Origin: an uncultured Emergencia sp.
GTDB taxonomy: Bacteria > Bacillota > Clostridia > Peptostreptococcales > Anaerovoracaceae
DNA: 64,000 nt
NCBI GenBank assembly: GCA_904420065.1
Contig: CAJFTU010000006.1
Span: forward strand, 1-64,000
Direction of reading: 5' to 3'
Numbering within the stretch: position 1 is the stretch's first letter; every line of letters begins with the position of its first letter. The notes beneath the pieces were generated by a model. That model had not been told where the DNA came from. It saw only the letters and a list, made by a program, of their open reading frames with translations, and searched no databases. Below, in pieces: positions 1 through 64,000 of the stretch. The position numbers were made by a program, and so were the translations under genes.

Positions 1-24
1 ACCACATAACACAAATTATGTGGT
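1..24. repeat. Inverted repeat ACCACATAA-N6-TTATGTGGT, possible terminator
   Basis: Perfect 9-bp arms at 1-9 and 16-24, followed by TTTATATTT on the + strand; lies just downstream of the minus-strand recombinase. Confidence 0.5.
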
Positions 25-30
25 TTATAT

Positions 31-870
31 TTACAGGAACAGATCCAAACGCTCCATATGCCGCCGATGCTCCTGTCCTGAGGTCATGATGTATATTCTG
101 GTAGTAGCGATACTGCTGTGACCGAGAACATCCGCCAGTCTGGCCATATCTTTGTCCGCTTCATAATAAGTTCTGGCGAACAGATGGCGAAGGTTGTGCG
201 GGAATACCTTTGCTTCATCTACTCCGGCTTCCAGACACAGAGCCTTCATCATTTTCCAGATATTGCTTCTGTCCAGAGGATTTCCTTTTCGTGTAACAAA
301 TACCGGTCCGGAAACGATTTTCTCATGCGTCAGATACATGAGCAGAGCCTTTCTGAGTCTGTCCGGTATAAAAATCACTCTCGTCTTCCCTTTCAGTTGT
401 ACTACCGCTTCTCCCCGTCTGACAGCCTCTGCTGTAATGTATTCCAGCTCGGAAACGCGGATTCCCGTTCCGCAGATGGTCTGCAGCAACAGCGAAAGTT
501 TTTCCCGGTTTTGTTTTTTAGCCGTTCTGATCAGCTCCAGATATTCCGTCTTGGTAAGCTCCTTTTCCCTGGAACAGTATACCCGGTGCTGAATCTTCAA
601 AAGCCGCACCCGATATTCTTCCTTCCCTATAAAGGAAAAAAAGCCGTTGAGCGCAGCCAGCTTTGTGTTGACAGCAGAAGGACGATACTTTTCCTGCAAT
701 TCCAGCTTGTAGAGAATAACGTTCTCTTTTGTGCACGGTCTGTCTCCTAAAAAAAGGGCAAATTTTTGAATATCTCGCAGATACTGCTTTCTGGTCGACG
801 GACTTTTTTCTTCCTGCTCCAGACAGCGGATATAATCTTCTGCTCTTTGTTCCATCTCTTTTCTCTTCAT
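31..870 (-). CDS. Tyrosine recombinase/integrase family protein (host, orphan)
   Basis: C-terminal catalytic motifs TGIRVSELE, HNLRHLFART, LGHSSIATTRIY; N-terminal SAM-like domain. Confidence 0.85.
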   Translation of the reverse strand: MKRKEMEQRAEDYIRCLEQEEKSPSTRKQYLRDIQKFALFLGDRPCTKENVILYKLELQEKYRPSAVNTKLAALNGFFSFIGKEEYRVRLLKIQHRVYCSREKELTKTEYLELIRTAKKQNREKLSLLLQTICGTGIRVSELEYITAEAVRRGEAVVQLKGKTRVIFIPDRLRKALLMYLTHEKIVSGPVFVTRKGNPLDRSNIWKMMKALCLEAGVDEAKVFPHNLRHLFARTYYEADKDMARLADVLGHSSIATTRIYIMTSGQEHRRHMERLDLFL

Positions 871-992
871 TTTTTAACCTCCTCAGGGATGAATTCCTCC
901 GTCCGCATATATTCTATCCGATATCTGTTTCCATATAATCACCTAATCTGCCCGAATAGACAAAACACATCAAAAATACAAATTTTCCCATA

Positions 993-1018
993 AAAAAACC
1001 GGCTTTGCAGCCGGTTTA
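993..1018 (-). terminator. Rho-independent terminator downstream of brnQ
   Basis: AACCGGC-tgcaaa-GCCGGTT hairpin followed by T-run on minus strand. Confidence 0.7.
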
Positions 1019-1026
1019 CAGAAATA

Positions 1027-2349
1027 TCAATTTTTAATCCGGTTTCGTCCGATTCCTTTCAACATCAAACCCGCAACGGCTCCGACCGCAGCCGGTATAA
1101 TCCAGCCCAATCCCAGTTCATAAAATGGTATTGCGTTCAAAACACCTTCCAGATCGCCCAGAGATATACCGGCATTTTTCAGTCCGTCAAAAATACCAAT
1201 AACAAAGGCAAAAATCATCGCTATACTGTATGGAAACGGACTATTGCCGATAAACTTCTTCACAAAAGAAAGAAGCACCAGCGTAATGACCGGCGGATAA
1301 ACCATGACCAATGCCGGAAGTGTAAATTGGATCATGGCCGTAAGACCTACGTTAGAGACTGCAAAACTGAACAGACACACCGCAGTCAAAATCTTACGGT
1401 AGGACCACTTTGGAAACAGTTCATGGAAATAATCGGCAAAGGAAGATGCCAGACCGATAGACGTTGTCAGACAGGCCATCAGTACAGCCAATCCCAAAAC
1501 AAGATTGCCTCCCCAGCCCAGCTGACCTTCAACAACTGCTGTCAGAATCTGTCCTCCGTTTTTAAAAGACATTCCCGAAGAAGTCTGTGATCCCACGTAA
1601 CCTAAAGCCAGATACACCAAAGCCAGTGCTACGCCTGCCAGTCCTCCGGAAATCAAAGTATAACGGGCGATTCTTTCCGGTTTTGTCACACCCATCGTTT
1701 TAATCGAATTGATAACAACGATGGCAAAGGCCAGCGCAGCAAATCCATCCAGGGCCAGATAGCCTTCAATCAAACCTTTAAAGAAAGGAATCTCTGCATA
1801 CTCTCCTTTGGGCGTTCCTACTTCGCCAAAAGGATGAATGACGCATACGATAAAAATTACCGCGATGGAAATCAACAAAATGGGTGTCAAAAATCGACCC
1901 ACAATATCCACCAGTTTATTGGGATTCAGACACAGCACATACGTCAACCCAAAAAAGGCGGCAGTAAAAACCAGGGATGCAAGCAGACTGCCGCCGTTTT
2001 GCGCAAACGGCAGTACAGACATCTCATAAGCTACAGTTCCCGTTCTCGGCATAGCAAAAAGAGGTCCGATAAGCAGATAAATCAGGGCGCCCATAAATAC
2101 TGCGAATCTCGGTCCGACCAGCTTTCCCAGATCGTCCAGCTTTGTCCCCACAAGAACGATAGCCGCTACGCCCAGTACGGAAAGTCCTGCATCTGAGACG
2201 ACAAATCCCAGGGTTCCCTGAAAAAACTTATCTCCACTGAGATAACCCAACATAGGCGGAAAAATCATATTTCCCGCGCCGAAAAACATGGCAAACAGCA
2301 TCAGCGATACGGATACGATCTTTCCCGCGCTCAGTTTTTCACGATTCAA
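1027..2349 (-). CDS. brnQ: Branched-chain amino acid transport system II carrier protein
   Basis: 440 aa, LIVCS family start MLFAMFFGAGNMIFPPMLG and multiple TM segments. Confidence 0.9.
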   Translation of the reverse strand: MNREKLSAGKIVSVSLMLFAMFFGAGNMIFPPMLGYLSGDKFFQGTLGFVVSDAGLSVLGVAAIVLVGTKLDDLGKLVGPRFAVFMGALIYLLIGPLFAMPRTGTVAYEMSVLPFAQNGGSLLASLVFTAAFFGLTYVLCLNPNKLVDIVGRFLTPILLISIAVIFIVCVIHPFGEVGTPKGEYAEIPFFKGLIEGYLALDGFAALAFAIVVINSIKTMGVTKPERIARYTLISGGLAGVALALVYLALGYVGSQTSSGMSFKNGGQILTAVVEGQLGWGGNLVLGLAVLMACLTTSIGLASSFADYFHELFPKWSYRKILTAVCLFSFAVSNVGLTAMIQFTLPALVMVYPPVITLVLLSFVKKFIGNSPFPYSIAMIFAFVIGIFDGLKNAGISLGDLEGVLNAIPFYELGLGWIIPAAVGAVAGLMLKGIGRNRIKN

Positions 2350-2429
2350 TGTTCTCTCTCCTTACGTTAAAATCCTGTTCTGCAGTACGGCGGCGCAGAA
2401 TGCCGCAGCAGAATTTTAGACACGATAAA

Positions 2430-2460
2430 ATACGCAGAATGTAAAAGGCATTCTGCGTAT
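2430..2460 (-). terminator. Hairpin terminator after ispH-rpsA
   Basis: 12-bp inverted repeat ATACGCAGAATG / CATTCTGCGTAT followed by TTTTAT on minus strand. Confidence 0.65.
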
Positions 2461-2473
2461 CCGTTTCGAAAAA

Positions 2474-4462
2474 TTATTCTGCCGAATCTTCTGCGTCGGC
2501 AACCGGTTCGGAAACTGCTTCCGCATCTTCCTCCGGAATAGCCTGGTCGTCAGCATCCAGAGTCTCCTTGATGCTCAGGCTGATTCTCTTTCTCTCTTTA
2601 TCGATTTCCAGAATTTTGGCTTTGACTTCCTGACCGATGGACAACTCGTCAGCGATATTGTTGACTCTCTTGTGGGCAACCTCGGAAATATGTACAAGTC
2701 CGTCAAGACCAGGTTCCAGTTCTACGAAAGCACCGTATTCTTTGATCTGTACGACTTTTCCGTTTACAACCTGTCCAACCTGATAGTTCTCTTCGATCAC
2801 GGACCATGGTTCCGGAATCGTCTGCTTCAGTCCAAGAGAAATCTTTCCTTTTTCTTCGTTCATGGAAAGGATCTTAACCTTAACCTTGTCACCGATCTGC
2901 AGAACTTCCTGCGGATGTTTCAGCTTGCCCCAGGATATCTCAGAAATGTGAAGCAATCCGTCGATTCCGCCCAGGTCGACAAAAGCGCCGTAGTCGGTAA
3001 AGCGCATAACTGTACCTTCCACGATATCGTCCACGTGCAAACTTTCCCATATAGCGGCAATCTTCTTCTGCTTTTCTTCGTTGAGCACAATCTTGTGGGA
3101 GAATACAGCTCTGCCCCTTCTCTGATCAACTCTCGTGACCTTTACATCGAGAACCTGTCCGATAAATTCATCTGCGTTTTCGACAAACTTATCCGACAGC
3201 TGAGAAAGCGGAATAAAACCGGTAACTTCTTTGTAAGCCGCGATCACGCCGCCGTTAACCTGTCTTATTACCTTCACAGTGATAATAGATTTATTTTCAA
3301 GAGCTTCGCTAATTTCATTCCATTGCTCGTTAATTTCCAGCTTTTTCTTTGAAAGTAAGATTCCACCGTCGCCGTCATCAGTCTTGATAACCTTCGCCTG
3401 AATCTCATCGCCTTCTTTAAATAAATCAGTTAACTTCTGTCCTTCCTCTAAAGTTACTTCTTCCACAGGAAGAATACCGTCCTTTTTGCAACCCATGTTT
3501 ACGATGACTTCTTTATCCGTTACCTGGTGTACTTTACCATCAACGATTTCGCCAGTGCGAGGTAGTCTCAAAGACGCGTCGATCTCCTCCATGAAATCTT
3601 CCATAGAATTTTTTTCGTTAGTGATCATTTCACTCATGTTAGCAATAACCTCCTTAATCACGCATTCGGGCGTTGATGCACCCGCTGCAACTCCTATTCT
3701 ATTACATTTTTGTAATTGTTTCAATGGTAAATCTTCAATATTTTCGACAAAAAAGGTTTTTTTACAGTTTTTTTTGGCAATTTCAAATAGTTTTTGCGTG
3801 TTTGAGCTGTTTTTCCCTCCGATGATCACCATCGCATCGACGGTTCTTGACAATTTCTCACACGAATTTTGTCGATCCCGAGTGGCGCTGCAGATGGTGT
3901 CTCGCATTTCCATATCGATTCCCTTTCTTGTGAATACGGAGACGATTTCATCGAACAGCTGCCTCTTAATGGTCGTCTGGCACACGAGAAATACAGAACT
4001 CTCTTCCACTTTTTCCGCTTCCTCTCGACTGCCTACGACGATGGTTTTTCCTCTGCACCAGCCTCTTATACCGATGACTTCCGGATGATCTCCGTTTCCG
4101 GCGATAACCACCGTTTTTCCCCTATCGCTTGCTTCTTCGGCCAGCTTGTGAATCCTGTCGACAAACGGGCAGGTTGCGTCGACGATATGGATGCCTTTCT
4201 CTTCTGCCCGCTGAAAAAAGTCCCTCGTCTCGCCGTGAGAGCGGACGATAACCGTATCGCCGGCTTCTGCTTCTTCTATGCTGTCGATGATGCTCACGCC
4301 TCTTCGCTCCAGATCATCTGTGACAAACCGGTTGTGAATCAGCGGGCCGCAGGTGTAAATGCGCCCTTCGCTTCGCTTTTCTATCTGATTATCTGTCATA
4401 TCGATGGCCTGCTTTACACCGAAGCAGAATCCCGCATGTTCAGCTCTGATTATTTCTGCCAT
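2474..4462 (-). CDS. ispH-rpsA: Bifunctional 4-hydroxy-3-methylbut-2-enyl diphosphate reductase / 30S ribosomal protein S1
   Basis: N-terminal IspH (AEHAGFCFGVKQAID, PECVIKEV) fused to four S1 repeats; this fusion is known in Clostridia. Confidence 0.93.
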   Translation of the reverse strand: MAEIIRAEHAGFCFGVKQAIDMTDNQIEKRSEGRIYTCGPLIHNRFVTDDLERRGVSIIDSIEEAEAGDTVIVRSHGETRDFFQRAEEKGIHIVDATCPFVDRIHKLAEEASDRGKTVVIAGNGDHPEVIGIRGWCRGKTIVVGSREEAEKVEESSVFLVCQTTIKRQLFDEIVSVFTRKGIDMEMRDTICSATRDRQNSCEKLSRTVDAMVIIGGKNSSNTQKLFEIAKKNCKKTFFVENIEDLPLKQLQKCNRIGVAAGASTPECVIKEVIANMSEMITNEKNSMEDFMEEIDASLRLPRTGEIVDGKVHQVTDKEVIVNMGCKKDGILPVEEVTLEEGQKLTDLFKEGDEIQAKVIKTDDGDGGILLSKKKLEINEQWNEISEALENKSIITVKVIRQVNGGVIAAYKEVTGFIPLSQLSDKFVENADEFIGQVLDVKVTRVDQRRGRAVFSHKIVLNEEKQKKIAAIWESLHVDDIVEGTVMRFTDYGAFVDLGGIDGLLHISEISWGKLKHPQEVLQIGDKVKVKILSMNEEKGKISLGLKQTIPEPWSVIEENYQVGQVVNGKVVQIKEYGAFVELEPGLDGLVHISEVAHKRVNNIADELSIGQEVKAKILEIDKERKRISLSIKETLDADDQAIPEEDAEAVSEPVADAEDSAE

Positions 4463-5732
4463 ATTTCTCCTCTAAACTCTCCAAAAATTTTTTAAATGAC
4501 GCTTCTGATCCGTTGTTGGTCGGCCGGTAATATTTTACGCCGCTGCGGTAGAGATTGTCGGGCAGGTACTGCTGTCTGACATAGCCGCCGTAGGCATGGG
4601 GATATTTATATCCCCGGCCCAGTCCCAGGTCATCCGCACCCCTGTAGTGGGCGTCTTTCAGGTGATCGGGCACGTCGTCGATTTCTTTTGTGCGTATATC
4701 CTCAAGTGCTTCCTGATAGGCCAGAAAAGAAGCGTTGGATTTAGGCGCGCTGGCCAAAAGTACCACGGCCTGACTCAGATTGACAGCCGCTTCCGGATAG
4801 CCTACCATCAGCGCGGCCTGCACGCAGGCGTTGACGATGGAAACAGCGGAAGGATAGGCCATTCCAATATCTTCGCTGGCCATAACCAGAAGCCTCCTTC
4901 CAATCATCTGAATGTCCGCTCCCCCGTCGATCAGACGGGCCAGGTAGTGAACAGCCGCATCGGGATCGCTGCCTCTGACCGACTTCTGCAGCGCGGACAA
5001 CAGGTTGTACCGATCGTCCCCTTTATTGTAAAAGCCTATTTTTCTCTGCATGGCCTCGGCTACTTTTTCCCGGGTGATGCTCTGTGGGAGATCCAGATTT
5101 TCTACGATAAATCCGAGGGTGTCCAGCGCGACGCGGCCGTCCCCGCCGGAAAGTTCCGCGAGCAATTCGAGGGCGTCTTCGCTGTATCCGATGTTTAAGT
5201 TTCCAAAGCCCTTTTCCCGATCGTTCAGCGCTCTGTGCAAAAGCGCGCCGATATTCTCTCTGCTGAGACGCTTGAACTCATAGATGTTTCTAACCCGGCT
5301 TAAAACGGCATTATTAACCGCAAAATACGGATTTTCTGTCGTGCTCCCGATAAAGCGGATCACGCCTTCTTCGAGCGCTTTGAGCAGGGAGTCCTGCTGC
5401 AGTTTGTTCCAACGGTGAAATTCATCGATATATACGTATGTCGTCTTCTTCTCCAATCCAAAGAAACGCAGTCTGGCATTGTCTATAAGCTCTTTCAGTT
5501 CCTTTGTTCCTGAAGTTGAAGCGTTGATTTCGGTAAACCGGCTGTCCATTTCCGATGCGATGATCCGCGCCAGGGTAGTCTTTCCCGTCCCTGAAGGTCC
5601 GAAAAAGATGGCCGACTCGAAAGTACCGTTTTTTATCGCATTGTAAAGCAGCGAACCCTTGTATAAAAAGTGCTCTTGTCCCACAAAATCGTCCAAATTG
5701 TCCGGTCTCATCCTTGTAGATAATGGTATCAT
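4440..5732 (-). CDS. rarA: Replication-associated recombination protein A (AAA+ ATPase, RarA/MgsA)
   Basis: MIPLSTRMRPDNLDDFVGQEHFL, Walker A GPSGTGKTTLA, C-terminal PDHLKDAHYRGADDLGLGRGYKYPH. Confidence 0.92.
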   Translation of the reverse strand: MIPLSTRMRPDNLDDFVGQEHFLYKGSLLYNAIKNGTFESAIFFGPSGTGKTTLARIIASEMDSRFTEINASTSGTKELKELIDNARLRFFGLEKKTTYVYIDEFHRWNKLQQDSLLKALEEGVIRFIGSTTENPYFAVNNAVLSRVRNIYEFKRLSRENIGALLHRALNDREKGFGNLNIGYSEDALELLAELSGGDGRVALDTLGFIVENLDLPQSITREKVAEAMQRKIGFYNKGDDRYNLLSALQKSVRGSDPDAAVHYLARLIDGGADIQMIGRRLLVMASEDIGMAYPSAVSIVNACVQAALMVGYPEAAVNLSQAVVLLASAPKSNASFLAYQEALEDIRTKEIDDVPDHLKDAHYRGADDLGLGRGYKYPHAYGGYVRQQYLPDNLYRSGVKYYRPTNNGSEASFKKFLESLEEKYGRNNQS

Positions 5733-5762
5733 GCCGTTTCCCTCTTCTTGGTTTATCTATAA

Positions 5763-6281
5763 TTATATTACGGTGATAAAAACATCGGAAACCACGTCTG
5801 TCTCTGTTTCTTTCAGCTTTTCTACAGCCTGATCTTTCGTATCCGACACGTCGCTGATCACTTTGTACTTGCCGTCGATTTCTCTGATCTGCGCTTCTAT
5901 GCCATCCTGCTTCAATCGGGAAACCAGTTTCTCCGCTCTGTCCTTGTCCGCGAACAGGCCAAACTGGAGCGCATACCCGCTTTCGCCATTCTGCTCCGAT
6001 TCCGTTTCACTGCCGGTCTCCTCAGCATCGCCTTCCTGCCCCTCTTCGTCATCTTGCTGTGCCGAACTTCCGCTGTCGTCTTTATCCAGCAGAGACGTCA
6101 GTTTTGAAGGAAAATCCAGTTTCAGCACTTCCGTATCGTACCCCAGAAGCGGAGCGATGATGAATCTTGCTGTCAGATAGCCGCAAATCACCGCCGCTAT
6201 CATTATACCAGCAAACCCCAGAAATTTCATCCCGGAATTTCCTCTCTGCTTTCTGTATCTCCTGATTCTTCTCCTCTTCAC
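5763..6281 (-). CDS. SPOR domain-containing membrane protein
   Basis: N-terminal TM segment, acidic linker, C-terminal YALQFGLFADKDRAEKLVSRLKQDGIEAQIREIDGKYKVIS. Confidence 0.8.
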   Translation of the reverse strand: MKRRRIRRYRKQRGNSGMKFLGFAGIMIAAVICGYLTARFIIAPLLGYDTEVLKLDFPSKLTSLLDKDDSGSSAQQDDEEGQEGDAEETGSETESEQNGESGYALQFGLFADKDRAEKLVSRLKQDGIEAQIREIDGKYKVISDVSDTKDQAVEKLKETETDVVSDVFITVI

Positions 6282-6477
6282 GCCGTACCTCCTTGTATGC
6301 TCCCGCAGATATCTTCTTACTGACCATCATATGCGCCGGGAACGGAAGTCAGTACAGGAATTCTGCTGCTGCGAAAAACTTAAAATTTCTTACGAATCTG
6401 CACGCTTTTAATTTCAACAAAAAGAGAGAGCCTTTCCGACATGACTCTCTCTTCGCTATTTCCGCTTCTTTCAGTCC

Positions 6478-7002
6478 TTACCGAATTCCACACAGGTATA
6501 CTTCTCTGCGCAGATTTTCGAGACGATGGAGTCGGGACCTCAAGCCGTATCCGTCGCTTTGAACAATCTCAGCGGCGTTTTCGGCGTAGACGGCCCCTTC
6601 TACGCCGCACCTTTTTCCCATATAGCGCAGCAGCTGCGCCGTCTGCTCAGCCGTCGTTTTCTGCTGACGCGCAGGCTGAAAGACCAGCTTTACCTGGACA
6701 AAGGTTTTGTCGACATACACACAGCACGGTTCAATTTGATACAGTTCAGAAAAAATGTACCGTTCTTCCGCCTGACCTGCTCCCCGCAGAATAGCAGACG
6801 CGATGTGAAGTATGTCTCCCGTTCCCAGCTCGGTAAACGACGTCAGACAGCGAAATCCTTCTGTTTCGCAGCACCCAGTCAGTTTTCCCCGTTCCTGCAC
6901 AAAGGACATGGGAAAGAACAGACTGCAGATTCCCAAAGATAAGATTTCCAAAACATAATCGGTTGCCTCGCTCTTCTCGAACGAAACTTCCACACTCTTC
7001 AT
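6478..7002 (-). CDS. Tad-locus-associated protein, possibly DUF6382-like
   Basis: Overlap-coupled in the tad operon; the segment YIFSELYQIEPCCVYVDKTFVQVKLVFQP resembles DUF6382 N-termini (recollection only). Confidence 0.5.
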   Translation of the reverse strand: MKSVEVSFEKSEATDYVLEILSLGICSLFFPMSFVQERGKLTGCCETEGFRCLTSFTELGTGDILHIASAILRGAGQAEERYIFSELYQIEPCCVYVDKTFVQVKLVFQPARQQKTTAEQTAQLLRYMGKRCGVEGAVYAENAAEIVQSDGYGLRSRLHRLENLRREVYLCGIR

Positions 7003-7752
7003 TTACCCACCTCCGCACTTTTCACAGGGAGTGTACCCCTTTTCCAGGGCATCTGCCTTTTCCATCTCAGTGTAATATTTATCCACGGTTCTGCAGTCCG
7101 CTGTATGATACGCCCTGCCGCTGTCCGTAAAGCAGAAGACGGGAGTACCGATCTGGGCTGACCTGGCTTCACATAATTTACACGGCATATACTTCTTTTT
7201 CGTCTTCTGCGACAGGTAGACCAGCCTGCAATTGGACTGAACATACGTGCACTGCTTCCTGTGATATCGCTTTCCCCATTCGGGGAAGATGTAAACGATC
7301 TGCCGTTCTTCTGTTCCCCTTCCCGGCGTTTCACGATGGAGTTTTCCGGTAAAGGCTCTCCCTGCCAGACTTCCGTCGAAGATCACACTGCTGTAAAAAT
7401 CAAAAGGATTTTCCTCTTTTATTACCGCCCGAAAATCCATACGAATCAGATCTTCGATTCCCTCTTCCCGATACAGATAGCGAAAGCCTCTGATCTGATA
7501 AAAGCGCAGTTTGGGATTTTCAGCCCGAATCCGGTAAGCTGCGTTCGCAGGCAGGGCCGCGGGGTTTTTCCGAAACGCCGATTTGAACATTTCCAGCCTG
7601 AGTTCGTCCGCTGAAGAAAAGACGATGTTTTCACAAACCGCCGCGGCGGGAATGATAGAGATCAGCATCAGCACGGCGGCGATAAACACCGGTACAACGA
7701 TCACCGCCTCTACGATATAGCTTCCACGCCTAGTAAATTTTCTCCGTCTCAT
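7003..7752 (-). CDS. TadE-like pseudopilin with two C-terminal HxxxC...PCxxC modules
   Basis: RRGSYIVEAVIVVPVFIAAVLMLI prepilin-like N-terminus; tandem YHRKQC...YMPCKLC and YHTADC...GYTPCEKC. Confidence 0.75.
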   Translation of the reverse strand: MRRRKFTRRGSYIVEAVIVVPVFIAAVLMLISIIPAAAVCENIVFSSADELRLEMFKSAFRKNPAALPANAAYRIRAENPKLRFYQIRGFRYLYREEGIEDLIRMDFRAVIKEENPFDFYSSVIFDGSLAGRAFTGKLHRETPGRGTEERQIVYIFPEWGKRYHRKQCTYVQSNCRLVYLSQKTKKKYMPCKLCEARSAQIGTPVFCFTDSGRAYHTADCRTVDKYYTEMEKADALEKGYTPCEKCGGG

Positions 7753-8935
7753 ATTCTTCTCCGTTCACCGTGATCGTAAACCTGAGCCCGCCGTTGTACT
7801 CCCTGAGGAGAAAAGTGCCGTAGTACATATACCGCATGTTGATCTGTATCAGATCCATGATCCTTAGTATTCGGATCCGTTCGTCAACGGCACAGATGAG
7901 CATTTTCAGATAATCCTGATAGTCCATTCCCTCCTCTATTCCGGTATATATGTATCCTTCAGCTTTGTTGGCGATGACCGAATCCAGATCCACAGCCCAG
8001 GTCGCCTCTGATTTCATCACAGCCACTTTGTGACCGTTTATCAGAAGTTTATAATCGTTATAGCTCTCTGCCAAGGCCCAGGCGGCAAGAAGGGCTTTCT
8101 GCGTCACGACCGCGGCAGGTCCCGGCGTAAGAAGCTGTGCGGCAGCCATAGCTTCACCGCTCTTTTTTGGATCCTTATTCAAATAAAGAAAATTCATTGC
8201 TTCTCTGACCGCTACAATCCTGCCGCGTACACCGGATGCATTGGCTCTGTCCGTTTGTTTTCCACAGATCAGATATTCGATCTCGTTTTTAAAATACGTC
8301 CTTCCCAGATCCCGATCGTCACACAAATCCTTAAAGTAGGAAAAAATATACTGACTGATAAAATACCCGTCGCTCCCTTTTTTAACCAAGTCAGCAACGC
8401 TCTTTCCGTCCTTCAGCCAATTCACAGCAGACGAGAGGGAAAAGGCTCTGTCGTTCCCCGCAGACGGCAACTGGTCAAAAATCTCCCGATCAGACGCCGC
8501 TTGTCCACCGTTCTGTACCGGAACGACTTCTTTGTCGGGTTTTATAAACTTTTCGGTAAAAGCAAGCTTTCCCGCCTCGACCAGTTGCTTCTTAAACAGA
8601 TCCACATCGACCAGCGAGTAGTCGAAAAGGCTGACGGAACAGCCGTCATATGTCACATATTTCTTTCCGCTGAAGGATTTTTTTGCGTAAAAGTCCACTT
8701 TTTCCGAAACGTCGCACGGATAACCGTAAAATCCGAAAATACAGTATCTCCGCTGCAGATTCTGATCGTACTCTGACAGCAGAGAATCCGCCCACAGCCC
8801 GCGCAGCGCATCCGTCGCGCCGCGCACAGCTGTTCGTTTAGCTCCTTCTATAAACGAAAAGATCAGAAAGACCAGCGTCAGAAAGAAGAGACACACGAAA
8901 ATCGTAACGGAACCGCGTTTATTCTTCATATTCAA
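7730..8935 (-). CDS. DUF5702/TadG-like tad pilus locus protein
   Basis: NKRGSVTIFVCLFFLTLVFLIFSFIEGAKR N-terminus; position in the tad operon. Confidence 0.7.
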   Translation of the reverse strand: MNMKNKRGSVTIFVCLFFLTLVFLIFSFIEGAKRTAVRGATDALRGLWADSLLSEYDQNLQRRYCIFGFYGYPCDVSEKVDFYAKKSFSGKKYVTYDGCSVSLFDYSLVDVDLFKKQLVEAGKLAFTEKFIKPDKEVVPVQNGGQAASDREIFDQLPSAGNDRAFSLSSAVNWLKDGKSVADLVKKGSDGYFISQYIFSYFKDLCDDRDLGRTYFKNEIEYLICGKQTDRANASGVRGRIVAVREAMNFLYLNKDPKKSGEAMAAAQLLTPGPAAVVTQKALLAAWALAESYNDYKLLINGHKVAVMKSEATWAVDLDSVIANKAEGYIYTGIEEGMDYQDYLKMLICAVDERIRILRIMDLIQINMRYMYYGTFLLREYNGGLRFTITVNGEEYETEKIY

Positions 8936-9245
8936 ATCCTATCAATTCTCCCGCCCTTATGATATCTGCTCCACTTACGACATAAATCCTGCCCTCCGTC
9001 TCCTTTTTCAGTATCAGATCTACCGCGCCGCCTACCTTCGAAGAGGTTTCTGTTTTTTTCTTTATTATGTCGAAGGTCTTCTCAGAAGCGATAGATTCTT
9101 CTGCCATCTGCCCGTGCAGTTCCACTTGAGCGCTGAGACAGGAAAAGAAATAGATGAGCAGCAAAATCAGGCTCAAAACGGTCAGAATCAAAACAGGAAG
9201 CACCATTGCCGCTTCTACGATTTCATCGCCGCGCCTGTTTTTCAT
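8919..9245 (-). CDS. TadE-like pseudopilin
   Basis: RRGDEIVEAAMVLPVLILTVLSLILLLIYFF N-terminal segment; start overlaps stop of the pilin fragment (TGATG). Confidence 0.7.
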   Translation of the reverse strand: MKNRRGDEIVEAAMVLPVLILTVLSLILLLIYFFSCLSAQVELHGQMAEESIASEKTFDIIKKKTETSSKVGGAVDLILKKETEGRIYVVSGADIIRAGELIGFEYEE

Positions 9246-9361
9246 CAGCTGTTCAAATCCTTAAACGTGTTGTTGACAAATTCCGTTATCTCCGTTCTGA
9301 AGATCAGTCCTATGGCGACGGCCAGCGCGATAAGAATCGCCACCTGCACCTTCTCACACAT
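9245..9361 (-). pseudogene. 3' part of Flp-like pilin gene, separated from its 5' part by the prophage; ATG supplied from prophage DNA gives MCEKVQVAILIALAVAIGLIFRTEITEFVNNTFKDLNS
   Basis: Manual translation; continuous with the 5' fragment at 43359-43406 through the 15-bp core. Confidence 0.9.
9336..9350. repeat. Left attachment core, ATCGCCACCTGCACC
   Basis: Exact 15-bp match to 43363-43377; flanking bases differ on both sides. Confidence 0.93.
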
Positions 9362-9381
9362 ATCTTTCAGGGAATCAAAGC

Positions 9382-9413
9382 ACGCATTGAAAAACGTTCA
9401 AATTTCAATGCGT
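9382..9413. repeat. 11-bp inverted repeat ACGCATTGAAA-N10-TTTCAATGCGT near the left attachment site
   Basis: Perfect arms at 9382-9392 and 9403-9413. Confidence 0.75.
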
Positions 9414-9564
9414 AGTGATTCTGTGAAGGTCTATTTTTATTACATTTATTTCCAAATATTAGCCTAAAATCGTGTCCTACCGTGCCAAAAACGTGCCACT
9501 TTTTTCTGATCATCATTTATTTATGGAATGTGTTTATATACGCTTTCTTGTTTCATTATTACGT

Positions 9565-9598
9565 AAAAAGGAACCGATATTATTACCGGTTCCTTTTT
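9565..9598. terminator. Bidirectional terminator just inside the left prophage end
   Basis: AAAAAGGAACCG...CGGTTCCTTTTT, perfect 12-bp stem with A/T tracts. Confidence 0.85.
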
Positions 9599-9627
9599 GA
9601 AGAACTATTGTCCCTATATACGCTGTT

Positions 9628-9999
9628 TTATCTGAAATTGTTAAATTCTTTTATGATATCTTCAGCAGCTTCCCCGTTTTCTAACCTCTTCCCTACTTTC
9701 TCTATGCTCTCCGTCATATCTTCTAAGTCCCCACAGCTGAGGGAGTAGTCGCCAAGATATAGTGTCCAGTACTTTCCTTCTTTTCTTAAGATCAAATCAT
9801 CTTTCATTATCGTCATGTTTTTTTCCTCGCTTTTCATATTTTCTATTTTTTCAACAATCAGATCTTCAACATATTTCGCTGGTTTCCGTTCCCCAGTTTC
9901 CCAGTTTCCTATTGTCCTTTTCGGAATCCTAAAAAGTTTCGACATTTCTTCTTGTGTAATACCTGCTGATTTACGTGCTTCTTTAATCCTGTTTTCCAT
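9628..9999 (-). CDS. XRE-family HTH protein
   Basis: MENRIKEARKSAGITQEEMSKLFRIPKRTIGNWETGERKP; start chosen at 9999 with RBS GGAGG. Confidence 0.8.
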   Translation of the reverse strand: MENRIKEARKSAGITQEEMSKLFRIPKRTIGNWETGERKPAKYVEDLIVEKIENMKSEEKNMTIMKDDLILRKEGKYWTLYLGDYSLSCGDLEDMTESIEKVGKRLENGEAAEDIIKEFNNFR

Positions 10000-10098
10000 T
10001 TCTCTTCCTCCGATATAGATAAATCGCCCTAATTCCTTGCACAATGCCTATTGATATAAAAGCAATGCCCATATAATATAGTATTCCATGCATAATCG

Positions 10099-10127
10099 TT
10101 GACACATGATTTTCTATCGGGTATAGT
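10099..10127 (+). promoter_or_regulatory. Strong candidate sigma-A promoter, antisense to a small hydrophobic peptide gene
   Basis: TTGACA-N17-TATAGT. Confidence 0.75.
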
Positions 10128-10133
10128 ATAGGT

Positions 10134-10258
10134 GGAACGGGGCCGAAGCCCCTGTTCATATTATGTACTTATCAATAAGTAGTAATATGGTTCCAACCAC
10201 AAGAGCTGATATTGACTGGATCGCTACATCTCTTAAGTCTATCGGCTCTTTTCTTTTA
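10134..10258 (+). ncRNA. Candidate antisense (type I antitoxin) RNA
   Basis: Follows TTGACA-N17-TATAGT and ends at a 10-bp stem (AGAGCTGATA/TATCGGCTCT) followed by TTTCTTTT; complementary to the 38-aa ORF. Confidence 0.6.
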
Positions 10259-10272
10259 TCGTGTTTACCCAT
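10156..10272 (-). CDS. Small hydrophobic peptide, candidate type I toxin: MGKHDKRKEPIDLRDVAIQSISALVVGTILLLIDKYII
   Basis: Manual translation; AAAGGAGG upstream, basic N-terminus plus single TM; GGGGC-ttcg-GCCCC hairpin downstream. Confidence 0.65.
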   Translation of the reverse strand: MGKHDKRKEPIDLRDVAIQSISALVVGTILLLIDKYII

Positions 10273-10383
10273 TCATGTGTTTTCCTCCTTTCTTTAATTA
10301 TATTATATCACTCGTTGAGTGATACGTCAAGCAGTATTTATTAATTTTTCAACATTTTCAATAAAAAAGAGGGGCACAAGCCC

Positions 10384-11295
10384 CTAAATAAACGTTACAT
10401 ATTTACCGGTTATCGTGATCCAGCCTGCTGCCGTTTTCCCCCGCGTTCCGTCACGGGATATCTGCGTGATCTTATACTGTCCGTCCAGCGATCCCGATTT
10501 TTTCGATCCCAGGCTGGCCGTTTCCCGTACCAGCAGTTTCATTTTGGTCTGAATGGTAAAGGTCGAATCCGTGCTGACCAGATTAACATACTTCGGCGTT
10601 ACCGTGATCCAGCCAGCCGATGTTTTCCCCCGTGTTCCATCAGCAGATAATTCCGTTATTCGATACACGCCGTTTTTATCCAGCGTCCCTATCTTTTTCG
10701 ATTTCAGACTGGCTGATTTTCGGATCAGCAAATTCATTTTCGGTTTGATCAAAAACGAAAAATCCATGCCGAAATAATCGCACAGTCCCCGGGCTAACGC
10801 TAACCCGTAACGTTTAGGGTTATTTTGAAACCGTTTCAAATCGGATTTTATACTGCCCGTTTCAAATATGCAGGCCGTTGCGTTGGTGTTCGTCAGTTCG
10901 CCCAGCGTTTTACTGGCATGTAACCCTCGCGTTTTCAGATTCATCATTTTCATTACTGACTGATTCAGACTGCTGGCCAGCTTTTTTCCTTCTTTGCTGC
11001 CGGTATAATAATAGGGATAAGTGCCTGTAGGCGCGCCGCTGTAATCGCAATGCAGGGAAATGTATGCGTCTACGCCAATTCGATTCGCCTCCCGGATACA
11101 GGCGTTCATATTCTGATGTCGGTCGGTCGTTGAATCCGTATACACGGTGATCCCATTATATCTGGCGAACCGGACAAATGCCCGCGTGATCGGCAGCATT
11201 AAATCCGCTTCGGTGTGTGATCCGTAAACACAGCCTGGATCCCAGCTGCCGTTATCGCTCACGCCGTGCCCGCAGGCGATGTAAACCTTACTCAT
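10384..11295 (-). CDS. N-acetylmuramoyl-L-alanine amidase (endolysin) with two C-terminal SH3-like repeats
   Basis: VYIACGHGVSDNGSWDPGCVYGSHTEADLML...YISLHCDYS...; repeats MNLLIRKSASLKSKKIGTL / MKLLVRETASLGSKKSGSL. Confidence 0.88.
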   Translation of the reverse strand: MSKVYIACGHGVSDNGSWDPGCVYGSHTEADLMLPITRAFVRFARYNGITVYTDSTTDRHQNMNACIREANRIGVDAYISLHCDYSGAPTGTYPYYYTGSKEGKKLASSLNQSVMKMMNLKTRGLHASKTLGELTNTNATACIFETGSIKSDLKRFQNNPKRYGLALARGLCDYFGMDFSFLIKPKMNLLIRKSASLKSKKIGTLDKNGVYRITELSADGTRGKTSAGWITVTPKYVNLVSTDSTFTIQTKMKLLVRETASLGSKKSGSLDGQYKITQISRDGTRGKTAAGWITITGKYVTFI

Positions 11296-11551
11296 TTTCT
11301 TCCACTTCCTCGTCGTATTCTACCGTTTCATCTTTCTGGTCTTTGATCCCTTTGGTCGTCGGGTCTACAAATACACCCAGAACGGCAATGGCCACGCTGA
11401 ACAGCAGAAACGGATTTTTGACCAGATCCACTGCAGCGGATACAACCATGTCCCAGCTGGTTAGTGTCTCCGGACTGATTCCCATTGCAGTTAAAATGAC
11501 ACCGATCAGTCCAATCCAGAAATACGGGTTTTTGTAACGATTCGTTTTCAT
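11288..11551 (-). CDS. Phage holin (phi LC3-like)
   Basis: MKTNRYKNPYFWIGLIGVILTAMGISPETLTSWDMVVSAAVDLVKNPFLL; adjacent to the amidase. Confidence 0.8.
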   Translation of the reverse strand: MKTNRYKNPYFWIGLIGVILTAMGISPETLTSWDMVVSAAVDLVKNPFLLFSVAIAVLGVFVDPTTKGIKDQKDETVEYDEEVEENE

Positions 11552-11609
11552 GTATTTTCTCCTTTCACATAAAAACCCTGCCATATCGGCAGGGTAAATT
11601 GATCTGTTA

Positions 11610-11725
11610 TTGCATTTTTTGATTCATTATGTTATAGTAATGTCAAGAGGAAACCGCTAAAAACGGTTAGCCCGAAACGATTAAATAACCGCCACAGGTT
11701 CGCAGCTTAGGCGGTTATTTTATTT
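11610..11725 (+). ncRNA. Candidate antitoxin RNA with promoter and terminator
   Basis: TTGCAT-N17-TATAGT at 11610-11638; terminator AATAACCGCC...GGCGGTTATT-TTATTT at 11684-11725. Confidence 0.55.
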
Positions 11726-11783
11726 CCCGTACAACTCTGTACAGAATCAACAGATAAATTACATCAAATATGTACTCTGTCAT
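11715..11783 (-). CDS. 22-aa hydrophobic peptide, candidate type I toxin: MTEYIFDVIYLLILYRVVREIK
   Basis: Manual translation; RBS AAGGAAGGTGATAGC-ATG, with an upstream CCTTCC able to pair with the GGAAGG SD. Confidence 0.65.
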   Translation of the reverse strand: MTEYIFDVIYLLILYRVVREIK

Positions 11784-11877
11784 GCTATCACCTTCCTTTT
11801 AATCCAAAACCCCTTTCGAGTTTTGGGGAAGGCTAACCGCTTTCGCTTGTCCTCTTGACCTGTCCATTATATCATAT

Positions 11878-12240
11878 TTATTTCCCCGGTTCTATCCCGT
11901 TTTCATTCGTGTAGTACGGGTTTCTGATCGTTCTGACCGGTACCACAGGAAGATCTTTGCAGCGTTCTACCAGTTCGGTCATTGCCCCGTTTCCTCCCAG
12001 CGCGTGATACGCGTCATAGATTTCTTTCAGGTCGTCGTACTCTTCTACGGTGATCTGATTGGTGGTAACGTAAAACTCGCCAAACCGGCGAATCTTCTCC
12101 CTGCAGTTCACCTTTTCCGCCGTCATTACGCCCTGCATATTTTTCAAAATACGCGATAACGTTTTCACTGCGTAGGCCGCAAGTCCTGCGCAGGCTATCC
12201 CGATCAGATTGTCCACAATTAATTTGAAAATTTGCTCCAT
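11878..12240 (-). CDS. Phage membrane protein, unknown function
   Basis: ORF with N-terminal TM in the lysis/tail region. Confidence 0.6.
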   Translation of the reverse strand: MEQIFKLIVDNLIGIACAGLAAYAVKTLSRILKNMQGVMTAEKVNCREKIRRFGEFYVTTNQITVEEYDDLKEIYDAYHALGGNGAMTELVERCKDLPVVPVRTIRNPYYTNENGIEPGK

Positions 12241-12248
12241 GATTCCTC

Positions 12249-12704
12249 CTAATTTACCACGCTGAAATAGTGCCCGATCAACGCACTTGGCTTGTAAGCC
12301 AGCGTGTATTTGTCTCCGCTCTTTCCGCCCTGCCGGTCGCAGATGTACAATGTGCCGGATTCATTGTAGTATTTGCCCCATTCGTACTCAAATGAGACAA
12401 GCTGATCCGGTACCGGAATAGGGTCTTCGATCGTTCCGGCATGATCTGCGTTGATCGCTGTCCAGAGTGACGCGGTGTAAATTGACGGCCTCCAGTTCTC
12501 TTGTGTCGTGTGCGGTGTTCCTGTTCGCCACAAAATTCCGTCGCAACGATACCGGTTCTGCCCGTCATCGATCATTTTCTGTGTGATCTCGATACCGACC
12601 GCCCATTCCGGGTATAGCTCGATACCCTTTACTGCTGTCTGATCTGATGCGGTGAATCTTACATCTTTCAGATAACTTACCAGTTCTTCTTTGTTCATGC
12701 TCAT
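12249..12704 (-). CDS. Phage tail-associated protein, possibly carbohydrate-binding
   Basis: Tail-fibre region; Trp/Tyr-rich segments (YEWGKYYNESGTLYICDRQGGKSGDKYTLAYKPSALIGHYF). Confidence 0.5.
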   Translation of the reverse strand: MSMNKEELVSYLKDVRFTASDQTAVKGIELYPEWAVGIEITQKMIDDGQNRYRCDGILWRTGTPHTTQENWRPSIYTASLWTAINADHAGTIEDPIPVPDQLVSFEYEWGKYYNESGTLYICDRQGGKSGDKYTLAYKPSALIGHYFSVVN

Positions 12705-12722
12705 GGTGTCCTTCCTTTCTGA

Positions 12723-13372
12723 TTACGCAAATAATAAAACGGTATACTCCTGTCCGCCGGTGTAATAAATTCCGGCTGCATCGCTTATAAACTCTGCGGT
12801 GGAAGCCGTTACGGTCATCGGATAGTCCCTCGTGTCTACGTCCATAGCGTACGATATGAATTGTAATGCGGTCAGTGTAGAGGATCCTTCACGATCTACG
12901 GCCACTGAAAAATATAGATTTTGCTGACTTCTTACCTCCATCATGTCGGATAGTATCATCACCATTTTCGGCCTCACGCCCAGCGAGTGATTTATTATTT
13001 TTCTGTTTAATGTCGTATTTGCTGATGGTGTAAAGGTCACTTTTTCAACTTGCGAGTATCCGACAAACGAGATGAAGTCCATGTACGAATCCGGAATAGC
13101 TCCGACGGTCACTTTACTCAGATACTTGCCGGCTGCCGGCGTGACAATCTGCTGACTGCCTGATGGAGTAACGGTCTTCTCCTCCGTCTGCACCGGATTC
13201 ACGGTCAGCTCCGTATCGGTGTAAGCCGGGATCGTGACCGCTTCGCTTCCCGGTTCAATTATGGTTGACCCCCCCCCCCGAGCCAATGATTGACTGCCGG
13301 AAGGTCTTGAACTGCTTGCAAAATTTGCTGCAGGTCGATATTGTTCGCCTGCAGATCCGTTTTATTACTCAT
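12723..13372 (-). pseudogene. Phase-variable or frameshifted tail-fibre-like protein, currently out of frame
   Basis: ATG at 13372 reads MSNKTDLQANNIDLQQILQAVQDLPAVNHWLGGGGQP* through an 11-G tract (13269-13279); the remainder is open in another frame. Confidence 0.75.
13269..13279. repeat. Homopolymer tract of 11 C (G on coding strand)
   Basis: Direct reading. Confidence 0.9.
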
Positions 13373-13793
13373 TTTTGTTTACCTCGCTTACGATTTCATT
13401 CACTGTATCCTGTTTGATCGTTTCGCATAACTCATCACTGATTCCATATGGATTCTTTGGCCTGCTGTCGACGATTTCCTGCACACGGTCTTTGATTTCA
13501 GACGGTACATCATCGATGGTGATGTCTCCGGCGATGATCTTGTCTGCAAACTGCGGAGCTGCGGAAATTCCCGCTTCCTCCCGGTAATCTTCCGGAATTG
13601 CAGAATACTCAATGCTGCCGGATACCAGCTGCTCTGCATAGCTACGTACCGCCTCCGCGTGTGCTTTGATCTCATTCATCAATTGGTTGTACTCTTCTTC
13701 TGTGATAGACGTCTGCCCTTCTACTGCTGGGAATGACTGCGTCCCAATCATTTTCAGTTTTCCTTCTTCTTCAATCTTGTAGTAATAAATCAT
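13365..13793 (-). CDS. Phage tail-fibre-region protein, unknown function
   Basis: ORF within tail module; start MIYYYKIEEEGKLKMIGTQ. Confidence 0.6.
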   Translation of the reverse strand: MIYYYKIEEEGKLKMIGTQSFPAVEGQTSITEEEYNQLMNEIKAHAEAVRSYAEQLVSGSIEYSAIPEDYREEAGISAAPQFADKIIAGDITIDDVPSEIKDRVQEIVDSRPKNPYGISDELCETIKQDTVNEIVSEVNKNE

Positions 13794-13803
13794 GTTTTAC
13801 CTC

Positions 13804-14406
13804 CTATTTTACAGCTATCCACAAATACGTTTCTCCGGATTTAAACGGGTAGTCTTCGTTGTAGCCCAAAAAGCTCATGTTGGCATAAACCCTAAAATTT
13901 CGCGCGTTGACCGTTATTGCATGGTTCGATGAACCATGCAATATCCAATCCGCTTTCGTTCCGTATACATACGATCCGTTGCTATATTGTCCGGATTCGT
14001 ACATCGCCGTTTTCGTGTAATTTGTATTGTCGTAGTTGGTCAACGTGAACACGACTTTTCTCGGCACAGCTCCGAGCGAGTGATTGATTTTTATAACCTC
14101 TGCATTCCTGTCTGTTATTACGACTTCGCCAAAATCGACTCCAAAGTCCGCTAAGCTGGTATTCGCTGTTCCCGTCACGCCGAAAATAGACACGCCGCTG
14201 GCGATGTTCTCTGCAATCAGGTTCACATCGCCCTGTACAGTCAATGCGGTATCGGTGTATGCCGGGATATCTACATCAGCAGTCCCCGGTATGATAGTAC
14301 CCCCCCCCGACCAGTGACTGGCCTGTGGCAGGTCTTGAACTGCCTGAAGTATCTCTTGCAGGCCCGCATTATTCGCCTGCAGATCCGTTTTATTACTCAT
14401 CTTCAC
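13804..14406 (-). CDS. Tail-fibre-like protein, paralogue of 12723-13372, in frame through a 9-G tract
   Basis: MSNKTDLQANNAGLQEILQAVQDLPQASHWSGGGTIIPGTADVDIPAYTDTALTV; G9 tract at 14300-14308. Confidence 0.7.
   Translation of the reverse strand: MKMSNKTDLQANNAGLQEILQAVQDLPQASHWSGGGTIIPGTADVDIPAYTDTALTVQGDVNLIAENIASGVSIFGVTGTANTSLADFGVDFGEVVITDRNAEVIKINHSLGAVPRKVVFTLTNYDNTNYTKTAMYESGQYSNGSYVYGTKADWILHGSSNHAITVNARNFRVYANMSFLGYNEDYPFKSGETYLWIAVK
14300..14308. repeat. Homopolymer tract of 9 C (G on coding strand)
   Basis: Direct reading. Confidence 0.9.
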
Positions 14407-14677
14407 TTACCTCTTTGACGATTACATCAATAACCTCGGTGAATTTAGGATCGTCAATTTCTTCATAATTTTCCTCGCTGTCTCCTGTGCCGAGATCAAC
14501 CCTTGTTCCACCCGTAAATCCGGTTTGTTTATGATGAAAAACCTTTCCGGTATCTGCGATCAACGACGTGATTATCATCTCGTCTGGCTCGCCTATAGGC
14601 TGCATCTCTTCATCATAGGTTTGGTTCGTTATTTTCCGGTATTCTTTCTTCATATTTTCCTCCTTATAGCGCATCAA
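14393..14677 (-). CDS. Small phage protein, unknown
   Basis: ORF coupled to neighbours. Confidence 0.55.
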   Translation of the reverse strand: MMRYKEENMKKEYRKITNQTYDEEMQPIGEPDEMIITSLIADTGKVFHHKQTGFTGGTRVDLGTGDSEENYEEIDDPKFTEVIDVIVKEVSEDE

Positions 14678-15851
14678 ATTGTTCTTCGGTTACGCCCCAT
14701 GTTGTCGTGAATGTTATGCGTCCTGATGATGCCGAGTTACAATTCCAGTATTGCCCCCAGTTTGACGGCTTTGACGCTGCTTCGCAGTAGAATTCCAGAT
14801 TCTGTGAATTAGAGAACGCAACAGATGCAAGCTGCCCTCCATCGATATAGGTTACTGTGTCAGGGATGAAAAATTTTATATTTTCTCCACTTTTTCCGTG
14901 TGAGAAACTAAACGCATCATAGTTTATTTTCGTCACGTTTCTTGACAGTTTAAATTTTGCCGAATTCGCCATCAGTCTGAAACAATTAGAAAACACATGC
15001 GGCATAATTTCGCCTTTAAAGTCAAATTCTGCATATTTCAGATTTTTGAACGTGTCGCCGTCAGGGAACGCTGCGTTTGTACTATTTCCTTTTAGGTACG
15101 GGCTATTTTGATAAATCTGAAACAGTACATCTGTCGGGCGGTTATCTTCCCCGACTTTTCGATAGATCATTCCGCCCTGTGGATCAATCACTTTTTCATA
15201 ATAGTATCCGTCTTTTATTCCTCCGTTCGGGTAGGCATCTTCTGCATCTGCTACAATGTAATTTGCAAACGCTCCCCTTTGGGCTGCTCTCAGTACTTTT
15301 TCCCCCGTATAGGAAAAAGTGAATGTTCCATCATACGGCGCATTTCCGGTCAGGATCTCCCCTGCCTCCGGATTGTAAGAGATTACCTTCCATTTTTGCG
15401 TTGAATCTGTTCCCCAAAAATATTTCACTACGCCTTCATCATAGTCGAATTTGTTTGTGCCGTTTCCCGCATCAAATCCAGCAAAAAAGTTAACGTCATT
15501 AATTAACGATTTATCAAAACTGGACTGCGTGATTTTGATATAATTCGTAGATGGGTTATTTACATCGCCGGTAAACGACGGGTTTTCCACAGTGATCTCT
15601 TCTTCCCATACATAGGCTTTCCATATATATTTGCCATGTTTCAGTGTTTCCGGATCAAGCGACCCTATGATTTTCTCTCCCTGTACCCACGCTTTATATC
15701 CTTCCAAAATCGTTTCCGCCGTTGCGTTGGCGTCGTCTCCGACTTTGCCGATCAGTGCTGTCATGATCTGATCCACTAACGGGTTCTGTACTTCAACTTC
15801 TGCTGTTACGTCTTCCCCGCCGCCGGGAAATTGATTAATAATCTGTCCCAT
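14664..15851 (-). CDS. Phage tail fibre protein
   Basis: Position next to baseplate genes; length and composition. Confidence 0.6.
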   Translation of the reverse strand: MGQIINQFPGGGEDVTAEVEVQNPLVDQIMTALIGKVGDDANATAETILEGYKAWVQGEKIIGSLDPETLKHGKYIWKAYVWEEEITVENPSFTGDVNNPSTNYIKITQSSFDKSLINDVNFFAGFDAGNGTNKFDYDEGVVKYFWGTDSTQKWKVISYNPEAGEILTGNAPYDGTFTFSYTGEKVLRAAQRGAFANYIVADAEDAYPNGGIKDGYYYEKVIDPQGGMIYRKVGEDNRPTDVLFQIYQNSPYLKGNSTNAAFPDGDTFKNLKYAEFDFKGEIMPHVFSNCFRLMANSAKFKLSRNVTKINYDAFSFSHGKSGENIKFFIPDTVTYIDGGQLASVAFSNSQNLEFYCEAASKPSNWGQYWNCNSASSGRITFTTTWGVTEEQFDAL

Positions 15852-15861
15852 GCTTCACCTC

Positions 15862-16251
15862 CTACCCTAATCTCACGATGATTGGTATATCTGTCGTCGG
15901 TTTTTCGCCGTACGCTTTGATCGTCAGGCTATTTTCTGCTTGTGCTGTTTTCCGTAGCATAGCTGTAACCGCTGATTGATATTGTTCATCGGTTGCGGTA
16001 TCAGCTACAGCTATCAGACCGTCACTGTCTGCAGTGATTCCCTCTAACGTCAGGTTATAGGTGTACGGCGCTGTTTCTCCTGTCCAACCAGTAGATAATA
16101 GGGTAGCCGTTAGGTAGGTAGCTCCTTGTCCTTCTATAGCCTCGTGCAGTTTTTCGTCTATGATGTCCATATTATTGTTTATCACAGAAATGTCCACATT
16201 TTCGTTTCCTGCTGGTTTGGTCAGGTTATAATATTGCGTTTGTGTTGCCAT
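15862..16251 (-). CDS. Phage tail-fibre N-terminal/connector-like protein
   Basis: MATQTQYYNLTKPAGNENVDISVINNNMDIIDEKLHEA. Confidence 0.65.
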   Translation of the reverse strand: MATQTQYYNLTKPAGNENVDISVINNNMDIIDEKLHEAIEGQGATYLTATLLSTGWTGETAPYTYNLTLEGITADSDGLIAVADTATDEQYQSAVTAMLRKTAQAENSLTIKAYGEKPTTDIPIIVRLG

Positions 16252-16256
16252 CTAAT

Positions 16257-16784
16257 TCACCTCGTCTGCAGTTCGTCCCATGTTGACGTTTTTGCCTGAT
16301 CCCATGTCAGCGTCAACACATCATTCCATGTATTATACGTGTAAACGTATTCAATCGGTAAATGTGCAGGTTTTGCATCTTCCAGCGCTGCTTTTAACCC
16401 TTCCAGGTCATTTGGTATTCCTTTGTCCGTAAAAGTGACGACGATCTTCCCGTCTTGAAAATCAATCTCCGTCTTTCCATACTTCCAGCTATCCGCAATG
16501 TTTTGCATCGTTTCCACGCTGGTATGCCCCGATGCTCGCCATTTTGCAATCAAACTATATCGTCGATCATCGATGTCCGACTGGTAGGGCGTAATGCCTG
16601 CTTCCGCTTCATAAAATTTCAGCATATCTTCTGAGCAGGTGTCAAAGAACATGTCATCATTAATCTGTCGTCTTCGGCTGTCCAGATCGTCCAATTCCAT
16701 GCCGAACGCGTCCAGAATGGCGTTGACCATTGGGCAGGTCAGATTGATTTTATTTACTTTTCGTTTTAATTCATTGTTCCGCAT
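16257..16784 (-). CDS. Putative phage tail protein (YmfQ/DUF2313-like)
   Basis: Downstream of baseplate J; typical length and order. Confidence 0.7.
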   Translation of the reverse strand: MRNNELKRKVNKINLTCPMVNAILDAFGMELDDLDSRRRQINDDMFFDTCSEDMLKFYEAEAGITPYQSDIDDRRYSLIAKWRASGHTSVETMQNIADSWKYGKTEIDFQDGKIVVTFTDKGIPNDLEGLKAALEDAKPAHLPIEYVYTYNTWNDVLTLTWDQAKTSTWDELQTR

Positions 16785-17823
16785 AGGTGAATACCGCCGT
16801 TCCCAATATTGCCACGCTACGCTCTGGCACGCTGATGTTTCCTGTTCCGCTGTTTACTGTCAGCTGTTCGTAGTCCAGCACGCCTTCGACGTCCAATATG
16901 TAATTTCCGACCTGCGCATAGGATACATTCGCATCGGTGAACGCAATGCTGGCCAGATACGTTTCTATAGAATCCTTTATTCCCTGTTCAATCGTTGCAT
17001 GATCCCCATTTACCGTCAGTTTCGCGGTTATATTGATGTCCAGGCCTGTTGCTGCAGATACATAGCAATGGGCGCCCATCGGTGCGACACCTTCTCCTTT
17101 TCCTGATGATTCCGGATCAATGTATTCCTGCACCTGCTGCACCAGTAATTCTGATGCTGGTTTTTTTTCTGTATCAATGATGACAACATCAACTGTGTTT
17201 TCTCCTTTGGCCAGTGGGAACACTTCGGCATCTCCAACGCCACTTACTTCTAATGCCCACGTTTTATACGCTGCTTTATTGCTGCTTCCGGGCGGATTTC
17301 GCAATATCAGTAGATAGCGTTCTCTTAGCGCTTTGTCCGTTTCTGCATCGTATCCGTCATGCGTGGGTTCATTATTTGTACAGGCGTTGATTCCTGCAAT
17401 GGTTACCGGCATCTGTGTGATACTGCCGGCGCCAACCATGCCCGTATTTCCTGATACCAGTGCAGTTACCGGCACCTCGCCGGTATTTACAATTTGTACG
17501 GTTTCATCTGCTGCAAACTGTACACCATTCGGGGTTTCGAAAATATCCCCCTGATTTACAGTTCCAGTCCCTGTCACGGTAACAATTCCCTTTGCGTAGG
17601 TGGCTGCCCTTCGACTTACGCCTTTTCGTTGGCTGACGAATCGTTCCAGTTCGTTCCCAGTCAGATTTTCGATGTCGAATTTTGCGTCTACTGCAGCCAG
17701 ATCCGTGTCCATTTCGTCCATAACCTGTCCTACGGATTCCGTCAAATCATAAATCAAATACCCCGGTGTTTTTTCATATTCATTTGAGATCCGGTCGCGA
17801 ATTTCCTGTCCGTTTTCAGACAC
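16771..17823 (-). CDS. Baseplate J-like protein
   Basis: 350 aa; VSGNTGMVGAGSITQMPVTIAGI...DAETDKALRERYLL...VEVSGVGDAEVFP-type motifs. Confidence 0.88.
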   Translation of the reverse strand: MSENGQEIRDRISNEYEKTPGYLIYDLTESVGQVMDEMDTDLAAVDAKFDIENLTGNELERFVSQRKGVSRRAATYAKGIVTVTGTGTVNQGDIFETPNGVQFAADETVQIVNTGEVPVTALVSGNTGMVGAGSITQMPVTIAGINACTNNEPTHDGYDAETDKALRERYLLILRNPPGSSNKAAYKTWALEVSGVGDAEVFPLAKGENTVDVVIIDTEKKPASELLVQQVQEYIDPESSGKGEGVAPMGAHCYVSAATGLDINITAKLTVNGDHATIEQGIKDSIETYLASIAFTDANVSYAQVGNYILDVEGVLDYEQLTVNSGTGNISVPERSVAILGTAVFTYAEQ

Positions 17824-18253
17824 TGGTTTCCACCTCCACCTCTGTTTTGTCTGTCATTACTACTGTTAACGATATCGTCAGCTTATCGCCTTCTTTTTTA
17901 AACTGAAAATCTTCTATGCTTTCAATTGCCCGATTGTCCAGTGCTTTTTCTTCGACTTCGCGTTTGATTTCACTGGCGACGAACGCGGTATCTTTGTATC
18001 CGATGTAGTTTTCGATGTATGTACCAAAATCCGTTCCATCATATACGTCAAATTTATCCGCGGCAGTTTTGACCAAGAATCCGACCCATTGCCTTACCGC
18101 CTCTTTCTGGGTGCATTCAATGATCTTGCCGTCTCTCACGACGTAGCGACCACGATCGAAATCATACAGCGGCGTTCGCCCGATTTTCGTCGACTGCATG
18201 GCGACCAGATTTTCTTCTTCTGTTTCAAAATCATAATTTACTTCGGGAAACAT
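17816..18253 (-). CDS. DUF2634 (XkdS-like) baseplate protein
   Basis: DFDRGRYVVRDGKIIECTQKEAVRQWV; gene order. Confidence 0.78.
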   Translation of the reverse strand: MFPEVNYDFETEEENLVAMQSTKIGRTPLYDFDRGRYVVRDGKIIECTQKEAVRQWVGFLVKTAADKFDVYDGTDFGTYIENYIGYKDTAFVASEIKREVEEKALDNRAIESIEDFQFKKEGDKLTISLTVVMTDKTEVEVETSV

Positions 18254-18254
18254 G

Positions 18255-18659
18255 TCATTCCTCCAGCAGATCGATCAGCGCCATTGTTGACACGCCATCA
18301 ATCGGCGCAATCAATACTCGCTGACCTTTTTTCGGTACGTCCTTGCGTTTTGCCGTAATCGTCGTTCCATCTGGCCTTTCAAACGTAATGTTTTCACTGT
18401 ATTCGGAAAATGTTCTGCTTAAAAACAGATTATCTCCGGCGTAATACATTGCTTCGCCGCCCAGGACGGATACCGTTACCGGCGACAAGTTTTCCAATGT
18501 GCCAATGTAGAACGACGCGTCGCTTATAGCCTGTGCTCTTGCTTTTCTTTCTCCATTTTTGATCCTGTTCGCAATTTCATACTCCCACATTAATAATTCT
18601 CCATTTCGCAGTTCATCATATGTAGTCCCTTGTTTAGCGTGTGTGTGCAGCTTTTGCAT
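18255..18659 (-). CDS. DUF2577 (XkdR-like) protein
   Basis: Gene order; KGQRVLIAPIDGVSTMALIDLLEE. Confidence 0.65.
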   Translation of the reverse strand: MQKLHTHAKQGTTYDELRNGELLMWEYEIANRIKNGERKARAQAISDASFYIGTLENLSPVTVSVLGGEAMYYAGDNLFLSRTFSEYSENITFERPDGTTITAKRKDVPKKGQRVLIAPIDGVSTMALIDLLEE

Positions 18660-19561
18660 TTGTACCAGCCTTTTATCCCGACCTCTGGACGGTCAAAGTA
18701 GACCATACGTGATGCCCTTACCACATTGTTCCCGACCATTTCCGCCGTAAACGATACGATGACCTTATTTAGGCTGGCCAGCTTATTCTTCGCAATGTTT
18801 CTCGCTTTCGCTTCATTTATATCATCTTGTGTTTCTACCTCAGTCAATAGTCCGTATTTTGCAATCGATGTGTCTGACTTTGCCGTCGCTTTGATCTGCG
18901 TCTTTTTTTCGTCAGTTCCGGCAACGATCACTTTATTTCGCAGATCCTCGATCGATCTGGTCCCGGTAATATTGCACGATTTCGTGCAGGACAGAATCCT
19001 GCCCGTTTTGTCTTCATACGTCGGTTTTACTTTGATGTACCCGTCCTGTATGATGTTTAGTTTCCCTTTGGACATCTCCATGCGGTATCCTTTTCCGGTT
19101 TCATTCTTAACTTTTTTCAGGATATCTGTCAGCACATCTGCCACAATTTCGTCTTTATAGGTCTTATTGATCAGCGTGGCCAGATTTGGCATTGTGCCAA
19201 TAGGCACATCATAACGGTCGCACAATTTTCGGATTGCCTTCGACGCAGAAATTTTATTAAACTGAATAACGGTTTCTGATTTGTTCAGGTAATAGGCGTA
19301 ATCATATCCGCTGTAAGTTCCTCCTTCCAGCGGCACGGACGTAATCATGCCGCGTAAGAGTTCCTTTCCGTTATTCGTGATCAGTATCGTATCCCCGTTA
19401 TATAGCCTGCCTTTGAATTGTTCGTCAAAATAGCTGTGCGGAAGATCAAAGCTAAATTCCATTCCCAGCGAATCAACGGAATCTGACCAGGTTAGATTTC
19501 CGATTGCTTTTGAAATGTTTGTTCGTTTTCCGTTTCGAATTTGGTAAATTTGATAGTTCAC
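18590..19561 (-). CDS. XkdQ-like baseplate hub protein
   Basis: GNLTWSDSVDSLGMEFSFDLPHS, GKGYRMEMSKGKLNI. Confidence 0.78.
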   Translation of the reverse strand: MNYQIYQIRNGKRTNISKAIGNLTWSDSVDSLGMEFSFDLPHSYFDEQFKGRLYNGDTILITNNGKELLRGMITSVPLEGGTYSGYDYAYYLNKSETVIQFNKISASKAIRKLCDRYDVPIGTMPNLATLINKTYKDEIVADVLTDILKKVKNETGKGYRMEMSKGKLNIIQDGYIKVKPTYEDKTGRILSCTKSCNITGTRSIEDLRNKVIVAGTDEKKTQIKATAKSDTSIAKYGLLTEVETQDDINEAKARNIAKNKLASLNKVIVSFTAEMVGNNVVRASRMVYFDRPEVGIKGWYKCKSCTHTLNKGLHMMNCEMENY

Positions 19562-19984
19562 TTAATACACCAACCTGTATTGCTCAAATTCCATGCTGTA
19601 AGAATAATCCCCATTTTTGTTTACTCCGCTGATTTCGAATGTCTCCAGCGCGCAGAGCCGGTTAAATACCTCAGTTCCGTCGTTGCGAGTTATGACGATC
19701 CGCATGGTTTTCCGGTTTTTTCTGGAATTACGAAATAGCCTTACATATTGCATTGGATCCTCGTAGGCATCTGGTTCCATATATTCCTGTCTGCCGTTTG
19801 GAAAAACGCTGGAAATACTGACTTTTGCCAATGGTTCCGCTCCCATGACTTTGATCTGGCTGTATTTCACGGCATCTTTGTTTTCATTAGGGCTATCCCC
19901 ATACGATATCGTCAGCATTTCCGTCGTTACATATGGCAGCACGACAATCGTTTTGTTGTTATCTATTCCTATGGTAATCTTCAT
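19562..19984 (-). CDS. XkdP-like phage tail protein, no LysM segment evident
   Basis: Position between tape measure and XkdQ. Confidence 0.6.
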   Translation of the reverse strand: MKITIGIDNNKTIVVLPYVTTEMLTISYGDSPNENKDAVKYSQIKVMGAEPLAKVSISSVFPNGRQEYMEPDAYEDPMQYVRLFRNSRKNRKTMRIVITRNDGTEVFNRLCALETFEISGVNKNGDYSYSMEFEQYRLVY

Positions 19985-19994
19985 GCTGCCCTCC

Positions 19995-21635
19995 TTAGCA
20001 ATTTCCTAACGCAGATATGATTCTGTTTGCAATGTATTTCCCGGATTTTTCCATGTATTCTTCGTTTCCAATCATGTTCCCCTGAACAGTATAGTTCACC
20101 GTAATGGTCGTGCCTCCTCCCATCTTCGGCACTTGGTCATGAGGGATAATCTGCGTACCCGACGGGAAAATCGCCGCTTCGGATCGTCCTCTTTCAGAGA
20201 ACCCAGTTAAACCACCTTTAAAATATGTCGTTCCTGTGGCGTGGCCGGCTACGCTGTTTGCTATACTTCTTACGCCTTTTGCACCTGTCCCTGTCGCCTG
20301 ATTGATTTTTTTGGCATCGCCGGCAAGGCCGAATAGTTCTTTAAACTTATCTATTGCCGTACCGATCCAGCCGACCACCGTCTGGATCACGCCGACGATC
20401 CCGAATATTGCATCACGAAAAACGCCGATTGGTCCTCTGGCATTCATGAACCATTTTTTCGCTTTTTCGATCCATTTTCCTAATTTTTTCCAGTTTTTAA
20501 TCAGCCAAAGCACGACTGCGACGACGGCGGCGATGGCTAATCGGATTAACAGCACTTTCGGATCTAAACCAGTAAACGCTTTCCCTAATACGTCGACCAC
20601 TGTTTTAACCTGATCGAACGCATTTTTTAAAACGCTGATTCCTTTCAGCGCAAGCATTGCTTTTAACACATTTTTCGCAACAGGAATCAGCCAATCCGCA
20701 TTATCTTTTAACCATTTGATTGCATCTGCTGCTGTGTTGCAGGCTTTCGAAAATACATTTCCTACCTTTTCAGCGATCCGGTCTATCGTCCCATCTTGCT
20801 GCCACTTGTCCAGCGTTTCTGCCAACTTAATCATTTTTTCGCGGATAATGTCGAATGCACTTCCCGCTCGAACAGTTCCGTCTGATTGCATGCCCATTAC
20901 GTTGGCAAGCGCACTTTTTACCGTTCCGGTTACTGTAGACCATGCGCCTTTTAGGGTTTGCGCTTGTTTTGCTGCACCTCCGGCGAATTTATCTTCCATC
21001 AGCGCAAGCATTGCCTGATTAAATTTTTTCTGATTGGTGATCTGGCCTTGATTGTTTATGATTTGTTCGTTTGTGAACATTTTTTCGGCTTTTTCCTGGA
21101 TCTGTCTCTTCGTGATGCCAAATTCCTTTAATCGTTCCAGTTCACCAGTTTGCGCGTCGATTAACGCTTCCACCGCCTGGTCAAATGACTTGTTTGTCGC
21201 GCCCGCCATATCTCCGGTATAGGTCAGCCATTTTTTCGCCGACATGCCCATTGACTCAAACTTTGCCGCGCCTTCTACGACTTCATTGCCTTCGAATGGC
21301 GTTTTGTTGGCGTAATCCATCGCATAGGTCATGATTTTTGCCGCTTTTTGCGTGTCCTTCGTGGCAGTTTCCAGTTGCGCCCGGTAACCCTCCATGTCGA
21401 ATGCCTCAGAAAAACCCGTTTTCACTGCCGCTGCGCCTAATACTCCCAATCCTGCTGCTGCGCGTTTTGCCGCTTTGGTCAGTTTTTTATCCATAGACGT
21501 CGCGAACCGCTTAATTCGCGCATCGGCGATTTTCACCTGATTCTGAACCTTTTTCGTTTCACTCGAAACATTGCGAAGCGGCTTCGAAATTTCATCTTTC
21601 AGTTTTAAAATGACAGCTAACTTTCTACTTGCCAA
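19995..21635 (-). CDS. Phage tail tape measure protein
   Basis: 546 aa; SEAFDMEGYRAQLETATKDTQKAAKIMTYAMDYANKTPFEGNEVVEGAAKFESMGMS; C-terminal GGTTITVNYTVQGNMI. Confidence 0.88.
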   Translation of the reverse strand: MASRKLAVILKLKDEISKPLRNVSSETKKVQNQVKIADARIKRFATSMDKKLTKAAKRAAAGLGVLGAAAVKTGFSEAFDMEGYRAQLETATKDTQKAAKIMTYAMDYANKTPFEGNEVVEGAAKFESMGMSAKKWLTYTGDMAGATNKSFDQAVEALIDAQTGELERLKEFGITKRQIQEKAEKMFTNEQIINNQGQITNQKKFNQAMLALMEDKFAGGAAKQAQTLKGAWSTVTGTVKSALANVMGMQSDGTVRAGSAFDIIREKMIKLAETLDKWQQDGTIDRIAEKVGNVFSKACNTAADAIKWLKDNADWLIPVAKNVLKAMLALKGISVLKNAFDQVKTVVDVLGKAFTGLDPKVLLIRLAIAAVVAVVLWLIKNWKKLGKWIEKAKKWFMNARGPIGVFRDAIFGIVGVIQTVVGWIGTAIDKFKELFGLAGDAKKINQATGTGAKGVRSIANSVAGHATGTTYFKGGLTGFSERGRSEAAIFPSGTQIIPHDQVPKMGGGTTITVNYTVQGNMIGNEEYMEKSGKYIANRIISALGNC

Positions 21636-21776
21636 CTTCGCTCACCTCTTCAGCATATTTTTCCATCGCAGCGATATAGAACATTTTTTCAATCATGCCT
21701 AAACCGAAAAGTTCATCTAAAGAATGGCCGCGCAGGAGATAAAACGCAATCATCTGCGCTTCTCCGTCGCGGCCCA
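21625..21776 (-). CDS. -1 frameshift extension of tail assembly chaperone (KKLMGRDGEAQMIAFYLLRGHSLDELFGLGMIEKMFYIAAMEKYAEEVSEVGK)
   Basis: Reached by -1 slippage on A_AAA_AAC at 21780-21786. Confidence 0.8.
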
Positions 21777-21786
21777 TCAGTTTTTT
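21726..21786 (-). promoter_or_regulatory. Programmed -1 ribosomal frameshift element
   Basis: AAAAAAC heptamer in the correct phase (ATA AAA AAC TGA), 5-nt spacer, GGCCGCG/CGCGGCC stem. Confidence 0.8.
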
Positions 21787-22169
21787 ATGTCTTCGACTGT
21801 ATCGGCTAATCCATACATGTCTAAAATCCGGTTGCAAATCCGATTCATCTCGCCCAGATCGTCGTCCAGAACCTTCATAACAATTTCTGTCGGCTCTTTG
21901 CAATCATAGGCTTCCTGTAACTCCTTGTCGTGAAACAATGGAACAGAGGCGTAGATCAATTCTGCGTTCAGTTCCATATTCGCACGAAGGGAATCTTCTT
22001 CTGTCATATCCATGATATCCGCGATTCTGGTTATCGGCAGCTTCTTGATCATCAGCGTTTCGCCGATCGCTTTGCAATCGTACTCAATATATTTTATTTC
22101 ATTCGCTTTTTTCGCCTGTGCTCTTGCGATCAAAGACTCTTTTGTTGCTTTCTTCATTTTTTCGCCCAT
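21777..22169 (-). CDS. Phage tail assembly chaperone (XkdN-like), zero frame
   Basis: MKKATKESLIARAQAKKANEIKYIEYDCKAIGETLMIKKLPI; position between tube and tape measure. Confidence 0.8.
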   Translation of the reverse strand: MGEKMKKATKESLIARAQAKKANEIKYIEYDCKAIGETLMIKKLPITRIADIMDMTEEDSLRANMELNAELIYASVPLFHDKELQEAYDCKEPTEIVMKVLDDDLGEMNRICNRILDMYGLADTVEDIKN

Positions 22170-22170
22170 T

Positions 22171-22605
22171 TTACACCGCCATATCTAACATCTCGAAGTC
22201 CGCAAACTTAAATGGTACTTCTTCCTCTCCGATGGTTTTCTCTTCAAATTTTAGGATCGTCGCCTCGTCGAAGGTTACCTCATTCATCTGTACACGTTCT
22301 GCTCCGATTCCGGCTGGATCATCAATCATTCCTACTACGACGATTTCTGGGAAACGTCCCGCTTTCAGGTCCGCCAGCAGCATCTGCATAATCGACGAAT
22401 CGACTTTGTGAAACGTCATCGTTCCTTCTCCGGCGTAACCCATATACTTCTGGTGTGTTCCTGTGTCCTCCGCGATGTTCACCTCTTCAAAGGTGAATGT
22501 TAACTTCGCTTCAAAACTTTTTATGTTAGCGAATTTTTCGCCGTTAATGAACACCCGTCCGAATGTCCCGTTGAATACCTGATTGGCGTTTGGTTTTTTC
22601 TTCAT
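22171..22605 (-). CDS. Phage tail tube protein (XkdM-like)
   Basis: ANQVFNGTFGRVFINGEKFANIKSFEAKLTFTFEEVN. Confidence 0.85.
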   Translation of the reverse strand: MKKKPNANQVFNGTFGRVFINGEKFANIKSFEAKLTFTFEEVNIAEDTGTHQKYMGYAGEGTMTFHKVDSSIMQMLLADLKAGRFPEIVVVGMIDDPAGIGAERVQMNEVTFDEATILKFEEKTIGEEEVPFKFADFEMLDMAV

Positions 22606-22615
22606 GTTTTCCTCC

Positions 22616-23668
22616 TTAGTTCATATATACGTTGAACTGCAGATCTTCGATGGCATCGGAAAATCTGACATTTGCTTGCAGGTAAACATAGGTTTTGTAC
22701 GGGTTCTTTTTTACCGTTTCGGTGTCCCAGTCCATCGCTTCGGTTTTTCCTGCTGAGATCCACGCCTTCCGCTGCGTTTCCGCGTCGATCTCTGCCAGAT
22801 TATCAAAATCCCGGCTTAACACATCTTCAATTTCGAGCTGCCGGAAATAGGTATTTACCGCGGCCATGAAAACCGTCTGGTTGTCCACTGTGTTTTTGTA
22901 TTTTCCGATATAGCTTTCCTTGAACGTCGTAATGATGTCCTCTTTCATCAGATCCATGCCTTCGACGATCGTGATCTTTTTTAAATCCTCGTTCTCTACA
23001 GTCGTCGCGGAATTCACGCCTCTTGCTACGCGAACGGTTCCATAGTCGTTAAATAGGACAAATTCGCCGTCATCTACTGCGGAACCTGCGTCTGCTACAT
23101 CAATAACGGATTCCAGATCGTCAAATATGTAGTACGTGCTGCTGCGATCCAGCGGTAATGCAGCTAACATTCCGGCAATTCTGCCCAGGTATTTGTATCC
23201 GTCGATTTCTGCCGCGTCATCTTTTCGTTTTACTTTTGTGTTTGTGAAATTGACGACATGCGGATCATCTGCCGGCTGGTTATACACGACGGCTTTGATT
23301 GGCACGGCTGCCGGTTTCGCGTTTCGCGATTCGACATAGGTCGGTACTGCCGTCTGCGTCTGTCCGATATATGCCAGCCAGTTAAACTTCAACGTATCTA
23401 ATGTGGCTTCAATGTCCGTAAACGCTTTACTGTCAGGAATCCTTACAACATATACCTTTGTTGGCCCGTCAGTGAATGCGTCTTCGATTGCTGCGTAGTT
23501 TTCCGCCGTATAGTCTGTCTGCAGCACCTCGCTCAGCGCGCTGTATTCCGATATGGCTGTTTCTTTCGTGGTATCATCAACGACCAGGCAGACGATCCCT
23601 CGTTCACTTCGTGTGATTGCTGTCTTTGCCTTCGTTAAAAACTCCACGGTAATATTTGGCAAACCCAT
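22616..23668 (-). CDS. Phage tail sheath protein (XkdK-like)
   Basis: MGLPNITVEFLTKAKTAITRSERGIVCLVVDD; 350 aa. Confidence 0.88.
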   Translation of the reverse strand: MGLPNITVEFLTKAKTAITRSERGIVCLVVDDTTKETAISEYSALSEVLQTDYTAENYAAIEDAFTDGPTKVYVVRIPDSKAFTDIEATLDTLKFNWLAYIGQTQTAVPTYVESRNAKPAAVPIKAVVYNQPADDPHVVNFTNTKVKRKDDAAEIDGYKYLGRIAGMLAALPLDRSSTYYIFDDLESVIDVADAGSAVDDGEFVLFNDYGTVRVARGVNSATTVENEDLKKITIVEGMDLMKEDIITTFKESYIGKYKNTVDNQTVFMAAVNTYFRQLEIEDVLSRDFDNLAEIDAETQRKAWISAGKTEAMDWDTETVKKNPYKTYVYLQANVRFSDAIEDLQFNVYMN

Positions 23669-23671
23669 AGA

Positions 23672-24094
23672 TTATTCCTCCTTGATGACCAGTTCTTCCA
23701 TGTCTGGTCCAGTTTCTTCGACGTATTGCCACATTTCATAATCGAATTGCAAAATCAATACGTCATCGTTTTCCGTGAACTGCAGTTCGTTGATAGGGAT
23801 CACAAAATCCTCTTCAACGGTCAACGTGTCCGCAAATGCCTCCCGCAGTTTTTCCTGCACATTAAAAAACTCCAGACGATTGTTGTATCTGTCCGGAGGG
23901 AAATAGTCGATATAGATTGTCCCTGACTCGTGTTTGAAATCTTTTGGCCCGTCCATGATCGGCACAGGATATTCCACATAAAAACTTCCTGGCTTAACCG
24001 CCTTATCCTTGTCTGTCGATACGACCGATCTATCTGGAAATGTGCTTTTTAGCACGGCATTTACCGCTTTAACAACGTCTTTTGTCGTGATCAT
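23672..24094 (-). CDS. Phage tail terminator-like protein
   Basis: Length and order between gp10-like and sheath. Confidence 0.7.
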   Translation of the reverse strand: MITTKDVVKAVNAVLKSTFPDRSVVSTDKDKAVKPGSFYVEYPVPIMDGPKDFKHESGTIYIDYFPPDRYNNRLEFFNVQEKLREAFADTLTVEEDFVIPINELQFTENDDVLILQFDYEMWQYVEETGPDMEELVIKEE

Positions 24095-24504
24095 TTCCCC
24101 AGCTCCTCTAAAATGAAATCCACCAGGTTGTTGTTGATGTCGTCCAAATATTCTGGTTCAAACGCTTTTCCTGCATGCTCGATGATATGATAGCCGGTGA
24201 CGTAGCCGAGCATTTCCCCTGCATGGGTCAACATACGATGCCCGTATTCCAATAGGTGTGTATGCGGTGAACTGTTATAGACCCTGATATTGTAGTCAGC
24301 ATCGCCCCATTTATAGATCTTCCGGCCGACTTGAAACCCGCTCAGATAGTTTCCCGTCTTTCGGTTAACCGTTCTTCGTGCGCGTGCGCGCATCTGTTTA
24401 CGCAGTTTTCGGCCTTCTTCCTTCATGAATTTTTTTGTTTCTTTAGGGAATGCTTTGATCGCGTCATTGATATCGTCTGCAAATTTAATCAGATCATCTG
24501 CCAT
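24091..24504 (-). CDS. HK97 gp10-like protein
   Basis: FMKEEGRKLRKQMRARARRTVNRKTGNYLSGF; order. Confidence 0.75.
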   Translation of the reverse strand: MADDLIKFADDINDAIKAFPKETKKFMKEEGRKLRKQMRARARRTVNRKTGNYLSGFQVGRKIYKWGDADYNIRVYNSSPHTHLLEYGHRMLTHAGEMLGYVTGYHIIEHAGKAFEPEYLDDINNNLVDFILEELGK

Positions 24505-24848
24505 CAGATCACCTCCTGTACGTAAATCGTTGCATACACTGATGTTCGATTTGGCGGCAAAATGTAGTCGATTTCAAACCGGTGCACCCGTTTGTTTCGA
24601 TCCTCCCACAGTAAATAACAGTCCGTTTCGATATCCGCGACCACTTCCGCGCGTACAGTGATGGTATGTGTCGTTTTTGACAGCATTGTGTCCGCAGGAC
24701 GCCCGGTCATCAGCGATCCAGTTCTCGGCTGCACATTCGCCCATACTTTTTTTAACAATGTCGGTTGCGGCTGATCCTCATTTAGTTCGCTGGTTATCAG
24801 TGTGTCCTGATAGATGCTGATTCTACTGTCCAGCTGCCCGATGTTCAT
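24504..24848 (-). CDS. Phage head closure protein
   Basis: MNIGQLDSRISIYQDTL...KVWANVQPRTGS; order. Confidence 0.75.
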   Translation of the reverse strand: MNIGQLDSRISIYQDTLITSELNEDQPQPTLLKKVWANVQPRTGSLMTGRPADTMLSKTTHTITVRAEVVADIETDCYLLWEDRNKRVHRFEIDYILPPNRTSVYATIYVQEVI

Positions 24849-25144
24849 TGCGTCACCTCTTCATAGTCTGTAGAAATGGCAATGTGGTTCAGAATGGACT
24901 GTACATGTGTGGCTAACGGTAACTCCTTTAACTGTTCCGTGGTCGTTGTTCCTCGGTGATCGTACCAATCGGCAGTGATCATTCTGACCGCCTGTAGATA
25001 TAGGGCAGATTCTCCGGTAAACGCTTTCCCCGTTTCATTTTCGCACCGTTCGATCACAGCTTCGATAATAGACTTGAGGACGGCGTTATCGTCGTCCTCG
25101 ATTTTTAGGTAGTCTTTAACGCTGTTCAGAATCTCCTGTTCCAT
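24845..25144 (-). CDS. Phage head-tail connector (gp6-like)
   Basis: ILNSVKDYLKIEDDDNAVLKSIIEAVIERCENETGKAF. Confidence 0.8.
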   Translation of the reverse strand: MEQEILNSVKDYLKIEDDDNAVLKSIIEAVIERCENETGKAFTGESALYLQAVRMITADWYDHRGTTTTEQLKELPLATHVQSILNHIAISTDYEEVTQ

Positions 25145-25158
25145 TCTGAACCTCCTTT

Positions 25159-26301
25159 TTATGCCGATGCTCTCTCAAATCTTACAATAGCGTTCTTGTC
25201 GGCTAACTTTCCGTCGGCCAACGCCATCGCCCTGTATACCGTACTTCCGCTTCTGAACCCGACTGATGTATCCCGGGCAACTTCCGGTGCCTTGGCGAAA
25301 TTCAGCTTGTATTCCTTCAGATCTCCAAAGAATACGTTATCCGTCGCATCGATGGTTGCATTGTCGTCAATGATGACCGGATAGCCTAAAATGTTGAATT
25401 TTCCCGGCGCCTGTACATCTGCAACAACGACTTTATCACCCGTGGTCGTGGTCATACCCATAACCTCGTTATAGAATACGGTTCTCGACATAACGAACGA
25501 TGCATTTCTGGCGTACTTTGTCGGCAGGGTCGCAATGATCTTCATCAGATCCTTTAACGTCATGCCGGCTTTTGTGAATGTTCCGGATTCGGTTGCGATC
25601 GTGGTTGCAATACCGGTCGCCTGGCTGCTTCCGGTTCCGGACAGAATCGCCTTGTCCAGTGCGACGTCGATTTTATTTGCCAAACGCGCGACAAGCCAGT
25701 TTTCAAACGCGTCGATCGCCATCGCTTCCACGTCGGCGGTGATTTCTACGGTTTTGATCAGCTTGTATGCGCTCAAAGTTACCGACGTTAATGTATCGGC
25801 AGAATCTGTTGCCGCAGTTCCCATTGCTACCCATGATGCGTCGTTTACTGTTTCCTCCACCGGGAAGGATATGTTGCTTGGGATATAGGAAATATCAATG
25901 GCATTTAGCAATGGATTCAGATCCAGACGGCCTACGATCATATTCATCGTCTGCGTCGGGATTGCCGCACTTGCTGTTACTGCCGCCCTTTCCTCTGCAT
26001 CAAGTGGTTTTCCTTGCAGATTTTTCAGCCACGCCGTTCTGTACTCTGGCGTATCTACAGCAAACGTCCGTTCTTCTTCCTTTCCGTTTCCGAACCGTCT
26101 GGTTACTCTGCCCTCTCTCATAGCTGCGTCAAGAATGGCCTGTCTTTTTTCTGCGGTCTCTGCTTTTTTCTTCAGCTCATCATATTCATCAGCTAACTTT
26201 CTGCTTTCTTCCTGCAGCGCGTCCAGATCCGCTTTCGGTTTATCTACTTCTTCTCTTATTTCGGCCAGTCTTTTTTCGATTTCTTTCATTCTTTCGTTCA
26301 T
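25159..26301 (-). CDS. Phage major capsid protein (HK97 fold)
   Basis: N-terminal coiled-coil delta domain then IPTQTMNMIVGRLDLNPLLNAIDI, ...LDKAILSGTGSSQATGI. Confidence 0.9.
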   Translation of the reverse strand: MNERMKEIEKRLAEIREEVDKPKADLDALQEESRKLADEYDELKKKAETAEKRQAILDAAMREGRVTRRFGNGKEEERTFAVDTPEYRTAWLKNLQGKPLDAEERAAVTASAAIPTQTMNMIVGRLDLNPLLNAIDISYIPSNISFPVEETVNDASWVAMGTAATDSADTLTSVTLSAYKLIKTVEITADVEAMAIDAFENWLVARLANKIDVALDKAILSGTGSSQATGIATTIATESGTFTKAGMTLKDLMKIIATLPTKYARNASFVMSRTVFYNEVMGMTTTTGDKVVVADVQAPGKFNILGYPVIIDDNATIDATDNVFFGDLKEYKLNFAKAPEVARDTSVGFRSGSTVYRAMALADGKLADKNAIVRFERASA

Positions 26302-26906
26302 TACCTTACCTCCGTTAAAATTTTGATGATTTGCCTTTGTCTCGCGGCGAACTCCTGCCGTTCCGTTTCGATCACTCCGTCGATCCAGCTTCGAGACGAT
26401 ATATCGGTTGACGGGTTAGCCGGTAAATCCACCGCACTAACGTCGTAGACCTTCTTGATTTTTTTGATGGTTCTTGTTCTGGTGTCACGGTTGTAGCTAT
26501 CCTCTTCAACGGTGAATCCCCATGACATCTGATAGATCAGTCCGCTATTGATTTCCTCCCATAGCTTTCGGGCTTCTTCTGTCAGGCTTAAATCGCAGGC
26601 AATAAAAAGACCCTTTTCCTGGGCTTCCAGGATCAGGGTCGGTTTCTTTCCTTGTTTCATTTTTGTTCGGGCGAATACTTTTCCCATGTGATTGTATTGG
26701 AACAGCACATCGCTCATATCTGCGCCGGCAAGCGCATTTCGATCAATCACCTCTTTGTATTTTCGGCCTTCATATTCCCATAATACATATGGTTCATTGA
26801 ATGTCGTGGCATAACCCTCCACGTAGTAATCTGAATCAATTCGTTTCTCCTTCACTGGAAGGATCACCGGCATTGTTCGGTACTCCCTCTCCTGACTTTT
26901 TGGCAT
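26301..26906 (-). CDS. HK97-family prohead protease
   Basis: VEGYATTFNEPYVLWEYEGRKYKEVIDRNALAGADMSDVLFQYNH. Confidence 0.88.
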   Translation of the reverse strand: MPKSQEREYRTMPVILPVKEKRIDSDYYVEGYATTFNEPYVLWEYEGRKYKEVIDRNALAGADMSDVLFQYNHMGKVFARTKMKQGKKPTLILEAQEKGLFIACDLSLTEEARKLWEEINSGLIYQMSWGFTVEEDSYNRDTRTRTIKKIKKVYDVSAVDLPANPSTDISSRSWIDGVIETERQEFAARQRQIIKILTEVR

Positions 26907-28098
26907 TTTTTTCTCCTTCCTGATATGGATTTTGCGCTTCTAACCCTTGCGCTTCATTCAGCTTGTCCAGTTCTGCGTATTCTTTCCGGATGTAGAATTT
27001 ATCTCCGTCTTCTACCGGTGGCATGTTAAACACTTCCAGACCTTGGTTTTTCGTCATCATTCCCCGGTCAAATAACTGCGTAACCACGTTGATTTTTGTT
27101 TCATTTGACGCATATTCCAGCCGGTTCGAACTTAACACCACTTTGTTTCCATATGCCAACTCTCTCAGTGTGTATAGCATTGTCGTAATGACTTCGGATA
27201 CCTGAATAGCAAACGGCTCCACTTTCCCTTCGTAGTAGGCGTTCCATTGCCCTTCGTCGAATGTGTTCATTAAAACCGCCTCATTTGTTCCGAAATAGCT
27301 ATAGACATTGTTCTTGATCTGCTGCATTTGTTTATCGTCGATGTATGCCGGATTTGATGTAATCTGTTTGACGTCGCGGAATTTTTCGTCGAACATCATT
27401 ACGCCCGTGTCGTTGTTCTGCAAATTCGTTTCAGCAAACGTCTTCCGTGCCTCTTCAATGTCCTTCTTTTTGAATACTCCCGCTAACGTTGCCATAAATC
27501 GAATCGCGGCATTGCTTTTTACGCCTTCAACGATGCCCTGGTCCTGCGTGTCGATCATACGGATCGTTGGATACATCGGTTTATTTCCCGATCCGAACAG
27601 ATCGTCGTTGTATTGAAACTTTGTTAATGTGCCGACATATTTCGACTCTACCATTGCCGTTTTCCCGGTCGGAAACAGGAATTGAATATATTCCTCACCA
27701 CGGTACTCTTTTACCGTCACATTCGCCGGTTTGACTGGAAATAAACCGCGAATCCGCATGTCTGCAGAATCTAAAATCGGTACGATAAACGCTGTCGTAT
27801 CGTTTTCTAAAATTGTGGCCAGCCGATATAAAAACTGCGATGTGGTCTGCCAGGGGTTTGGTCTTACGGACAAAATGTTTTTCAGTCCCTTATCATTGCC
27901 CATGACCTCCACTTTTAGTTTGCTACAGTGATTTGCGAATGTGTGAATTGATGCCCTGCATAGCAATGCTTCATAGATTCCGCCGTTAAACGTGGTGAAC
28001 TGCGGTTGGTAGGCAGTTAGCGTGTTAAAATAGCTCGCTGTAGCTTTGTCTACTGCGTACTTTGAAAATATTTTTTCGAATAATCCGATCTTACTCAC
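26836..28098 (-). CDS. Phage portal protein (HK97-like)
   Basis: 420 aa; HCSKLKVEV, VRPNPWQTTSQFLYRLATILENDTTAFIVP. Confidence 0.88.
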   Translation of the reverse strand: MSKIGLFEKIFSKYAVDKATASYFNTLTAYQPQFTTFNGGIYEALLCRASIHTFANHCSKLKVEVMGNDKGLKNILSVRPNPWQTTSQFLYRLATILENDTTAFIVPILDSADMRIRGLFPVKPANVTVKEYRGEEYIQFLFPTGKTAMVESKYVGTLTKFQYNDDLFGSGNKPMYPTIRMIDTQDQGIVEGVKSNAAIRFMATLAGVFKKKDIEEARKTFAETNLQNNDTGVMMFDEKFRDVKQITSNPAYIDDKQMQQIKNNVYSYFGTNEAVLMNTFDEGQWNAYYEGKVEPFAIQVSEVITTMLYTLRELAYGNKVVLSSNRLEYASNETKINVVTQLFDRGMMTKNQGLEVFNMPPVEDGDKFYIRKEYAELDKLNEAQGLEAQNPYQEGEKNAKKSGEGVPNNAGDPSSEGETN

Positions 28099-29761
28099 CT
28101 TCTTCCGGTTCGTTTAAGTTAATGTATCTGTCTTTATAATCCTGCAACACTTTATACGCGCAAATTAGGGCGATAGTTCCGTCGATTCGCTGCGTTGGAT
28201 CCTCTGTTTTTACGGGTTGAATGTTGCCATTGACGTCGGTTTTCACCGCAGTATTGATCAGGCACCACTTGTCTATGGGGTTGTTGTTATAGACGATGTT
28301 CTTTTCTCGAAATTCTGCTTTCAGATCCTTCATTGGCGTAGACAAGGTTTTCACCCCCTGCCGAATTGGGATCATGCTGCTTTCTCCGAATTCTGTTTTG
28401 AACTCCCGTAGCAGCGTATCATCAATGTGCCACGGGTCGTACCCGATGTACAGGATATATAAATCCTCTTCATCGCGAAGTTCCTTAAACCATTCTAAAA
28501 AAATGCGTTTGTCACATTTCTGTCCTGGACAGGTTCGCATATATCCCTGATTTATCCACAATGAATATGGCACCCGGTCACGTTCCTGACGGTTTCCCAT
28601 TTTTTCGGCCTGCTGCAGCACGCTTTCTGGGATCCAATACATGGATTTCACGTAAATATGCGGATCATCTGGCCGCATACAAACCACCTTGGCGGCATTC
28701 AAGTCGATGCTGTCCGCCGCATCGAATCCACCTATTGCGTAATCGAATCTGATATCGAATTTCTCCTCATTATTCAGTTCTTCATAGCGTAACCACGCCG
28801 CTTCATTCGTCTGCGGGATATTGAAATCTTTCACAATGACCGTCGGTTTAAACGGCGGATCATCTTTGGCCTTTTGTACCATCTCTTCCAGAAACGACTC
28901 TTTTTTGATCGTTCCCAGTCCCGGGTTGGCTTTGATCCAGTTTTTCCGATCCCACATCTCATTTACGTCGTCCAATTCGTAAATGAACGGCAAGAATCGC
29001 TTATTCTTCACTTCCCCGGTCAAAACTTTGTAGGCGTATTCATACTGCGCATCAAAAATCCCATGCCGCACGAATCCATTTGTCGTAATACAAAAAAGGA
29101 GCGGTTGTTTTCTCGCTCCCATTGATTGTTTCATCAGGTCATAGATATCTCTGTTAGTAATTGCCGCCAGTTCGTCAATGATAACTCCGTGTGCGTCTAA
29201 AGAGTCCAGGCTTTTTACGTTACTTGCCATCGCTTTTATGGTCCCCATGTTGTAATGGCAGTAAAGATCTGATGCTCTCTTTCGTAGATGCTGACTGATC
29301 TCTTTCGATTGGACGCGCATATTATTTGCTGCCGTGAAACCCTTCATCGCCTGTTCATATTTTGTGGCGATATTATAGATTTCTGGCGCGCCTTCTCCGT
29401 CGTTCATCAATAGATCCAGCTCGACGGCGGCGCATTCCGTTGTTTTTCCGTTTTTCCGGCCTTCTACGATCATGACTTCGTTGTACTGCCGGAGGTCGTT
29501 ATCATCGACGAAACCGAATATGGTTTGCAGTCTTGCCTTTTGGAATAGTTCCAGTCTCAACGGTGCCCCGACGTCTCCTGCCGGGACCTTACAGAATCGT
29601 TCGATAAACTCAATGTGCCGGCTGGCCAGCTCCGCGTCAAAATGATATTCGCCCGGGCAGGCATAATCCTCAAGAATCCTGTCTGCGATCCTCTTCATCT
29701 TTTCGCATGACCGGATTTCCCCGTCGGCAACTGCGGTAAAATATTGTTCCATCTCGATCAT
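28091..29761 (-). CDS. Phage terminase large subunit
   Basis: Motifs MIVEGRKNGKTTECAAVELDLLM, GVIIDELAAI, FDAADSIDLNAAKVV. Confidence 0.92.
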   Translation of the reverse strand: MIEMEQYFTAVADGEIRSCEKMKRIADRILEDYACPGEYHFDAELASRHIEFIERFCKVPAGDVGAPLRLELFQKARLQTIFGFVDDNDLRQYNEVMIVEGRKNGKTTECAAVELDLLMNDGEGAPEIYNIATKYEQAMKGFTAANNMRVQSKEISQHLRKRASDLYCHYNMGTIKAMASNVKSLDSLDAHGVIIDELAAITNRDIYDLMKQSMGARKQPLLFCITTNGFVRHGIFDAQYEYAYKVLTGEVKNKRFLPFIYELDDVNEMWDRKNWIKANPGLGTIKKESFLEEMVQKAKDDPPFKPTVIVKDFNIPQTNEAAWLRYEELNNEEKFDIRFDYAIGGFDAADSIDLNAAKVVCMRPDDPHIYVKSMYWIPESVLQQAEKMGNRQERDRVPYSLWINQGYMRTCPGQKCDKRIFLEWFKELRDEEDLYILYIGYDPWHIDDTLLREFKTEFGESSMIPIRQGVKTLSTPMKDLKAEFREKNIVYNNNPIDKWCLINTAVKTDVNGNIQPVKTEDPTQRIDGTIALICAYKVLQDYKDRYINLNEPEEGE

Positions 29762-30117
29762 TTTTTTCTACCCATAACGAATGTCATGAATTCGTCGCTG
29801 TACTGGCCCGTTTCTGGCAGTAATTCGATTAGCTGCTTCATTGCCGCGGAGTAATTTTTAAACATGGTATTATAGCTGCGTATCGCTGGATTATCCATTT
29901 TCACTTTAAATCCGTTTCCGTTTACGCCTTCAATCACTGCGCCTTCTTCGGTGATCTTCTCCTGCAGCTCGTTTAAGGTTACGTCCATAAACGCCGCTTT
30001 TTTGCATAGCTTGTCAGCAATTTCCATACGATCTTTGTCCAAATTTTTAAAAAAACGACGCATTTTTCGATACGTCGCCAAAATCAATTCATCTTTTGTT
30101 TTTTCTGGTTTATTTTG
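29758..30117 (-). CDS. Phage terminase small subunit (P27-like)
   Basis: MQNKPEKTKDELILATYRKMRRFFKNL; adjacent to the large subunit. Confidence 0.78.
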   Translation of the reverse strand, partial: QNKPEKTKDELILATYRKMRRFFKNLDKDRMEIADKLCKKAAFMDVTLNELQEKITEEGAVIEGVNGNGFKVKMDNPAIRSYNTMFKNYSAAMKQLIELLPETGQYSDEFMTFVMGRKK

Positions 30118-30234
30118 CATAGTTATAAATATGTACCCCCTCCCCCTGCGCACGTCATCGGTGATAAATGTGGTCCGGCATGCGGTGTAGGATAGTCGAC
30201 GCCAATTTGTATAATAGGGGGGATTAATGAATAT

Positions 30235-30549
30235 TTATTCACTCTTTGGTATCGGCTGCCCCTCTTCATCGAATATACACGACGTCCGTTTATCGTTTAT
30301 GAAGTGTCCTTCTTCCCGGTCGTGGCATGCCTTGCACTCGAACCGAAAGTTTTCCTCGTTGAGACTTATTTCCGGATCAATGATGTTTTCTTCCGTGAGG
30401 TTCTTGATATGGTGCACGATGTAGCCCGGTCTTTTGCGGCATACTTCGCACATACCCCCATCGATCATGATGCGTCGGTCAATATATGCACTCCTCGCCG
30501 CCTTCCATTTTGCAGAGTGATAGAATTTTTTTGCAAACTGTTTCGCCAT
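30235..30549 (-). CDS. HNH endonuclease
   Basis: CEVCRKRPGYIVHHIKNLTEENIIDPEISLNEENFRFECKACHDREEGH. Confidence 0.88.
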   Translation of the reverse strand: MAKQFAKKFYHSAKWKAARSAYIDRRIMIDGGMCEVCRKRPGYIVHHIKNLTEENIIDPEISLNEENFRFECKACHDREEGHFINDKRTSCIFDEEGQPIPKSE

Positions 30550-30655
30550 GTGTTTTTATGGGGCGCCGCATGCACAGCGCCCAGAGTATAGAGGAATGTG
30601 GACGGCAACAAACATCTTGTACAGGAGAGTACCTCCCATCTTTTTTTACATTTTT

Positions 30656-31117
30656 TCATTCGTCCACACTATCATTATACGCTCTCTTTTTGTCGCATTT
30701 AGTCTCCTCTTTCAGCTCGTTGCGGATTTCCCGAAGTGCCCAGCCGTGCAGTTTATATATGTGCTTGATCGAATAATGCATGGTCACAGCGATCTCTTCC
30801 CAAGTAGCGCCCTTTATGTATCGCATGTGTAATAGTTTTCTGTATCGGTTGTTTTCCATTCCGGCGATAAGTCTACTGACCCTGTGCATTGCTTCCAGGG
30901 CTTCTGTTCTTTTTCCCATGATGTCTATTCGAATGTCCGCGGCTTTTGCGGCCAGTTCGGCCATTCGATCTTTTTTCCCCGATGTTTGTACGCGATCACC
31001 TTCTGTACTTACCGTGATTCCCATCGCCATGTTCTCCAGTTCTTCCGCTTCGGTCTCCAGATTCTCTATATCCGTTACTGCCCTCCGGTACTGGCTCAGA
31101 AATTCTTTCGGTTCCAC
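30656..31117 (-). CDS. ArpU/RinA-like phage late-gene transcriptional regulator
   Basis: C-terminal sigma-4-like HTH LLHMRYIKGATWEEIAVTMHYSIKHIYKLHGWALREI. Confidence 0.75.
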   Translation of the reverse strand: MEPKEFLSQYRRAVTDIENLETEAEELENMAMGITVSTEGDRVQTSGKKDRMAELAAKAADIRIDIMGKRTEALEAMHRVSRLIAGMENNRYRKLLHMRYIKGATWEEIAVTMHYSIKHIYKLHGWALREIRNELKEETKCDKKRAYNDSVDE

Positions 31118-31148
31118 TTCTTCCTCCTTTCGCGTATGCTAATTACGC

Positions 31149-31988
31149 CTATATCCATAGACTTTCTTGCTCCTCCTCATATGTCGTTTTATAGTATTCG
31201 CTGCCGCTTATCTTTCGTCCCGGCCAGCGTTTTATCTTCCGCGGTTCATCTATTGCCACCATGATGTATTCCAGATGTTCCAGTCCGGTTACTGGGTGCT
31301 CATACCGCCTGCAGTGGTCTTGATCAATATAATAGCCTTTGATCGGTTCCGGATCTTCCCATAGTTTCGATTCATCGACATACCGCTTTGTGACGATCGG
31401 AGTAATTAGATTTGCGCTACGAGAATAACGTTTTTTCTGTACGCTGCCTTCTTCCCGAATCGTTTTCGTCGTTTCTTTGATCAGATACGCGGCCAGATCA
31501 GCATAGTTTCCCGTGTTGTCCAGTACCGAATATTTAACAAATCCTTTTTTCCAAGTTTCCTCAATTAACGCAATGTCACAATCGCCAATAACGATATGAT
31601 GATGAATTCTGGTGTGCTTATATTCTGTTACGGCTATGTACTTCAGATCTTTTCCGTTTTTTTTCAACTTCCGCCGCAGAGCCTTTAAAAAATTTTCGCG
31701 GTCTTTTTTCGCCTGCATCTGATCCGGTGCATCTTTGTATGTCAGCACGATATGTAAATCTCCACCGGCAAAATTTGCGTTCAATAATCGCATTAATTTT
31801 TTTGCGGCGATGCGATCGTTATTCTTTTGCACTTTTTCTGGTGTGATGTTTATTTTAGGTGAACGCTTCGACCGATGGTTTCCTGATGTGATTTTTATCG
31901 TCCGATCTATAGTTCTTCCTGCTATACACGTTTCCTGAATAACCTTCATCTTTTGTCCCTGATAATAATACTCTAAGCGAGAAGGCAA
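31149..31988 (-). CDS. HUH-superfamily replication protein-like (REP ORF2/G2P type)
   Basis: HHHIVI (HUH) motif and downstream NYADLAAYLIKE Y-x-x-K motif; basic N-terminus. Confidence 0.7.
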   Translation of the reverse strand: MPSRLEYYYQGQKMKVIQETCIAGRTIDRTIKITSGNHRSKRSPKINITPEKVQKNNDRIAAKKLMRLLNANFAGGDLHIVLTYKDAPDQMQAKKDRENFLKALRRKLKKNGKDLKYIAVTEYKHTRIHHHIVIGDCDIALIEETWKKGFVKYSVLDNTGNYADLAAYLIKETTKTIREEGSVQKKRYSRSANLITPIVTKRYVDESKLWEDPEPIKGYYIDQDHCRRYEHPVTGLEHLEYIMVAIDEPRKIKRWPGRKISGSEYYKTTYEEEQESLWI

Positions 31989-32065
31989 GGGAGACTTTCA
32001 CTCCCTTTGTGCCTATGGCTATGCCTGGGACTTGTCCCAGGCAGATTACTTCCTATATATAATGT

Positions 32066-32272
32066 TTAAATTTCTTCTAACGCACCCCTCAGCGTTTTCG
32101 CCTCGCCATTGGTTAACGTGATTCCTTTGCTGCATTTCAAATGATCACTGCTCCATGCACGCAAATCCAGCTTTTCCTCGCCGTTGTTCCATTTCACTCG
32201 ATTCAGTTCCAGGTACCACTCTCCTCTTTGGCTGATTGTTGCGATATGTTCCGTTATTTTGTATTCAATCAT
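32066..32272 (-). CDS. Small phage protein, unknown
   Basis: ORF in early operon. Confidence 0.55.
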   Translation of the reverse strand: MIEYKITEHIATISQRGEWYLELNRVKWNNGEEKLDLRAWSSDHLKCSKGITLTNGEAKTLRGALEEI

Positions 32273-32304
32273 CTCTCTACCTCTTTCTCATTCTTTTCTT
32301 TTGT

Positions 32305-32574
32305 TTAATGCTCTAATCGCATAATTTCTTTGACTCGTTCGTCAAGCACGATCACGCGCATTCCGTTTCCAAGGCGTGTTTCGATATTTTGTTCCATTTT
32401 TTGCATATCTTCTTTTCGGAGAATTTGTGCCATTATAATGATTAAAACCCCGTTGCCTTCTAACCCTCGAACCTCTTTTACGGGGATTTCTGTGCCGTCC
32501 GTACACCGAAAAAATATTTCTCCTTTCATCGCTACGCCTCTTCCAACCAATACCTTTTTCGACACGGATAGCAC
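32305..32574 (-). CDS. Small phage protein, unknown
   Basis: ORF in early operon; TRLGNGMRVIVLDERVKEIMRLEH. Confidence 0.5.
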   Translation of the reverse strand: MLSVSKKVLVGRGVAMKGEIFFRCTDGTEIPVKEVRGLEGNGVLIIIMAQILRKEDMQKMEQNIETRLGNGMRVIVLDERVKEIMRLEH

Positions 32575-32906
32575 GTTTTATCTTCCTCAAAACACTTTAT
32601 ATCAGAATCCAACTCACATGGATTGATCGCTAAAACGCCGTCTTTTAAGGCTGCTTTCGGATACAGCTTTAAAAATTCACTCTGTCTTGTCTTTATAGGG
32701 TGTTTCTTTGACCAATTCTCAATGATCTCAACGGCCTTTTCCGGATAGTATCTTTCAAGTATTGAGCAGGCTAAACCTTTCTCGTTTTTTTCATATGATA
32801 AAGGGCATTTATAACATTTAATAGTGCACTCTTTTGTCATTCTTTGTTTTTCCTTAAAAAATGTAACCGCGTCCATAGCACCCTCCTTATTCCCAATTAA
32901 AATCAT
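32532..32906 (-). CDS. Cys-containing small phage protein
   Basis: CTIKCYKCPLSYEKNEKGLACSILERYYPEKAVEIIENW. Confidence 0.6.
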   Translation of the reverse strand: MILIGNKEGAMDAVTFFKEKQRMTKECTIKCYKCPLSYEKNEKGLACSILERYYPEKAVEIIENWSKKHPIKTRQSEFLKLYPKAALKDGVLAINPCELDSDIKCFEEDKTCYPCRKRYWLEEA

Positions 32907-33420
32907 CGAATTCTAAAACTTGATAATCACTATTTATTGCACATTCTACATCTCCAAACATTCCCTCATCAAAACAGTAAACGGTTTTTTCCTTGTAGGT
33001 TCTCCAAAATATTATTTGATTATATAATACTCCACTATTCCATGTTCTCCCTGCATCATGTAAAAAATCACAGAAGATTTTAGCTTTTTCTTCGGTATTA
33101 CAGTGCATTACATAATTTTCTTGATAATCCTCTAAGCGGAATTTTGGCTTTTCCTGTTTCTCCAGATTCCCAATCTCCGCTGCACAGGCAGCATATCCGG
33201 CTATGTCCACAAAGTTGTCGTCATGGTTGCTGTTTTTCGCTCTGGCCGTTTTCAGTAGAATCATCATTACTGCTACGTCTTGCGGTCCGATCTTTGCGCC
33301 GGTGTAGGTGGACCACAGATCAGCGATCAGTTTAAAATTGTCCTCCGGCTTGCCGTATGTATGTTGTCTATCATTGCATACCGCATCAATCGCGGCCATT
33401 AAACAATCCTTTCTCGTCAT
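32887..33420 (-). CDS. DUF6378 (MazG-like) domain protein
   Basis: VCNDRQHTYGKPEDNFKLIADLWSTYTG...DVAVMMILLKTAR...DNFVDIAGYAACAAEI. Confidence 0.8.
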   Translation of the reverse strand: MTRKDCLMAAIDAVCNDRQHTYGKPEDNFKLIADLWSTYTGAKIGPQDVAVMMILLKTARAKNSNHDDNFVDIAGYAACAAEIGNLEKQEKPKFRLEDYQENYVMHCNTEEKAKIFCDFLHDAGRTWNSGVLYNQIIFWRTYKEKTVYCFDEGMFGDVECAINSDYQVLEFDDFNWE

Positions 33421-33803
33421 TTTTTCCTCCCAGAATCTTCTTTTTCAGTTATCTCTGCTTCTCTTTTCCAAAACGCATACATTTCTCCAGTAATTCCGTC
33501 TTTGACCAGTAATGGTACTTCTTCTTTTGTCGTAATAGTTAGCTTTGCTTCTAACATAATCGCTCTTACCATCGTCAGGATCGTATTGATTTCTCGTTCT
33601 CTTTCTGTCATTCCCTCGTCTCCTATCCATTTTTTCAGCTCGTCCATGCACTCCGGGCATAAATTAAACCATTTTGAAGGAAAATATGAGTCATCGTCAT
33701 ACCGTTTAGCGTAAAAGATTCCGTTCGGTTCGACTATACCGTCAAGCTCATTCCTGTATTTTTCATATAATTTTCCGCATCTATAACATTTTCTTGCGTC
33801 CAT
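33417..33803 (-). CDS. Phage zinc-ribbon-like protein
   Basis: MDARKCYRCGKLYEKY...FNLCPECMDELKKWI. Confidence 0.65.
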   Translation of the reverse strand: MDARKCYRCGKLYEKYRNELDGIVEPNGIFYAKRYDDDSYFPSKWFNLCPECMDELKKWIGDEGMTEREREINTILTMVRAIMLEAKLTITTKEEVPLLVKDGITGEMYAFWKREAEITEKEDSGRKK

Positions 33804-34387
33804 TATTCTCCTCCCAGCTCAAACAATGCTTTCACCTTTTCGATCTCTTTCCGGTACTGTACACCGTACTCATTATTGCCATGTCTCTTTTCTACTGCTT
33901 CTGCAAATTCTTTTAGACTTCCATGAAAACAGCCGCACCGGATTTGAACGCTCATGCCTTTATCGGTCTTTCCGTAATAGAAATGCGTCTGATCTTTTCT
34001 GCTACCAATATTTTGCGTGATATATCTTGATGGATTTTTAATATATCCATGACAGCTATTGCAACTAATACAGTAATTACAGCCAATACAGTAATTACAG
34101 CCAATACAGTCATTACAGTTATTACAGTTATTACAGTAATGACAGTCATTACAGTTATTACAGTTATTACAGTCATTACAGTTATTACAGTTATTACAGT
34201 TATTACAGTTACTACAACCATTGCAATTATTACAGTTGATACAGTTACTACAGTTGGTTAATGACTTTCTGTATTTTTCTGCCTCGTCTTCTGTGTGCAA
34301 ACATGCATCCCATTTGTTGTTATTTTCATCAACCCACCATAAACCTTCTCTTTTCATTTTTCTTCCTCCCTGTAATTTAATGGACAA
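33803..34387 (-). CDS. Protein with 23 consecutive x-x-Cys triplets (NCxNCNxC repeats)
   Basis: TNCSNCINCNNCNGCSNCNNCNNCNNCNDC...CISCNSC; flanked by conserved-looking N- and C-terminal domains. Confidence 0.8.
   Translation of the reverse strand: MSIKLQGGRKMKREGLWWVDENNNKWDACLHTEDEAEKYRKSLTNCSNCINCNNCNGCSNCNNCNNCNNCNDCNNCNNCNDCHYCNNCNNCNDCIGCNYCIGCNYCISCNSCHGYIKNPSRYITQNIGSRKDQTHFYYGKTDKGMSVQIRCGCFHGSLKEFAEAVEKRHGNNEYGVQYRKEIEKVKALFELGGE
34050..34260. repeat. Degenerate 9-bp-period tandem repeat (ATTACAGTT-like) encoding the Cys triplets
   Basis: Direct reading of tandem attacagtt/attacagtc units. Confidence 0.85.
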
Positions 34388-34542
34388 TCGACGTAAAAAT
34401 TGTCTGTTGGTTTTCCCTCTTCTTTTGCTCCTTTCCCACAGTTATGTTTTTTCCAGTTGTAATACGGGCAATCTCCGCAACAGCCTATTTCTATTTCTAT
34501 GATTCTTTTCACTTTTCTTCTCCTTTCATGAAGCATAACCAA
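34354..34542 (-). CDS. Small Cys-rich phage protein
   Basis: IEIGCCGDCPYYNWKKHNCGKGA...DCPL. Confidence 0.6.
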   Translation of the reverse strand: MVMLHERRRKVKRIIEIEIGCCGDCPYYNWKKHNCGKGAKEEGKPTDNFYVDCPLNYREEEK

Positions 34543-35012
34543 TGTGTTTTATTATTCTTTGCTATGCGGCGATTACCAAATAGAGGGTCTTGATTAAATA
34601 GTGGAAGGATTTCTGATAATGGGATCTGAACCTCTGACCATTTAAAAATCAGTACTCCGTTCGGTTTTAACACCCTCATACATTCATCAAATCCAGACGA
34701 TAGCATTGTCCTCCAGTCCCCTTTCAGTTTTCCGTATTTTATAAACATAATAGAGCTTTCCCCTACGCGTTCAAGATGCGGAGGATCAAATACGGCTAAA
34801 TAAAAAGTGTTGTCTGGAAATGGTAGATTAGTAAAGTCACAAACCGTATCAGGAGATATCTCTATGTATCTGTTTGGGTAATACTCGGTTTTGGTTATAG
34901 TTCTATTATCGCAAAACTCCGTTGCCGAGTTATTTTTGTCGAACCAAAACATTTTTGATCCACAGCATACATCGACTATTTTCTTTTCATTCTCCATCAC
35001 TTTCTCCCTCAT
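34509..35012 (-). CDS. Class I SAM-dependent (DNA) methyltransferase-like protein
   Basis: VDVCCGSKMFWF motif I-like; AVFDPPHLERVGE; VLKPNGVLIFKW. Confidence 0.75.
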   Translation of the reverse strand: MREKVMENEKKIVDVCCGSKMFWFDKNNSATEFCDNRTITKTEYYPNRYIEISPDTVCDFTNLPFPDNTFYLAVFDPPHLERVGESSIMFIKYGKLKGDWRTMLSSGFDECMRVLKPNGVLIFKWSEVQIPLSEILPLFNQDPLFGNRRIAKNNKTHWLCFMKGEEK

Positions 35013-35181
35013 AATGCTCTGATAACTCTTTCCATGTCTTTACTCGAATATAATCACCGTTAATAGAATCGTACCAACAGCCTCCTGCATAGTGCCCGAT
35101 AGATCTTTCTCCGTCTTTTGTGATTACCTCTACACCTTCATTAAATTTCGGAAATCTCTCGCTGTAGGGTATCCAACTCAT
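34987..35181 (-). CDS. DUF551-like protein
   Basis: MSWIPYSERFPKFNEGVEVITKDG. Confidence 0.6.
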   Translation of the reverse strand: MSWIPYSERFPKFNEGVEVITKDGERSIGHYAGGCWYDSINGDYIRVKTWKELSEHYEGESDGE

Positions 35182-35366
35182 TTTTCTTCTCCTTCAGATT
35201 TATCCGGACACTCTTTGATTTCTCGAACCCATTTTCCACGATATGGACTGTGGTAGCAACCCAAGAAAATAAACCCACCATTTGCTGTTACAGCTTTTGC
35301 ATATTCGCACGGGGTACACCTGCCTTCTGACAGTTTGCTTAAAAATGCATCAATTTCATTTCTCAT
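35178..35366 (-). CDS. Small phage protein
   Basis: EGRCTPCEYAKAVTANGGFIFLGCYHSPYRGKWVREIKECP. Confidence 0.55.
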   Translation of the reverse strand: MRNEIDAFLSKLSEGRCTPCEYAKAVTANGGFIFLGCYHSPYRGKWVREIKECPDKSEGEEK

Positions 35367-35670
35367 TTTTCATTCCTTTCCACGGTTCCGGTAGCGGCTG
35401 CCATGCAAGAACTTCAAAACCTAAATCTTCATTGTAACAAAACCATTTTCCGTCTACTGTATAATCGAAGTAGACAAATCTTTCTCCATCTTCATCTTTT
35501 ACTGTTACTTGAGCAAGGTCTGATGTTGTGTTATACTTTACATCTATTTCAGCTAATGTTACTGGATCAAAAATGGGTTCAGATACCTCATGTTCTTCCG
35601 GCATTCTCTCGCTGCATGGTATCCAACTCATTTTTCTTCTCCTCCCCACGGCTCCGGTAACGGCTGCCAC
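35356..35670 (-). CDS. DUF551-like protein
   Basis: MSWIPCSERMPEEHE...VLAWQPLPEPW. Confidence 0.7.
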   Translation of the reverse strand: MAAVTGAVGRRRKMSWIPCSERMPEEHEVSEPIFDPVTLAEIDVKYNTTSDLAQVTVKDEDGERFVYFDYTVDGKWFCYNEDLGFEVLAWQPLPEPWKGMKNEK

Positions 35671-36020
35671 GCAGTAACGTTATAATCATTTGGGTTCGCA
35701 ATTCCTAATATGTGCCACTCTCTTATAGCGTTAATAGATCCCATATAAACTAATGATTCTTTGTCGTTTGGCATTTTTGCAGTTATAATCACTGTGTCAT
35801 ATGGGCCAGGTAACTTCTTGTTGCAAGGTATCCACTTGCCGACTTTTGGCTGACGTTTTATTATTTCAAACACTTCATTTATCGCAAACCATCGCGGGCT
35901 TAATATTTCCGAGTTGAATAACAGGTACTTTATTTCTTCGATCAGCTTCTTTTCATCAATCATTTCTTCCCTCCTGTTTCGCCTATCCACCATTTCATTA
36001 CGTCTTCTGGGGTCTCCCAT
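35628..36020 (-). CDS. DUF551-like protein
   Basis: GKWIPCNKKLPGPYDTVIITAKMPN...VTAWQPLPEPW. Confidence 0.7.
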   Translation of the reverse strand: MGDPRRRNEMVDRRNRREEMIDEKKLIEEIKYLLFNSEILSPRWFAINEVFEIIKRQPKVGKWIPCNKKLPGPYDTVIITAKMPNDKESLVYMGSINAIREWHILGIANPNDYNVTAWQPLPEPWGGEEK

Positions 36021-36038
36021 GTCGATTTAACATAGTCT

Positions 36039-36872
36039 TTATCCCTTGTATTTACTGAAATTCGTCCTTCGCTCTATCTCCATTATTGATTCGAAAATCG
36101 GATAAAATTGCTGTGGTACAACGGCATTACCTAAACATCTAATTCTGTCCAACCGGTGGGGAATCCCATCAGTTTTTCGTAAAAACGCGGATTTAGTCGC
36201 CCACGTTTTCCCGTCAGTACCATCAAATAATTCGGTAACTGTCCTAAATGCCCCCGTTCCCCTTTCTGTATTTTTTTCATTGTTTTCGCATAGTCGTTCA
36301 ATCCCCGTGTGTCTCTGGCTGTTGGCGTTGGCCACAATGGCCACTCTGTCCCTTCGATGGCAGGCACCAACGGCACAAGCCGGAAGTACAAACGCCCTTG
36401 CGGCGTAACCTGCGCTTTCCAGATCAGATAACGCTGTGTCGAGACCCATCGAGATGAACCCAGCAACATTTTCTCCAACAACCCAATCTGGTTGCAGTTC
36501 TTTGATAACTCTAAGCATTTCTAGCCAGAGATAACGGTCATCTGTCTGGCCGCCTCGCTTCCCGGCGATGCTAAACGGTTGGCATGGAAAACCTCCGGAA
36601 ATAACGTTAACTGTTTTTCTTCCTGTTCGTTCATGAAATGTCTCCTTTGTCAGCGTTCTTATATCTCCCCACTTTGGCACATTCGGCCAATTTTTAGTCA
36701 ATACTCTTGCCGGATAATCTGCGGATTCACATTGCCCAACTGTTTTAAAACCTGCCCATTCGGCCGCTAAATCCAATCCGCCAATCCCACTAAATAGACT
36801 TAGATGCGTGAATTCCATATTATCCCACCGTAATGTCCATCGCGTCATATATGATTTTCTGTAACGTTCCAT
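36039..36872 (-). CDS. DNA (cytosine-5) methyltransferase
   Basis: LSLFSGIGGLDLAAEWAGF, GGFPCQPFSIAGKRGG, VVGENVAGF, HRRDRVAIVA, CLGNAVVPQQFYPIF. Confidence 0.9.
   Translation of the reverse strand: MERYRKSYMTRWTLRWDNMEFTHLSLFSGIGGLDLAAEWAGFKTVGQCESADYPARVLTKNWPNVPKWGDIRTLTKETFHERTGRKTVNVISGGFPCQPFSIAGKRGGQTDDRYLWLEMLRVIKELQPDWVVGENVAGFISMGLDTALSDLESAGYAARAFVLPACAVGACHRRDRVAIVANANSQRHTGIERLCENNEKNTERGTGAFRTVTELFDGTDGKTWATKSAFLRKTDGIPHRLDRIRCLGNAVVPQQFYPIFESIMEIERRTNFSKYKG
36131..36481 (-). CDS. Overlapping alternative-frame ORF with methyltransferase-associated C-terminal-like sequence
   Basis: LWPTPTARDTRG...LGQLPNYL...GRLNPRFYEKLMGFPTGWTELDV in another minus frame inside the cytosine methyltransferase gene. 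Confidence 0.4.
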   Translation of the reverse strand: MLEKMLLGSSRWVSTQRYLIWKAQVTPQGRLYFRLVPLVPAIEGTEWPLWPTPTARDTRGLNDYAKTMKKIQKGERGHLGQLPNYLMVLTGKRGRLNPRFYEKLMGFPTGWTELDV

Positions 36873-37149
36873 AGGACATCTTTTTTACTCTTGCAACTTC
36901 ATTTTTTTGTTCCAGCGATAGCTTGTTTAGTATGTCCGCCGCTTTAAAGATCATCTCCGCGAATTCCTTTACAAATCGTGTGGCTTCTTCTATCGGTATA
37001 ATTACCTCACCTTTTTCCGTTGCGATCATGATTCCTCTGCCGTCAGTGATGTAACAGCGTCTATCATATATCGCATTTCTGACCATGCAGTCGTTTTTCT
37101 TTGCCTCTTCCTTCAAATCTTTTAGATTTATCTTCTGCTGCTTTATCAT
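36820..37149 (-). CDS. Phage protein, unknown
   Basis: ORF in early operon. Confidence 0.55.
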   Translation of the reverse strand: MIKQQKINLKDLKEEAKKNDCMVRNAIYDRRCYITDGRGIMIATEKGEVIIPIEEATRFVKEFAEMIFKAADILNKLSLEQKNEVARVKKMSYGTLQKIIYDAMDITVG

Positions 37150-37471
37150 ATTTTTCCTCTATCTTCTTTTTTTCTGCCATCAAACGGCGAACTTCCAGTT
37201 CCAGAACCTCCGCCTTTTTGGGCCAGTTCAACTCGTATAGTCTTCTGACTTTACCTTCCATATGGTTGATCTTTTGATTAATTTTTTCTATTTCCGATTG
37301 ATAGTCTGTTTCCTGATGGTTAATGTACCATCTGCATGTTAGTCCGCACGGATCCGGATCGTAGTAGGCGCATTCCCTGCAGCACCTTATGCATACCGGA
37401 AGTCCGCTGTGCTCCGGGCATTGCCTTGACTCTTTGTAATGCTGATTCCCGCATTTTGGACATGGTGTCAT
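37064..37471 (-). CDS. Cys-rich phage protein
   Basis: MTPCPKCGNQHYKESRQCPEHSGLPVCIRCCRECAYYDPDP; start inferred internally. Confidence 0.6.
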   Translation of the reverse strand: MTPCPKCGNQHYKESRQCPEHSGLPVCIRCCRECAYYDPDPCGLTCRWYINHQETDYQSEIEKINQKINHMEGKVRRLYELNWPKKAEVLELEVRRLMAEKKKIEEKYDKAAEDKSKRFEGRGKEKRLHGQKCDI

Positions 37472-37866
37472 TGCGGCATCAGATCCATAATGTAATTTCT
37501 CCCGATCAGCATTACCCAGGCGCGCAACGCTTCCTCCTCGGTTATTCCTTCTTCCTTGATCCGGTCCATATATGCTCTCTGAAAATGCGTCCTCCACTTA
37601 TCGTTCTCTGATTTCCCCCACGGTGTCGTACGCATCTGGATTTCCAGATGTTTTTCCGGGCAAAGATCTACCTGGAATCCTAAACGCAAACTGATCTTTC
37701 GATTTGCTGTCCCGCCGAATACTTCATGCCTTTCGGCATACGTCGTTCCGGTATAGAAACACGTTCTATCCGCTTTATCTTTGTAACCGTTATATTTTCT
37801 TTTCTCCCGCTCGGCGCGATCCATCTGCGCCATAGCGTAGCCATAGTATCTTTCATCAATCTCCAT
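37468..37866 (-). CDS. Phage protein, unknown
   Basis: ORF in early operon. Confidence 0.6.
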   Translation of the reverse strand: MEIDERYYGYAMAQMDRAEREKRKYNGYKDKADRTCFYTGTTYAERHEVFGGTANRKISLRLGFQVDLCPEKHLEIQMRTTPWGKSENDKWRTHFQRAYMDRIKEEGITEEEALRAWVMLIGRNYIMDLMPQ

Positions 37867-37874
37867 ACTCTCTC

Positions 37875-38252
37875 CTATTCATATACTGCTGCAATGATGT
37901 TTTTTAGAATTTTTTCAAACGACATTCCCGTAATCAGCAGTGTCTCCGTTCTATCGTCCGTCCATAGCAGATGAATATATTCATCGTCCATCTTTTTGTC
38001 ATATGTATATAGCACGGAAACCACGTAGTTGTTTTCAATGTCGTTTCGAAGCATGATCTCTATGTCCTTTGCAAATGTTTTTTTGCGTCTGATCATCTCT
38101 TTTCTGGCAAACTCTGCTTTTGTTTCCTGCCACTTTTTTAACACCTGTTCTAACTCTGGTGTTTTTTCTCCTTTTAACAGCTCTTCAATTCGATATCGAT
38201 TTACCTCTTCGATCCTTTCGTCTTCCGTTTTAATGTCCATTTTTTTAAACAT
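37875..38252 (-). CDS. Phage protein, unknown
   Basis: ORF in early operon. Confidence 0.55.
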   Translation of the reverse strand: MFKKMDIKTEDERIEEVNRYRIEELLKGEKTPELEQVLKKWQETKAEFARKEMIRRKKTFAKDIEIMLRNDIENNYVVSVLYTYDKKMDDEYIHLLWTDDRTETLLITGMSFEKILKNIIAAVYE

Positions 38253-38455
38253 TCTCCTGTTCTACATAGCCTGCAGTTTCTGCCGGCACTTTTTCCGCCG
38301 GATCCAGTATCGGTCTATCCAGATGACTGGCAAATCCAAATACCGCTATAATTGCGATCCAGAACGGGATCTTGATGCAGTTCCGTTTTAAAAATCGTTT
38401 TACTTTTTTCATCTGTTGTACCTACTTGAATATACTTTCTTCTCGTTCTAAAAGC

Positions 38456-38671
38456 TTATTGGGTAACATCTTCATACGTCGCTTGTATTACTTCCCCAAT
38501 TGGATAGCAGTATTGCCGCCCTATCTTTTTTCCTCTTCGATACTGCATAAGTGGTTTTATGTAGTCGTAAGAGTGACCTGTTATCTTGCAGATCTCCGAG
38601 ATGTTTAAGAATGGTTTTCCGGCTGCGCGTATGAATGACTCTTTAAAGGCCTCATATGCCTGATCCTTCAT
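38456..38671 (-). CDS. Small putative DNA-binding (excisionase-like) protein
   Basis: FLNISEICKITGHSYDYIKPLMQYRRGKKIGRQYCYPIGEV; RBS GTAGGAGG. Confidence 0.6.
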   Translation of the reverse strand: MKDQAYEAFKESFIRAAGKPFLNISEICKITGHSYDYIKPLMQYRRGKKIGRQYCYPIGEVIQATYEDVTQ

Positions 38672-38905
38672 ATATAATCACCTCCTACTCTTCCTCAGCT
38701 CTTTTTCTCGTCAATATCGCTTTCGTTTCCCGTTTACAAACCTTATGCTCTCCCCTATATTCGGATTTTTGTCCATATACAAAAGCGAATAGAGCTATTC
38801 ATATTGATTCGACGGAAATTTCACCGTCCTTAGGGTATAAAAAATTAGGATACCTTTGTGAGGATTCTGAATCATGTCCTCATCTCGATGAATATGGAAG
38901 ATGTC

Positions 38906-39121
38906 CTATTTTCTTAAAAGCTCCGTCAGAACCACGTTAATCTCTATATCTTTTAGTTTTGTCTTGCCGATTTTCTTGATCCAATCTCCTTTGCAGTTTT
39001 CCCAAAGTCTACAATCAGAGCACGGTTCTCCAAAATCGGCAGTTTTCTCATTACGACATTGTTCATAAAATGCCTTAAGGTGTTTCCATAAGCAGTAATT
39101 GCTGTCTGTTGTGTCCCTCAT
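38906..39121 (-). CDS. Small Cys-containing phage protein
   Basis: GEPCSDCRLWENCKGDWIKKI. Confidence 0.55.
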   Translation of the reverse strand: MRDTTDSNYCLWKHLKAFYEQCRNEKTADFGEPCSDCRLWENCKGDWIKKIGKTKLKDIEINVVLTELLRK

Positions 39122-39231
39122 TTTTTCTTCTCCTTCTTTTTCTTTCTGGCCAGTCTCAGCCCTTCTCGGATAATTTATTCCTTATCTTTTTTAAAAACGT
39201 GTGGTATAATTTTTTCCGAAAGGAACTAATT

Positions 39232-39558
39232 ATGAATCATCAAACTTATAAAGCGCTTCGAAAAATCGAAAAAAGCAATTACATGATTCCTTCTGAGCTT
39301 TTTTCATTCCTCGGTTGTACGCCCGATAGTTATATCAAAACCCCTCTTTATGAATCTGCTATAGATTTTTTAGAACTTCGGTATATCAATAATGATGAGA
39401 ACGACTCTTCGCAAGCCTACTTTTTAACTTCACACGCAAAACATGAACTGATAAAATATCGTTCGATATTTTGGCATAATTTTCGTATGGAACTTTTTGC
39501 TGCGCTGACTGCTTTTTCTACTGTTGGTACCCTTATCGCCAGTATTTTTTTATCATAA
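39232..39558 (+). CDS. 108-aa protein with putative winged-helix-like N-terminus and C-terminal TM helix (moron candidate)
   Basis: Own TATAAT at 39205-39210, RBS AAAGGA; MNHQTYKALRKIEKSNYMIPSELFSFLG...FRMELFAALTAFSTVGTLIASIFLS. Confidence 0.65.
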   Translation: MNHQTYKALRKIEKSNYMIPSELFSFLGCTPDSYIKTPLYESAIDFLELRYINNDENDSSQAYFLTSHAKHELIKYRSIFWHNFRMELFAALTAFSTVGTLIASIFLS

Positions 39559-39943
39559 AATTAATAAGTTCCCGGTCCGACTCTTCCCGTTCTCTCCCGT
39601 GGATTCTCCACCACGTTTCAAACTCCTTCGCGCTTCGGCCTTTCGTTTTGAATCTGCATTTCATTCTGTCTTTATATGTGACAGTCATGCTGATTGCAAT
39701 CATCGGCCCTCTGAGATAGTGTTCTCTGGCTACTCTTCTTCGCAGCTTATCAATAAGCTTGTAGTTATATAGCGCCATCTCTTCCCAGCCCTTTGGCTTC
39801 GGTGCAAATCTTTCGTCCCATTCCCACGCATTCATTTTGCAGTATATTTCACACAGTGTTTCATCGTCTAAATTTTTTGTTTCAATAATTTGCTGCGCAT
39901 CTGTAATAGTCATCGGCTTATCTTTTTTCATTATTTTTGTCAC
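39533..39943 (-). CDS. Phage protein, unknown
   Basis: ORF in early operon. Confidence 0.6.
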   Translation of the reverse strand: MTKIMKKDKPMTITDAQQIIETKNLDDETLCEIYCKMNAWEWDERFAPKPKGWEEMALYNYKLIDKLRRRVAREHYLRGPMIAISMTVTYKDRMKCRFKTKGRSAKEFETWWRIHGREREESDRELINFMIKKYWR

Positions 39944-39962
39944 TCCTCCTTCCTTCTCGCAT

Positions 39963-40145
39963 TTATGTAATCGTTGTTTTTAAATGCTCCGAAATTTTTT
40001 CCGCTGCGTTAAGGCTCTCCACTTTTCCTGTCATTATCTGACGAATGTACGAGTAACTCATGCCGATGTTCTCGGCTAAATCCTTTAAACTTTCGCCGCG
40101 TAGATAAAGCTCACGTCTTACATCAGCTATCCATTCTTTGTCCAT
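39963..40145 (-). CDS. Cro-like HTH protein
   Basis: RGESLKDLAENIGMSYSYIRQIMTGKVESLNAAEKIS. Confidence 0.75.
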   Translation of the reverse strand: MDKEWIADVRRELYLRGESLKDLAENIGMSYSYIRQIMTGKVESLNAAEKISEHLKTTIT

Positions 40146-40290
40146 CTCTATTTTTTTCTTTCTCCTGTTCTCTCTTTCTGGCCAGTCTCAACCCTTCACC
40201 GATCCCGAGAAGATACTCTTTGTTCTTCTCTTCCATGTCTTTTATCCCTTCAGCTATGGACTTTAATATTTCTTTGTCTTTTTCAGACAT
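40123..40290 (-). CDS. 55-aa early phage protein MSEKDKEILKSIAEGIKDMEEKNKEYLLGIGEGLRLARKREQEKEKNRDGQRMDS
   Basis: Manual translation; RBS AAAAGGAGG; first gene of the leftward early operon. Confidence 0.7.
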   Translation of the reverse strand: MSEKDKEILKSIAEGIKDMEEKNKEYLLGIGEGLRLARKREQEKEKNRDGQRMDS

Positions 40291-40319
40291 TTTTTCACCT
40301 CCTTTTAGTTGTTGAACAA

Positions 40320-40410
40320 ATTATACAACCTTTTTTCTGGTTAGTCAACTACCAATCACTAATTTTATTTTCTGTTTTTAGTTGACTAACCAATTTTTGA
40401 ATGCTATAAT
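40320..40410. promoter_or_regulatory. Divergent lysis/lysogeny promoters with inverted 14-bp operator candidates
   Basis: Both strands have TTGACT-N17-TATAAT; TGGTTAGTCAACTA (40338-40351) and TAGTTGACTAACCA (40379-40392) are exact reverse complements covering each -35. Confidence 0.88.
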
Positions 40411-40438
40411 ACATCTATAATGAACAGGAGGTACTAAA

Positions 40439-40819
40439 TTGACTATTGGATCAAGGGTCAGACAAATCAGAGATCATTTTAAAAAATCAAGGCGGGAATT
40501 TGCACAAGAAGTTGGTGCAACGCCAGACGAGATAAATAACATCGAATTGGATAGATTAAAACGAATGGAGTTAAAGGAGCCTATTTTTATCAATATTTGC
40601 AGTAAATATAACGTCAGCATGAATTGGTTAAAATATGGTCAAGGCGAAATGTTTGAGCAGTTATCCAGAGACGAAGAGATCGCAAAATTTGTCGCTAAGA
40701 TTCTGAACGAGGAAGAAGAGTCGTTTAAACGAAGGTTCATAGAAATGCTTGTTGCCTTATCCCCTGACGAATGGGAGATTTTAGAGCATGCGATTGAAAT
40801 TATAAAAAAGAGGGGTTAA
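40439..40819 (+). CDS. XRE-family phage repressor (TTG start)
   Basis: HTH SRREFAQEVGATPDEINNIELDRLKRME; RBS AGGAGG; no peptidase domain evident. Confidence 0.85.
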   Translation: MTIGSRVRQIRDHFKKSRREFAQEVGATPDEINNIELDRLKRMELKEPIFINICSKYNVSMNWLKYGQGEMFEQLSRDEEIAKFVAKILNEEEESFKRRFIEMLVALSPDEWEILEHAIEIIKKRG

Positions 40820-40917
40820 TACCCCTCTACCAGCTGCCGGATAAACGCATAAATGATTTTTAATTGTTTTTCTGACGCATGCTGAAGCAGTTTGTAAATA
40901 GAGTCTAATTGTTCCAT
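40816..40917 (-). CDS. 33-aa small protein MEQLDSIYKLLQHASEKQLKIIYAFIRQLVEGY
   Basis: RBS GAGGTG before ATG at 40917; the longer tracked ORF is less likely. Confidence 0.55.
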   Translation of the reverse strand: MEQLDSIYKLLQHASEKQLKIIYAFIRQLVEGY

Positions 40918-41089
40918 AGCGCACCTCGTTCCTGGAAAGGACTCACACCGAAGATATATTGTCAGTATAGAACATATGTTCTTTTTCGTCAATAGCAATT
41001 CTTCGTATACTTCGAGAGTCCGTTCGAGAGGGGTGCTAAAAATATAACAATTATCGAACATTTGTATTTTTAAATCAAGGAGTAGAAAG

Positions 41090-42178
41090 ATGGAAATCAA
41101 TGAAAAATTAAGTCAGTTCGCAGAACGGTTAGAGTCTCTTAAAGATTCTATTCAAACAGAGGAAGCAACAAAAACTTCTATGGTCATGCCCTTTTTTCAG
41201 CTTTTAGGCTATGATGTTTTCAATCCTATGGAATTCGTGCCTGAATACACCGCTGATGTTGGACTTAAAAAGGGTGAAAAAGTAGATTACGCCATTGTTA
41301 CAAATGGCGACCCTTTGATATTTATTGAGTGTAAACCGTATGGTGAAAATTTAGACAAGCACAATACTCAGCTTTTCCGTTATTTTACTGCTACTTTATC
41401 AGCAAGATTTGCGATTCTGACAGACGGTGTAGTCTACAAATTTTTTACTGATTTGGAGGAGAAAAATCGAATGGACGATGCTCCATTTTTAACTATAGAT
41501 TTGCTACATCTAAAAGATCGTGATATTGCTGAAATAAAAAAGTTCACAAAGGATTCTTTAGATGTTGAAAATATACTCAGTTCCGCCGAAAACCTAAAAT
41601 ACAGCGGCATGATCAAAAATTGGTTTTCATCGCAAATTGACACGCCTTCGGTCGACTTAGTAAAACTTATCCTTTCCCAAATTTACGATGGGCAACGCAG
41701 TCAGAAGGTAATTGAAAAATTCACCCCTCTTGTCCGGCGTGCTATCCAACAATACATAACCGACATGATGAACGCAAAAATTCGAAATGCGTTGAATAAG
41801 GACGACGGCGAAAATGACAAGGAACTGGAAAATGTGGAAAGCGATAGCGTTTCACGGGTTGACAGCGGAGAAGATACTCATGAACGGCACATCGAAACGA
41901 CTATCGAAGAGTTGGAATCTTTTGGAGTCATCAAAGCTATTTTGAGGCAAAATGTCGATAGCGACAGAATCACTTACAGAGATACTGAAAACTACTTAGG
42001 CGTACTGTTAGATGACAATAATCGCAAATGGATTTGCCGCGTTCACCTAAATGGTGGTATAAAATACATCACCGTATCTGATGACAACAAGAAACCTGTA
42101 CGATATAACATTGATACAATTGATGATATTTACAATTTTGCAGATCAAATTGTAAACGCTGTGCAAAAATATTTATAA
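41090..42178 (+). CDS. Type I restriction enzyme HsdR N-terminal-like nuclease, stand-alone
   Basis: PD-(D/E)XK-like VDYAIVTNGDPLIFIECKPYG; QTEEATKTSMVMPFFQLLGYDVFNP. Confidence 0.8.
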   Translation: MEINEKLSQFAERLESLKDSIQTEEATKTSMVMPFFQLLGYDVFNPMEFVPEYTADVGLKKGEKVDYAIVTNGDPLIFIECKPYGENLDKHNTQLFRYFTATLSARFAILTDGVVYKFFTDLEEKNRMDDAPFLTIDLLHLKDRDIAEIKKFTKDSLDVENILSSAENLKYSGMIKNWFSSQIDTPSVDLVKLILSQIYDGQRSQKVIEKFTPLVRRAIQQYITDMMNAKIRNALNKDDGENDKELENVESDSVSRVDSGEDTHERHIETTIEELESFGVIKAILRQNVDSDRITYRDTENYLGVLLDDNNRKWICRVHLNGGIKYITVSDDNKKPVRYNIDTIDDIYNFADQIVNAVQKYL

Positions 42179-42225
42179 ACTGTGTTTTTGTCAATTCATT
42201 TTGAAAGTGCAATTCAGTTCAACTC

Positions 42226-42247
42226 GCCTCCTGGTAATTCAGGAGGC
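42226..42247 (+). terminator. Hairpin between the nuclease and integrase genes
   Basis: GCCTCCTG-gtaatt-CAGGAGGC. Confidence 0.55.
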
Positions 42248-42284
42248 ATAATTTTATAAAATGAGAGGCAGAAAGGAGGATATC

Positions 42285-43340
42285 ATGATAAGAAAATCTT
42301 TTACGTATGAGGGACAGCGGTATTTCATCAGGGCAAAAGATGAAAAGGACTTTGAAGTAAAAAAGGCTTTGAAGATCCGCGATATTGACGAAAATGTTCT
42401 TATTATCCGAAAAAATATAACCTGTTCGCAATGGGCAAAAGAATGGCCCGAAACATTCAGACCCGCTATAAATGGAAAATGGAACAAAAATATCCATTGC
42501 ATCTTAAATTCATTTTGCAATATGTATGGAAATTTCCCTCTTAACAAGATCGCACAGAAAAACGTGCAGATCTGGGCAAACTCGTTGAGTGGGTTGTCCC
42601 AAATAACCTACAATAAATATTTGGCTGTGGTTAAATCCTTTTTTGAAACCGCTGCAGATAATGACCTTATTCGTGCAAATCCTGTAAAAAACATTAAACG
42701 CCCAATGGTCAGTGAGCACATTTCAAGGCGCTCTATAAGCGATTCTGAGCGAAGAATCATATTAGAGGTATCAGATCACCACCCGTTGGGAATGTACCTC
42801 AAAATGATGCTTTTTTGTGGTTTGAGAACTATGGAGGTCGCCGCCCTCGAAGGCCGTGACATAGATTTAAAGAATAATCTGGTCTATGTACGCTCTAACA
42901 TCGATTACAACGGAAATAAAAAGGCTCCAAAAACCTCTGCAGGTGTCAGGAAGGTACCTATAGTAGATGTTTACGCAAAGGAATTGAGAAAACTCGATTT
43001 GAAACCATTTGAGCCGGTTTTTACGACACCCAGAGGTAAAAGATTCACGAATAGTACATTTCAAAAAAGCTGGAAGTCATTCAAAAAAAGCATGGAGGAA
43101 GAGCACCCTTTCTCAGTATCTCCAGATCTGGTTCCATATTGTTTAAGGCATACGTTTTGCACAGATCTCCAGGACGCCGGTGTCCCGATCAATGTGGCTA
43201 AGGTTTTGATGGGTCACTCGTCCATAAAAGTTACCGCGCAAATTTATACGCACCACACGGAAAAATCTATGGAATCTGCCAGAGAAAAAATGAATGAATA
43301 TGTTTCTGATCCGTGCCATACGCGTGTCAACATTGTTTAA
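42285..43340 (+). CDS. int: Phage tyrosine integrase
   Basis: LFCGLRTMEVAALEGRDID, YCLRHTFCTDLQDAGV, LMGHSSIKVTAQIYTH; RBS AGGAGG before ATG at 42285. Confidence 0.92.
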   Translation: MIRKSFTYEGQRYFIRAKDEKDFEVKKALKIRDIDENVLIIRKNITCSQWAKEWPETFRPAINGKWNKNIHCILNSFCNMYGNFPLNKIAQKNVQIWANSLSGLSQITYNKYLAVVKSFFETAADNDLIRANPVKNIKRPMVSEHISRRSISDSERRIILEVSDHHPLGMYLKMMLFCGLRTMEVAALEGRDIDLKNNLVYVRSNIDYNGNKKAPKTSAGVRKVPIVDVYAKELRKLDLKPFEPVFTTPRGKRFTNSTFQKSWKSFKKSMEEEHPFSVSPDLVPYCLRHTFCTDLQDAGVPINVAKVLMGHSSIKVTAQIYTHHTEKSMESAREKMNEYVSDPCHTRVNIV

Positions 43341-43358
43341 ATCACTGAAATTTCAACA

Positions 43359-43406
43359 TTATATCGCCACCTGCACCATTTCCATCCCCTTCTTGTTCGT
43401 TAACAT
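43359..43406 (-). pseudogene. 5' part of Flp-like pilin gene truncated by the prophage (MLTNKKGMEMVQVAI*)
   Basis: RBS GGAGG-aagcat-ATG; continues in frame into 9245-9350 after prophage removal. Confidence 0.9.
43363..43377. repeat. Right attachment core, ATCGCCACCTGCACC
   Basis: Exact match to 9336-9350. Confidence 0.93.
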
Positions 43407-43423
43407 ATGCTTCCTCCAACTCA

Positions 43424-44413
43424 TTACATCTGCAGTATGGCCGGCGCAGCCGTGACCAGAATCAGCACGAGGAGCAATACGGCAAGTGGAAAGGACAGTT
43501 TTGTCTCTGCTGCTCTCCCCTTTTCCTCTGCCGTCTTTTTCCTCTGATTCCAGAGGATTTCACTTTCGGCTTCCAGCTTGCCCGCCAAATCCACGCCCTT
43601 ATACTGGTTATCTGCCAAAATCCCGGTCAATCGAGAAAACTCCCGAATGCCAAGCCCTCTGGCGCAGCTCTCCATGGCTGAAATCAGACTGCTGCCCGTC
43701 TCCCTTGATCTTCGCAGCATATCCTCCAGTATTGCACTGAAATCATCCTTTTCCTTTCTTCCCGCGCGGCCCTCAGCGATCCGGGTGAACGCATCGCTGA
43801 AAATAAGGCCGCTGTTCATCAGCAAAAGCAGCTGATCGTTAAATCCCGGCAGTCCTCTTCTGACCGAAGAGACTTGCCTCTCTCTTTCCTGTTTTTCTTT
43901 CTCCGTCCGACTCCGATAGAGGAAAAACAATCCGAGTGGAATGAGCAGTATGCAGCCTGCAGCGGACAGATCCTTCTGACGGGTCCAGGTGATTTTGGTT
44001 CCGTCAGAGAGATGTCCGGGCAGCTTTATCACCGCATCACTGCTTCCTTCAATTTCCGACAGCAGTTCTTCCAGTCCGTCTTTCAGCTCCTGAAGAGGAT
44101 CAGTCTCTTTCTCCTCCGATAAATTCTCCGCTTCTTCTCCACTCAGGTAAACCGTCACGTTCTCTTCTGTTTCCAATCCGTCTTTCTCCAGTCTCACATG
44201 CAGAGGCAGGGACATTTCCTCTTCCGCCTCCCGTCTTACCGCAGTCAGACGGCCTCTGTCGTCGACAATATATCGCTCCGTTCCCGCCAGATCCGCAGCA
44301 AGCTGCAGCGCCAAAAGGATTATCGCTCCAAGACAGAGAAGAAATACCTCCCGGCGATTTTCCCGGCAGAAAAGGCGAAAGACCTTCGTTTTAGCCTTCC
44401 ATTCAAACTTCAA
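43424..44413 (-). CDS. tadC: TadC-like type II secretion F family protein
   Basis: VRRGLPGFNDQLLLLMNSGLIFSDAFTRIAEG...EFSRLTGILADNQYKGVDLAGKLEAES. Confidence 0.75.
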   Translation of the reverse strand: MKFEWKAKTKVFRLFCRENRREVFLLCLGAIILLALQLAADLAGTERYIVDDRGRLTAVRREAEEEMSLPLHVRLEKDGLETEENVTVYLSGEEAENLSEEKETDPLQELKDGLEELLSEIEGSSDAVIKLPGHLSDGTKITWTRQKDLSAAGCILLIPLGLFFLYRSRTEKEKQERERQVSSVRRGLPGFNDQLLLLMNSGLIFSDAFTRIAEGRAGRKEKDDFSAILEDMLRRSRETGSSLISAMESCARGLGIREFSRLTGILADNQYKGVDLAGKLEAESEILWNQRKKTAEEKGRAAETKLSFPLAVLLLVLILVTAAPAILQM

Positions 44414-45155
44414 TTTCCGTAATCCTTTCTATGATCACGCTGGCGCCCAGAGTAAGACCCAACGCCGCGCTCATGATAAGCCTTCCTGCCAAAGTGTGGT
44501 ACATGACGTCGAGATAATCTGCGCTCATAATCTGGAGAAAGAAGATGATCACTACCGGCATTGCGGTAATAATCCGTCCTTCCAGTTTTTTCTGCGAGAC
44601 CGTCGCCTTGATTTCCCTCTCGATATTAATCTTCTCTCCGATAATCAAAGCCGCTTTATTCACAGCCTGCACGAGATTACCTCCTGTTTCCCGACAGGCG
44701 CGAAAGACCTGAGTAAAGTCCTCCGCGTCTTCAAGACCGCTTCTCCTTGAAAAGTCTTCTAAGACTTCCAGATCCGTCGCTCCGGTTTCACGGATTCTTC
44801 GCAGCATATATCCGGTTTCCGCCGCCATATCACTGTTTTCTCCGTAAATCTCTCTGAGCGTTTCTCCCGCCTCCTCTATAGCCTCACTCATATGGCGTCC
44901 CGTCGCAAAAGATGAGGAAAGGCTGTAGAGGAAATCGCGAAACTGAACGAGCAGAGCATTTTTTCTGCATGCGGCTTTGTAGTTCCGGAAAACTCGTTCC
45001 GCCTTCCTGCATCCGATCATCCCTGCCGCCGCAGGGATCAGACTCTCATAAAACGCATATCCTGCAATACAGAGGGAAAGAGCCAAAATCAGAACAAAGG
45101 CGGCCCTCTCTCTTTTCGATAAGATATAATCATTGTAATCGCCCGTCATCCTCAT
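44403..45155 (-). CDS. tadB: TadB-like type II secretion F family protein
   Basis: QFRDFLYSLSSSFATGRHMSEAIEEA...ACRETGGNLVQAVNKAALIIGEK. Confidence 0.78.
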   Translation of the reverse strand: MRMTGDYNDYILSKRERAAFVLILALSLCIAGYAFYESLIPAAAGMIGCRKAERVFRNYKAACRKNALLVQFRDFLYSLSSSFATGRHMSEAIEEAGETLREIYGENSDMAAETGYMLRRIRETGATDLEVLEDFSRRSGLEDAEDFTQVFRACRETGGNLVQAVNKAALIIGEKINIEREIKATVSQKKLEGRIITAMPVVIIFFLQIMSADYLDVMYHTLAGRLIMSAALGLTLGASVIIERITEIEV

Positions 45156-46347
45156 ATCCTTTCAGCGCCAGTTTACTCCGGTTCACCAGCGCGTTCCCTG
45201 TAAATACCAGCTCCATATCCGAATTAAGCCGAAACAGCGGGTTGAGCCGATACTTTCCGTTTTCAAAATCCAAGAGCTCCTGGACCTCCACGACTCGCCT
45301 GCTGCCGTCACGAAATCTTGCCATATGAATCATCAAGTCTATTCCCTCCACGATCTGCGCTCTTATGGCATCCATGGGTATGCGCGCGGACATCAGATAC
45401 ATGGCCTCGAGACGGCGAAGCATACCGGTCACCGAATTGCCGTGGCCGGTGGACATACTGCCAGAGTGGCCGGTATTCATTGCCTGAAGCATATCTGCCA
45501 CCTCTTTTCCCCTCACCTCGCCGACGATTATCCGGTCCGGCCGCATACGCAGACTGGTTCGAATCAGCATGTCCATGGATACCGATCCCTGTCCCATGGA
45601 GTTGGCGTTGTGACATTCCATCTGCACCAGATTGGGAATATTCCCGATCTGAAGTTCAGTGGAATCCTCGATCACGATTACCCGCTCATTTTCAGGAATA
45701 AAGTCCGATATGGCGTTGAGAAACGTCGTCTTGCCGGAAGAAGTTCCTCCGCTGACGAACAGGTTGTATCCGCATTCTACCGCTGCGCACAGATAATCCG
45801 CGCACTGTTGTGTCAGCGTTCCTCTGCGGACCATATCAGCGGCGGTAAGCCTGTCCTTCGAGAATTTACGGATGGTCAGCACCGGTCCTCCTACAGCCAC
45901 ATTTTTATACACAGCGTTGACTCTCGAACCGTTTTTCAGCCGGGCATCGAGGATGGGATTCATCTCGTTGATCTCCCTGTGAACGTCTGCGGCTATATTG
46001 CGTATGATTTCCTCCAATTCTTCTGTGGAATCGAAGACGTCTTCAACCCGGTGGATTCCCATTCCGTCCTCGTAGAAAAAGTTCTCCCTGCCGTTGACCA
46101 TGATTTCATTGATGGATTCATCTTCGATGTACCGCTGCAGCATGCCCAACTTACTGCGAATCTTTGCAAAGATCCGCAGTATCACCTCCCGGCAGGTCTG
46201 CAAATCCATATCGATCTGGTTCTCCAATACCTGATCTTCGATAATGCGCAGAACCGCCTGATCACTCAAATTGCCATCCGCAGAGAGGATCTTATGTCTG
46301 ATCATATCCGCCTGTTTCTCCATGAATTCTCTATGTAACGGTTTCAT
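45130..46347 (-). CDS. tadA: TadA/CpaF-type pilus assembly ATPase
   Basis: DESINEIMVNG, FVSGGTSSGKTTFLNAISDFIP, VIEDSTELQIG, MRPDRIIVGEVRGKEVADMLQAMNTGHSGSMSTGH. Confidence 0.93.
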   Translation of the reverse strand: MKPLHREFMEKQADMIRHKILSADGNLSDQAVLRIIEDQVLENQIDMDLQTCREVILRIFAKIRSKLGMLQRYIEDESINEIMVNGRENFFYEDGMGIHRVEDVFDSTEELEEIIRNIAADVHREINEMNPILDARLKNGSRVNAVYKNVAVGGPVLTIRKFSKDRLTAADMVRRGTLTQQCADYLCAAVECGYNLFVSGGTSSGKTTFLNAISDFIPENERVIVIEDSTELQIGNIPNLVQMECHNANSMGQGSVSMDMLIRTSLRMRPDRIIVGEVRGKEVADMLQAMNTGHSGSMSTGHGNSVTGMLRRLEAMYLMSARIPMDAIRAQIVEGIDLMIHMARFRDGSRRVVEVQELLDFENGKYRLNPLFRLNSDMELVFTGNALVNRSKLALKGYEDDGRLQ

Positions 46348-47371
46348 CGCCTGTCTCCTTCATGATTCGCTCAGCTATGGCCGCTATTTCGTTTCCGTAG
46401 TTTCCGGACAAATCCACGACCAGCCTGCCGCCGGCTTCTGCCGATACGGCCCGATCATCCCGGGAAATAAACAGTTCTGCAGAATGCTGCTCTCCGTCCC
46501 AGCGGTCTTCGGAAAAATTTTCCACGCAAACCAGCTTGCCTTCATCTGTTCTGTCTTCAATTTCCCGGGAAATCTTTTCTCTGTATTTCCCGGGAAAAGG
46601 GATTCGCGCGCTGTGAAAAAGGAATACCAGCTCCGCCTGCCCCAACAGTTCCTTGTTGATTCTGCACAGATGGCCGCCTACATCGGCGATCAGGAAGTCG
46701 TAGCGTCCCTCTTCTCTGAGCCGGATCAAAAGGGTCTCCATCGTATGAGAGTCAATTTCGTCGAGATGAGCATTGACGACTCCCGTACGCAAATAATCTA
46801 GCTCGTCATCCCGGGCGATAAAAGCGCTTACGGGAAAATCCCTTCCGGTCTTGAGATAATAGAGCAGCTTCAGAAATCCCCCTGCTTCCTCCTGAGGCAG
46901 ATATTTTCTCGAATCGTCAATCGGACAGAAGTTCAGGTAAAGACAGCGTGCACCGTAAAATCGGTTCAGCTGCCTGCAGACAGAAAGGGCGGCAGAAGTC
47001 GTTCCGCAGCCTCCGCCGCAGGCGGCGAAGATCAGCAACCTGTAGCGCGTACTCCCTCGGTATGCAGAAACATATCCTGTCATCTGGAAATAAATAAAAA
47101 GCAGGTCGTTTACCAGATTGGAACTGTCCTTATATCGATATACACAGAAGGGCTCGCCGTCAAGGTGTTCACTCTCCGGCCTTCGGACCAGCCGCACGGC
47201 TCCTGTTCCTTCATATTCGCCGGTTGAAAGAACCATGTGGCAGTCCTCCGCTTCCTCTGCAGCGCTCAGCAGCCGAAAGACCATTCCTCTGGCCCGTCTG
47301 GCCAGAGCCTTTGCCAAAGCGCCCGCAAAACAGCAGTCGTTCAGGTAAATACCCACTTTTATAATTTCCAT
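46331..47371 (-). CDS. tadZ: TadZ/CpaE-like pilus assembly ATPase
   Basis: P-loop-like FAACGGGCGTTSAALSVCRQL; position upstream of tadA. Confidence 0.72.
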   Translation of the reverse strand: MEIIKVGIYLNDCCFAGALAKALARRARGMVFRLLSAAEEAEDCHMVLSTGEYEGTGAVRLVRRPESEHLDGEPFCVYRYKDSSNLVNDLLFIYFQMTGYVSAYRGSTRYRLLIFAACGGGCGTTSAALSVCRQLNRFYGARCLYLNFCPIDDSRKYLPQEEAGGFLKLLYYLKTGRDFPVSAFIARDDELDYLRTGVVNAHLDEIDSHTMETLLIRLREEGRYDFLIADVGGHLCRINKELLGQAELVFLFHSARIPFPGKYREKISREIEDRTDEGKLVCVENFSEDRWDGEQHSAELFISRDDRAVSAEAGGRLVVDLSGNYGNEIAAIAERIMKETGDETVT

Positions 47372-47420
47372 ATTTTTCCACCTCTCTCTGGAGATAGAGT
47401 ATCATTTTTGTAAATATTTG

Positions 47421-48119
47421 TCAACCATTATTTTCCATATTTTTCTCTGCGAGACTCTTCAGCTTTTCTATTGCCATGCTGAGTCCTCCGATTTCGTTGA
47501 TCAGTCCCATTTCCACCGCATCCGGACCGAAAAGCACCGTTCCCACATCGTTGGACATATTCCCGGTCTGATTCATCTTCGCCTCTATATCGGCTTTAGA
47601 CGCCTCAGAGTGCTCGGCGATAAAGTCCACCACTCTCTCCTGGGTTTTTCGCATATATTCAAAAGTCGCGTCGGCAGTAATCAGTGTCCCGCTGGTTCTG
47701 ATGGGGTGCATGGTCATGGTAGCCGTCTTTGCCACAAAGGAATAGTCTGCTGAGACGGCCAGAGGAATTCCGATGCTGTGACCCCCGCCGATCACCAGCG
47801 TTACCGTAGGCTTGGAAAGAGAAGCGATAAGTTCGGCCAGCGCCAGACCCGCCTCCACGTCTCCTCCCACCGTGTTCAGAATCAAAAGCAGTCCTTTAAC
47901 CTCCGGATTCTCCTCCACCATCACAAGCTGAGGAATCAGATGTTCATATTTTGTCGTCTTGTTGTCGCTGGGCAGAGTGGTGTGCCCTTCGATGCAGCCG
48001 ATAATGTTGATATACTGATAGTCGCTTTTAAAGCTGCTGCCCGTGGCCAGCAGTCCCAGTTCTTTGATCAGATCGGTTGATTCTGTTTTTTCTTCGGTTT
48101 TTTCTTTTTCTTCGCTCAT
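47421..48119 (-). CDS. ClpP-class translocation-enhancing protease TepA-like
   Basis: GLLLILNTVGGDVEAGLALAELIASL, IGGGHSIGIPLAVSADYSF, MHPIRTSG; start chosen at 48119. Confidence 0.85.
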   Translation of the reverse strand: MSEEKEKTEEKTESTDLIKELGLLATGSSFKSDYQYINIIGCIEGHTTLPSDNKTTKYEHLIPQLVMVEENPEVKGLLLILNTVGGDVEAGLALAELIASLSKPTVTLVIGGGHSIGIPLAVSADYSFVAKTATMTMHPIRTSGTLITADATFEYMRKTQERVVDFIAEHSEASKADIEAKMNQTGNMSNDVGTVLFGPDAVEMGLINEIGGLSMAIEKLKSLAEKNMENNG

Positions 48120-48276
48120 AACTTTTGTTCCTCCGTCGTAAAATGTTAAGAAAAGCATGGGGCAGACCGCCGGAAAGAGCAGTTCCCCGCAAAAGACCCT
48201 TGAAACGCCGGAAAACTTCCCTGCTTTCAATATTTCCCGCGTTTTGAATATATTATCTGCAAAGGATGTGTGAATT

Positions 48277-48510
48277 ATGCTTTTGAGTGAAATCGGAGAC
48301 AAGGAGATCATCGATCTGACCAAGGGAAGCCGCCACGGTTCCTTTTGGGATGCGGAAATGCTTTTCGATGAGATGACGGGCAGAATCAAAGCGCTTCTGG
48401 TTCCCAATCTTCAGGGACACAGCAGGTTCTCCGCCATGAGAGAAACCATGCAGCTGCCCTGGGATTCCATCGTGAAAATTGGAGAAGACATCATCATCTT
48501 TCGTTCATAG
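48277..48510 (+). CDS. YlmC/YmxH-family (PRC-barrel) protein
   Basis: LSEIGDKEIIDLTKGSRHG...PWDSIVKIGEDIIIFR. Confidence 0.8.
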   Translation: MLLSEIGDKEIIDLTKGSRHGSFWDAEMLFDEMTGRIKALLVPNLQGHSRFSAMRETMQLPWDSIVKIGEDIIIFRS

Positions 48511-48578
48511 AAAATCAGCAAAACCATTTGACAAATAAAAAAAACAGGTATAGAATAGGTTCCAGAAAAACATAAGAC

Positions 48579-48689
48579 GATCTTCAGGGCAGGGTGAAAT
48601 TCCCGATCGGCGGTAAAGTCCGCGAGCGCGCGAGCGTAGGATTTGGTGAAATTCCAAAACCGACAGTATAGTCTGGATGGAAGAAGATA
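48579..48689 (+). promoter_or_regulatory. FMN riboswitch (RFN element)
   Basis: TCTTCAGGGCAGGGTGAAATTCCCGATCGGCGGTAAAGTCCGCGAGC...GGTGAAATTCC..ACCGACAGTATAGTCTGGATGG-AAGA. Confidence 0.97.
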
Positions 48690-48790
48690 GACAGAAAATA
48701 ATCATTCTGTTTTTTGATGAAAGCTCTGGAAATTTTTATTTCCGGTTTTTTTGTTTCATTAAGAGGATGAAAGTTTTCGTAATGCCCCCT

Positions 48791-48825
48791 GCCCCGAAGC
48801 GTCAGCGCTTCGGGGCTTTTTCTTT
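48791..48825 (+). terminator. Terminator of FMN riboswitch
   Basis: GCCCCGAAGCG-tca-CGCTTCGGGGC-TTTTTC. Confidence 0.88.
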
Positions 48826-48852
48826 TCAGCCGCGGGAAAGGAGCAGCAGAAC

Positions 48853-49959
48853 ATGCACACAGAAGAGAAATACATGCAGCGAGCCATTGAACTGGCAAAA
48901 AAGGGACAGGGTATGGTCAATCCCAATCCCCTCGTGGGCGCCGTGATCGTAAAAGACGGCCGCATCATCGGAGAAGGATACCATGAAAAATACGGTCAGC
49001 TCCACGCGGAGAGAAACGCGCTGAAAAACTGTACGGAGAATCCAAAAGGCGCCGCTCTTTACGTCACTTTAGAGCCCTGCTGTCATTACGGAAAGACCCC
49101 TCCCTGCACAGAAGCCATTATCGAGAGCGGAATTTCCTCCGTCGTCATCGGTTCTCCCGATCCCAATCCCCTGGTCAGCGGAGGCGGAGCAGAAGCTCTG
49201 CGCCGCGCCGGAATCCAGGTCATCGAAGACTTTATGAGGACCGATTGCGACCGGCTCAATCCAATTTTTTTCCACTACATTACCCACAAAACGCCCTATG
49301 TGGTTATGAAATACGCCATGACCATAGATGGGAAGATTGCCACAGGAGCCGGCTATTCCCGCTACATTACAGGAAAAGAAGCGCGGCAGCGAGTTCATCT
49401 GGATCGAAGCCATCTAATGGCCATCATGGTTGGAGTCGGCACCGTCCTCGTCGATGATCCGCTGTTGACCTGCCGCCTGGAGGAAGGAAGAGATCCTATC
49501 CGCATCATCTGCGATACCAACCTTTCCACCCCACTCCAATCTAAGATTGTATCCACCGCTTCCCGCGTTCCGACCATCATCGCCACATGCTGCACGGACG
49601 AAGAAAAGCTGCGTTCGTACCGCGAAAAGCACTGCCGTATACTGCAGATCGACAGAAGTGAGGATGGCCATGTTTCTCTCCCTTCACTGATGAAAAAGTT
49701 GGGAGAAGAAAAGATCGACAGCATCCTTCTTGAAGGCGGAAGCAGTCTCAACTGGTCGGCTCTTCGTGCAGGCATCGTCCAAAAGGTGCAGGCCTACATC
49801 AGCCCAAAGATCTTTGGCGGAGAAACAGCAAAGACTCCGGTGGGTGGTGAAGGCGCGGAATTTCCCGATCAGGCGGTAAAACTGATCAATCCGAAAATCA
49901 ACATCGTCGGAGAAGACTTTCTCATCGAAAGCGAGGTACAGATATGTTCACCGGAATAA
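48853..49959 (+). CDS. ribD: Bifunctional riboflavin deaminase/reductase
   Basis: GMVNPNPLVGAVIV, HAERNALKNC, TLEPCCHYGKTPPC. Confidence 0.96.
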   Translation: MHTEEKYMQRAIELAKKGQGMVNPNPLVGAVIVKDGRIIGEGYHEKYGQLHAERNALKNCTENPKGAALYVTLEPCCHYGKTPPCTEAIIESGISSVVIGSPDPNPLVSGGGAEALRRAGIQVIEDFMRTDCDRLNPIFFHYITHKTPYVVMKYAMTIDGKIATGAGYSRYITGKEARQRVHLDRSHLMAIMVGVGTVLVDDPLLTCRLEEGRDPIRIICDTNLSTPLQSKIVSTASRVPTIIATCCTDEEKLRSYREKHCRILQIDRSEDGHVSLPSLMKKLGEEKIDSILLEGGSSLNWSALRAGIVQKVQAYISPKIFGGETAKTPVGGEGAEFPDQAVKLINPKINIVGEDFLIESEVQICSPE

Positions 49960-50597
49960 TCGAAGAAATCGGCACAGTGGACAGCATACAGAAAAAAGGC
50001 GCCTCCGCATCAATTGACATAAACTGTCGTCTCATCAGAGAGGATCTTCACCTGGGAGACAGCATCGCGGTCAACGGCGTATGTCTGACCGCATCTGCCG
50101 TCAGCCGCAGCGGATTCACCGCCGATATCATGCACGAAACACTTAACCGCTCCTCCCTGTCGGCACTCGTTCCCGGAAGCCATGTCAATCTGGAACGAGC
50201 CATGTCCGCCTGCGGCCGCTTCGGCGGTCACATCGTCAGCGGTCACATCGACGGAATCGGCGTAATCGAAAAGATGGAGCGGGATGAAAACGCCGTCTGG
50301 ATCTCTGTTCGCTGCTCAAAAAAACTGCTGAAATATATCGTCGAAAAGGGCTCCATCGCCATAGACGGCATCAGCCTGACTGTGGCAAAACTTCAGACAG
50401 ATGGATTTTCCGTTTCGGTCATTCCCCATACGCTTTCACAGACCGTGCTGAGCGAAAAACGGCCGGGAAGCACTGTAAATCTGGAAAACGACTGCATCGG
50501 AAAATACGTAGAGAGACTGCTGGCTTTCGGCAACACCCCAAAAGAAAAAACAGAAAGCCGAATTACTGAAGAATTCTTGATCCAAAACGGATTTTAA
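49944..50597 (+). CDS. ribE: Riboflavin synthase alpha subunit
   Basis: MFTGIIEEIGTV, internal duplicated lumazine-binding domain. Confidence 0.95.
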   Translation: MFTGIIEEIGTVDSIQKKGASASIDINCRLIREDLHLGDSIAVNGVCLTASAVSRSGFTADIMHETLNRSSLSALVPGSHVNLERAMSACGRFGGHIVSGHIDGIGVIEKMERDENAVWISVRCSKKLLKYIVEKGSIAIDGISLTVAKLQTDGFSVSVIPHTLSQTVLSEKRPGSTVNLENDCIGKYVERLLAFGNTPKEKTESRITEEFLIQNGF

Positions 50598-50621
50598 CGT
50601 AGAAAGCGAGGTACAGATACG

Positions 50622-51830
50622 ATGAATGAATTCAAATTCAACACGATTGAAGAAGCGCTGGATGATCTGCGCCAGGGAAAGATCATCCTGTGCACCGACG
50701 ATCCTGATCGGGAAAACGAAGGCGATTTTATCTGCAGCGCGGAATTTGCCACTACAGAAAACGTAAATTTCATGGCGGTCCACGGAAAAGGACTGATCTG
50801 CATGCCGATGAGCGCAGAGATCTGCCGCAGTCTCCGCCTTCCGCAGATGGTTGAGGAGAACACCGATAACCACAGCACCGCCTTCACCGTTTCCATCGAT
50901 CATGTGGACACCACTACCGGAATATCCGCAGAAGAAAGAGGGTTTACCGCCCGCATGGCCGTAAGCGACACCGCAGAGCCAGAGGATTTTCGCAGACCGG
51001 GTCATATGTTTCCTCTCCTTGCAAAACCGGGCGGCGTTCTGGAACGAAACGGGCACACGGAGGCCACGGTAGATCTGATGCGGTTGGCCGGTCTGAAAGA
51101 ATGCGGCCTCTGCTGTGAGATCATGAGGGAAGACGGCACGATGATGAGAACGCCGGAGCTGAAGGAACTGTCTGCAAAGTGGGGAATCAAATTTATCACC
51201 ATTAAGGCCCTGCAGGAATATCGGAAAAGACATGACCGTCTGATCGAACAGGTGGCAAAGACCAGCCTTCCGACAAAGTACGGCGACTTTACTGCCTACG
51301 GCTACATCAACAAGCTGAACGGAGAACACCACATCGCGTTGGTAAAAGGAGATATCGGCGACGGAAAAGACCTTCTCTGCCGCGTCCACTCCGAGTGCCT
51401 CACCGGAGACGCTTTCGGTTCGGCCAGGTGCGACTGCGGTCAGCAGCTTCAGTCCGCCATGATGCAGATCGAAAAGGAAGGACGAGGCGTCCTACTGTAC
51501 ATGCGTCAGGAAGGACGGGGCATCGGCCTGATTAACAAGCTGAAAGCCTATGAATTGCAGGACCAGGGACTGGATACTCTCGAAGCCAATTTAGCTTTGG
51601 GGTTTGCAGGCGACCTGAGAGAGTACTATATCGGCGCGCAGATACTTCGGGATCTGGGCGTGAAAACACTGCGGCTTCTGACCAATAATCCGCAAAAGAT
51701 CTACGAGTTAGAAGAATTCGGCATGGAAATCATAGAGAGAGTTCCGATCCAGATGCCGGCCACAGCTCACGACCTGTTCTATCTGAAAACGAAACAGGAA
51801 AAAATGGGTCATATTCTCAGTTATAAATAA
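50622..51830 (+). CDS. ribBA: DHBP synthase / GTP cyclohydrolase II
   Basis: [45 protein letters not shown]. Confidence 0.96.
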
Positions 51831-51850
51831 CCGAAACAAGGAGGAAAACA

Positions 51851-52318
51851 ATGAAAATCTACGAGGGAAAATTAGTTGCAGAAGACATACGAATCGGCAT
51901 CGTCTGCTCCCGTTTCAATGAGTTTATCGTATCAAAATTGCTCAGCGGCGCTCTGGACGGCCTTTCCCGCCACAACGTCAGGGAAGAAAACATCGAAACC
52001 GCATGGTGCCCGGGCGCCTTTGAAATTCCGCTGATCGCCCAGAAAATGGCCTGCTGCGGAAAATACGACGCCGTGATCTGTCTTGGCGCAGTGATCCGAG
52101 GAAACACTTCCCACTACGATTATGTCTGCGCGGAAGTTTCCAAGGGTATCGCAGCAGTAACTCTAAAAGCGGATATTCCGGTTATGTTCGGCATTCTGAC
52201 CACAGACAACATCGAACAGGCCATCGAACGAGCGGGAACAAAAGCGGGAAATAAGGGATACGACTGCGCGCTGAGCGCAATAGAAATGGTCAATCTGATT
52301 CGTGAAATCGAACAATAA
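51851..52318 (+). CDS. ribH: 6,7-dimethyl-8-ribityllumazine synthase
   Basis: [40 protein letters not shown]. Confidence 0.96.
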
Positions 52319-52329
52319 TAAAGTAAAAG

Positions 52330-52376
52330 ACTGAAGCGTTTTCTGATCATCACAGACGCTTCAGTCTTCTTTTTCA
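52330..52376 (+). terminator. Terminator of rib operon
   Basis: GACTGAAGCG...CGCTTCAGTC-TTCTTTTTC. Confidence 0.85.
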
Positions 52377-52382
52377 TACTTA

Positions 52383-53561
52383 TTACAGAGCGTTTCTGTA
52401 TATTTCCAACACATCCGCACCGCTCAGCGGTACATATGTATCCGTAAGCTTGCCGTCCAGCTTATACGCCATCTTTTCCAGATTCTCCTCTCCGATGCCT
52501 ACTTCGCCGAGAGTCTGCGGAAGTCCCAGCTTCTGGAAAAATTCCCGGGTATTTCGAATAGCCTTTTTGGCAATATGCCAGGTTCCCTCATCCGGATCGA
52601 TTCCCCATATATTGACGCCGAACTCTTCAAATTTACCGACCGTTTTGTCGGACAGGACGTATTCCATCCAAACCGGAGTGAGAATCGCCAGCCCGTCTCC
52701 ATGGGTGATATCGTAAAAGGCGCTCAGCTCGTGTTCCATCGGATGAACACTCCACTCCACCTCTGCGCCATAGGAAAGCAAACCGTTGATGGCAAGGCTG
52801 GATGCCCACATCAGGTTGGCACGCGCCTCATAATTATCCGGATTCTCCAAGGCCACCGGTCCGTATTTGATACAGGTCTTCAACACCGCCTCGCACATCC
52901 TCGCCTGTAAATAAGCGTCTTTTTCTCTGGTAAAGTAGACCTCGAAAACGTGGCTCATAATGTCCGCCGTGCCGGCCGCTGTCTGCTTTCGGGAAACGCT
53001 GTAGGTGAATTTTGGATCCAGAATCGACAGAGTCGGTTTAATCCATTCACTGCCCGTATCCAATTTGTCGTTTTTTTCCATATCCGAAATGACGGCAAAA
53101 CCGTCCATTTCCGAACCTGTAGCCGCCAGAGTGAGCACCGCCGCCACAGGAAGAGCATCTTTGATCTTTTCTCCGTCGATGACTAAATCCCATGGATCTC
53201 CGTCATATCTGGCTGCCGCCGCAATGATCTTCGCACAGTCAATAGTACTTCCTCCGCCAATAGCCAGAACCACATCGATATTCTTCTCACGGCAGAGCTT
53301 TGCGCCGAGAGCTACGGTTTCAATCCTCGGATTTGGATCTACACCTGACAGTTCGAAAACTCGTAGACCACTCTCCTGAAGCACCGCCGATGCCTTGTCG
53401 TAAACGCCGTTTCTTTTGATGCTTCCGCCGCCGTAAACCATCAGCACATTTTTACCCATTCTGGCGATTTCTGCCAGATTCCGGATCTGTCCCTTGCCGA
53501 AATAGACCTTCGTCGGGATTGAATAGTTGAAGTTTTGCATGTTTTCCTCCATTTGTGACAA
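52383..53561 (-). CDS. Iron-containing alcohol dehydrogenase (butanol dehydrogenase-like)
   Basis: NFNYSIPTKVYFGKGQI, AIGGGSTIDCAKIIA, HPMEHELSAFYDITHGDGLAILTP. Confidence 0.93.
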   Translation of the reverse strand: MSQMEENMQNFNYSIPTKVYFGKGQIRNLAEIARMGKNVLMVYGGGSIKRNGVYDKASAVLQESGLRVFELSGVDPNPRIETVALGAKLCREKNIDVVLAIGGGSTIDCAKIIAAAARYDGDPWDLVIDGEKIKDALPVAAVLTLAATGSEMDGFAVISDMEKNDKLDTGSEWIKPTLSILDPKFTYSVSRKQTAAGTADIMSHVFEVYFTREKDAYLQARMCEAVLKTCIKYGPVALENPDNYEARANLMWASSLAINGLLSYGAEVEWSVHPMEHELSAFYDITHGDGLAILTPVWMEYVLSDKTVGKFEEFGVNIWGIDPDEGTWHIAKKAIRNTREFFQKLGLPQTLGEVGIGEENLEKMAYKLDGKLTDTYVPLSGADVLEIYRNAL

Positions 53562-53627
53562 ATTCGCCCGGCGTGTTGCCGGCGTCTGATCTGTTTAGCT
53601 GAGGAAATACCGCCTTCGGTATTTCCT

Positions 53628-55361
53628 TTATGATAAACCGAGCTCGGAAAGCTCGTTCATAATCTGCTTCATCTCGTCGTTTCGCTTGGTCTTTGCCGTA
53701 GTATTTTTGATTGTCGGCTTATCCGACAGGAAATATTTCTTGACCATCTTGTATGAAGGCATCTTCGCGTTTATCTCATCCATATCTCTGTCCAGCTGTT
53801 CCTTCAGCTGTTCTTCGGTCAGATCATTTTCTTCCAGATACTCTTTATCGTAAACGACTTTAGCCCAGAGCACAAAATCGCTGGCCTTCTCCCTGGTGAA
53901 CACTATGCTTTCCTCCACATAAGGAAGCACGTTGATCAGATTCTCTATCTCTTCCGGAAAAACATTTTTACCGTTCTTCATAACGATAACGTTTTTCTTT
54001 CGGCCGCAGATAAACAGGTAGCCTTCTTCATCGAAATAAGCCAGATCTCCGGTATGAAACCACCCGTCGACAATGACCTCGTCCGTGGCTTCCTGATTGT
54101 CGTAGTATCCGAGCATTACATTATCTCCGCGGACGATCAGCTCACCGATCCCCTCCTCATTGGGTTCAAAGATCTTTCCTTCCACGTTGGGCATCAGTTT
54201 ACCTACCGAGCCCGGTTTCAGGTAACGATAAGTTTCGCTGGAAATCGTCGGAGAAGTCTCCGTCAGGCCGTAGCCCTGTACGGTCAATATGCCCAGATCG
54301 TTAAAGCCCTTTGACACCACCGGGTCTAAAGCCGCCGCGCCGTTGATGATAAAACGCATCCTTCCGCCCAGCTGATCGATAATCGTCTTGAACATCTTTC
54401 TTCGCAGGTTGATTCCGACCTTTTCGCTGACGCTGCAGAGTTTAAGAGCGAAATTCACCTTTCCCTCCATTCCCTGTTTCTCAATGGCCCTATTGATCTT
54501 TTTGTACATGCTTTCTAAGAGCAGCGGCACGCTCATGATTACCGAAACGCCGTACTCCTTCAGATTCATGGTAATATATTTCAGTCCGTCGCAGAACGTG
54601 TTCTTCATCCCCTGGGACAAGAAGGTCAGCAAACCGGACATGCCGTAGCAGTGATGGAGAGGAAGAATCATCATATTTACATCGTCGGGGAAAAACAGTT
54701 CTTCACAGTTCATCCCGTAATTACAGCTCATAAAGTTTCGATGAGACAGCATGACTGCTTTGGACTGGGAAGTGGTTCCTGAAGTGAACAGAAGAAAATT
54801 CATCGAATCCGGATCGATCTCCGCATCCAGATATCGCCGATCTCCCTTCTCCGCCAATTCCTGTCCCTTGTCGATCAGTTCCATCATCGGCACCGCAGAC
54901 TCGGACTCAAAATCCATGGATATGAGCAGGGAAAGACCTGTGGTTTTCTCCTTGGCGATCTGCTCAATCACCTGCGCGTGCTTCTTATCGTAGAAGATAA
55001 CTTCCGCACTGCTTCGGTTCAGACAGCTTTCCAGCTCTTCTTTCTGCAATCCCTTGTCCAAAGGGACGATTACACCGACTCCGCAGCTGACAGAAAAGTA
55101 AGCGAGACACCAATTATAACTGTTTTCACCGATTACGGCAATACGCTTATTCTTGTAGCCCATTTCGATAAGAGCAGTTCCCAGGTATCCCATAGTCTTA
55201 AAGAGATCGGCGTAGGTGGTATTGATATAGTTCACCTCTTTTTTCTCTTTAATCTTTGTTACAAAAGCGACTCTGTCTGCGTATTTCTCGGCGGATGTCC
55301 GCAGCAGCTCCCTCAGGTCACGGAACTCGTAAAATTTTTTCTCTAAATGATAATTTTTCAT
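53628..55361 (-). CDS. AMP-dependent long-chain acyl-CoA synthetase
   Basis: LLFTSGTTSQSKAVMLSH, VQGYGLTETSPT, GWFHTGDLAYFDEEGYLFICGRKKNVIV. Confidence 0.92.
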   Translation of the reverse strand: MKNYHLEKKFYEFRDLRELLRTSAEKYADRVAFVTKIKEKKEVNYINTTYADLFKTMGYLGTALIEMGYKNKRIAVIGENSYNWCLAYFSVSCGVGVIVPLDKGLQKEELESCLNRSSAEVIFYDKKHAQVIEQIAKEKTTGLSLLISMDFESESAVPMMELIDKGQELAEKGDRRYLDAEIDPDSMNFLLFTSGTTSQSKAVMLSHRNFMSCNYGMNCEELFFPDDVNMMILPLHHCYGMSGLLTFLSQGMKNTFCDGLKYITMNLKEYGVSVIMSVPLLLESMYKKINRAIEKQGMEGKVNFALKLCSVSEKVGINLRRKMFKTIIDQLGGRMRFIINGAAALDPVVSKGFNDLGILTVQGYGLTETSPTISSETYRYLKPGSVGKLMPNVEGKIFEPNEEGIGELIVRGDNVMLGYYDNQEATDEVIVDGWFHTGDLAYFDEEGYLFICGRKKNVIVMKNGKNVFPEEIENLINVLPYVEESIVFTREKASDFVLWAKVVYDKEYLEENDLTEEQLKEQLDRDMDEINAKMPSYKMVKKYFLSDKPTIKNTTAKTKRNDEMKQIMNELSELGLS

Positions 55362-55480
55362 AAACGTCTTACCCTCATATTGCTAAATTTACCCTTCTTC
55401 TAATTTAATAGGGTAACATTTTAAACGCAAAGTGTCAATTGACGGCCCGATTTCTTTTGAAAAAATACGCAATTCTGAAT

Positions 55481-56143
55481 TTATTCTTTAATGATTACAC
55501 CGAGCAGCCTGGCCAGCTCCGCGGCCTGATAACTGCTTACGATGGCGCCTTTCAGTTCGCTCTTTCCTTCGGAAAGCCGTATGCCGTCCAGAGTGCAATC
55601 GGTAAAATCGATTCCCTTCAACGGCGTTTTAAAAAACTCTGCCTGGACAAAGCTGCACCGCGACAGCTCAATCTGCTTTATCCTGCAGGAGGAGAAGAAG
55701 GCCTCGGACAGATCGCAGTCTTTCAGCCGGATCTTTTCCCATTTTGAATCGGCAAAATTGACGTATTTCAATGCGCATCCGGAAAAAACCACGTTGGAAA
55801 GCCGGTTATCCCTGAAATCAGCCCCAGTCAGCTGACAGGCTTCCAGCCTGCACTGATCGAAAAAGCTTTCGGAAAAATCGCATCCGGGAAACCGGCACCC
55901 TTGAAAAACAACGTTTCTGAACGTACAGTTTTTCATCGCGGCCTGCTCCGCAATACAGTGGTCAAAACGCACGTTTTCAAAAACCAGCTGACTGAAATCC
56001 GCCTCCTGAAGACTTCCTCTTCTGATCTCTGTCTCTGTGATATCCATCTCTTCCCGCTTCGCCCACCGGATCAATCCGGCCGGATCGCCAACCTGCTCCA
56101 ATGTCTCGCTCAATTCTGTCTGCTTTATTTTAAACTCTGTCAT
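55481..56143 (-). CDS. Pentapeptide-repeat protein
   Basis: Tandem A/C-D/N-F/L-x-x units; C-terminus KGAIVSSYQAAELARLLGVIIKE. Confidence 0.85.
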   Translation of the reverse strand: MTEFKIKQTELSETLEQVGDPAGLIRWAKREEMDITETEIRRGSLQEADFSQLVFENVRFDHCIAEQAAMKNCTFRNVVFQGCRFPGCDFSESFFDQCRLEACQLTGADFRDNRLSNVVFSGCALKYVNFADSKWEKIRLKDCDLSEAFFSSCRIKQIELSRCSFVQAEFFKTPLKGIDFTDCTLDGIRLSEGKSELKGAIVSSYQAAELARLLGVIIKE

Positions 56144-56365
56144 GGATAAATATTCCTCTTTTCCTCTTTTCTGCTATATATAATATTGTATCCGTTCCTA
56201 TCGGTATGGCAACAGTTATTTTTCCGATTATCTCATCTGGAAAAAGCGGTGTCGGACCAGAAAAAAATTCCCCGTTTTTTTCTCACACCGTCAAACCCCA
56301 ATCCGTCTCTTGACTTCAAAAAAACTTTGTGATAGAATTCATATTTGTAAATATCAAACCGTTGA

Positions 56366-56612
56366 TGAAGACGAGTAACCGGCAAACGCCGCAGCCAGAG
56401 AGCTGCAGATGGTGGAATTGCAGCAGCGGACGCGCAGGCGAATGGACTTCGGAGGGCAAGCTGAACAGCCGCACAGCGCCGCGGCCAATTAGGCGAGACG
56501 GGTTTCGACCGTAATATCGAAAAAAGAGCGTCCGCACCGTCGGACGAATTAGGGTGGTACCGCAGAAGTTACAGCTTTTGTCCCTTGTCGTGGACAAAAG
56601 CTTTTTTATTTA
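56366..56612 (+). promoter_or_regulatory. T-box leader, probably tRNA-Trp-responsive
   Basis: T-box AGGGTGGTACCGC and terminator AGCTTTTGTCC...GGACAAAAGCTTTTTT immediately upstream of trpS. Confidence 0.92.
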
Positions 56613-56715
56613 ATACGGCAAGGTTTCCTATCCCCTTCCCAAAGCAGACGCAAAGGCAGGCTCGGCGGCGGGACAGGTTCCGTGCCGCACAGTAGATCAA
56701 GGAGGAGAAAGTAAA

Positions 56716-57696
56716 ATGAAAAGAGTATTTTCCGGCGTACAGCCGACAGGAAACCTGCATCTCGGCAACTATCTGGGCGCGCTGAAGCAGTTCGTAGAGC
56801 TGCAGGAGGACCACGAATGTATCTACTGCATCGTAGATATGCACGCAATCACCGTTCCTCAGGATCCCAAGGAACTGAAATCCCATATCCTCGATGTAGC
56901 GTCCCTGTACCTGTCCGTAGGTGTAGATCCGAAAAAATCCATCGTCTTTGTCCAGTCCGACGTTCCCGGCCATGCGGAACTCTCCTGGATCCTGACCTGC
57001 TGCTCCTATACCGGCGAACTTTCCCGGATGACCCAGTTCAAGGCAAAGAGCCACAATAAAGAATCCGCGCCGACCGGTCTGTTCACCTATCCCGTGCTCA
57101 TGGCAGCGGATATCCTGCTCTACGATACCGACGTGGTTCCTGTAGGAACGGATCAGAGACAGCACATCGAACTGTGCCGCGACCTTGCTACGAGAGTAAA
57201 CAATACGAGAAAAAAGACCTTCGTCGTGCCTGAAGGCCGCTATCTGAAGGAAGGCGCCAGAATCATGGCTCTGGACGATCCGACGCAGAAGATGAGCAAA
57301 TCCGCAGAAAATATTCACAGCCGGATCTCCCTTCTTGACGAACCGTCCAAGATCAAAAAGTCCATCATGAAGGCTACCACCGATTCCGAAGGCATCATCC
57401 GCTTTGATCAGGAAAACAAGCCCGGCATCAGCAATCTGATGAACATCTACAGCGTACTCTCCGGAAAGAGCCTGTCTGATCTGGAAAAAGAATATGAAGG
57501 AAAGGGTTACGGCGATTTCAAAAAAGATCTGGTGGAAATCACCGTGGACGCTCTTGCTCCGTTCAGAGAAAAGTTTGAAGAAATCCGATACTCGGAAGAT
57601 CTGATCCGTATTTTAAAAGACGGTGCAGAACGTGCAGGCGCCATCGCCGAAAAGACTATCGCCAGAGTAAAAGAAAACTTCGGACTGGGACTGTAA
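56716..57696 (+). CDS. trpS: Tryptophanyl-tRNA synthetase
   Basis: FSGVQPTGNLHLGNYLGAL and KMSKS motif (QKMSKSAEN). Confidence 0.97.
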   Translation: MKRVFSGVQPTGNLHLGNYLGALKQFVELQEDHECIYCIVDMHAITVPQDPKELKSHILDVASLYLSVGVDPKKSIVFVQSDVPGHAELSWILTCCSYTGELSRMTQFKAKSHNKESAPTGLFTYPVLMAADILLYDTDVVPVGTDQRQHIELCRDLATRVNNTRKKTFVVPEGRYLKEGARIMALDDPTQKMSKSAENIHSRISLLDEPSKIKKSIMKATTDSEGIIRFDQENKPGISNLMNIYSVLSGKSLSDLEKEYEGKGYGDFKKDLVEITVDALAPFREKFEEIRYSEDLIRILKDGAERAGAIAEKTIARVKENFGLGL

Positions 57697-57753
57697 AGTT
57701 TCCCCAAACGTCGGCCGCGTATCCGCAAAATGCGCCGACTGTGCGGAAAATCT

Positions 57754-57786
57754 GCGGCGAAACAGACAAGCGGTCTGTTTCGCCGC
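57754..57786. repeat. 14-bp inverted repeat downstream of trpS, probable terminator
   Basis: GCGGCGAAACAGAC-aagcg-GTCTGTTTCGCCGC. Confidence 0.7.
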
Positions 57787-57906
57787 CTTTGTCCGCAGAA
57801 TAACCTGCGAGGTTTGTTTTCCGGAAAAGAGAAGAAATAAATCAAAATACTATCTTTTCACCGGGAAAAAAGTGTGTTATAATTAGTCTCGGTTTTGTGA
57901 AAACAT

Positions 57907-57982
57907 GCGTCTATAGCTCAGGGGATAGAGTAGCACACTCCGAATGTGAAGGCCGTGGGTTCGAATCCCACTAGACGCACCA
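57907..57982 (+). tRNA. tRNA-Arg (anticodon CCG), CCA encoded
   Basis: GCGTCTA/TAGACGC acceptor, GTGGGTTCGAATCCCAC T-arm, anticodon loop CTCCGAA. Confidence 0.92.
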
Positions 57983-58074
57983 CCCGATAACCGCTGAGAA
58001 AGCTTTATTTCGAGCTGATCGGCGGTTTTATTTTTCTTCCGGAAAAAATAAAACCCCATATTCAAGAGCAAACA

Positions 58075-58096
58075 AAAAACGGACTCCGAAGAGTCC
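58075..58096 (-). terminator. Terminator of GltB-like gene
   Basis: GGACTC-ttcg-GAGTCC followed by GTTTTTTG on minus strand. Confidence 0.7.
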
Positions 58097-58171
58097 GCAT
58101 TTCACGTCGCGAATAAAGTTTGCCGAATCAGGCAAACCTCACCGCCGCCCATTCAAACTGCTCAATCTTCC

Positions 58172-59605
58172 TCAGCAGTGAGCAATATCGGTGAATTCGG
58201 AAATTTCCCGGCTGGTCGTACAGAGATCCTCGATACCCAGCTGATGAATATCCCCGTGGCCGGTAATCCTAGCAAAAGTACGCAGCTCGTCGGCGCTGAC
58301 CTTCAGGAAGTTCTCCACCCGCTTCGCCGCCGTTTCCACCTTCAGCCGTTTCCGTAATTCGGGATCCTGAGTAGCAATTCCTACCGGACAGTTTCCGCTT
58401 CCGCATATGCGGTACTGCTGGCATGCCGCGGCAATCAGCGCCGATGAAGCGACAGCTACCGCGTCGGCTCCCATGGCGATCGCTTTAGCAAAGTCAGAAG
58501 ATACCCTCAGGCCGCCTGTAATAACCAGATCGATATCCGCCCCCACAGAGTCCAGATACTTTCTCGCCCTGTGAAGAGCAAAAACCGTCGGCACGCTGGT
58601 AGCCTCCCTGAGGAAAAACGGACTGGAGCCGGTCGCGCCTCCCCGGCCGTCCACGGTAATGAAATCCGGCTGCGCAAATACGCAGAATTCCAAATCCTTT
58701 TCAATTTTACCGGCAGCAATCTTTATCCCTATAGGTCTGCCTCCGGAACGGCGGCGCAGCTGCTCAACCAGATCTTTCAGATCCTCTTTGGTATTGATGT
58801 CCGGAAACTTGGAAGGACTCTGCACATCCTTTCCCTGCTCCTTTCCTCTGATCGCCGCAATTTCCGCCGTCACCTTTTCACCCGGCAGATGTCCGCCCAT
58901 ACCCGGCTTGGTTCCCTGTCCGATCTTGATTTCGACGGCGTCCGCGCACTGCAGATTTTCGTCAGTAACGCTGTACAGATTCGGCACGTACTCAAAGATA
59001 TACTTGTAAGCCGCATCCCGCTCTTCCGGCAGAATGCCTCCTTCTCCGCTGCACATGGCTGTCCCCGCTGCCGCGCTTCCCTTCGCCAGAGCCACTTTGG
59101 TTTCCGCGGAAAGCGCTCCAAAGGACATGTGGGAAATATAGACGGGACTTTCCAGCACCATAGGCTTTGCCGCCTTTTTTCCGATAACGGTCTGCAAATT
59201 AACCGGCGCGTCGTCGTCAAGAGGAGGCGGATTCAGCTGAGCGCCCAAAAGCAGCACGTCATCCCAATCCGGCATCGGCATCTGGGTGCTCATGGCGCCG
59301 TGAATCACCTCTCCGGAAACTGCCATCTGATGAATCTCATCCATATATCTGCAGGAAGGATCGTGACGGACGACAGCGGGATCGTATGCCAGTTCCCCGC
59401 CTGCCTGTGCTGCATCTCCGCTCTTTTGTTCCGTCGGCAGCTGCACGGATTTTCCATCTACGGGGTTTCCGTCGTCGTCTTCAATCATCTCGAACTGATC
59501 CACCGGAGCCCCACACATAAAGCAGTTCTCAATTTCCGTAATCTTCATGCCTTCCTTTTCTTCATCAAAGATATACTTGCATACCCTGCACCTGTACTTA
59601 GCCAT
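58172..59605 (-). CDS. Glutamate synthase-related (GltB-like FMN domain) protein with N-terminal rubredoxin-like domain
   Basis: YRCRVCKYIFDEE...CFMCGAP; GQGTKPGMGGHLPGEKV, GGATGSSPFFLREATSVP, CGSGNCPVGIATQDPELR. Confidence 0.9.
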   Translation of the reverse strand: MAKYRCRVCKYIFDEEKEGMKITEIENCFMCGAPVDQFEMIEDDDGNPVDGKSVQLPTEQKSGDAAQAGGELAYDPAVVRHDPSCRYMDEIHQMAVSGEVIHGAMSTQMPMPDWDDVLLLGAQLNPPPLDDDAPVNLQTVIGKKAAKPMVLESPVYISHMSFGALSAETKVALAKGSAAAGTAMCSGEGGILPEERDAAYKYIFEYVPNLYSVTDENLQCADAVEIKIGQGTKPGMGGHLPGEKVTAEIAAIRGKEQGKDVQSPSKFPDINTKEDLKDLVEQLRRRSGGRPIGIKIAAGKIEKDLEFCVFAQPDFITVDGRGGATGSSPFFLREATSVPTVFALHRARKYLDSVGADIDLVITGGLRVSSDFAKAIAMGADAVAVASSALIAAACQQYRICGSGNCPVGIATQDPELRKRLKVETAAKRVENFLKVSADELRTFARITGHGDIHQLGIEDLCTTSREISEFTDIAHC

Positions 59606-59657
59606 AAAACTCCTCCTCTTCTCCTCAAGGGACCTTGGCGACCTCTTTACAGAAGTC

Positions 59658-60536
59658 TCAATCTTCTTTTTCTATATTCGTAAATCCTTTGCCGCTTCCC
59701 CACACCGTGTCCACGTGGAGTATGGTGACAAAAGAAGCCGGATCAACCGATGCAAGAAACTTTTTCAGCAGCATACTCTCTCTCGGGGAGCACAGCACCA
59801 CCAGTTCCTTTCTCTCCTGTTGAGTAAATTCACCCACTGTTTTTCTGCTCGAAACGCCCCGGCTCAGCGTCTTCATGACGAATTCCACCGTTTCATCCGG
59901 TTTGGAAGTGAGGATATTCACCTGCACGATTTTAGTCTCAAAGCCGTACATGATGAAATCCACCATCTTGGAAGCGATAAACTGGGTAATCAGCGCATAC
60001 AGCGCGATGTTACGCCCGTAGATAAAGGCGGAAATAACGATGATCGCGGCATCCAGCATCAGAAGAATCTTGCTGATATCCGTCTGCGGCATCCATTTGC
60101 GTTTGATGATCTTGGCTATGGATTCGGTACCGCAGAAGGCGTATCCTCTCCAGAATACGATTCCGTTACAGACACCGGAAAAAACACCGCAGAATATGGC
60201 TGCCAGTATCACGTCCTTTTCCTCCAACAGCTGAAAGTCAAACAGCTCCAACACAAAGAGCACGGCAGGATACATGATGGTTACAAGCAAAACCTTCTTA
60301 CCTTCCCGAAAACCTATGGTCAAAACGACCACAGCCAGAATGACAAAGGCTCCGGCGTAATAGGCAAGGGAAAAATTGATATCCACATAGTACTGCAGAA
60401 TACGAACGATTCCCGTAAGACCTCCGCTGGTCAGACCATTGGGAATCATCACCGCCGTCGTGGCAAAAGCGCCTACCGTACAGGCGAAAAGTAAAAACGC
60501 GTAATCAATACACCGCTGTTTTAGGCTCTCTTTCAT
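59658..60536 (-). CDS. YitT family membrane protein with DUF2179 domain
   Basis: MIPNGLTSGGLTGIVRIL; C-terminal TLSRGVSSRKTVGEFTQQERKELVVLCSPRE. Confidence 0.88.
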   Translation of the reverse strand: MKESLKQRCIDYAFLLFACTVGAFATTAVMIPNGLTSGGLTGIVRILQYYVDINFSLAYYAGAFVILAVVVLTIGFREGKKVLLVTIMYPAVLFVLELFDFQLLEEKDVILAAIFCGVFSGVCNGIVFWRGYAFCGTESIAKIIKRKWMPQTDISKILLMLDAAIIVISAFIYGRNIALYALITQFIASKMVDFIMYGFETKIVQVNILTSKPDETVEFVMKTLSRGVSSRKTVGEFTQQERKELVVLCSPRESMLLKKFLASVDPASFVTILHVDTVWGSGKGFTNIEKED

Positions 60537-61887
60537 TTCCCGTTTCTATCCTTTCATACGTTACATTTCCAAAAATATCCGAGATCTTTACTGAAATCGT
60601 CTTTCCCCGCGATACGATCTGCTCCGTCTCACGCGGTAAAATTCCTTTTTTCCGCGCAAAGATCTTCTCCGGCCTGTGGACTCCGCCCTGATAATCCAGG
60701 TCCAGGCTCCAGGCGCATACCAGCTGCAGCGAATCCTCCTTCTGAATCTCCCGAACCTTTTCTCTCGATTTTTCGTCTGCACATCTTGCCATATTTTTTT
60801 CTCTCAGAGAAATCAGTTTTATCTTCAGCAAGACTTTATCCGACGCCGGAATCTCCTGTTCCTGCCAGTCGATTTTCACCCTGATCTTCGACGCCTTCGG
60901 CGGATCCAGATCGTAAACCGAAAAAGACGCGCCGTTTTCGGCCAACCGGCTCACCGTGCTCTCTACCGCCAAATTTCCGATATCGCAGCCGATAAAGCGG
61001 CGCTTCATGCGGCTGGCAACCGCAGGCAGAGTCCCGCTCCCGCAGAAGAAATCGGCACAGAGATCCCCTTCTCTGGTACAGCATTGAAGAATTCGCTCCA
61101 AAAGCTGTTCCGGCTTCTGGGTTGCGTATCCCGTCCGTTCTGACGACGTCCGGCCTACCATATCGATCTGCCACACGTCTTTCATGTTTACCAGGGTATA
61201 CCAACCCGCATCATCTCTATACTCCTTCACGCCTTTAAATCTGTACGGCTTAAACTGACGGTTGTATGATTTTTCCTTCAGGGGATAAAACGCGTATTTT
61301 TTTGTCTTGCTGTATACCAACAGGGTATCGTGTTTCCGTGAAAAGTGTCTCTTCCCTGATCCCCCGGACTTATACGTCCAGATGATCTCGTTGACAAAGT
61401 TCTCCTCGCCGAAAATCTCGTCCATGATCACTTTCGCATAGTGAACCACGTGCCAGTCCAGATGCAGCCATATCAGTCCGGTTTCCGACAAAAGGTCCCG
61501 CATCAGGCGAAGCCTGCCCGAAAGCATCTTCAGATACTGGGCCATGCCCTCTTCCCATCGGTCGCCGTAAGCAGGATGCTTTATCTTTTCCCTTCCCGCC
61601 TGAACCACCGCATCGTAATCGGTGCGCGAGTAAAAGGGAGGATCGATATAGATCAGCTGCATGCTGCCCGCCATTTGTTTTTCGTCTATAAGCGTTTTCA
61701 TCAGAGCCTTATTATCGCCGCGGCAAACCATATTCGAAAGATCTCCCTCTCTGCCGCGGATCTCCTCAAGGAGAAGCAGAGGCTTACCTTTTGCGCTTTG
61801 ATACTGTCTTTTTCCTGCTGCGATTATCTTTCCCAGTTCTCCGATTAAACTCATCTTTCTTTCCTTTATTCTCTCCAAGAAGTACAT
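60505..61887 (-). CDS. Site-specific DNA methyltransferase (N6-adenine/N4-cytosine type, beta-class motif order)
   Basis: IYIDPPFYSRTDY (motif IV) precedes ADFFCGSGTLPAVA (motif I); ATQKPEQLLERIL. Confidence 0.9.
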   Translation of the reverse strand: MYFLERIKERKMSLIGELGKIIAAGKRQYQSAKGKPLLLLEEIRGREGDLSNMVCRGDNKALMKTLIDEKQMAGSMQLIYIDPPFYSRTDYDAVVQAGREKIKHPAYGDRWEEGMAQYLKMLSGRLRLMRDLLSETGLIWLHLDWHVVHYAKVIMDEIFGEENFVNEIIWTYKSGGSGKRHFSRKHDTLLVYSKTKKYAFYPLKEKSYNRQFKPYRFKGVKEYRDDAGWYTLVNMKDVWQIDMVGRTSSERTGYATQKPEQLLERILQCCTREGDLCADFFCGSGTLPAVASRMKRRFIGCDIGNLAVESTVSRLAENGASFSVYDLDPPKASKIRVKIDWQEQEIPASDKVLLKIKLISLREKNMARCADEKSREKVREIQKEDSLQLVCAWSLDLDYQGGVHRPEKIFARKKGILPRETEQIVSRGKTISVKISDIFGNVTYERIETGNEREPKTAVY

Positions 61888-63640
61888 CGATCAGATCTTC
61901 ACGACCTGCCCTGCGGAGAGCCTGTATTACCGTCTTTCTGTTTTCCGGCCGGTTATAGTGGATCAGAGCGCGCTGCATCTTCTTTTCCTTTAGATCCTTG
62001 GCTACGTATACCGGCTTCATGGTAAGGGGATCTTTCTCTGTATAATACATACAGGTAGCCAGCGTTCCCGGCGTCGGATAAAAATCCTGAACCTGATCGG
62101 GGATAAACCCGTAATCTTTCAAAAACAAAGCCAGTTCCACCGCGTCCTCTATGGCGCTTCCCGGATGTGAGCTGATAAAATACGGAATCAGATACTGTTT
62201 TTTCTGCAGACGACGGTTGATCTGCCGATATTTCTCCGCAAACTGCAGGAATACCTTCTTCTCCGGCTTATGCATACATCTGAGCACTCGGTCTGAAACG
62301 TGTTCCGGCGCGATTTTCAGCGTTCCGCTGACGTGATGCTGGCACAACTCGCGGAGAAAAGAATCGTCTTTGTCCGCCATAACGTAATCGTAGCGGATAC
62401 CTGATCGGATGAATACCTTTTTTACTCCCTCGACAGACCTTATCGCCCGCAGTACATCGATGTAGTCGCTATGGTCGACATCCATGTTATTGCACGGATG
62501 GGGATATAGACAGTCTCTGTTCCTGCATACGCCGTTCTTCAGCTGTTTTTTGCAGGCAGGAACCCGAAAATTTGCCGTAGGGCCTCCCACATCGTGGATA
62601 TATCCCTTGAAGTCCTTTTTTTCCGTCAGGCGCCTGGTCTCTCTGACCAAAGATTCTCTGCTTCTGCTTCGCACCTGGCGTCCCTGATGGTAGGTCAGCG
62701 CGCAGAAACTGCATCCGCCGAAACAGCCCCGGCTCGATACCAGGCTGAACTTTACCTCCCGAAAGGCGGGTATATCGCCCTGTCCGACATACATGGGATG
62801 CGCTTCGTTTTCATAGGGCAATTCGTAAACGTCATCCAATTCTTCCCGCTCAAGGGGAGGCTGAGGCGGATTCTGAATCACATATACGGTATCTGCGTAT
62901 TTTTCCACCAGCCTCTTTCCGCTTATGGGATCGCTGTTTTTATAGGCCGTGGCAAAACTTCTGCAGTACATATCCTTCGATGCGGTAATCTGGTCATAAT
63001 CGGGAAGCCGGACCGTATCCTCATCCAAATCGATTTTGCTGTCTCTGTAGCAGGTTCCCCTGATCCAGCAGATATCCTTTACGTCGATTCCCGCCTCGAG
63101 CGCTTCGGCAATCTCCACAACGGCCCGCTCACCCATGCCGTAGATCAGAAGATCCGCCTTAGCGTCAAGCAGAATGGACCGTCTGACTCGATCGCTCCAA
63201 TAGTCGTAATGGCCCAAACGCCTCAGGCTGGCTTCAATACCTCCGATGATCACCGGAACTCCGCGATAAGCCTCCCTCGCCCGGTTGCTGTATACGATCA
63301 CCGCCCGATCCGGACGCCTTCCCGTCTCACCGCCCGGCGAATACTCGTCTCTCTTTCTTCGGCGCTTAAAAACGGAATAGTTGTTGACCATAGAATCCAC
63401 CGTACCGCTGTTGATTAAAAATCCAAGTCTCGGCCTGCCAAACCGCCTGAAATCTTCGCAGGAACGATAATCCGGCTGGGGTAATACCGCCACTTTAAAT
63501 CCTCGGCTTTCAAGCAGCCTTCCGATGATCGCCGTTCCAAAGGAATGATGATCCACATAAGCGTCTCCCGTTACGATAACAAAATCCGCCTGTTCCCAGC
63601 CCCGCTTTTCCATTTCTTCTCTTGTAGCCGGTAAAAACAT
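61784..63640 (-). CDS. YgiQ family radical SAM protein
   Basis: CFGGCSFCALTYHQGRQVRSRSRESLVRE; MFLPATREEMEKRGW N-terminus. Confidence 0.95.
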   Translation of the reverse strand: MFLPATREEMEKRGWEQADFVIVTGDAYVDHHSFGTAIIGRLLESRGFKVAVLPQPDYRSCEDFRRFGRPRLGFLINSGTVDSMVNNYSVFKRRRKRDEYSPGGETGRRPDRAVIVYSNRAREAYRGVPVIIGGIEASLRRLGHYDYWSDRVRRSILLDAKADLLIYGMGERAVVEIAEALEAGIDVKDICWIRGTCYRDSKIDLDEDTVRLPDYDQITASKDMYCRSFATAYKNSDPISGKRLVEKYADTVYVIQNPPQPPLEREELDDVYELPYENEAHPMYVGQGDIPAFREVKFSLVSSRGCFGGCSFCALTYHQGRQVRSRSRESLVRETRRLTEKKDFKGYIHDVGGPTANFRVPACKKQLKNGVCRNRDCLYPHPCNNMDVDHSDYIDVLRAIRSVEGVKKVFIRSGIRYDYVMADKDDSFLRELCQHHVSGTLKIAPEHVSDRVLRCMHKPEKKVFLQFAEKYRQINRRLQKKQYLIPYFISSHPGSAIEDAVELALFLKDYGFIPDQVQDFYPTPGTLATCMYYTEKDPLTMKPVYVAKDLKEKKMQRALIHYNRPENRKTVIQALRRAGREDLIDVLLGENKGKKDEFNRRTGKDNRSRKKTVSKRKR

Positions 63641-63734
63641 AGCTCTCCTTCCGTCTCCCGTTTAGAATTTAGCGATTCTTCTTTTCGGGTATGAAAATCA
63701 GGGAAAGGCTGTCGCCTCTCCCTATATGCAAACA

Positions 63735-64000
63735 TCACACGATTAAATTGACATTTCTCAGCTGAAGTTTTTCCGTCAATTCCACAGCTGTCTTTGCCCC
63801 CTGAGCGGAAGCAGGTTTTATCTCTCCTTCTTTCAGACGATCGCAGATCTCTCTGTAGTCATCAGGCTGAAAATACGTAAACTGAGCGCTGTCCATATCC
63901 AAACCCACTGCCTCTTCAGCAACGCCTGTCTCTAAAATCGTTCCTCCCGGGAATTCTCCGCTGTAAAACGCCGCAAGCTGTTCGCCGACACCCCGGCCGT
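63735..64000 (-). CDS. C-terminal part of a BMP-like ABC transporter substrate-binding protein (truncated by window end)
   Basis: Manual translation GEQLAAFYSGEFPGGTILETGVAEEAVGLDMDSAQFTYFQPDDYREICDRLKEGEIKPASAQGAKTAVELTEKLQLRNVNLIV*. Confidence 0.6.
   Translation of the reverse strand, partial: GRGVGEQLAAFYSGEFPGGTILETGVAEEAVGLDMDSAQFTYFQPDDYREICDRLKEGEIKPASAQGAKTAVELTEKLQLRNVNLIV

Follow-up and report, generated by a model that had tools for sequence, protein, structure and literature searches.

The question raised by this locus is whether a 38-aa membrane peptide gene and a consensus promoter that faces it, both carried by a prophage of an uncultured Emergencia sp., form a type I toxin-antitoxin (TA) module or are common signals that happen to coincide. 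The locus lies in the stretch of 64,000 nucleotides analysed here (contig CAJFTU010000006.1; hereafter the window), and a previous sequence-only reading had taken it for a two-part type I TA locus. From comparison with homologous loci we consider it likely that the cassette is a prophage-borne type I-like TA module with an additional, operon-encoded DNA-binding autorepressor. The proposed type I organisation is strongly supported by this comparative evidence; the two-part description is not, as the operon also holds a second small gene, ORF2, and a gene for an Xre-type helix-turn-helix (HTH) regulator.

The putative toxin gene is the first of its operon and is followed by an RNA hairpin, ORF2 and the Xre gene. 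It occupies 10272-10156 on the minus strand and encodes a Lys-rich N-terminus and then a hydrophobic C-terminus with one hydrophobic helix, an assignment backed by homologues and profile matches. The gene had been proposed together with its Shine-Dalgarno (SD) sequence and a downstream GGGGC-ttcg-GCCCC hairpin, and all of these are present. The SD, AAAGGAGG (CCTCCTTT in forward-strand letters), lies at 10284-10291 and is identical in all homologues bar L067, which has AAGTGAGGT. The stable hairpin, GGGGC-UUCG-GCCCC as RNA, stands 3′ of the toxin stop codon (10135-10157, minus strand) without a U-tract, and homologues have GAAA, GCAA or CGAG as the tetraloop in place of UUCG. The toxin-operon promoter, read from the sequence as TTGACG-N17-TATAAT with an extended -10 (10330-10302, minus strand), had gone unmentioned, as had the palindrome within it, ORF2, the Xre gene and the prophage context; all homologues have TTGAC[A/T/G]-N17-TATAAT in its place. 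A three-codon ORF, ATGAATGGGTAA (ATG-AAT-GGG-TAA; 10265-10276, minus strand), overlaps the toxin start, and its own ATG is better placed relative to the SD than that of the toxin. It is kept as ATG[A/G]ATG[G/A]GTAA in all Emergencia-type copies, is absent from L057, L058 and L067, and may act as a translational brake that lowers toxin production. None of the families in Pfam, PHROGs, NCBIfam or PADLOC matched the peptide above noise, and family searches found no sequence relation to txpA, bsrG or another known type I toxin, in keeping with the original remark that the locus resembles txpA/ratA and bsrG/SR4 in organisation only.

Facing the operon is the plus-strand promoter TTGACA-N17-TATAGT, at 10099-10127 as the sequence-only reading had it, and every tabulated homologue has TTGACA, a spacer of exactly 17 bp and TANNNT. 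L057 and L058 retain this promoter although there it lies away from the ORF2 start codon, so its conservation does not simply follow from that of ORF2. The antisense RNA predicted from it is about 125 nt long (10133-10258, plus strand, ends approximate) and by position is perfectly complementary to the post-stop hairpin and to most of the toxin message. The intrinsic terminator that had been placed inside the peptide gene is indeed there, with limits that needed revision: it spans 10201-10258 on the plus strand with an 11-bp stem (arms 10201-10211 and 10240-10250) and a U-rich tail (10251-10258), rather than 10202-10254 with a 10-bp stem. The tail is the complement of the toxin's Lys/Arg-rich 5′ codons, and a stem of at least 11 bp with a U-rich tail lies antisense to every peptide gene of the family, with one mismatch in L003. 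At the level of sequence, the locus has both a small hydrophobic toxin ORF with its own promoter and ribosome-binding site and a cis-encoded antisense RNA with its own promoter and terminator, as expected of a type I TA system.

The terminator and the RNA fold exceed what coding constraint accounts for. Each toxin gene was recoded synonymously 500 times and the recodings were scored for reaching the observed terminator stem, which none did for the window, L002, L008 or the divergent copy L012b (0/500 each), and few did for L012 (1/500), L005 (3/500), L057 (18/500) and L067 (26/500); L003, with a T.T mismatch in its stem, failed the strict test (113/500). Between lineages, base pairs of the stem are altered on both sides, i.e. 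by compensatory changes. These were counted on hand-anchored arms, as MAFFT alignments misregister the stems and so gave no covariance model, and the arms were picked as best stems, which makes the pairing count partly circular and leaves the recoding test as the unbiased one. The predicted window RNA folds with z = -5.0, no shuffle being equally good, and the RNA is structured in 7 homologues; z ranged from -3.6 to -6.0 in the homologues tested besides the window, and in those tested the fold energy is below that of most or all synonymous recodings. In the predicted fold of Emergencia-type copies, the 5′ end is paired (GGAAC/GUUCC or GAC/GUC) so as to enclose hairpins 1 and 2 in a three-way junction, and the terminator comes after it. 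Rfam covariance models of antitoxin RNA families gave only a sub-threshold chance match elsewhere.

These results bear directly on the reading that a small ORF in a three-gene operon has by chance acquired a fortuitous plus-strand promoter and stem. Matches to sigma-70-like promoters are common enough (5 found against 5.7 expected in a 2.8-kb region), but promoter, spacing, terminator and fold are all conserved across diverged copies, and on the conservation and recoding tests we reject chance as scarcely credible. A convergent promoter combined with an internal antisense terminator occurs in 30 of the 107 SD-preceded small membrane ORFs found in 594 kb scanned, and each of these 30 belongs to the window cassette family. 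The window itself contains two SD-preceded small membrane ORFs, only the 38-aa gene having both features.

Intact copies share one order: promoter with a palindrome in its spacer, SD, peptide of 35-41 aa, post-stop hairpin, convergent promoter, ORF2 and Xre. Peptide homologues of 39-54% identity occur in four other Emergencia genomes, and the cassette is present in 5/13 genomes of this genus, the window included. Whole-cassette DNA identity is mostly 47-61% among the main lineages, rising to 77% for L012/L005 and 94% for L002/L003. Leader-pattern scans recovered the same loci together with IMG/VR contigs and one further genus, while profile searches reached another genus of the same family, in which the toxin frame has decayed, and two genomes from a different family of the same class; the cassette thereby reaches two genera of the same family besides Emergencia. 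An Xre-anchored search added the phage contigs L067-L070. Weak profile matches inside long ORFs were discarded, and L056 (G803), which looks degraded, was left out. In a phylum-wide sample of 398 genomes the cassette was found in the window genome only, tblastn against phage and plasmid records gave no match, and a second copy sought within the window gave none; a relaxed leader pattern run on viral contigs returned 15 unrelated loci besides three known copies. That the conserved cassette is a real module is strongly supported.

The genes downstream of the toxin add a second layer to this module. ORF2 (9983-10105, minus strand) encodes a 40-aa membrane peptide from a GTG start that overlaps the antisense -35; its length and its start context, [G/A/T]TG-TCA, are conserved among homologues. 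A 58-aa frame from 10159, considered as a translationally coupled gene, was rejected, since homologues place the start of ORF2 at an internal GTG/ATG/TTG-TCA, at 10105. ORF2 is under purifying (coding) selection: substitutions between close copies are mostly synonymous (4 synonymous and 0 nonsynonymous both in L002/L008 and in L057/L058), and the pair L012/L005 has a pS of 0.71 and a pN of 0.16. The last gene (9628-9999, minus strand) encodes the Xre-type HTH regulator, of 123 aa in the window and 62-64 aa in homologues (Pfam HTH_3, 2.4e-9; homologues in A3/A5).

Between the -35 and -10 of the toxin promoter lies a perfect, operator-like palindrome, TCACTCgttGAGTGA (10308-10322), whose letters vary among homologues while its symmetry is maintained; the antisense promoter, unlike the toxin promoter, has none. 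Related Xre genes in phage contigs are preceded by 20 distinct consensus-like promoters, of which 12 have, between their hexamers, a palindrome with arms of 6 bp or more; among control promoters 12/110 have one, 8 of these latter 12 being themselves copies of the window cassette family, and promoters of this type also precede related Xre genes in unrelated phage operons. This distribution is consistent with binding of Xre to the toxin-promoter palindrome. It also brings in a different reading, an anti-defence or superinfection-exclusion moron of the acr-aca kind, in which both membrane peptides would target incoming phage or host defence, Xre would be an Aca-like autorepressor and the antisense RNA would only tune dosage. 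An inverted-repeat promoter core, small genes and an HTH autorepressor are the acr-aca plan (PMC9410906), and phages have related Xre genes, with this type of promoter, after other small ORFs that are not toxin-like. However, small Lys-rich single-helix peptides that have their own antisense RNA are characteristic of type I toxins, PADLOC gave the peptides no match to defence-related families, and we regard the anti-defence reading as unlikely.

The cassette lies within a 34-kb prophage (9336-43377), recognised from its att core and gene content and inserted in an flp-like pilin gene. The 15-bp core ATCGCCACCTGCACC stands at both prophage ends (9336-9350 and 43363-43377), joining the flanks regains the pilin reading frame (MLTNKKGMEMVQVAILIALAVAIGLIFRTEITEFVNNTFKDLNS), and the genes between include those for tail sheath, tape measure, portal, terminase, methyltransferase, holin/endolysin and integrase. 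About 0.65 kb inside the left end, the cassette comes immediately after the genes for holin (11288-11584) and endolysin (10384-11295), a position that would suit an accessory lysis function, with holin/antiholin-like peptides held off in the lysogen by the antisense RNA and Xre. Yet a terminator-like stem separates the endolysin gene from the cassette, which has its own promoter, and homologous cassettes have other neighbours: terminase small-subunit-like genes on the opposite strand in L057, L058 and L067, a recombinase-like gene in L009 and an ImmA/IrrE-like gene in L005. We therefore hold a part in lysis to be very improbable; as its positions and contexts differ from one genome to another, the cassette behaves as an independent moron.

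Several loci at the margins of the family were also recorded. L036 (L036:1-3105) is a decayed copy with a broken toxin frame, in which the antisense promoter and terminator stem are still readable, a point in favour of the type I-like reading; it adjoins a CRISPR-like repeat array (repeat about GTCACGCCTCGCAAGAGGCGTGTGAGTAGAAAT), which recalls the association of type I TA loci with CRISPR in C. difficile. Contig L012 carries a second, strongly diverged cassette, L012b (L012:1-4674, minus strand, reverse-complement index about 3519-4000), with the peptide VGNKKRSKKNKENAATLINLLTSIINLIVALLLLKVNT, a hairpin, a small membrane ORF2 and a ribbon-helix-helix-like regulator replacing Xre. This is the most diverged copy; its antisense terminator has a 13-bp stem and its convergent promoter is not evident. 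At L078:1087-1520 a palindromic promoter, a small membrane peptide, a GC hairpin, a second membrane ORF and Xre follow one another, and the charge order of the peptide is reversed, the hydrophobic part coming first and the Lys-rich part at the C-terminus. In the phage contigs L065, L066, L071, L080 and L088, related Xre genes with palindromic-spacer promoters stand after other small, soluble-looking ORFs (regions that reach from some 400 bases before the Xre match to the match itself); these operons resemble the acr-aca type and could be anti-defence candidates.

The best reading of the cassette is a new family of type I TA modules to which an autorepressor has been added as in acr-aca operons, and from its layout we infer how toxicity, RNA expression and pairing, repression and ORF2 might serve one biological role. 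The 38-aa membrane peptide probably arrests growth through membrane damage. The convergent promoter, if constitutive, would supply the folded antisense RNA, and because this RNA complements the post-stop hairpin and most of the message and terminates in the first codons, its pairing would stop translation, expose the message to RNase III decay, or both. Xre probably binds the palindrome and represses its own operon, while the antisense promoter, lacking the palindrome, would stay on under that repression. If the prophage were lost, both repressors would go with it and toxin mRNA would persist, which would favour maintenance of the lysogen. A fuller version of this scheme, plausible and more tentatively held, is a doubly locked module: a new membrane-toxin family would be under both a structured antisense RNA and an Aca-like autorepressor, the second membrane peptide would be its partner or modulator, and the whole, a phage moron of gut Clostridia, would combine type I TA with acr-aca operon logic.

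If this reading is true, it adds a family of type I toxins without detectable relatives and ties addiction based on RNA to the promoter-palindrome/HTH switch found in phage moron operons. To judge from the open-access literature searched, in which none was found and absence is not proof, the cassette would also be the first type I module to encode a DNA-binding autorepressor of its own. An antisense terminator encoded within the Lys-rich codons of a toxin constrains those codons, and searches could exploit this to recover more such loci that gene callers miss.

In txpA/RatA, bsrG/SR4 and related Bacillus prophage type I systems, a cis-antisense RNA convergent with the gene of a short membrane peptide covers the 3′ part of the toxin message. 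The window cassette likewise pairs such a gene, on a prophage, with a predicted antisense RNA of this kind, but it has no sequence homology to them, its peptide has a Lys-rich N-terminus, its antisense RNA would run from a point past the stop-codon hairpin to an end within the 5′ codons, and its operon runs on into ORF2 and the putative HTH repressor. A short hydrophobic toxin and convergent RNAs also make up the Fst/Ldr family (par of pAD1), which the cassette resembles in these respects; unlike Fst/Ldr, it has a peptide without a Pfam match, no shared bidirectional 3′ terminator, and an antisense terminator within the toxin ORF. The CDxxxx.1-RCd modules of Clostridioides difficile comprise prophage toxins of 34-47 aa with an AGGAGG ribosome-binding site and convergent antisense RNAs, some of them near CRISPR arrays (PMC7699646, PMC6563280), and such modules stabilise a prophage (PMC7699646). 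The window cassette shares their prophage location, small toxin gene and convergent antisense RNA, whereas the hydrophobic N-terminus and positively charged C-terminal tail of the C. difficile toxins (PMC7699646) are reversed in the window peptide, with its Lys-rich N-terminus and hydrophobic C-terminus. A term search of a review of clostridial type I systems returned no mention of a module-encoded repressor or transcriptional regulator. The acr-aca operons, for their part, consist of a strong promoter with an inverted repeat in its core, one or more small genes and a terminal HTH autorepressor, which represses through that inverted repeat (PMC9410906). The window cassette has the same inverted repeat inside the core promoter and the same terminal HTH gene, and differs from acr-aca operons in opening with a membrane peptide gene that has its own predicted, structured antisense RNA.

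Follow-up and report, generated by a model that had tools for sequence, protein, structure and literature searches.

Two adjacent paralogous genes of a prophage carry long homopolymeric G tracts at the same codon site, and the best reading of this arrangement is that a temperate phage with a contractile tail varies its receptor-binding fibres by slipped-strand phase variation (probability roughly three in four). The window analysed, i.e. the whole stretch of DNA, is 64 000 nucleotides long and comes from an uncultured Emergencia sp. Both genes lie on the minus strand. Gene A (12723..13372) contains a run of 11 G (13269..13279, 11 C on the plus strand) encoding the Gly hinge HWL-GGGG; it is OFF as assembled, with 37 codons followed by a stop at 13261–13259. 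Gene B (13804..14400) contains a run of 9 G (14300..14308, 9 C on the plus strand), reads HWS-GGG-TII and is ON as assembled, giving 198 aa from the ATG at 14400. The two proteins begin with the same pattern (MSNKTDLQANN..LQ.ILQAVQDLP....HW), directly followed by the G run. At the DNA level this corresponds to a 128-nt direct repeat containing the tracts, 76% identical and 1028 bp apart. The original prediction had described shared N-termini with same-site G tracts, a B copy reading through as HWSGGGTIIPG and an A copy reading HWLGGGGQP-stop that 9 or 12 G would restore. The exact counts, the frames and the repeat bore this out. The B gene it had placed at 13804–14406 was also recovered, but its start is most likely the ATG at 14400 and not the GTG at 14406.

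The length of each tract was then varied in silico. Gene A gives 215, 216 or 217 aa at 9, 12 or 15 G and a stub of 36–39 aa at 8, 10, 11, 13 and 14 G. Gene B gives 197–200 aa at 6, 9, 12 or 15 G and otherwise a stub of 40–44 aa. Changes of ±1 base thus switch both genes between a full-length and a truncated product, the frame being intact on either side of the tract. An internal TTG directly 5′ of the tract was not adopted as the start of A, as it has no ribosome-binding site. After the tract, A contains 181 open codons with a coding score of 0.154 per codon, compared with 0.164 for B, and the other frames score negative. Tract length is the sole visible fault of the gene. Because its remaining sequence is intact and coding, A is a switched-off gene and not a decayed one. 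A rival view, in which duplication of a fibre gene left A as a pseudogene with a recent frameshift and without functional switching, draws on the fact that A is OFF while its paralog is ON. It is quite improbable, since 181 codons without a further lesion and a coding signal equal to that of B are hard to reconcile with relaxed decay, the shift falls exactly at the slip-prone tract, and an in-frame homolog retains a long tract (13 G).

Both tracts are homopolymers of about 8 or more G/C inside a gene and longer than composition predicts. G/C runs of 3, 4, 5, 6, 7 and 8 occur 802, 136, 18, 1, 0 and 0 times in the window, followed by one run of 9 and one of 11. Pattern searches of the whole draft genome (2.41 Mb, 58 contigs) returned a single run of length 8 and four of at least 9. 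The tracts of A and B therefore exceed chance and are strong length outliers in both the window and the genome. Codon choice was also inspected. GGG makes up 19% of the Gly codons of the prophage, and its two other Gly3 runs are encoded by a mixture of codons. A neighbouring tail-region protein of 395 aa (14664..15851, minus strand) has a Gly3 hinge encoded by GGC GGC GGG, with no homopolymer, and the tract-less first paralog found in two other prophages encodes the same hinge with GGT/GGC/GGA. A glycine hinge thus does not need a homopolymer.

An assembly or sequencing error would make A a gene of 9 or 12 G, with both genes constitutively ON and the run serving as a Gly hinge. The genome is a draft of 58 contigs and homopolymers are the usual error class; moreover, a Bifidobacterium breve tract annotated as G11 was mostly G12 in culture (PMC9187656). 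G counts in assemblies may accordingly miss the population majority (PMC9187656), and this applies to the present draft. The B. breve discrepancy, however, accompanied genuine heterogeneity: the G11 tract was about 37% G11 and 60% G12 in culture, and a G10 tract varied much less (PMC9187656). Miscounting also leaves unexplained the different same-site lengths in an independently sequenced species and the recurrence of the design in unrelated phages, and the outlying run lengths hold even if a count is off by one. We consider such an error unlikely.

Emergencia timonensis SN18 (G005; NZ_FLKM01000008; family Anaerovoracaceae) harbours the closest related prophage. This prophage carries a syntenic tandem pair of A/B-type genes, flanked by a CD1375-like gene and a phrog_27545-type gene. 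Their tracts occupy the same codon site and count 7 and 13 G, which leaves both genes in frame (ON). These genes are 58–62% identical to A and B in their N-terminal part. Conservation of the tract in related prophages had been proposed as a check, and it was found here. Tract lengths at this site are 7, 9, 11 and 13 G across four homologous genes of two phages, so that the position is conserved and the length is not. Searches at the family, order and class levels recovered A/B-type genes only in E. timonensis among the genomes sampled, plus distant tract-less relatives. Neither the N-terminal profile nor the partner gene nor the HW-polyG DNA pattern recovered a relative of A or B from IMG/VR, and phage records gave a single partial match of 47% (MT837813), which has no tract. 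No two assemblies of one phage with differing tract lengths were found.

Long homopolymers can slip during transcription. An 11-G gene could in this way yield some full-length protein, and programmed slippage of the RNA polymerase or the ribosome might set a fixed ratio of full-length to truncated product, with DNA length changes being incidental. Against this, the homolog lengths of 7, 9, 11 and 13 G (10, 11 and 14 elsewhere) fall in different frame classes, and programmed slippage as the main explanation is very unlikely. DNA slippage and transcriptional or ribosomal slippage are not mutually exclusive.

Each gene of the pair has a partner gene upstream on the same strand. The partner of A (13365..13793) matches CD1375-like proteins and phrog_1382, and its stop overlaps the A start (ATGAGTAA). 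The partner of B (14393..14677) has no family hit and shows the same ATGAGTAA overlap with the B start. These overlaps, together with the direct repeat, suggest that A and B arose by tandem duplication of a two-gene unit. The repeat, which contains the tracts, could also serve recombination between A and B (gene conversion, or deletion swapping the C-termini), slippage being secondary. This is highly improbable: the locus has no suitable inverted repeats, 76% identity is too low for frequent homologous exchange, and the tract is also found in phages whose first paralog is tract-less.

The prophage spans about 34 kb (9351..43362). The 15-bp att core GGTGCAGGTGGCGAT is present at 9336–9350 and 43363–43377, inside a Flp pilin gene, and the integrase gene is located at 42261–43340. 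The gene set comprises terminase, head, sheath, tape measure, baseplate, endolysin and integrase genes. The tail sheath (22616..23668, minus strand; phrog_1480, E 1e-102) indicates a contractile tail (myovirus morphology). On the basis of the sheath, the integrase and the other prophage genes, the phage is contractile-tailed and temperate. Baseplate and tail protein genes (16257..19561, minus strand; phrog_521, phrog_6, phrog_120, phrog_400) lie on one side of A and B, and a phrog_27545 protein gene, holin-like genes and an endolysin gene (10384..12704, minus strand) lie downstream of A on the other. No Pfam or PHROG match of A or B had a convincing E-value, and an AlphaFold model from five homologs was unusable (pLDDT 37). 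Their predicted identity as fibres or receptor-binding proteins is therefore positional, plus paralogy. The tail-fibre assignment originally made is thus consistent with the place of the genes between baseplate and lysis functions and with their paralogy.

Past the tract, A and B are 34% identical over 109 residues, so that a conserved N-terminus is joined to a diverged C-terminus. The N-terminal part would probably attach to the virion and the C-terminal part would probably bind the receptor, the poly-G tract encoding the Gly hinge between them. When host or phage DNA is replicated, slipped-strand mispairing would add or remove a single G. Each gene would then be ON at one length class in three, making a full-length fibre at 6, 9, 12 or 15 G; at the other lengths it would make a stub of 36–44 aa, and the change would be reversible. 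Since the tract codes for glycine, in-frame changes would merely lengthen the hinge. Two independent switches would give up to four fibre states in a virion or lysogen population. We infer slippage itself, expression, tail incorporation and receptor binding of A and B from these features. The claim that the tracts are prone to phase variation is well supported by the 7/9/11/13 G homologs, the unrelated phages, the intact OFF frame and the candidate poly-G promoter switches across the host genus. The further claim that the phage varies which adhesin it displays is plausible, with the amendment that the switches are independent (four states) and need not alternate.

Judged from their sequences, putative poly-G fibre genes of this design recur in phages unrelated to the A/B phage. 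In a prophage of another genus member (G011), the hinge of the first fibre gene is GGTGGTGGTGGG. A small CD1375-like gene follows, then a second paralog that begins MIIIKNV-G10 and is OFF; 8 or 11 G would give 142 or 143 aa. A candidate second strain of this phage (L143) was rejected, as it was 100% identical over 10.7 kb; it duplicates another record (L135), both having G10 and being identical, and probably represents the same isolate. A G22 run at a G011 contig end (L134), with poly-A behind it, was left out of the evidence as a possible artefact. IMG/VR was scanned for RBS-ATG-polyG, which gave at least 80 loci. The majority are not fibres, several being cytosine methylase-like among the matches listed. 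One locus with baseplate genes (L177) has a tract-less Kelch-type protein gene followed by a G10 paralog, OFF, which gives 433 aa in frame. The largest poly-G fibre set among the matches listed is that of IMGVR_UViG_3300011977_000007 (110 kb). Its four fibre-like paralogs have tracts of 11, 14, 11 and 11 G; each is OFF and would open at 10 or 13 G.

Cytosine methylase-like phage genes with 10–14 G near an AIGGGG.GI.GxRS-like motif were seen at eight loci (L016, L026, L169, L173, L178, L193, L197 and L201). They are candidate phase-variable methylases, or assembly-error hotspots. A small ORF containing a 9–11 G tract was seen in three prophages (L041 8779–8859; L270 1514–1588; L267 about 1515–1613), ahead of the target of a diversity-generating retroelement (DGR), a DGR-target-like DUF6273 protein gene or a second fibre paralog. 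Depending on the length class, the ORF ends either at or slightly beyond the start codon of the next gene, or well before it. These ORFs are a possible translational-coupling switch.

Campylobacter Fletchervirus phages are described in citing papers as having a hypermutable poly-G tract in a receptor-binding protein gene (Sorensen et al., 2021, Cell Rep 35:109214, via PMC10579305, PMC11868660 and PMC11959909). As far as these descriptions go, the present locus resembles theirs in having the tract in a (here predicted) receptor-binding protein gene and a host whose surface is also (here by prediction) poly-G phase-variable. Fletchervirus phages are lytic and infect a Gram-negative host, whereas the present phage is temperate and integrated in a gut Clostridia genome, with two adjacent paralogs, independent tracts and placement of the tract in a Gly hinge. 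Phase variation of receptor-binding proteins has been demonstrated in Campylobacter phages, and a 2025 review treats it as an exceptional case (PMC11959909). In B. breve, likewise a Gram-positive gut bacterium, the genes of sortase-dependent pili have coding tracts of G10/G11 and are OFF as annotated; slippage was measured there, with combinatorial ON/OFF states of two loci, but these are bacterial pilus genes and not phage genes (PMC9187656). A search of the open-access literature, with most subscription papers outside its scope, found no report of poly-G switching of receptor-binding proteins in gut Clostridia prophages. What is new relative to known poly-G receptor-binding proteins is the temperate phage, the Gram-positive host, the tandem paralogs and the Gly-hinge tract.

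Other phages obtain alternative or diversified tail proteins by different means. In Bordetella phage, a DGR diversifies the tail adhesin by mutagenic retrohoming, whereas tract length is the variable here. A prophage of another genus member (G007), 64–74% identical to this one in tail genes, carries a DGR in the neighbouring slot, beside a phrog_27545-type gene; it consists of an RVT_1 reverse transcriptase and a TR/VR pair in which 14 of 15 differences are at TR adenines. RVT_1 (PF00078) is absent from the whole genome analysed here, so the one tail backbone is combined with a DGR in one phage and with paired poly-G fibres in the other. The invertible G/C segment of Mu and P1 and the shufflons likewise provide alternative phage tail fibres from one genome. 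At the A/B locus, inverted repeats are weak and none frames the pair, as an invertible cassette would require, and the predicted switches are independent and not exclusive.

Runs of at least 9 G were classified in seven genus genomes and in this genome, giving 26 outside the pair in the window. TTGACA and TATAAT boxes on either side of each run were scored, with a threshold of at least 10/12. Eleven of the 26 runs passed it, with spacers of 17–20 and the run exactly between the −35 and −10 boxes; random positions did so in 0.36% of trials. One example is ttgacaaaaatatacG10tataat, upstream of an InlB B-repeat domain protein gene. Other poly-G spacers precede genes for Big_4/Cthe_2159, VWA and NAGPA proteins and a DcuC transporter. 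Across the genus, spacers of 9–10 G are found at L110, L112, L113, L120 and L123–L128, several of them before surface or secreted proteins. In this genome, a G10 run between TTGACA and TATGCT (C40:11986–11995; L009 about 5987) precedes a YfhO (869 aa)-GtrA-GT2 operon and is a candidate phase-variable promoter of host-surface glycosylation. These promoter-spacer runs suggest that Emergencia-group bacteria use poly-G slippage as a general switch. A G9 run (C14:43935; L008 5936–5944) was also observed in an 86-bp gap upstream of a gene for a BspA-type LRR protein of 1124 aa that seems to have a wall anchor at its C-terminus; the run is not surrounded by promoter boxes.

A broader and still doubtful proposal is a two-sided arms-race code in the Emergencia group. 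The host would flip surface proteins and the YfhO/GtrA/GT2 wall-glycosylation operon by poly-G promoter spacers, and its prophages would flip matching fibre sets by poly-G coding tracts, some of them gating a DGR-diversified adhesin by a poly-G leader ORF. On this view, poly-G fibre arsenals would be a host-range strategy that is general among gut Firmicutes phages and has been overlooked. If the phase-variation reading is true, the poly-G mechanism of receptor-binding proteins extends to integrated phages of commensal Clostridia, and phage–host co-switching could be measured from tract lengths in existing read sets. Consensus assemblies would list such switched fibres as broken genes.

Two further features of the prophage were recorded. 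An array of about 19 units of a 9-bp tandem repeat (34020–34271) lies in an Asn-Cys-rich ORF (33803–34387; NCNNCNNCN...). The Flp pilin gene in which the prophage sits belongs to a Tad pilus locus and is split after MLTNKKGMEMVQVAI; an intact pilin, 98% identical, is present in genus member G006. From the position of the insertion, lysogeny should abolish the Tad pilus and excision should restore it.
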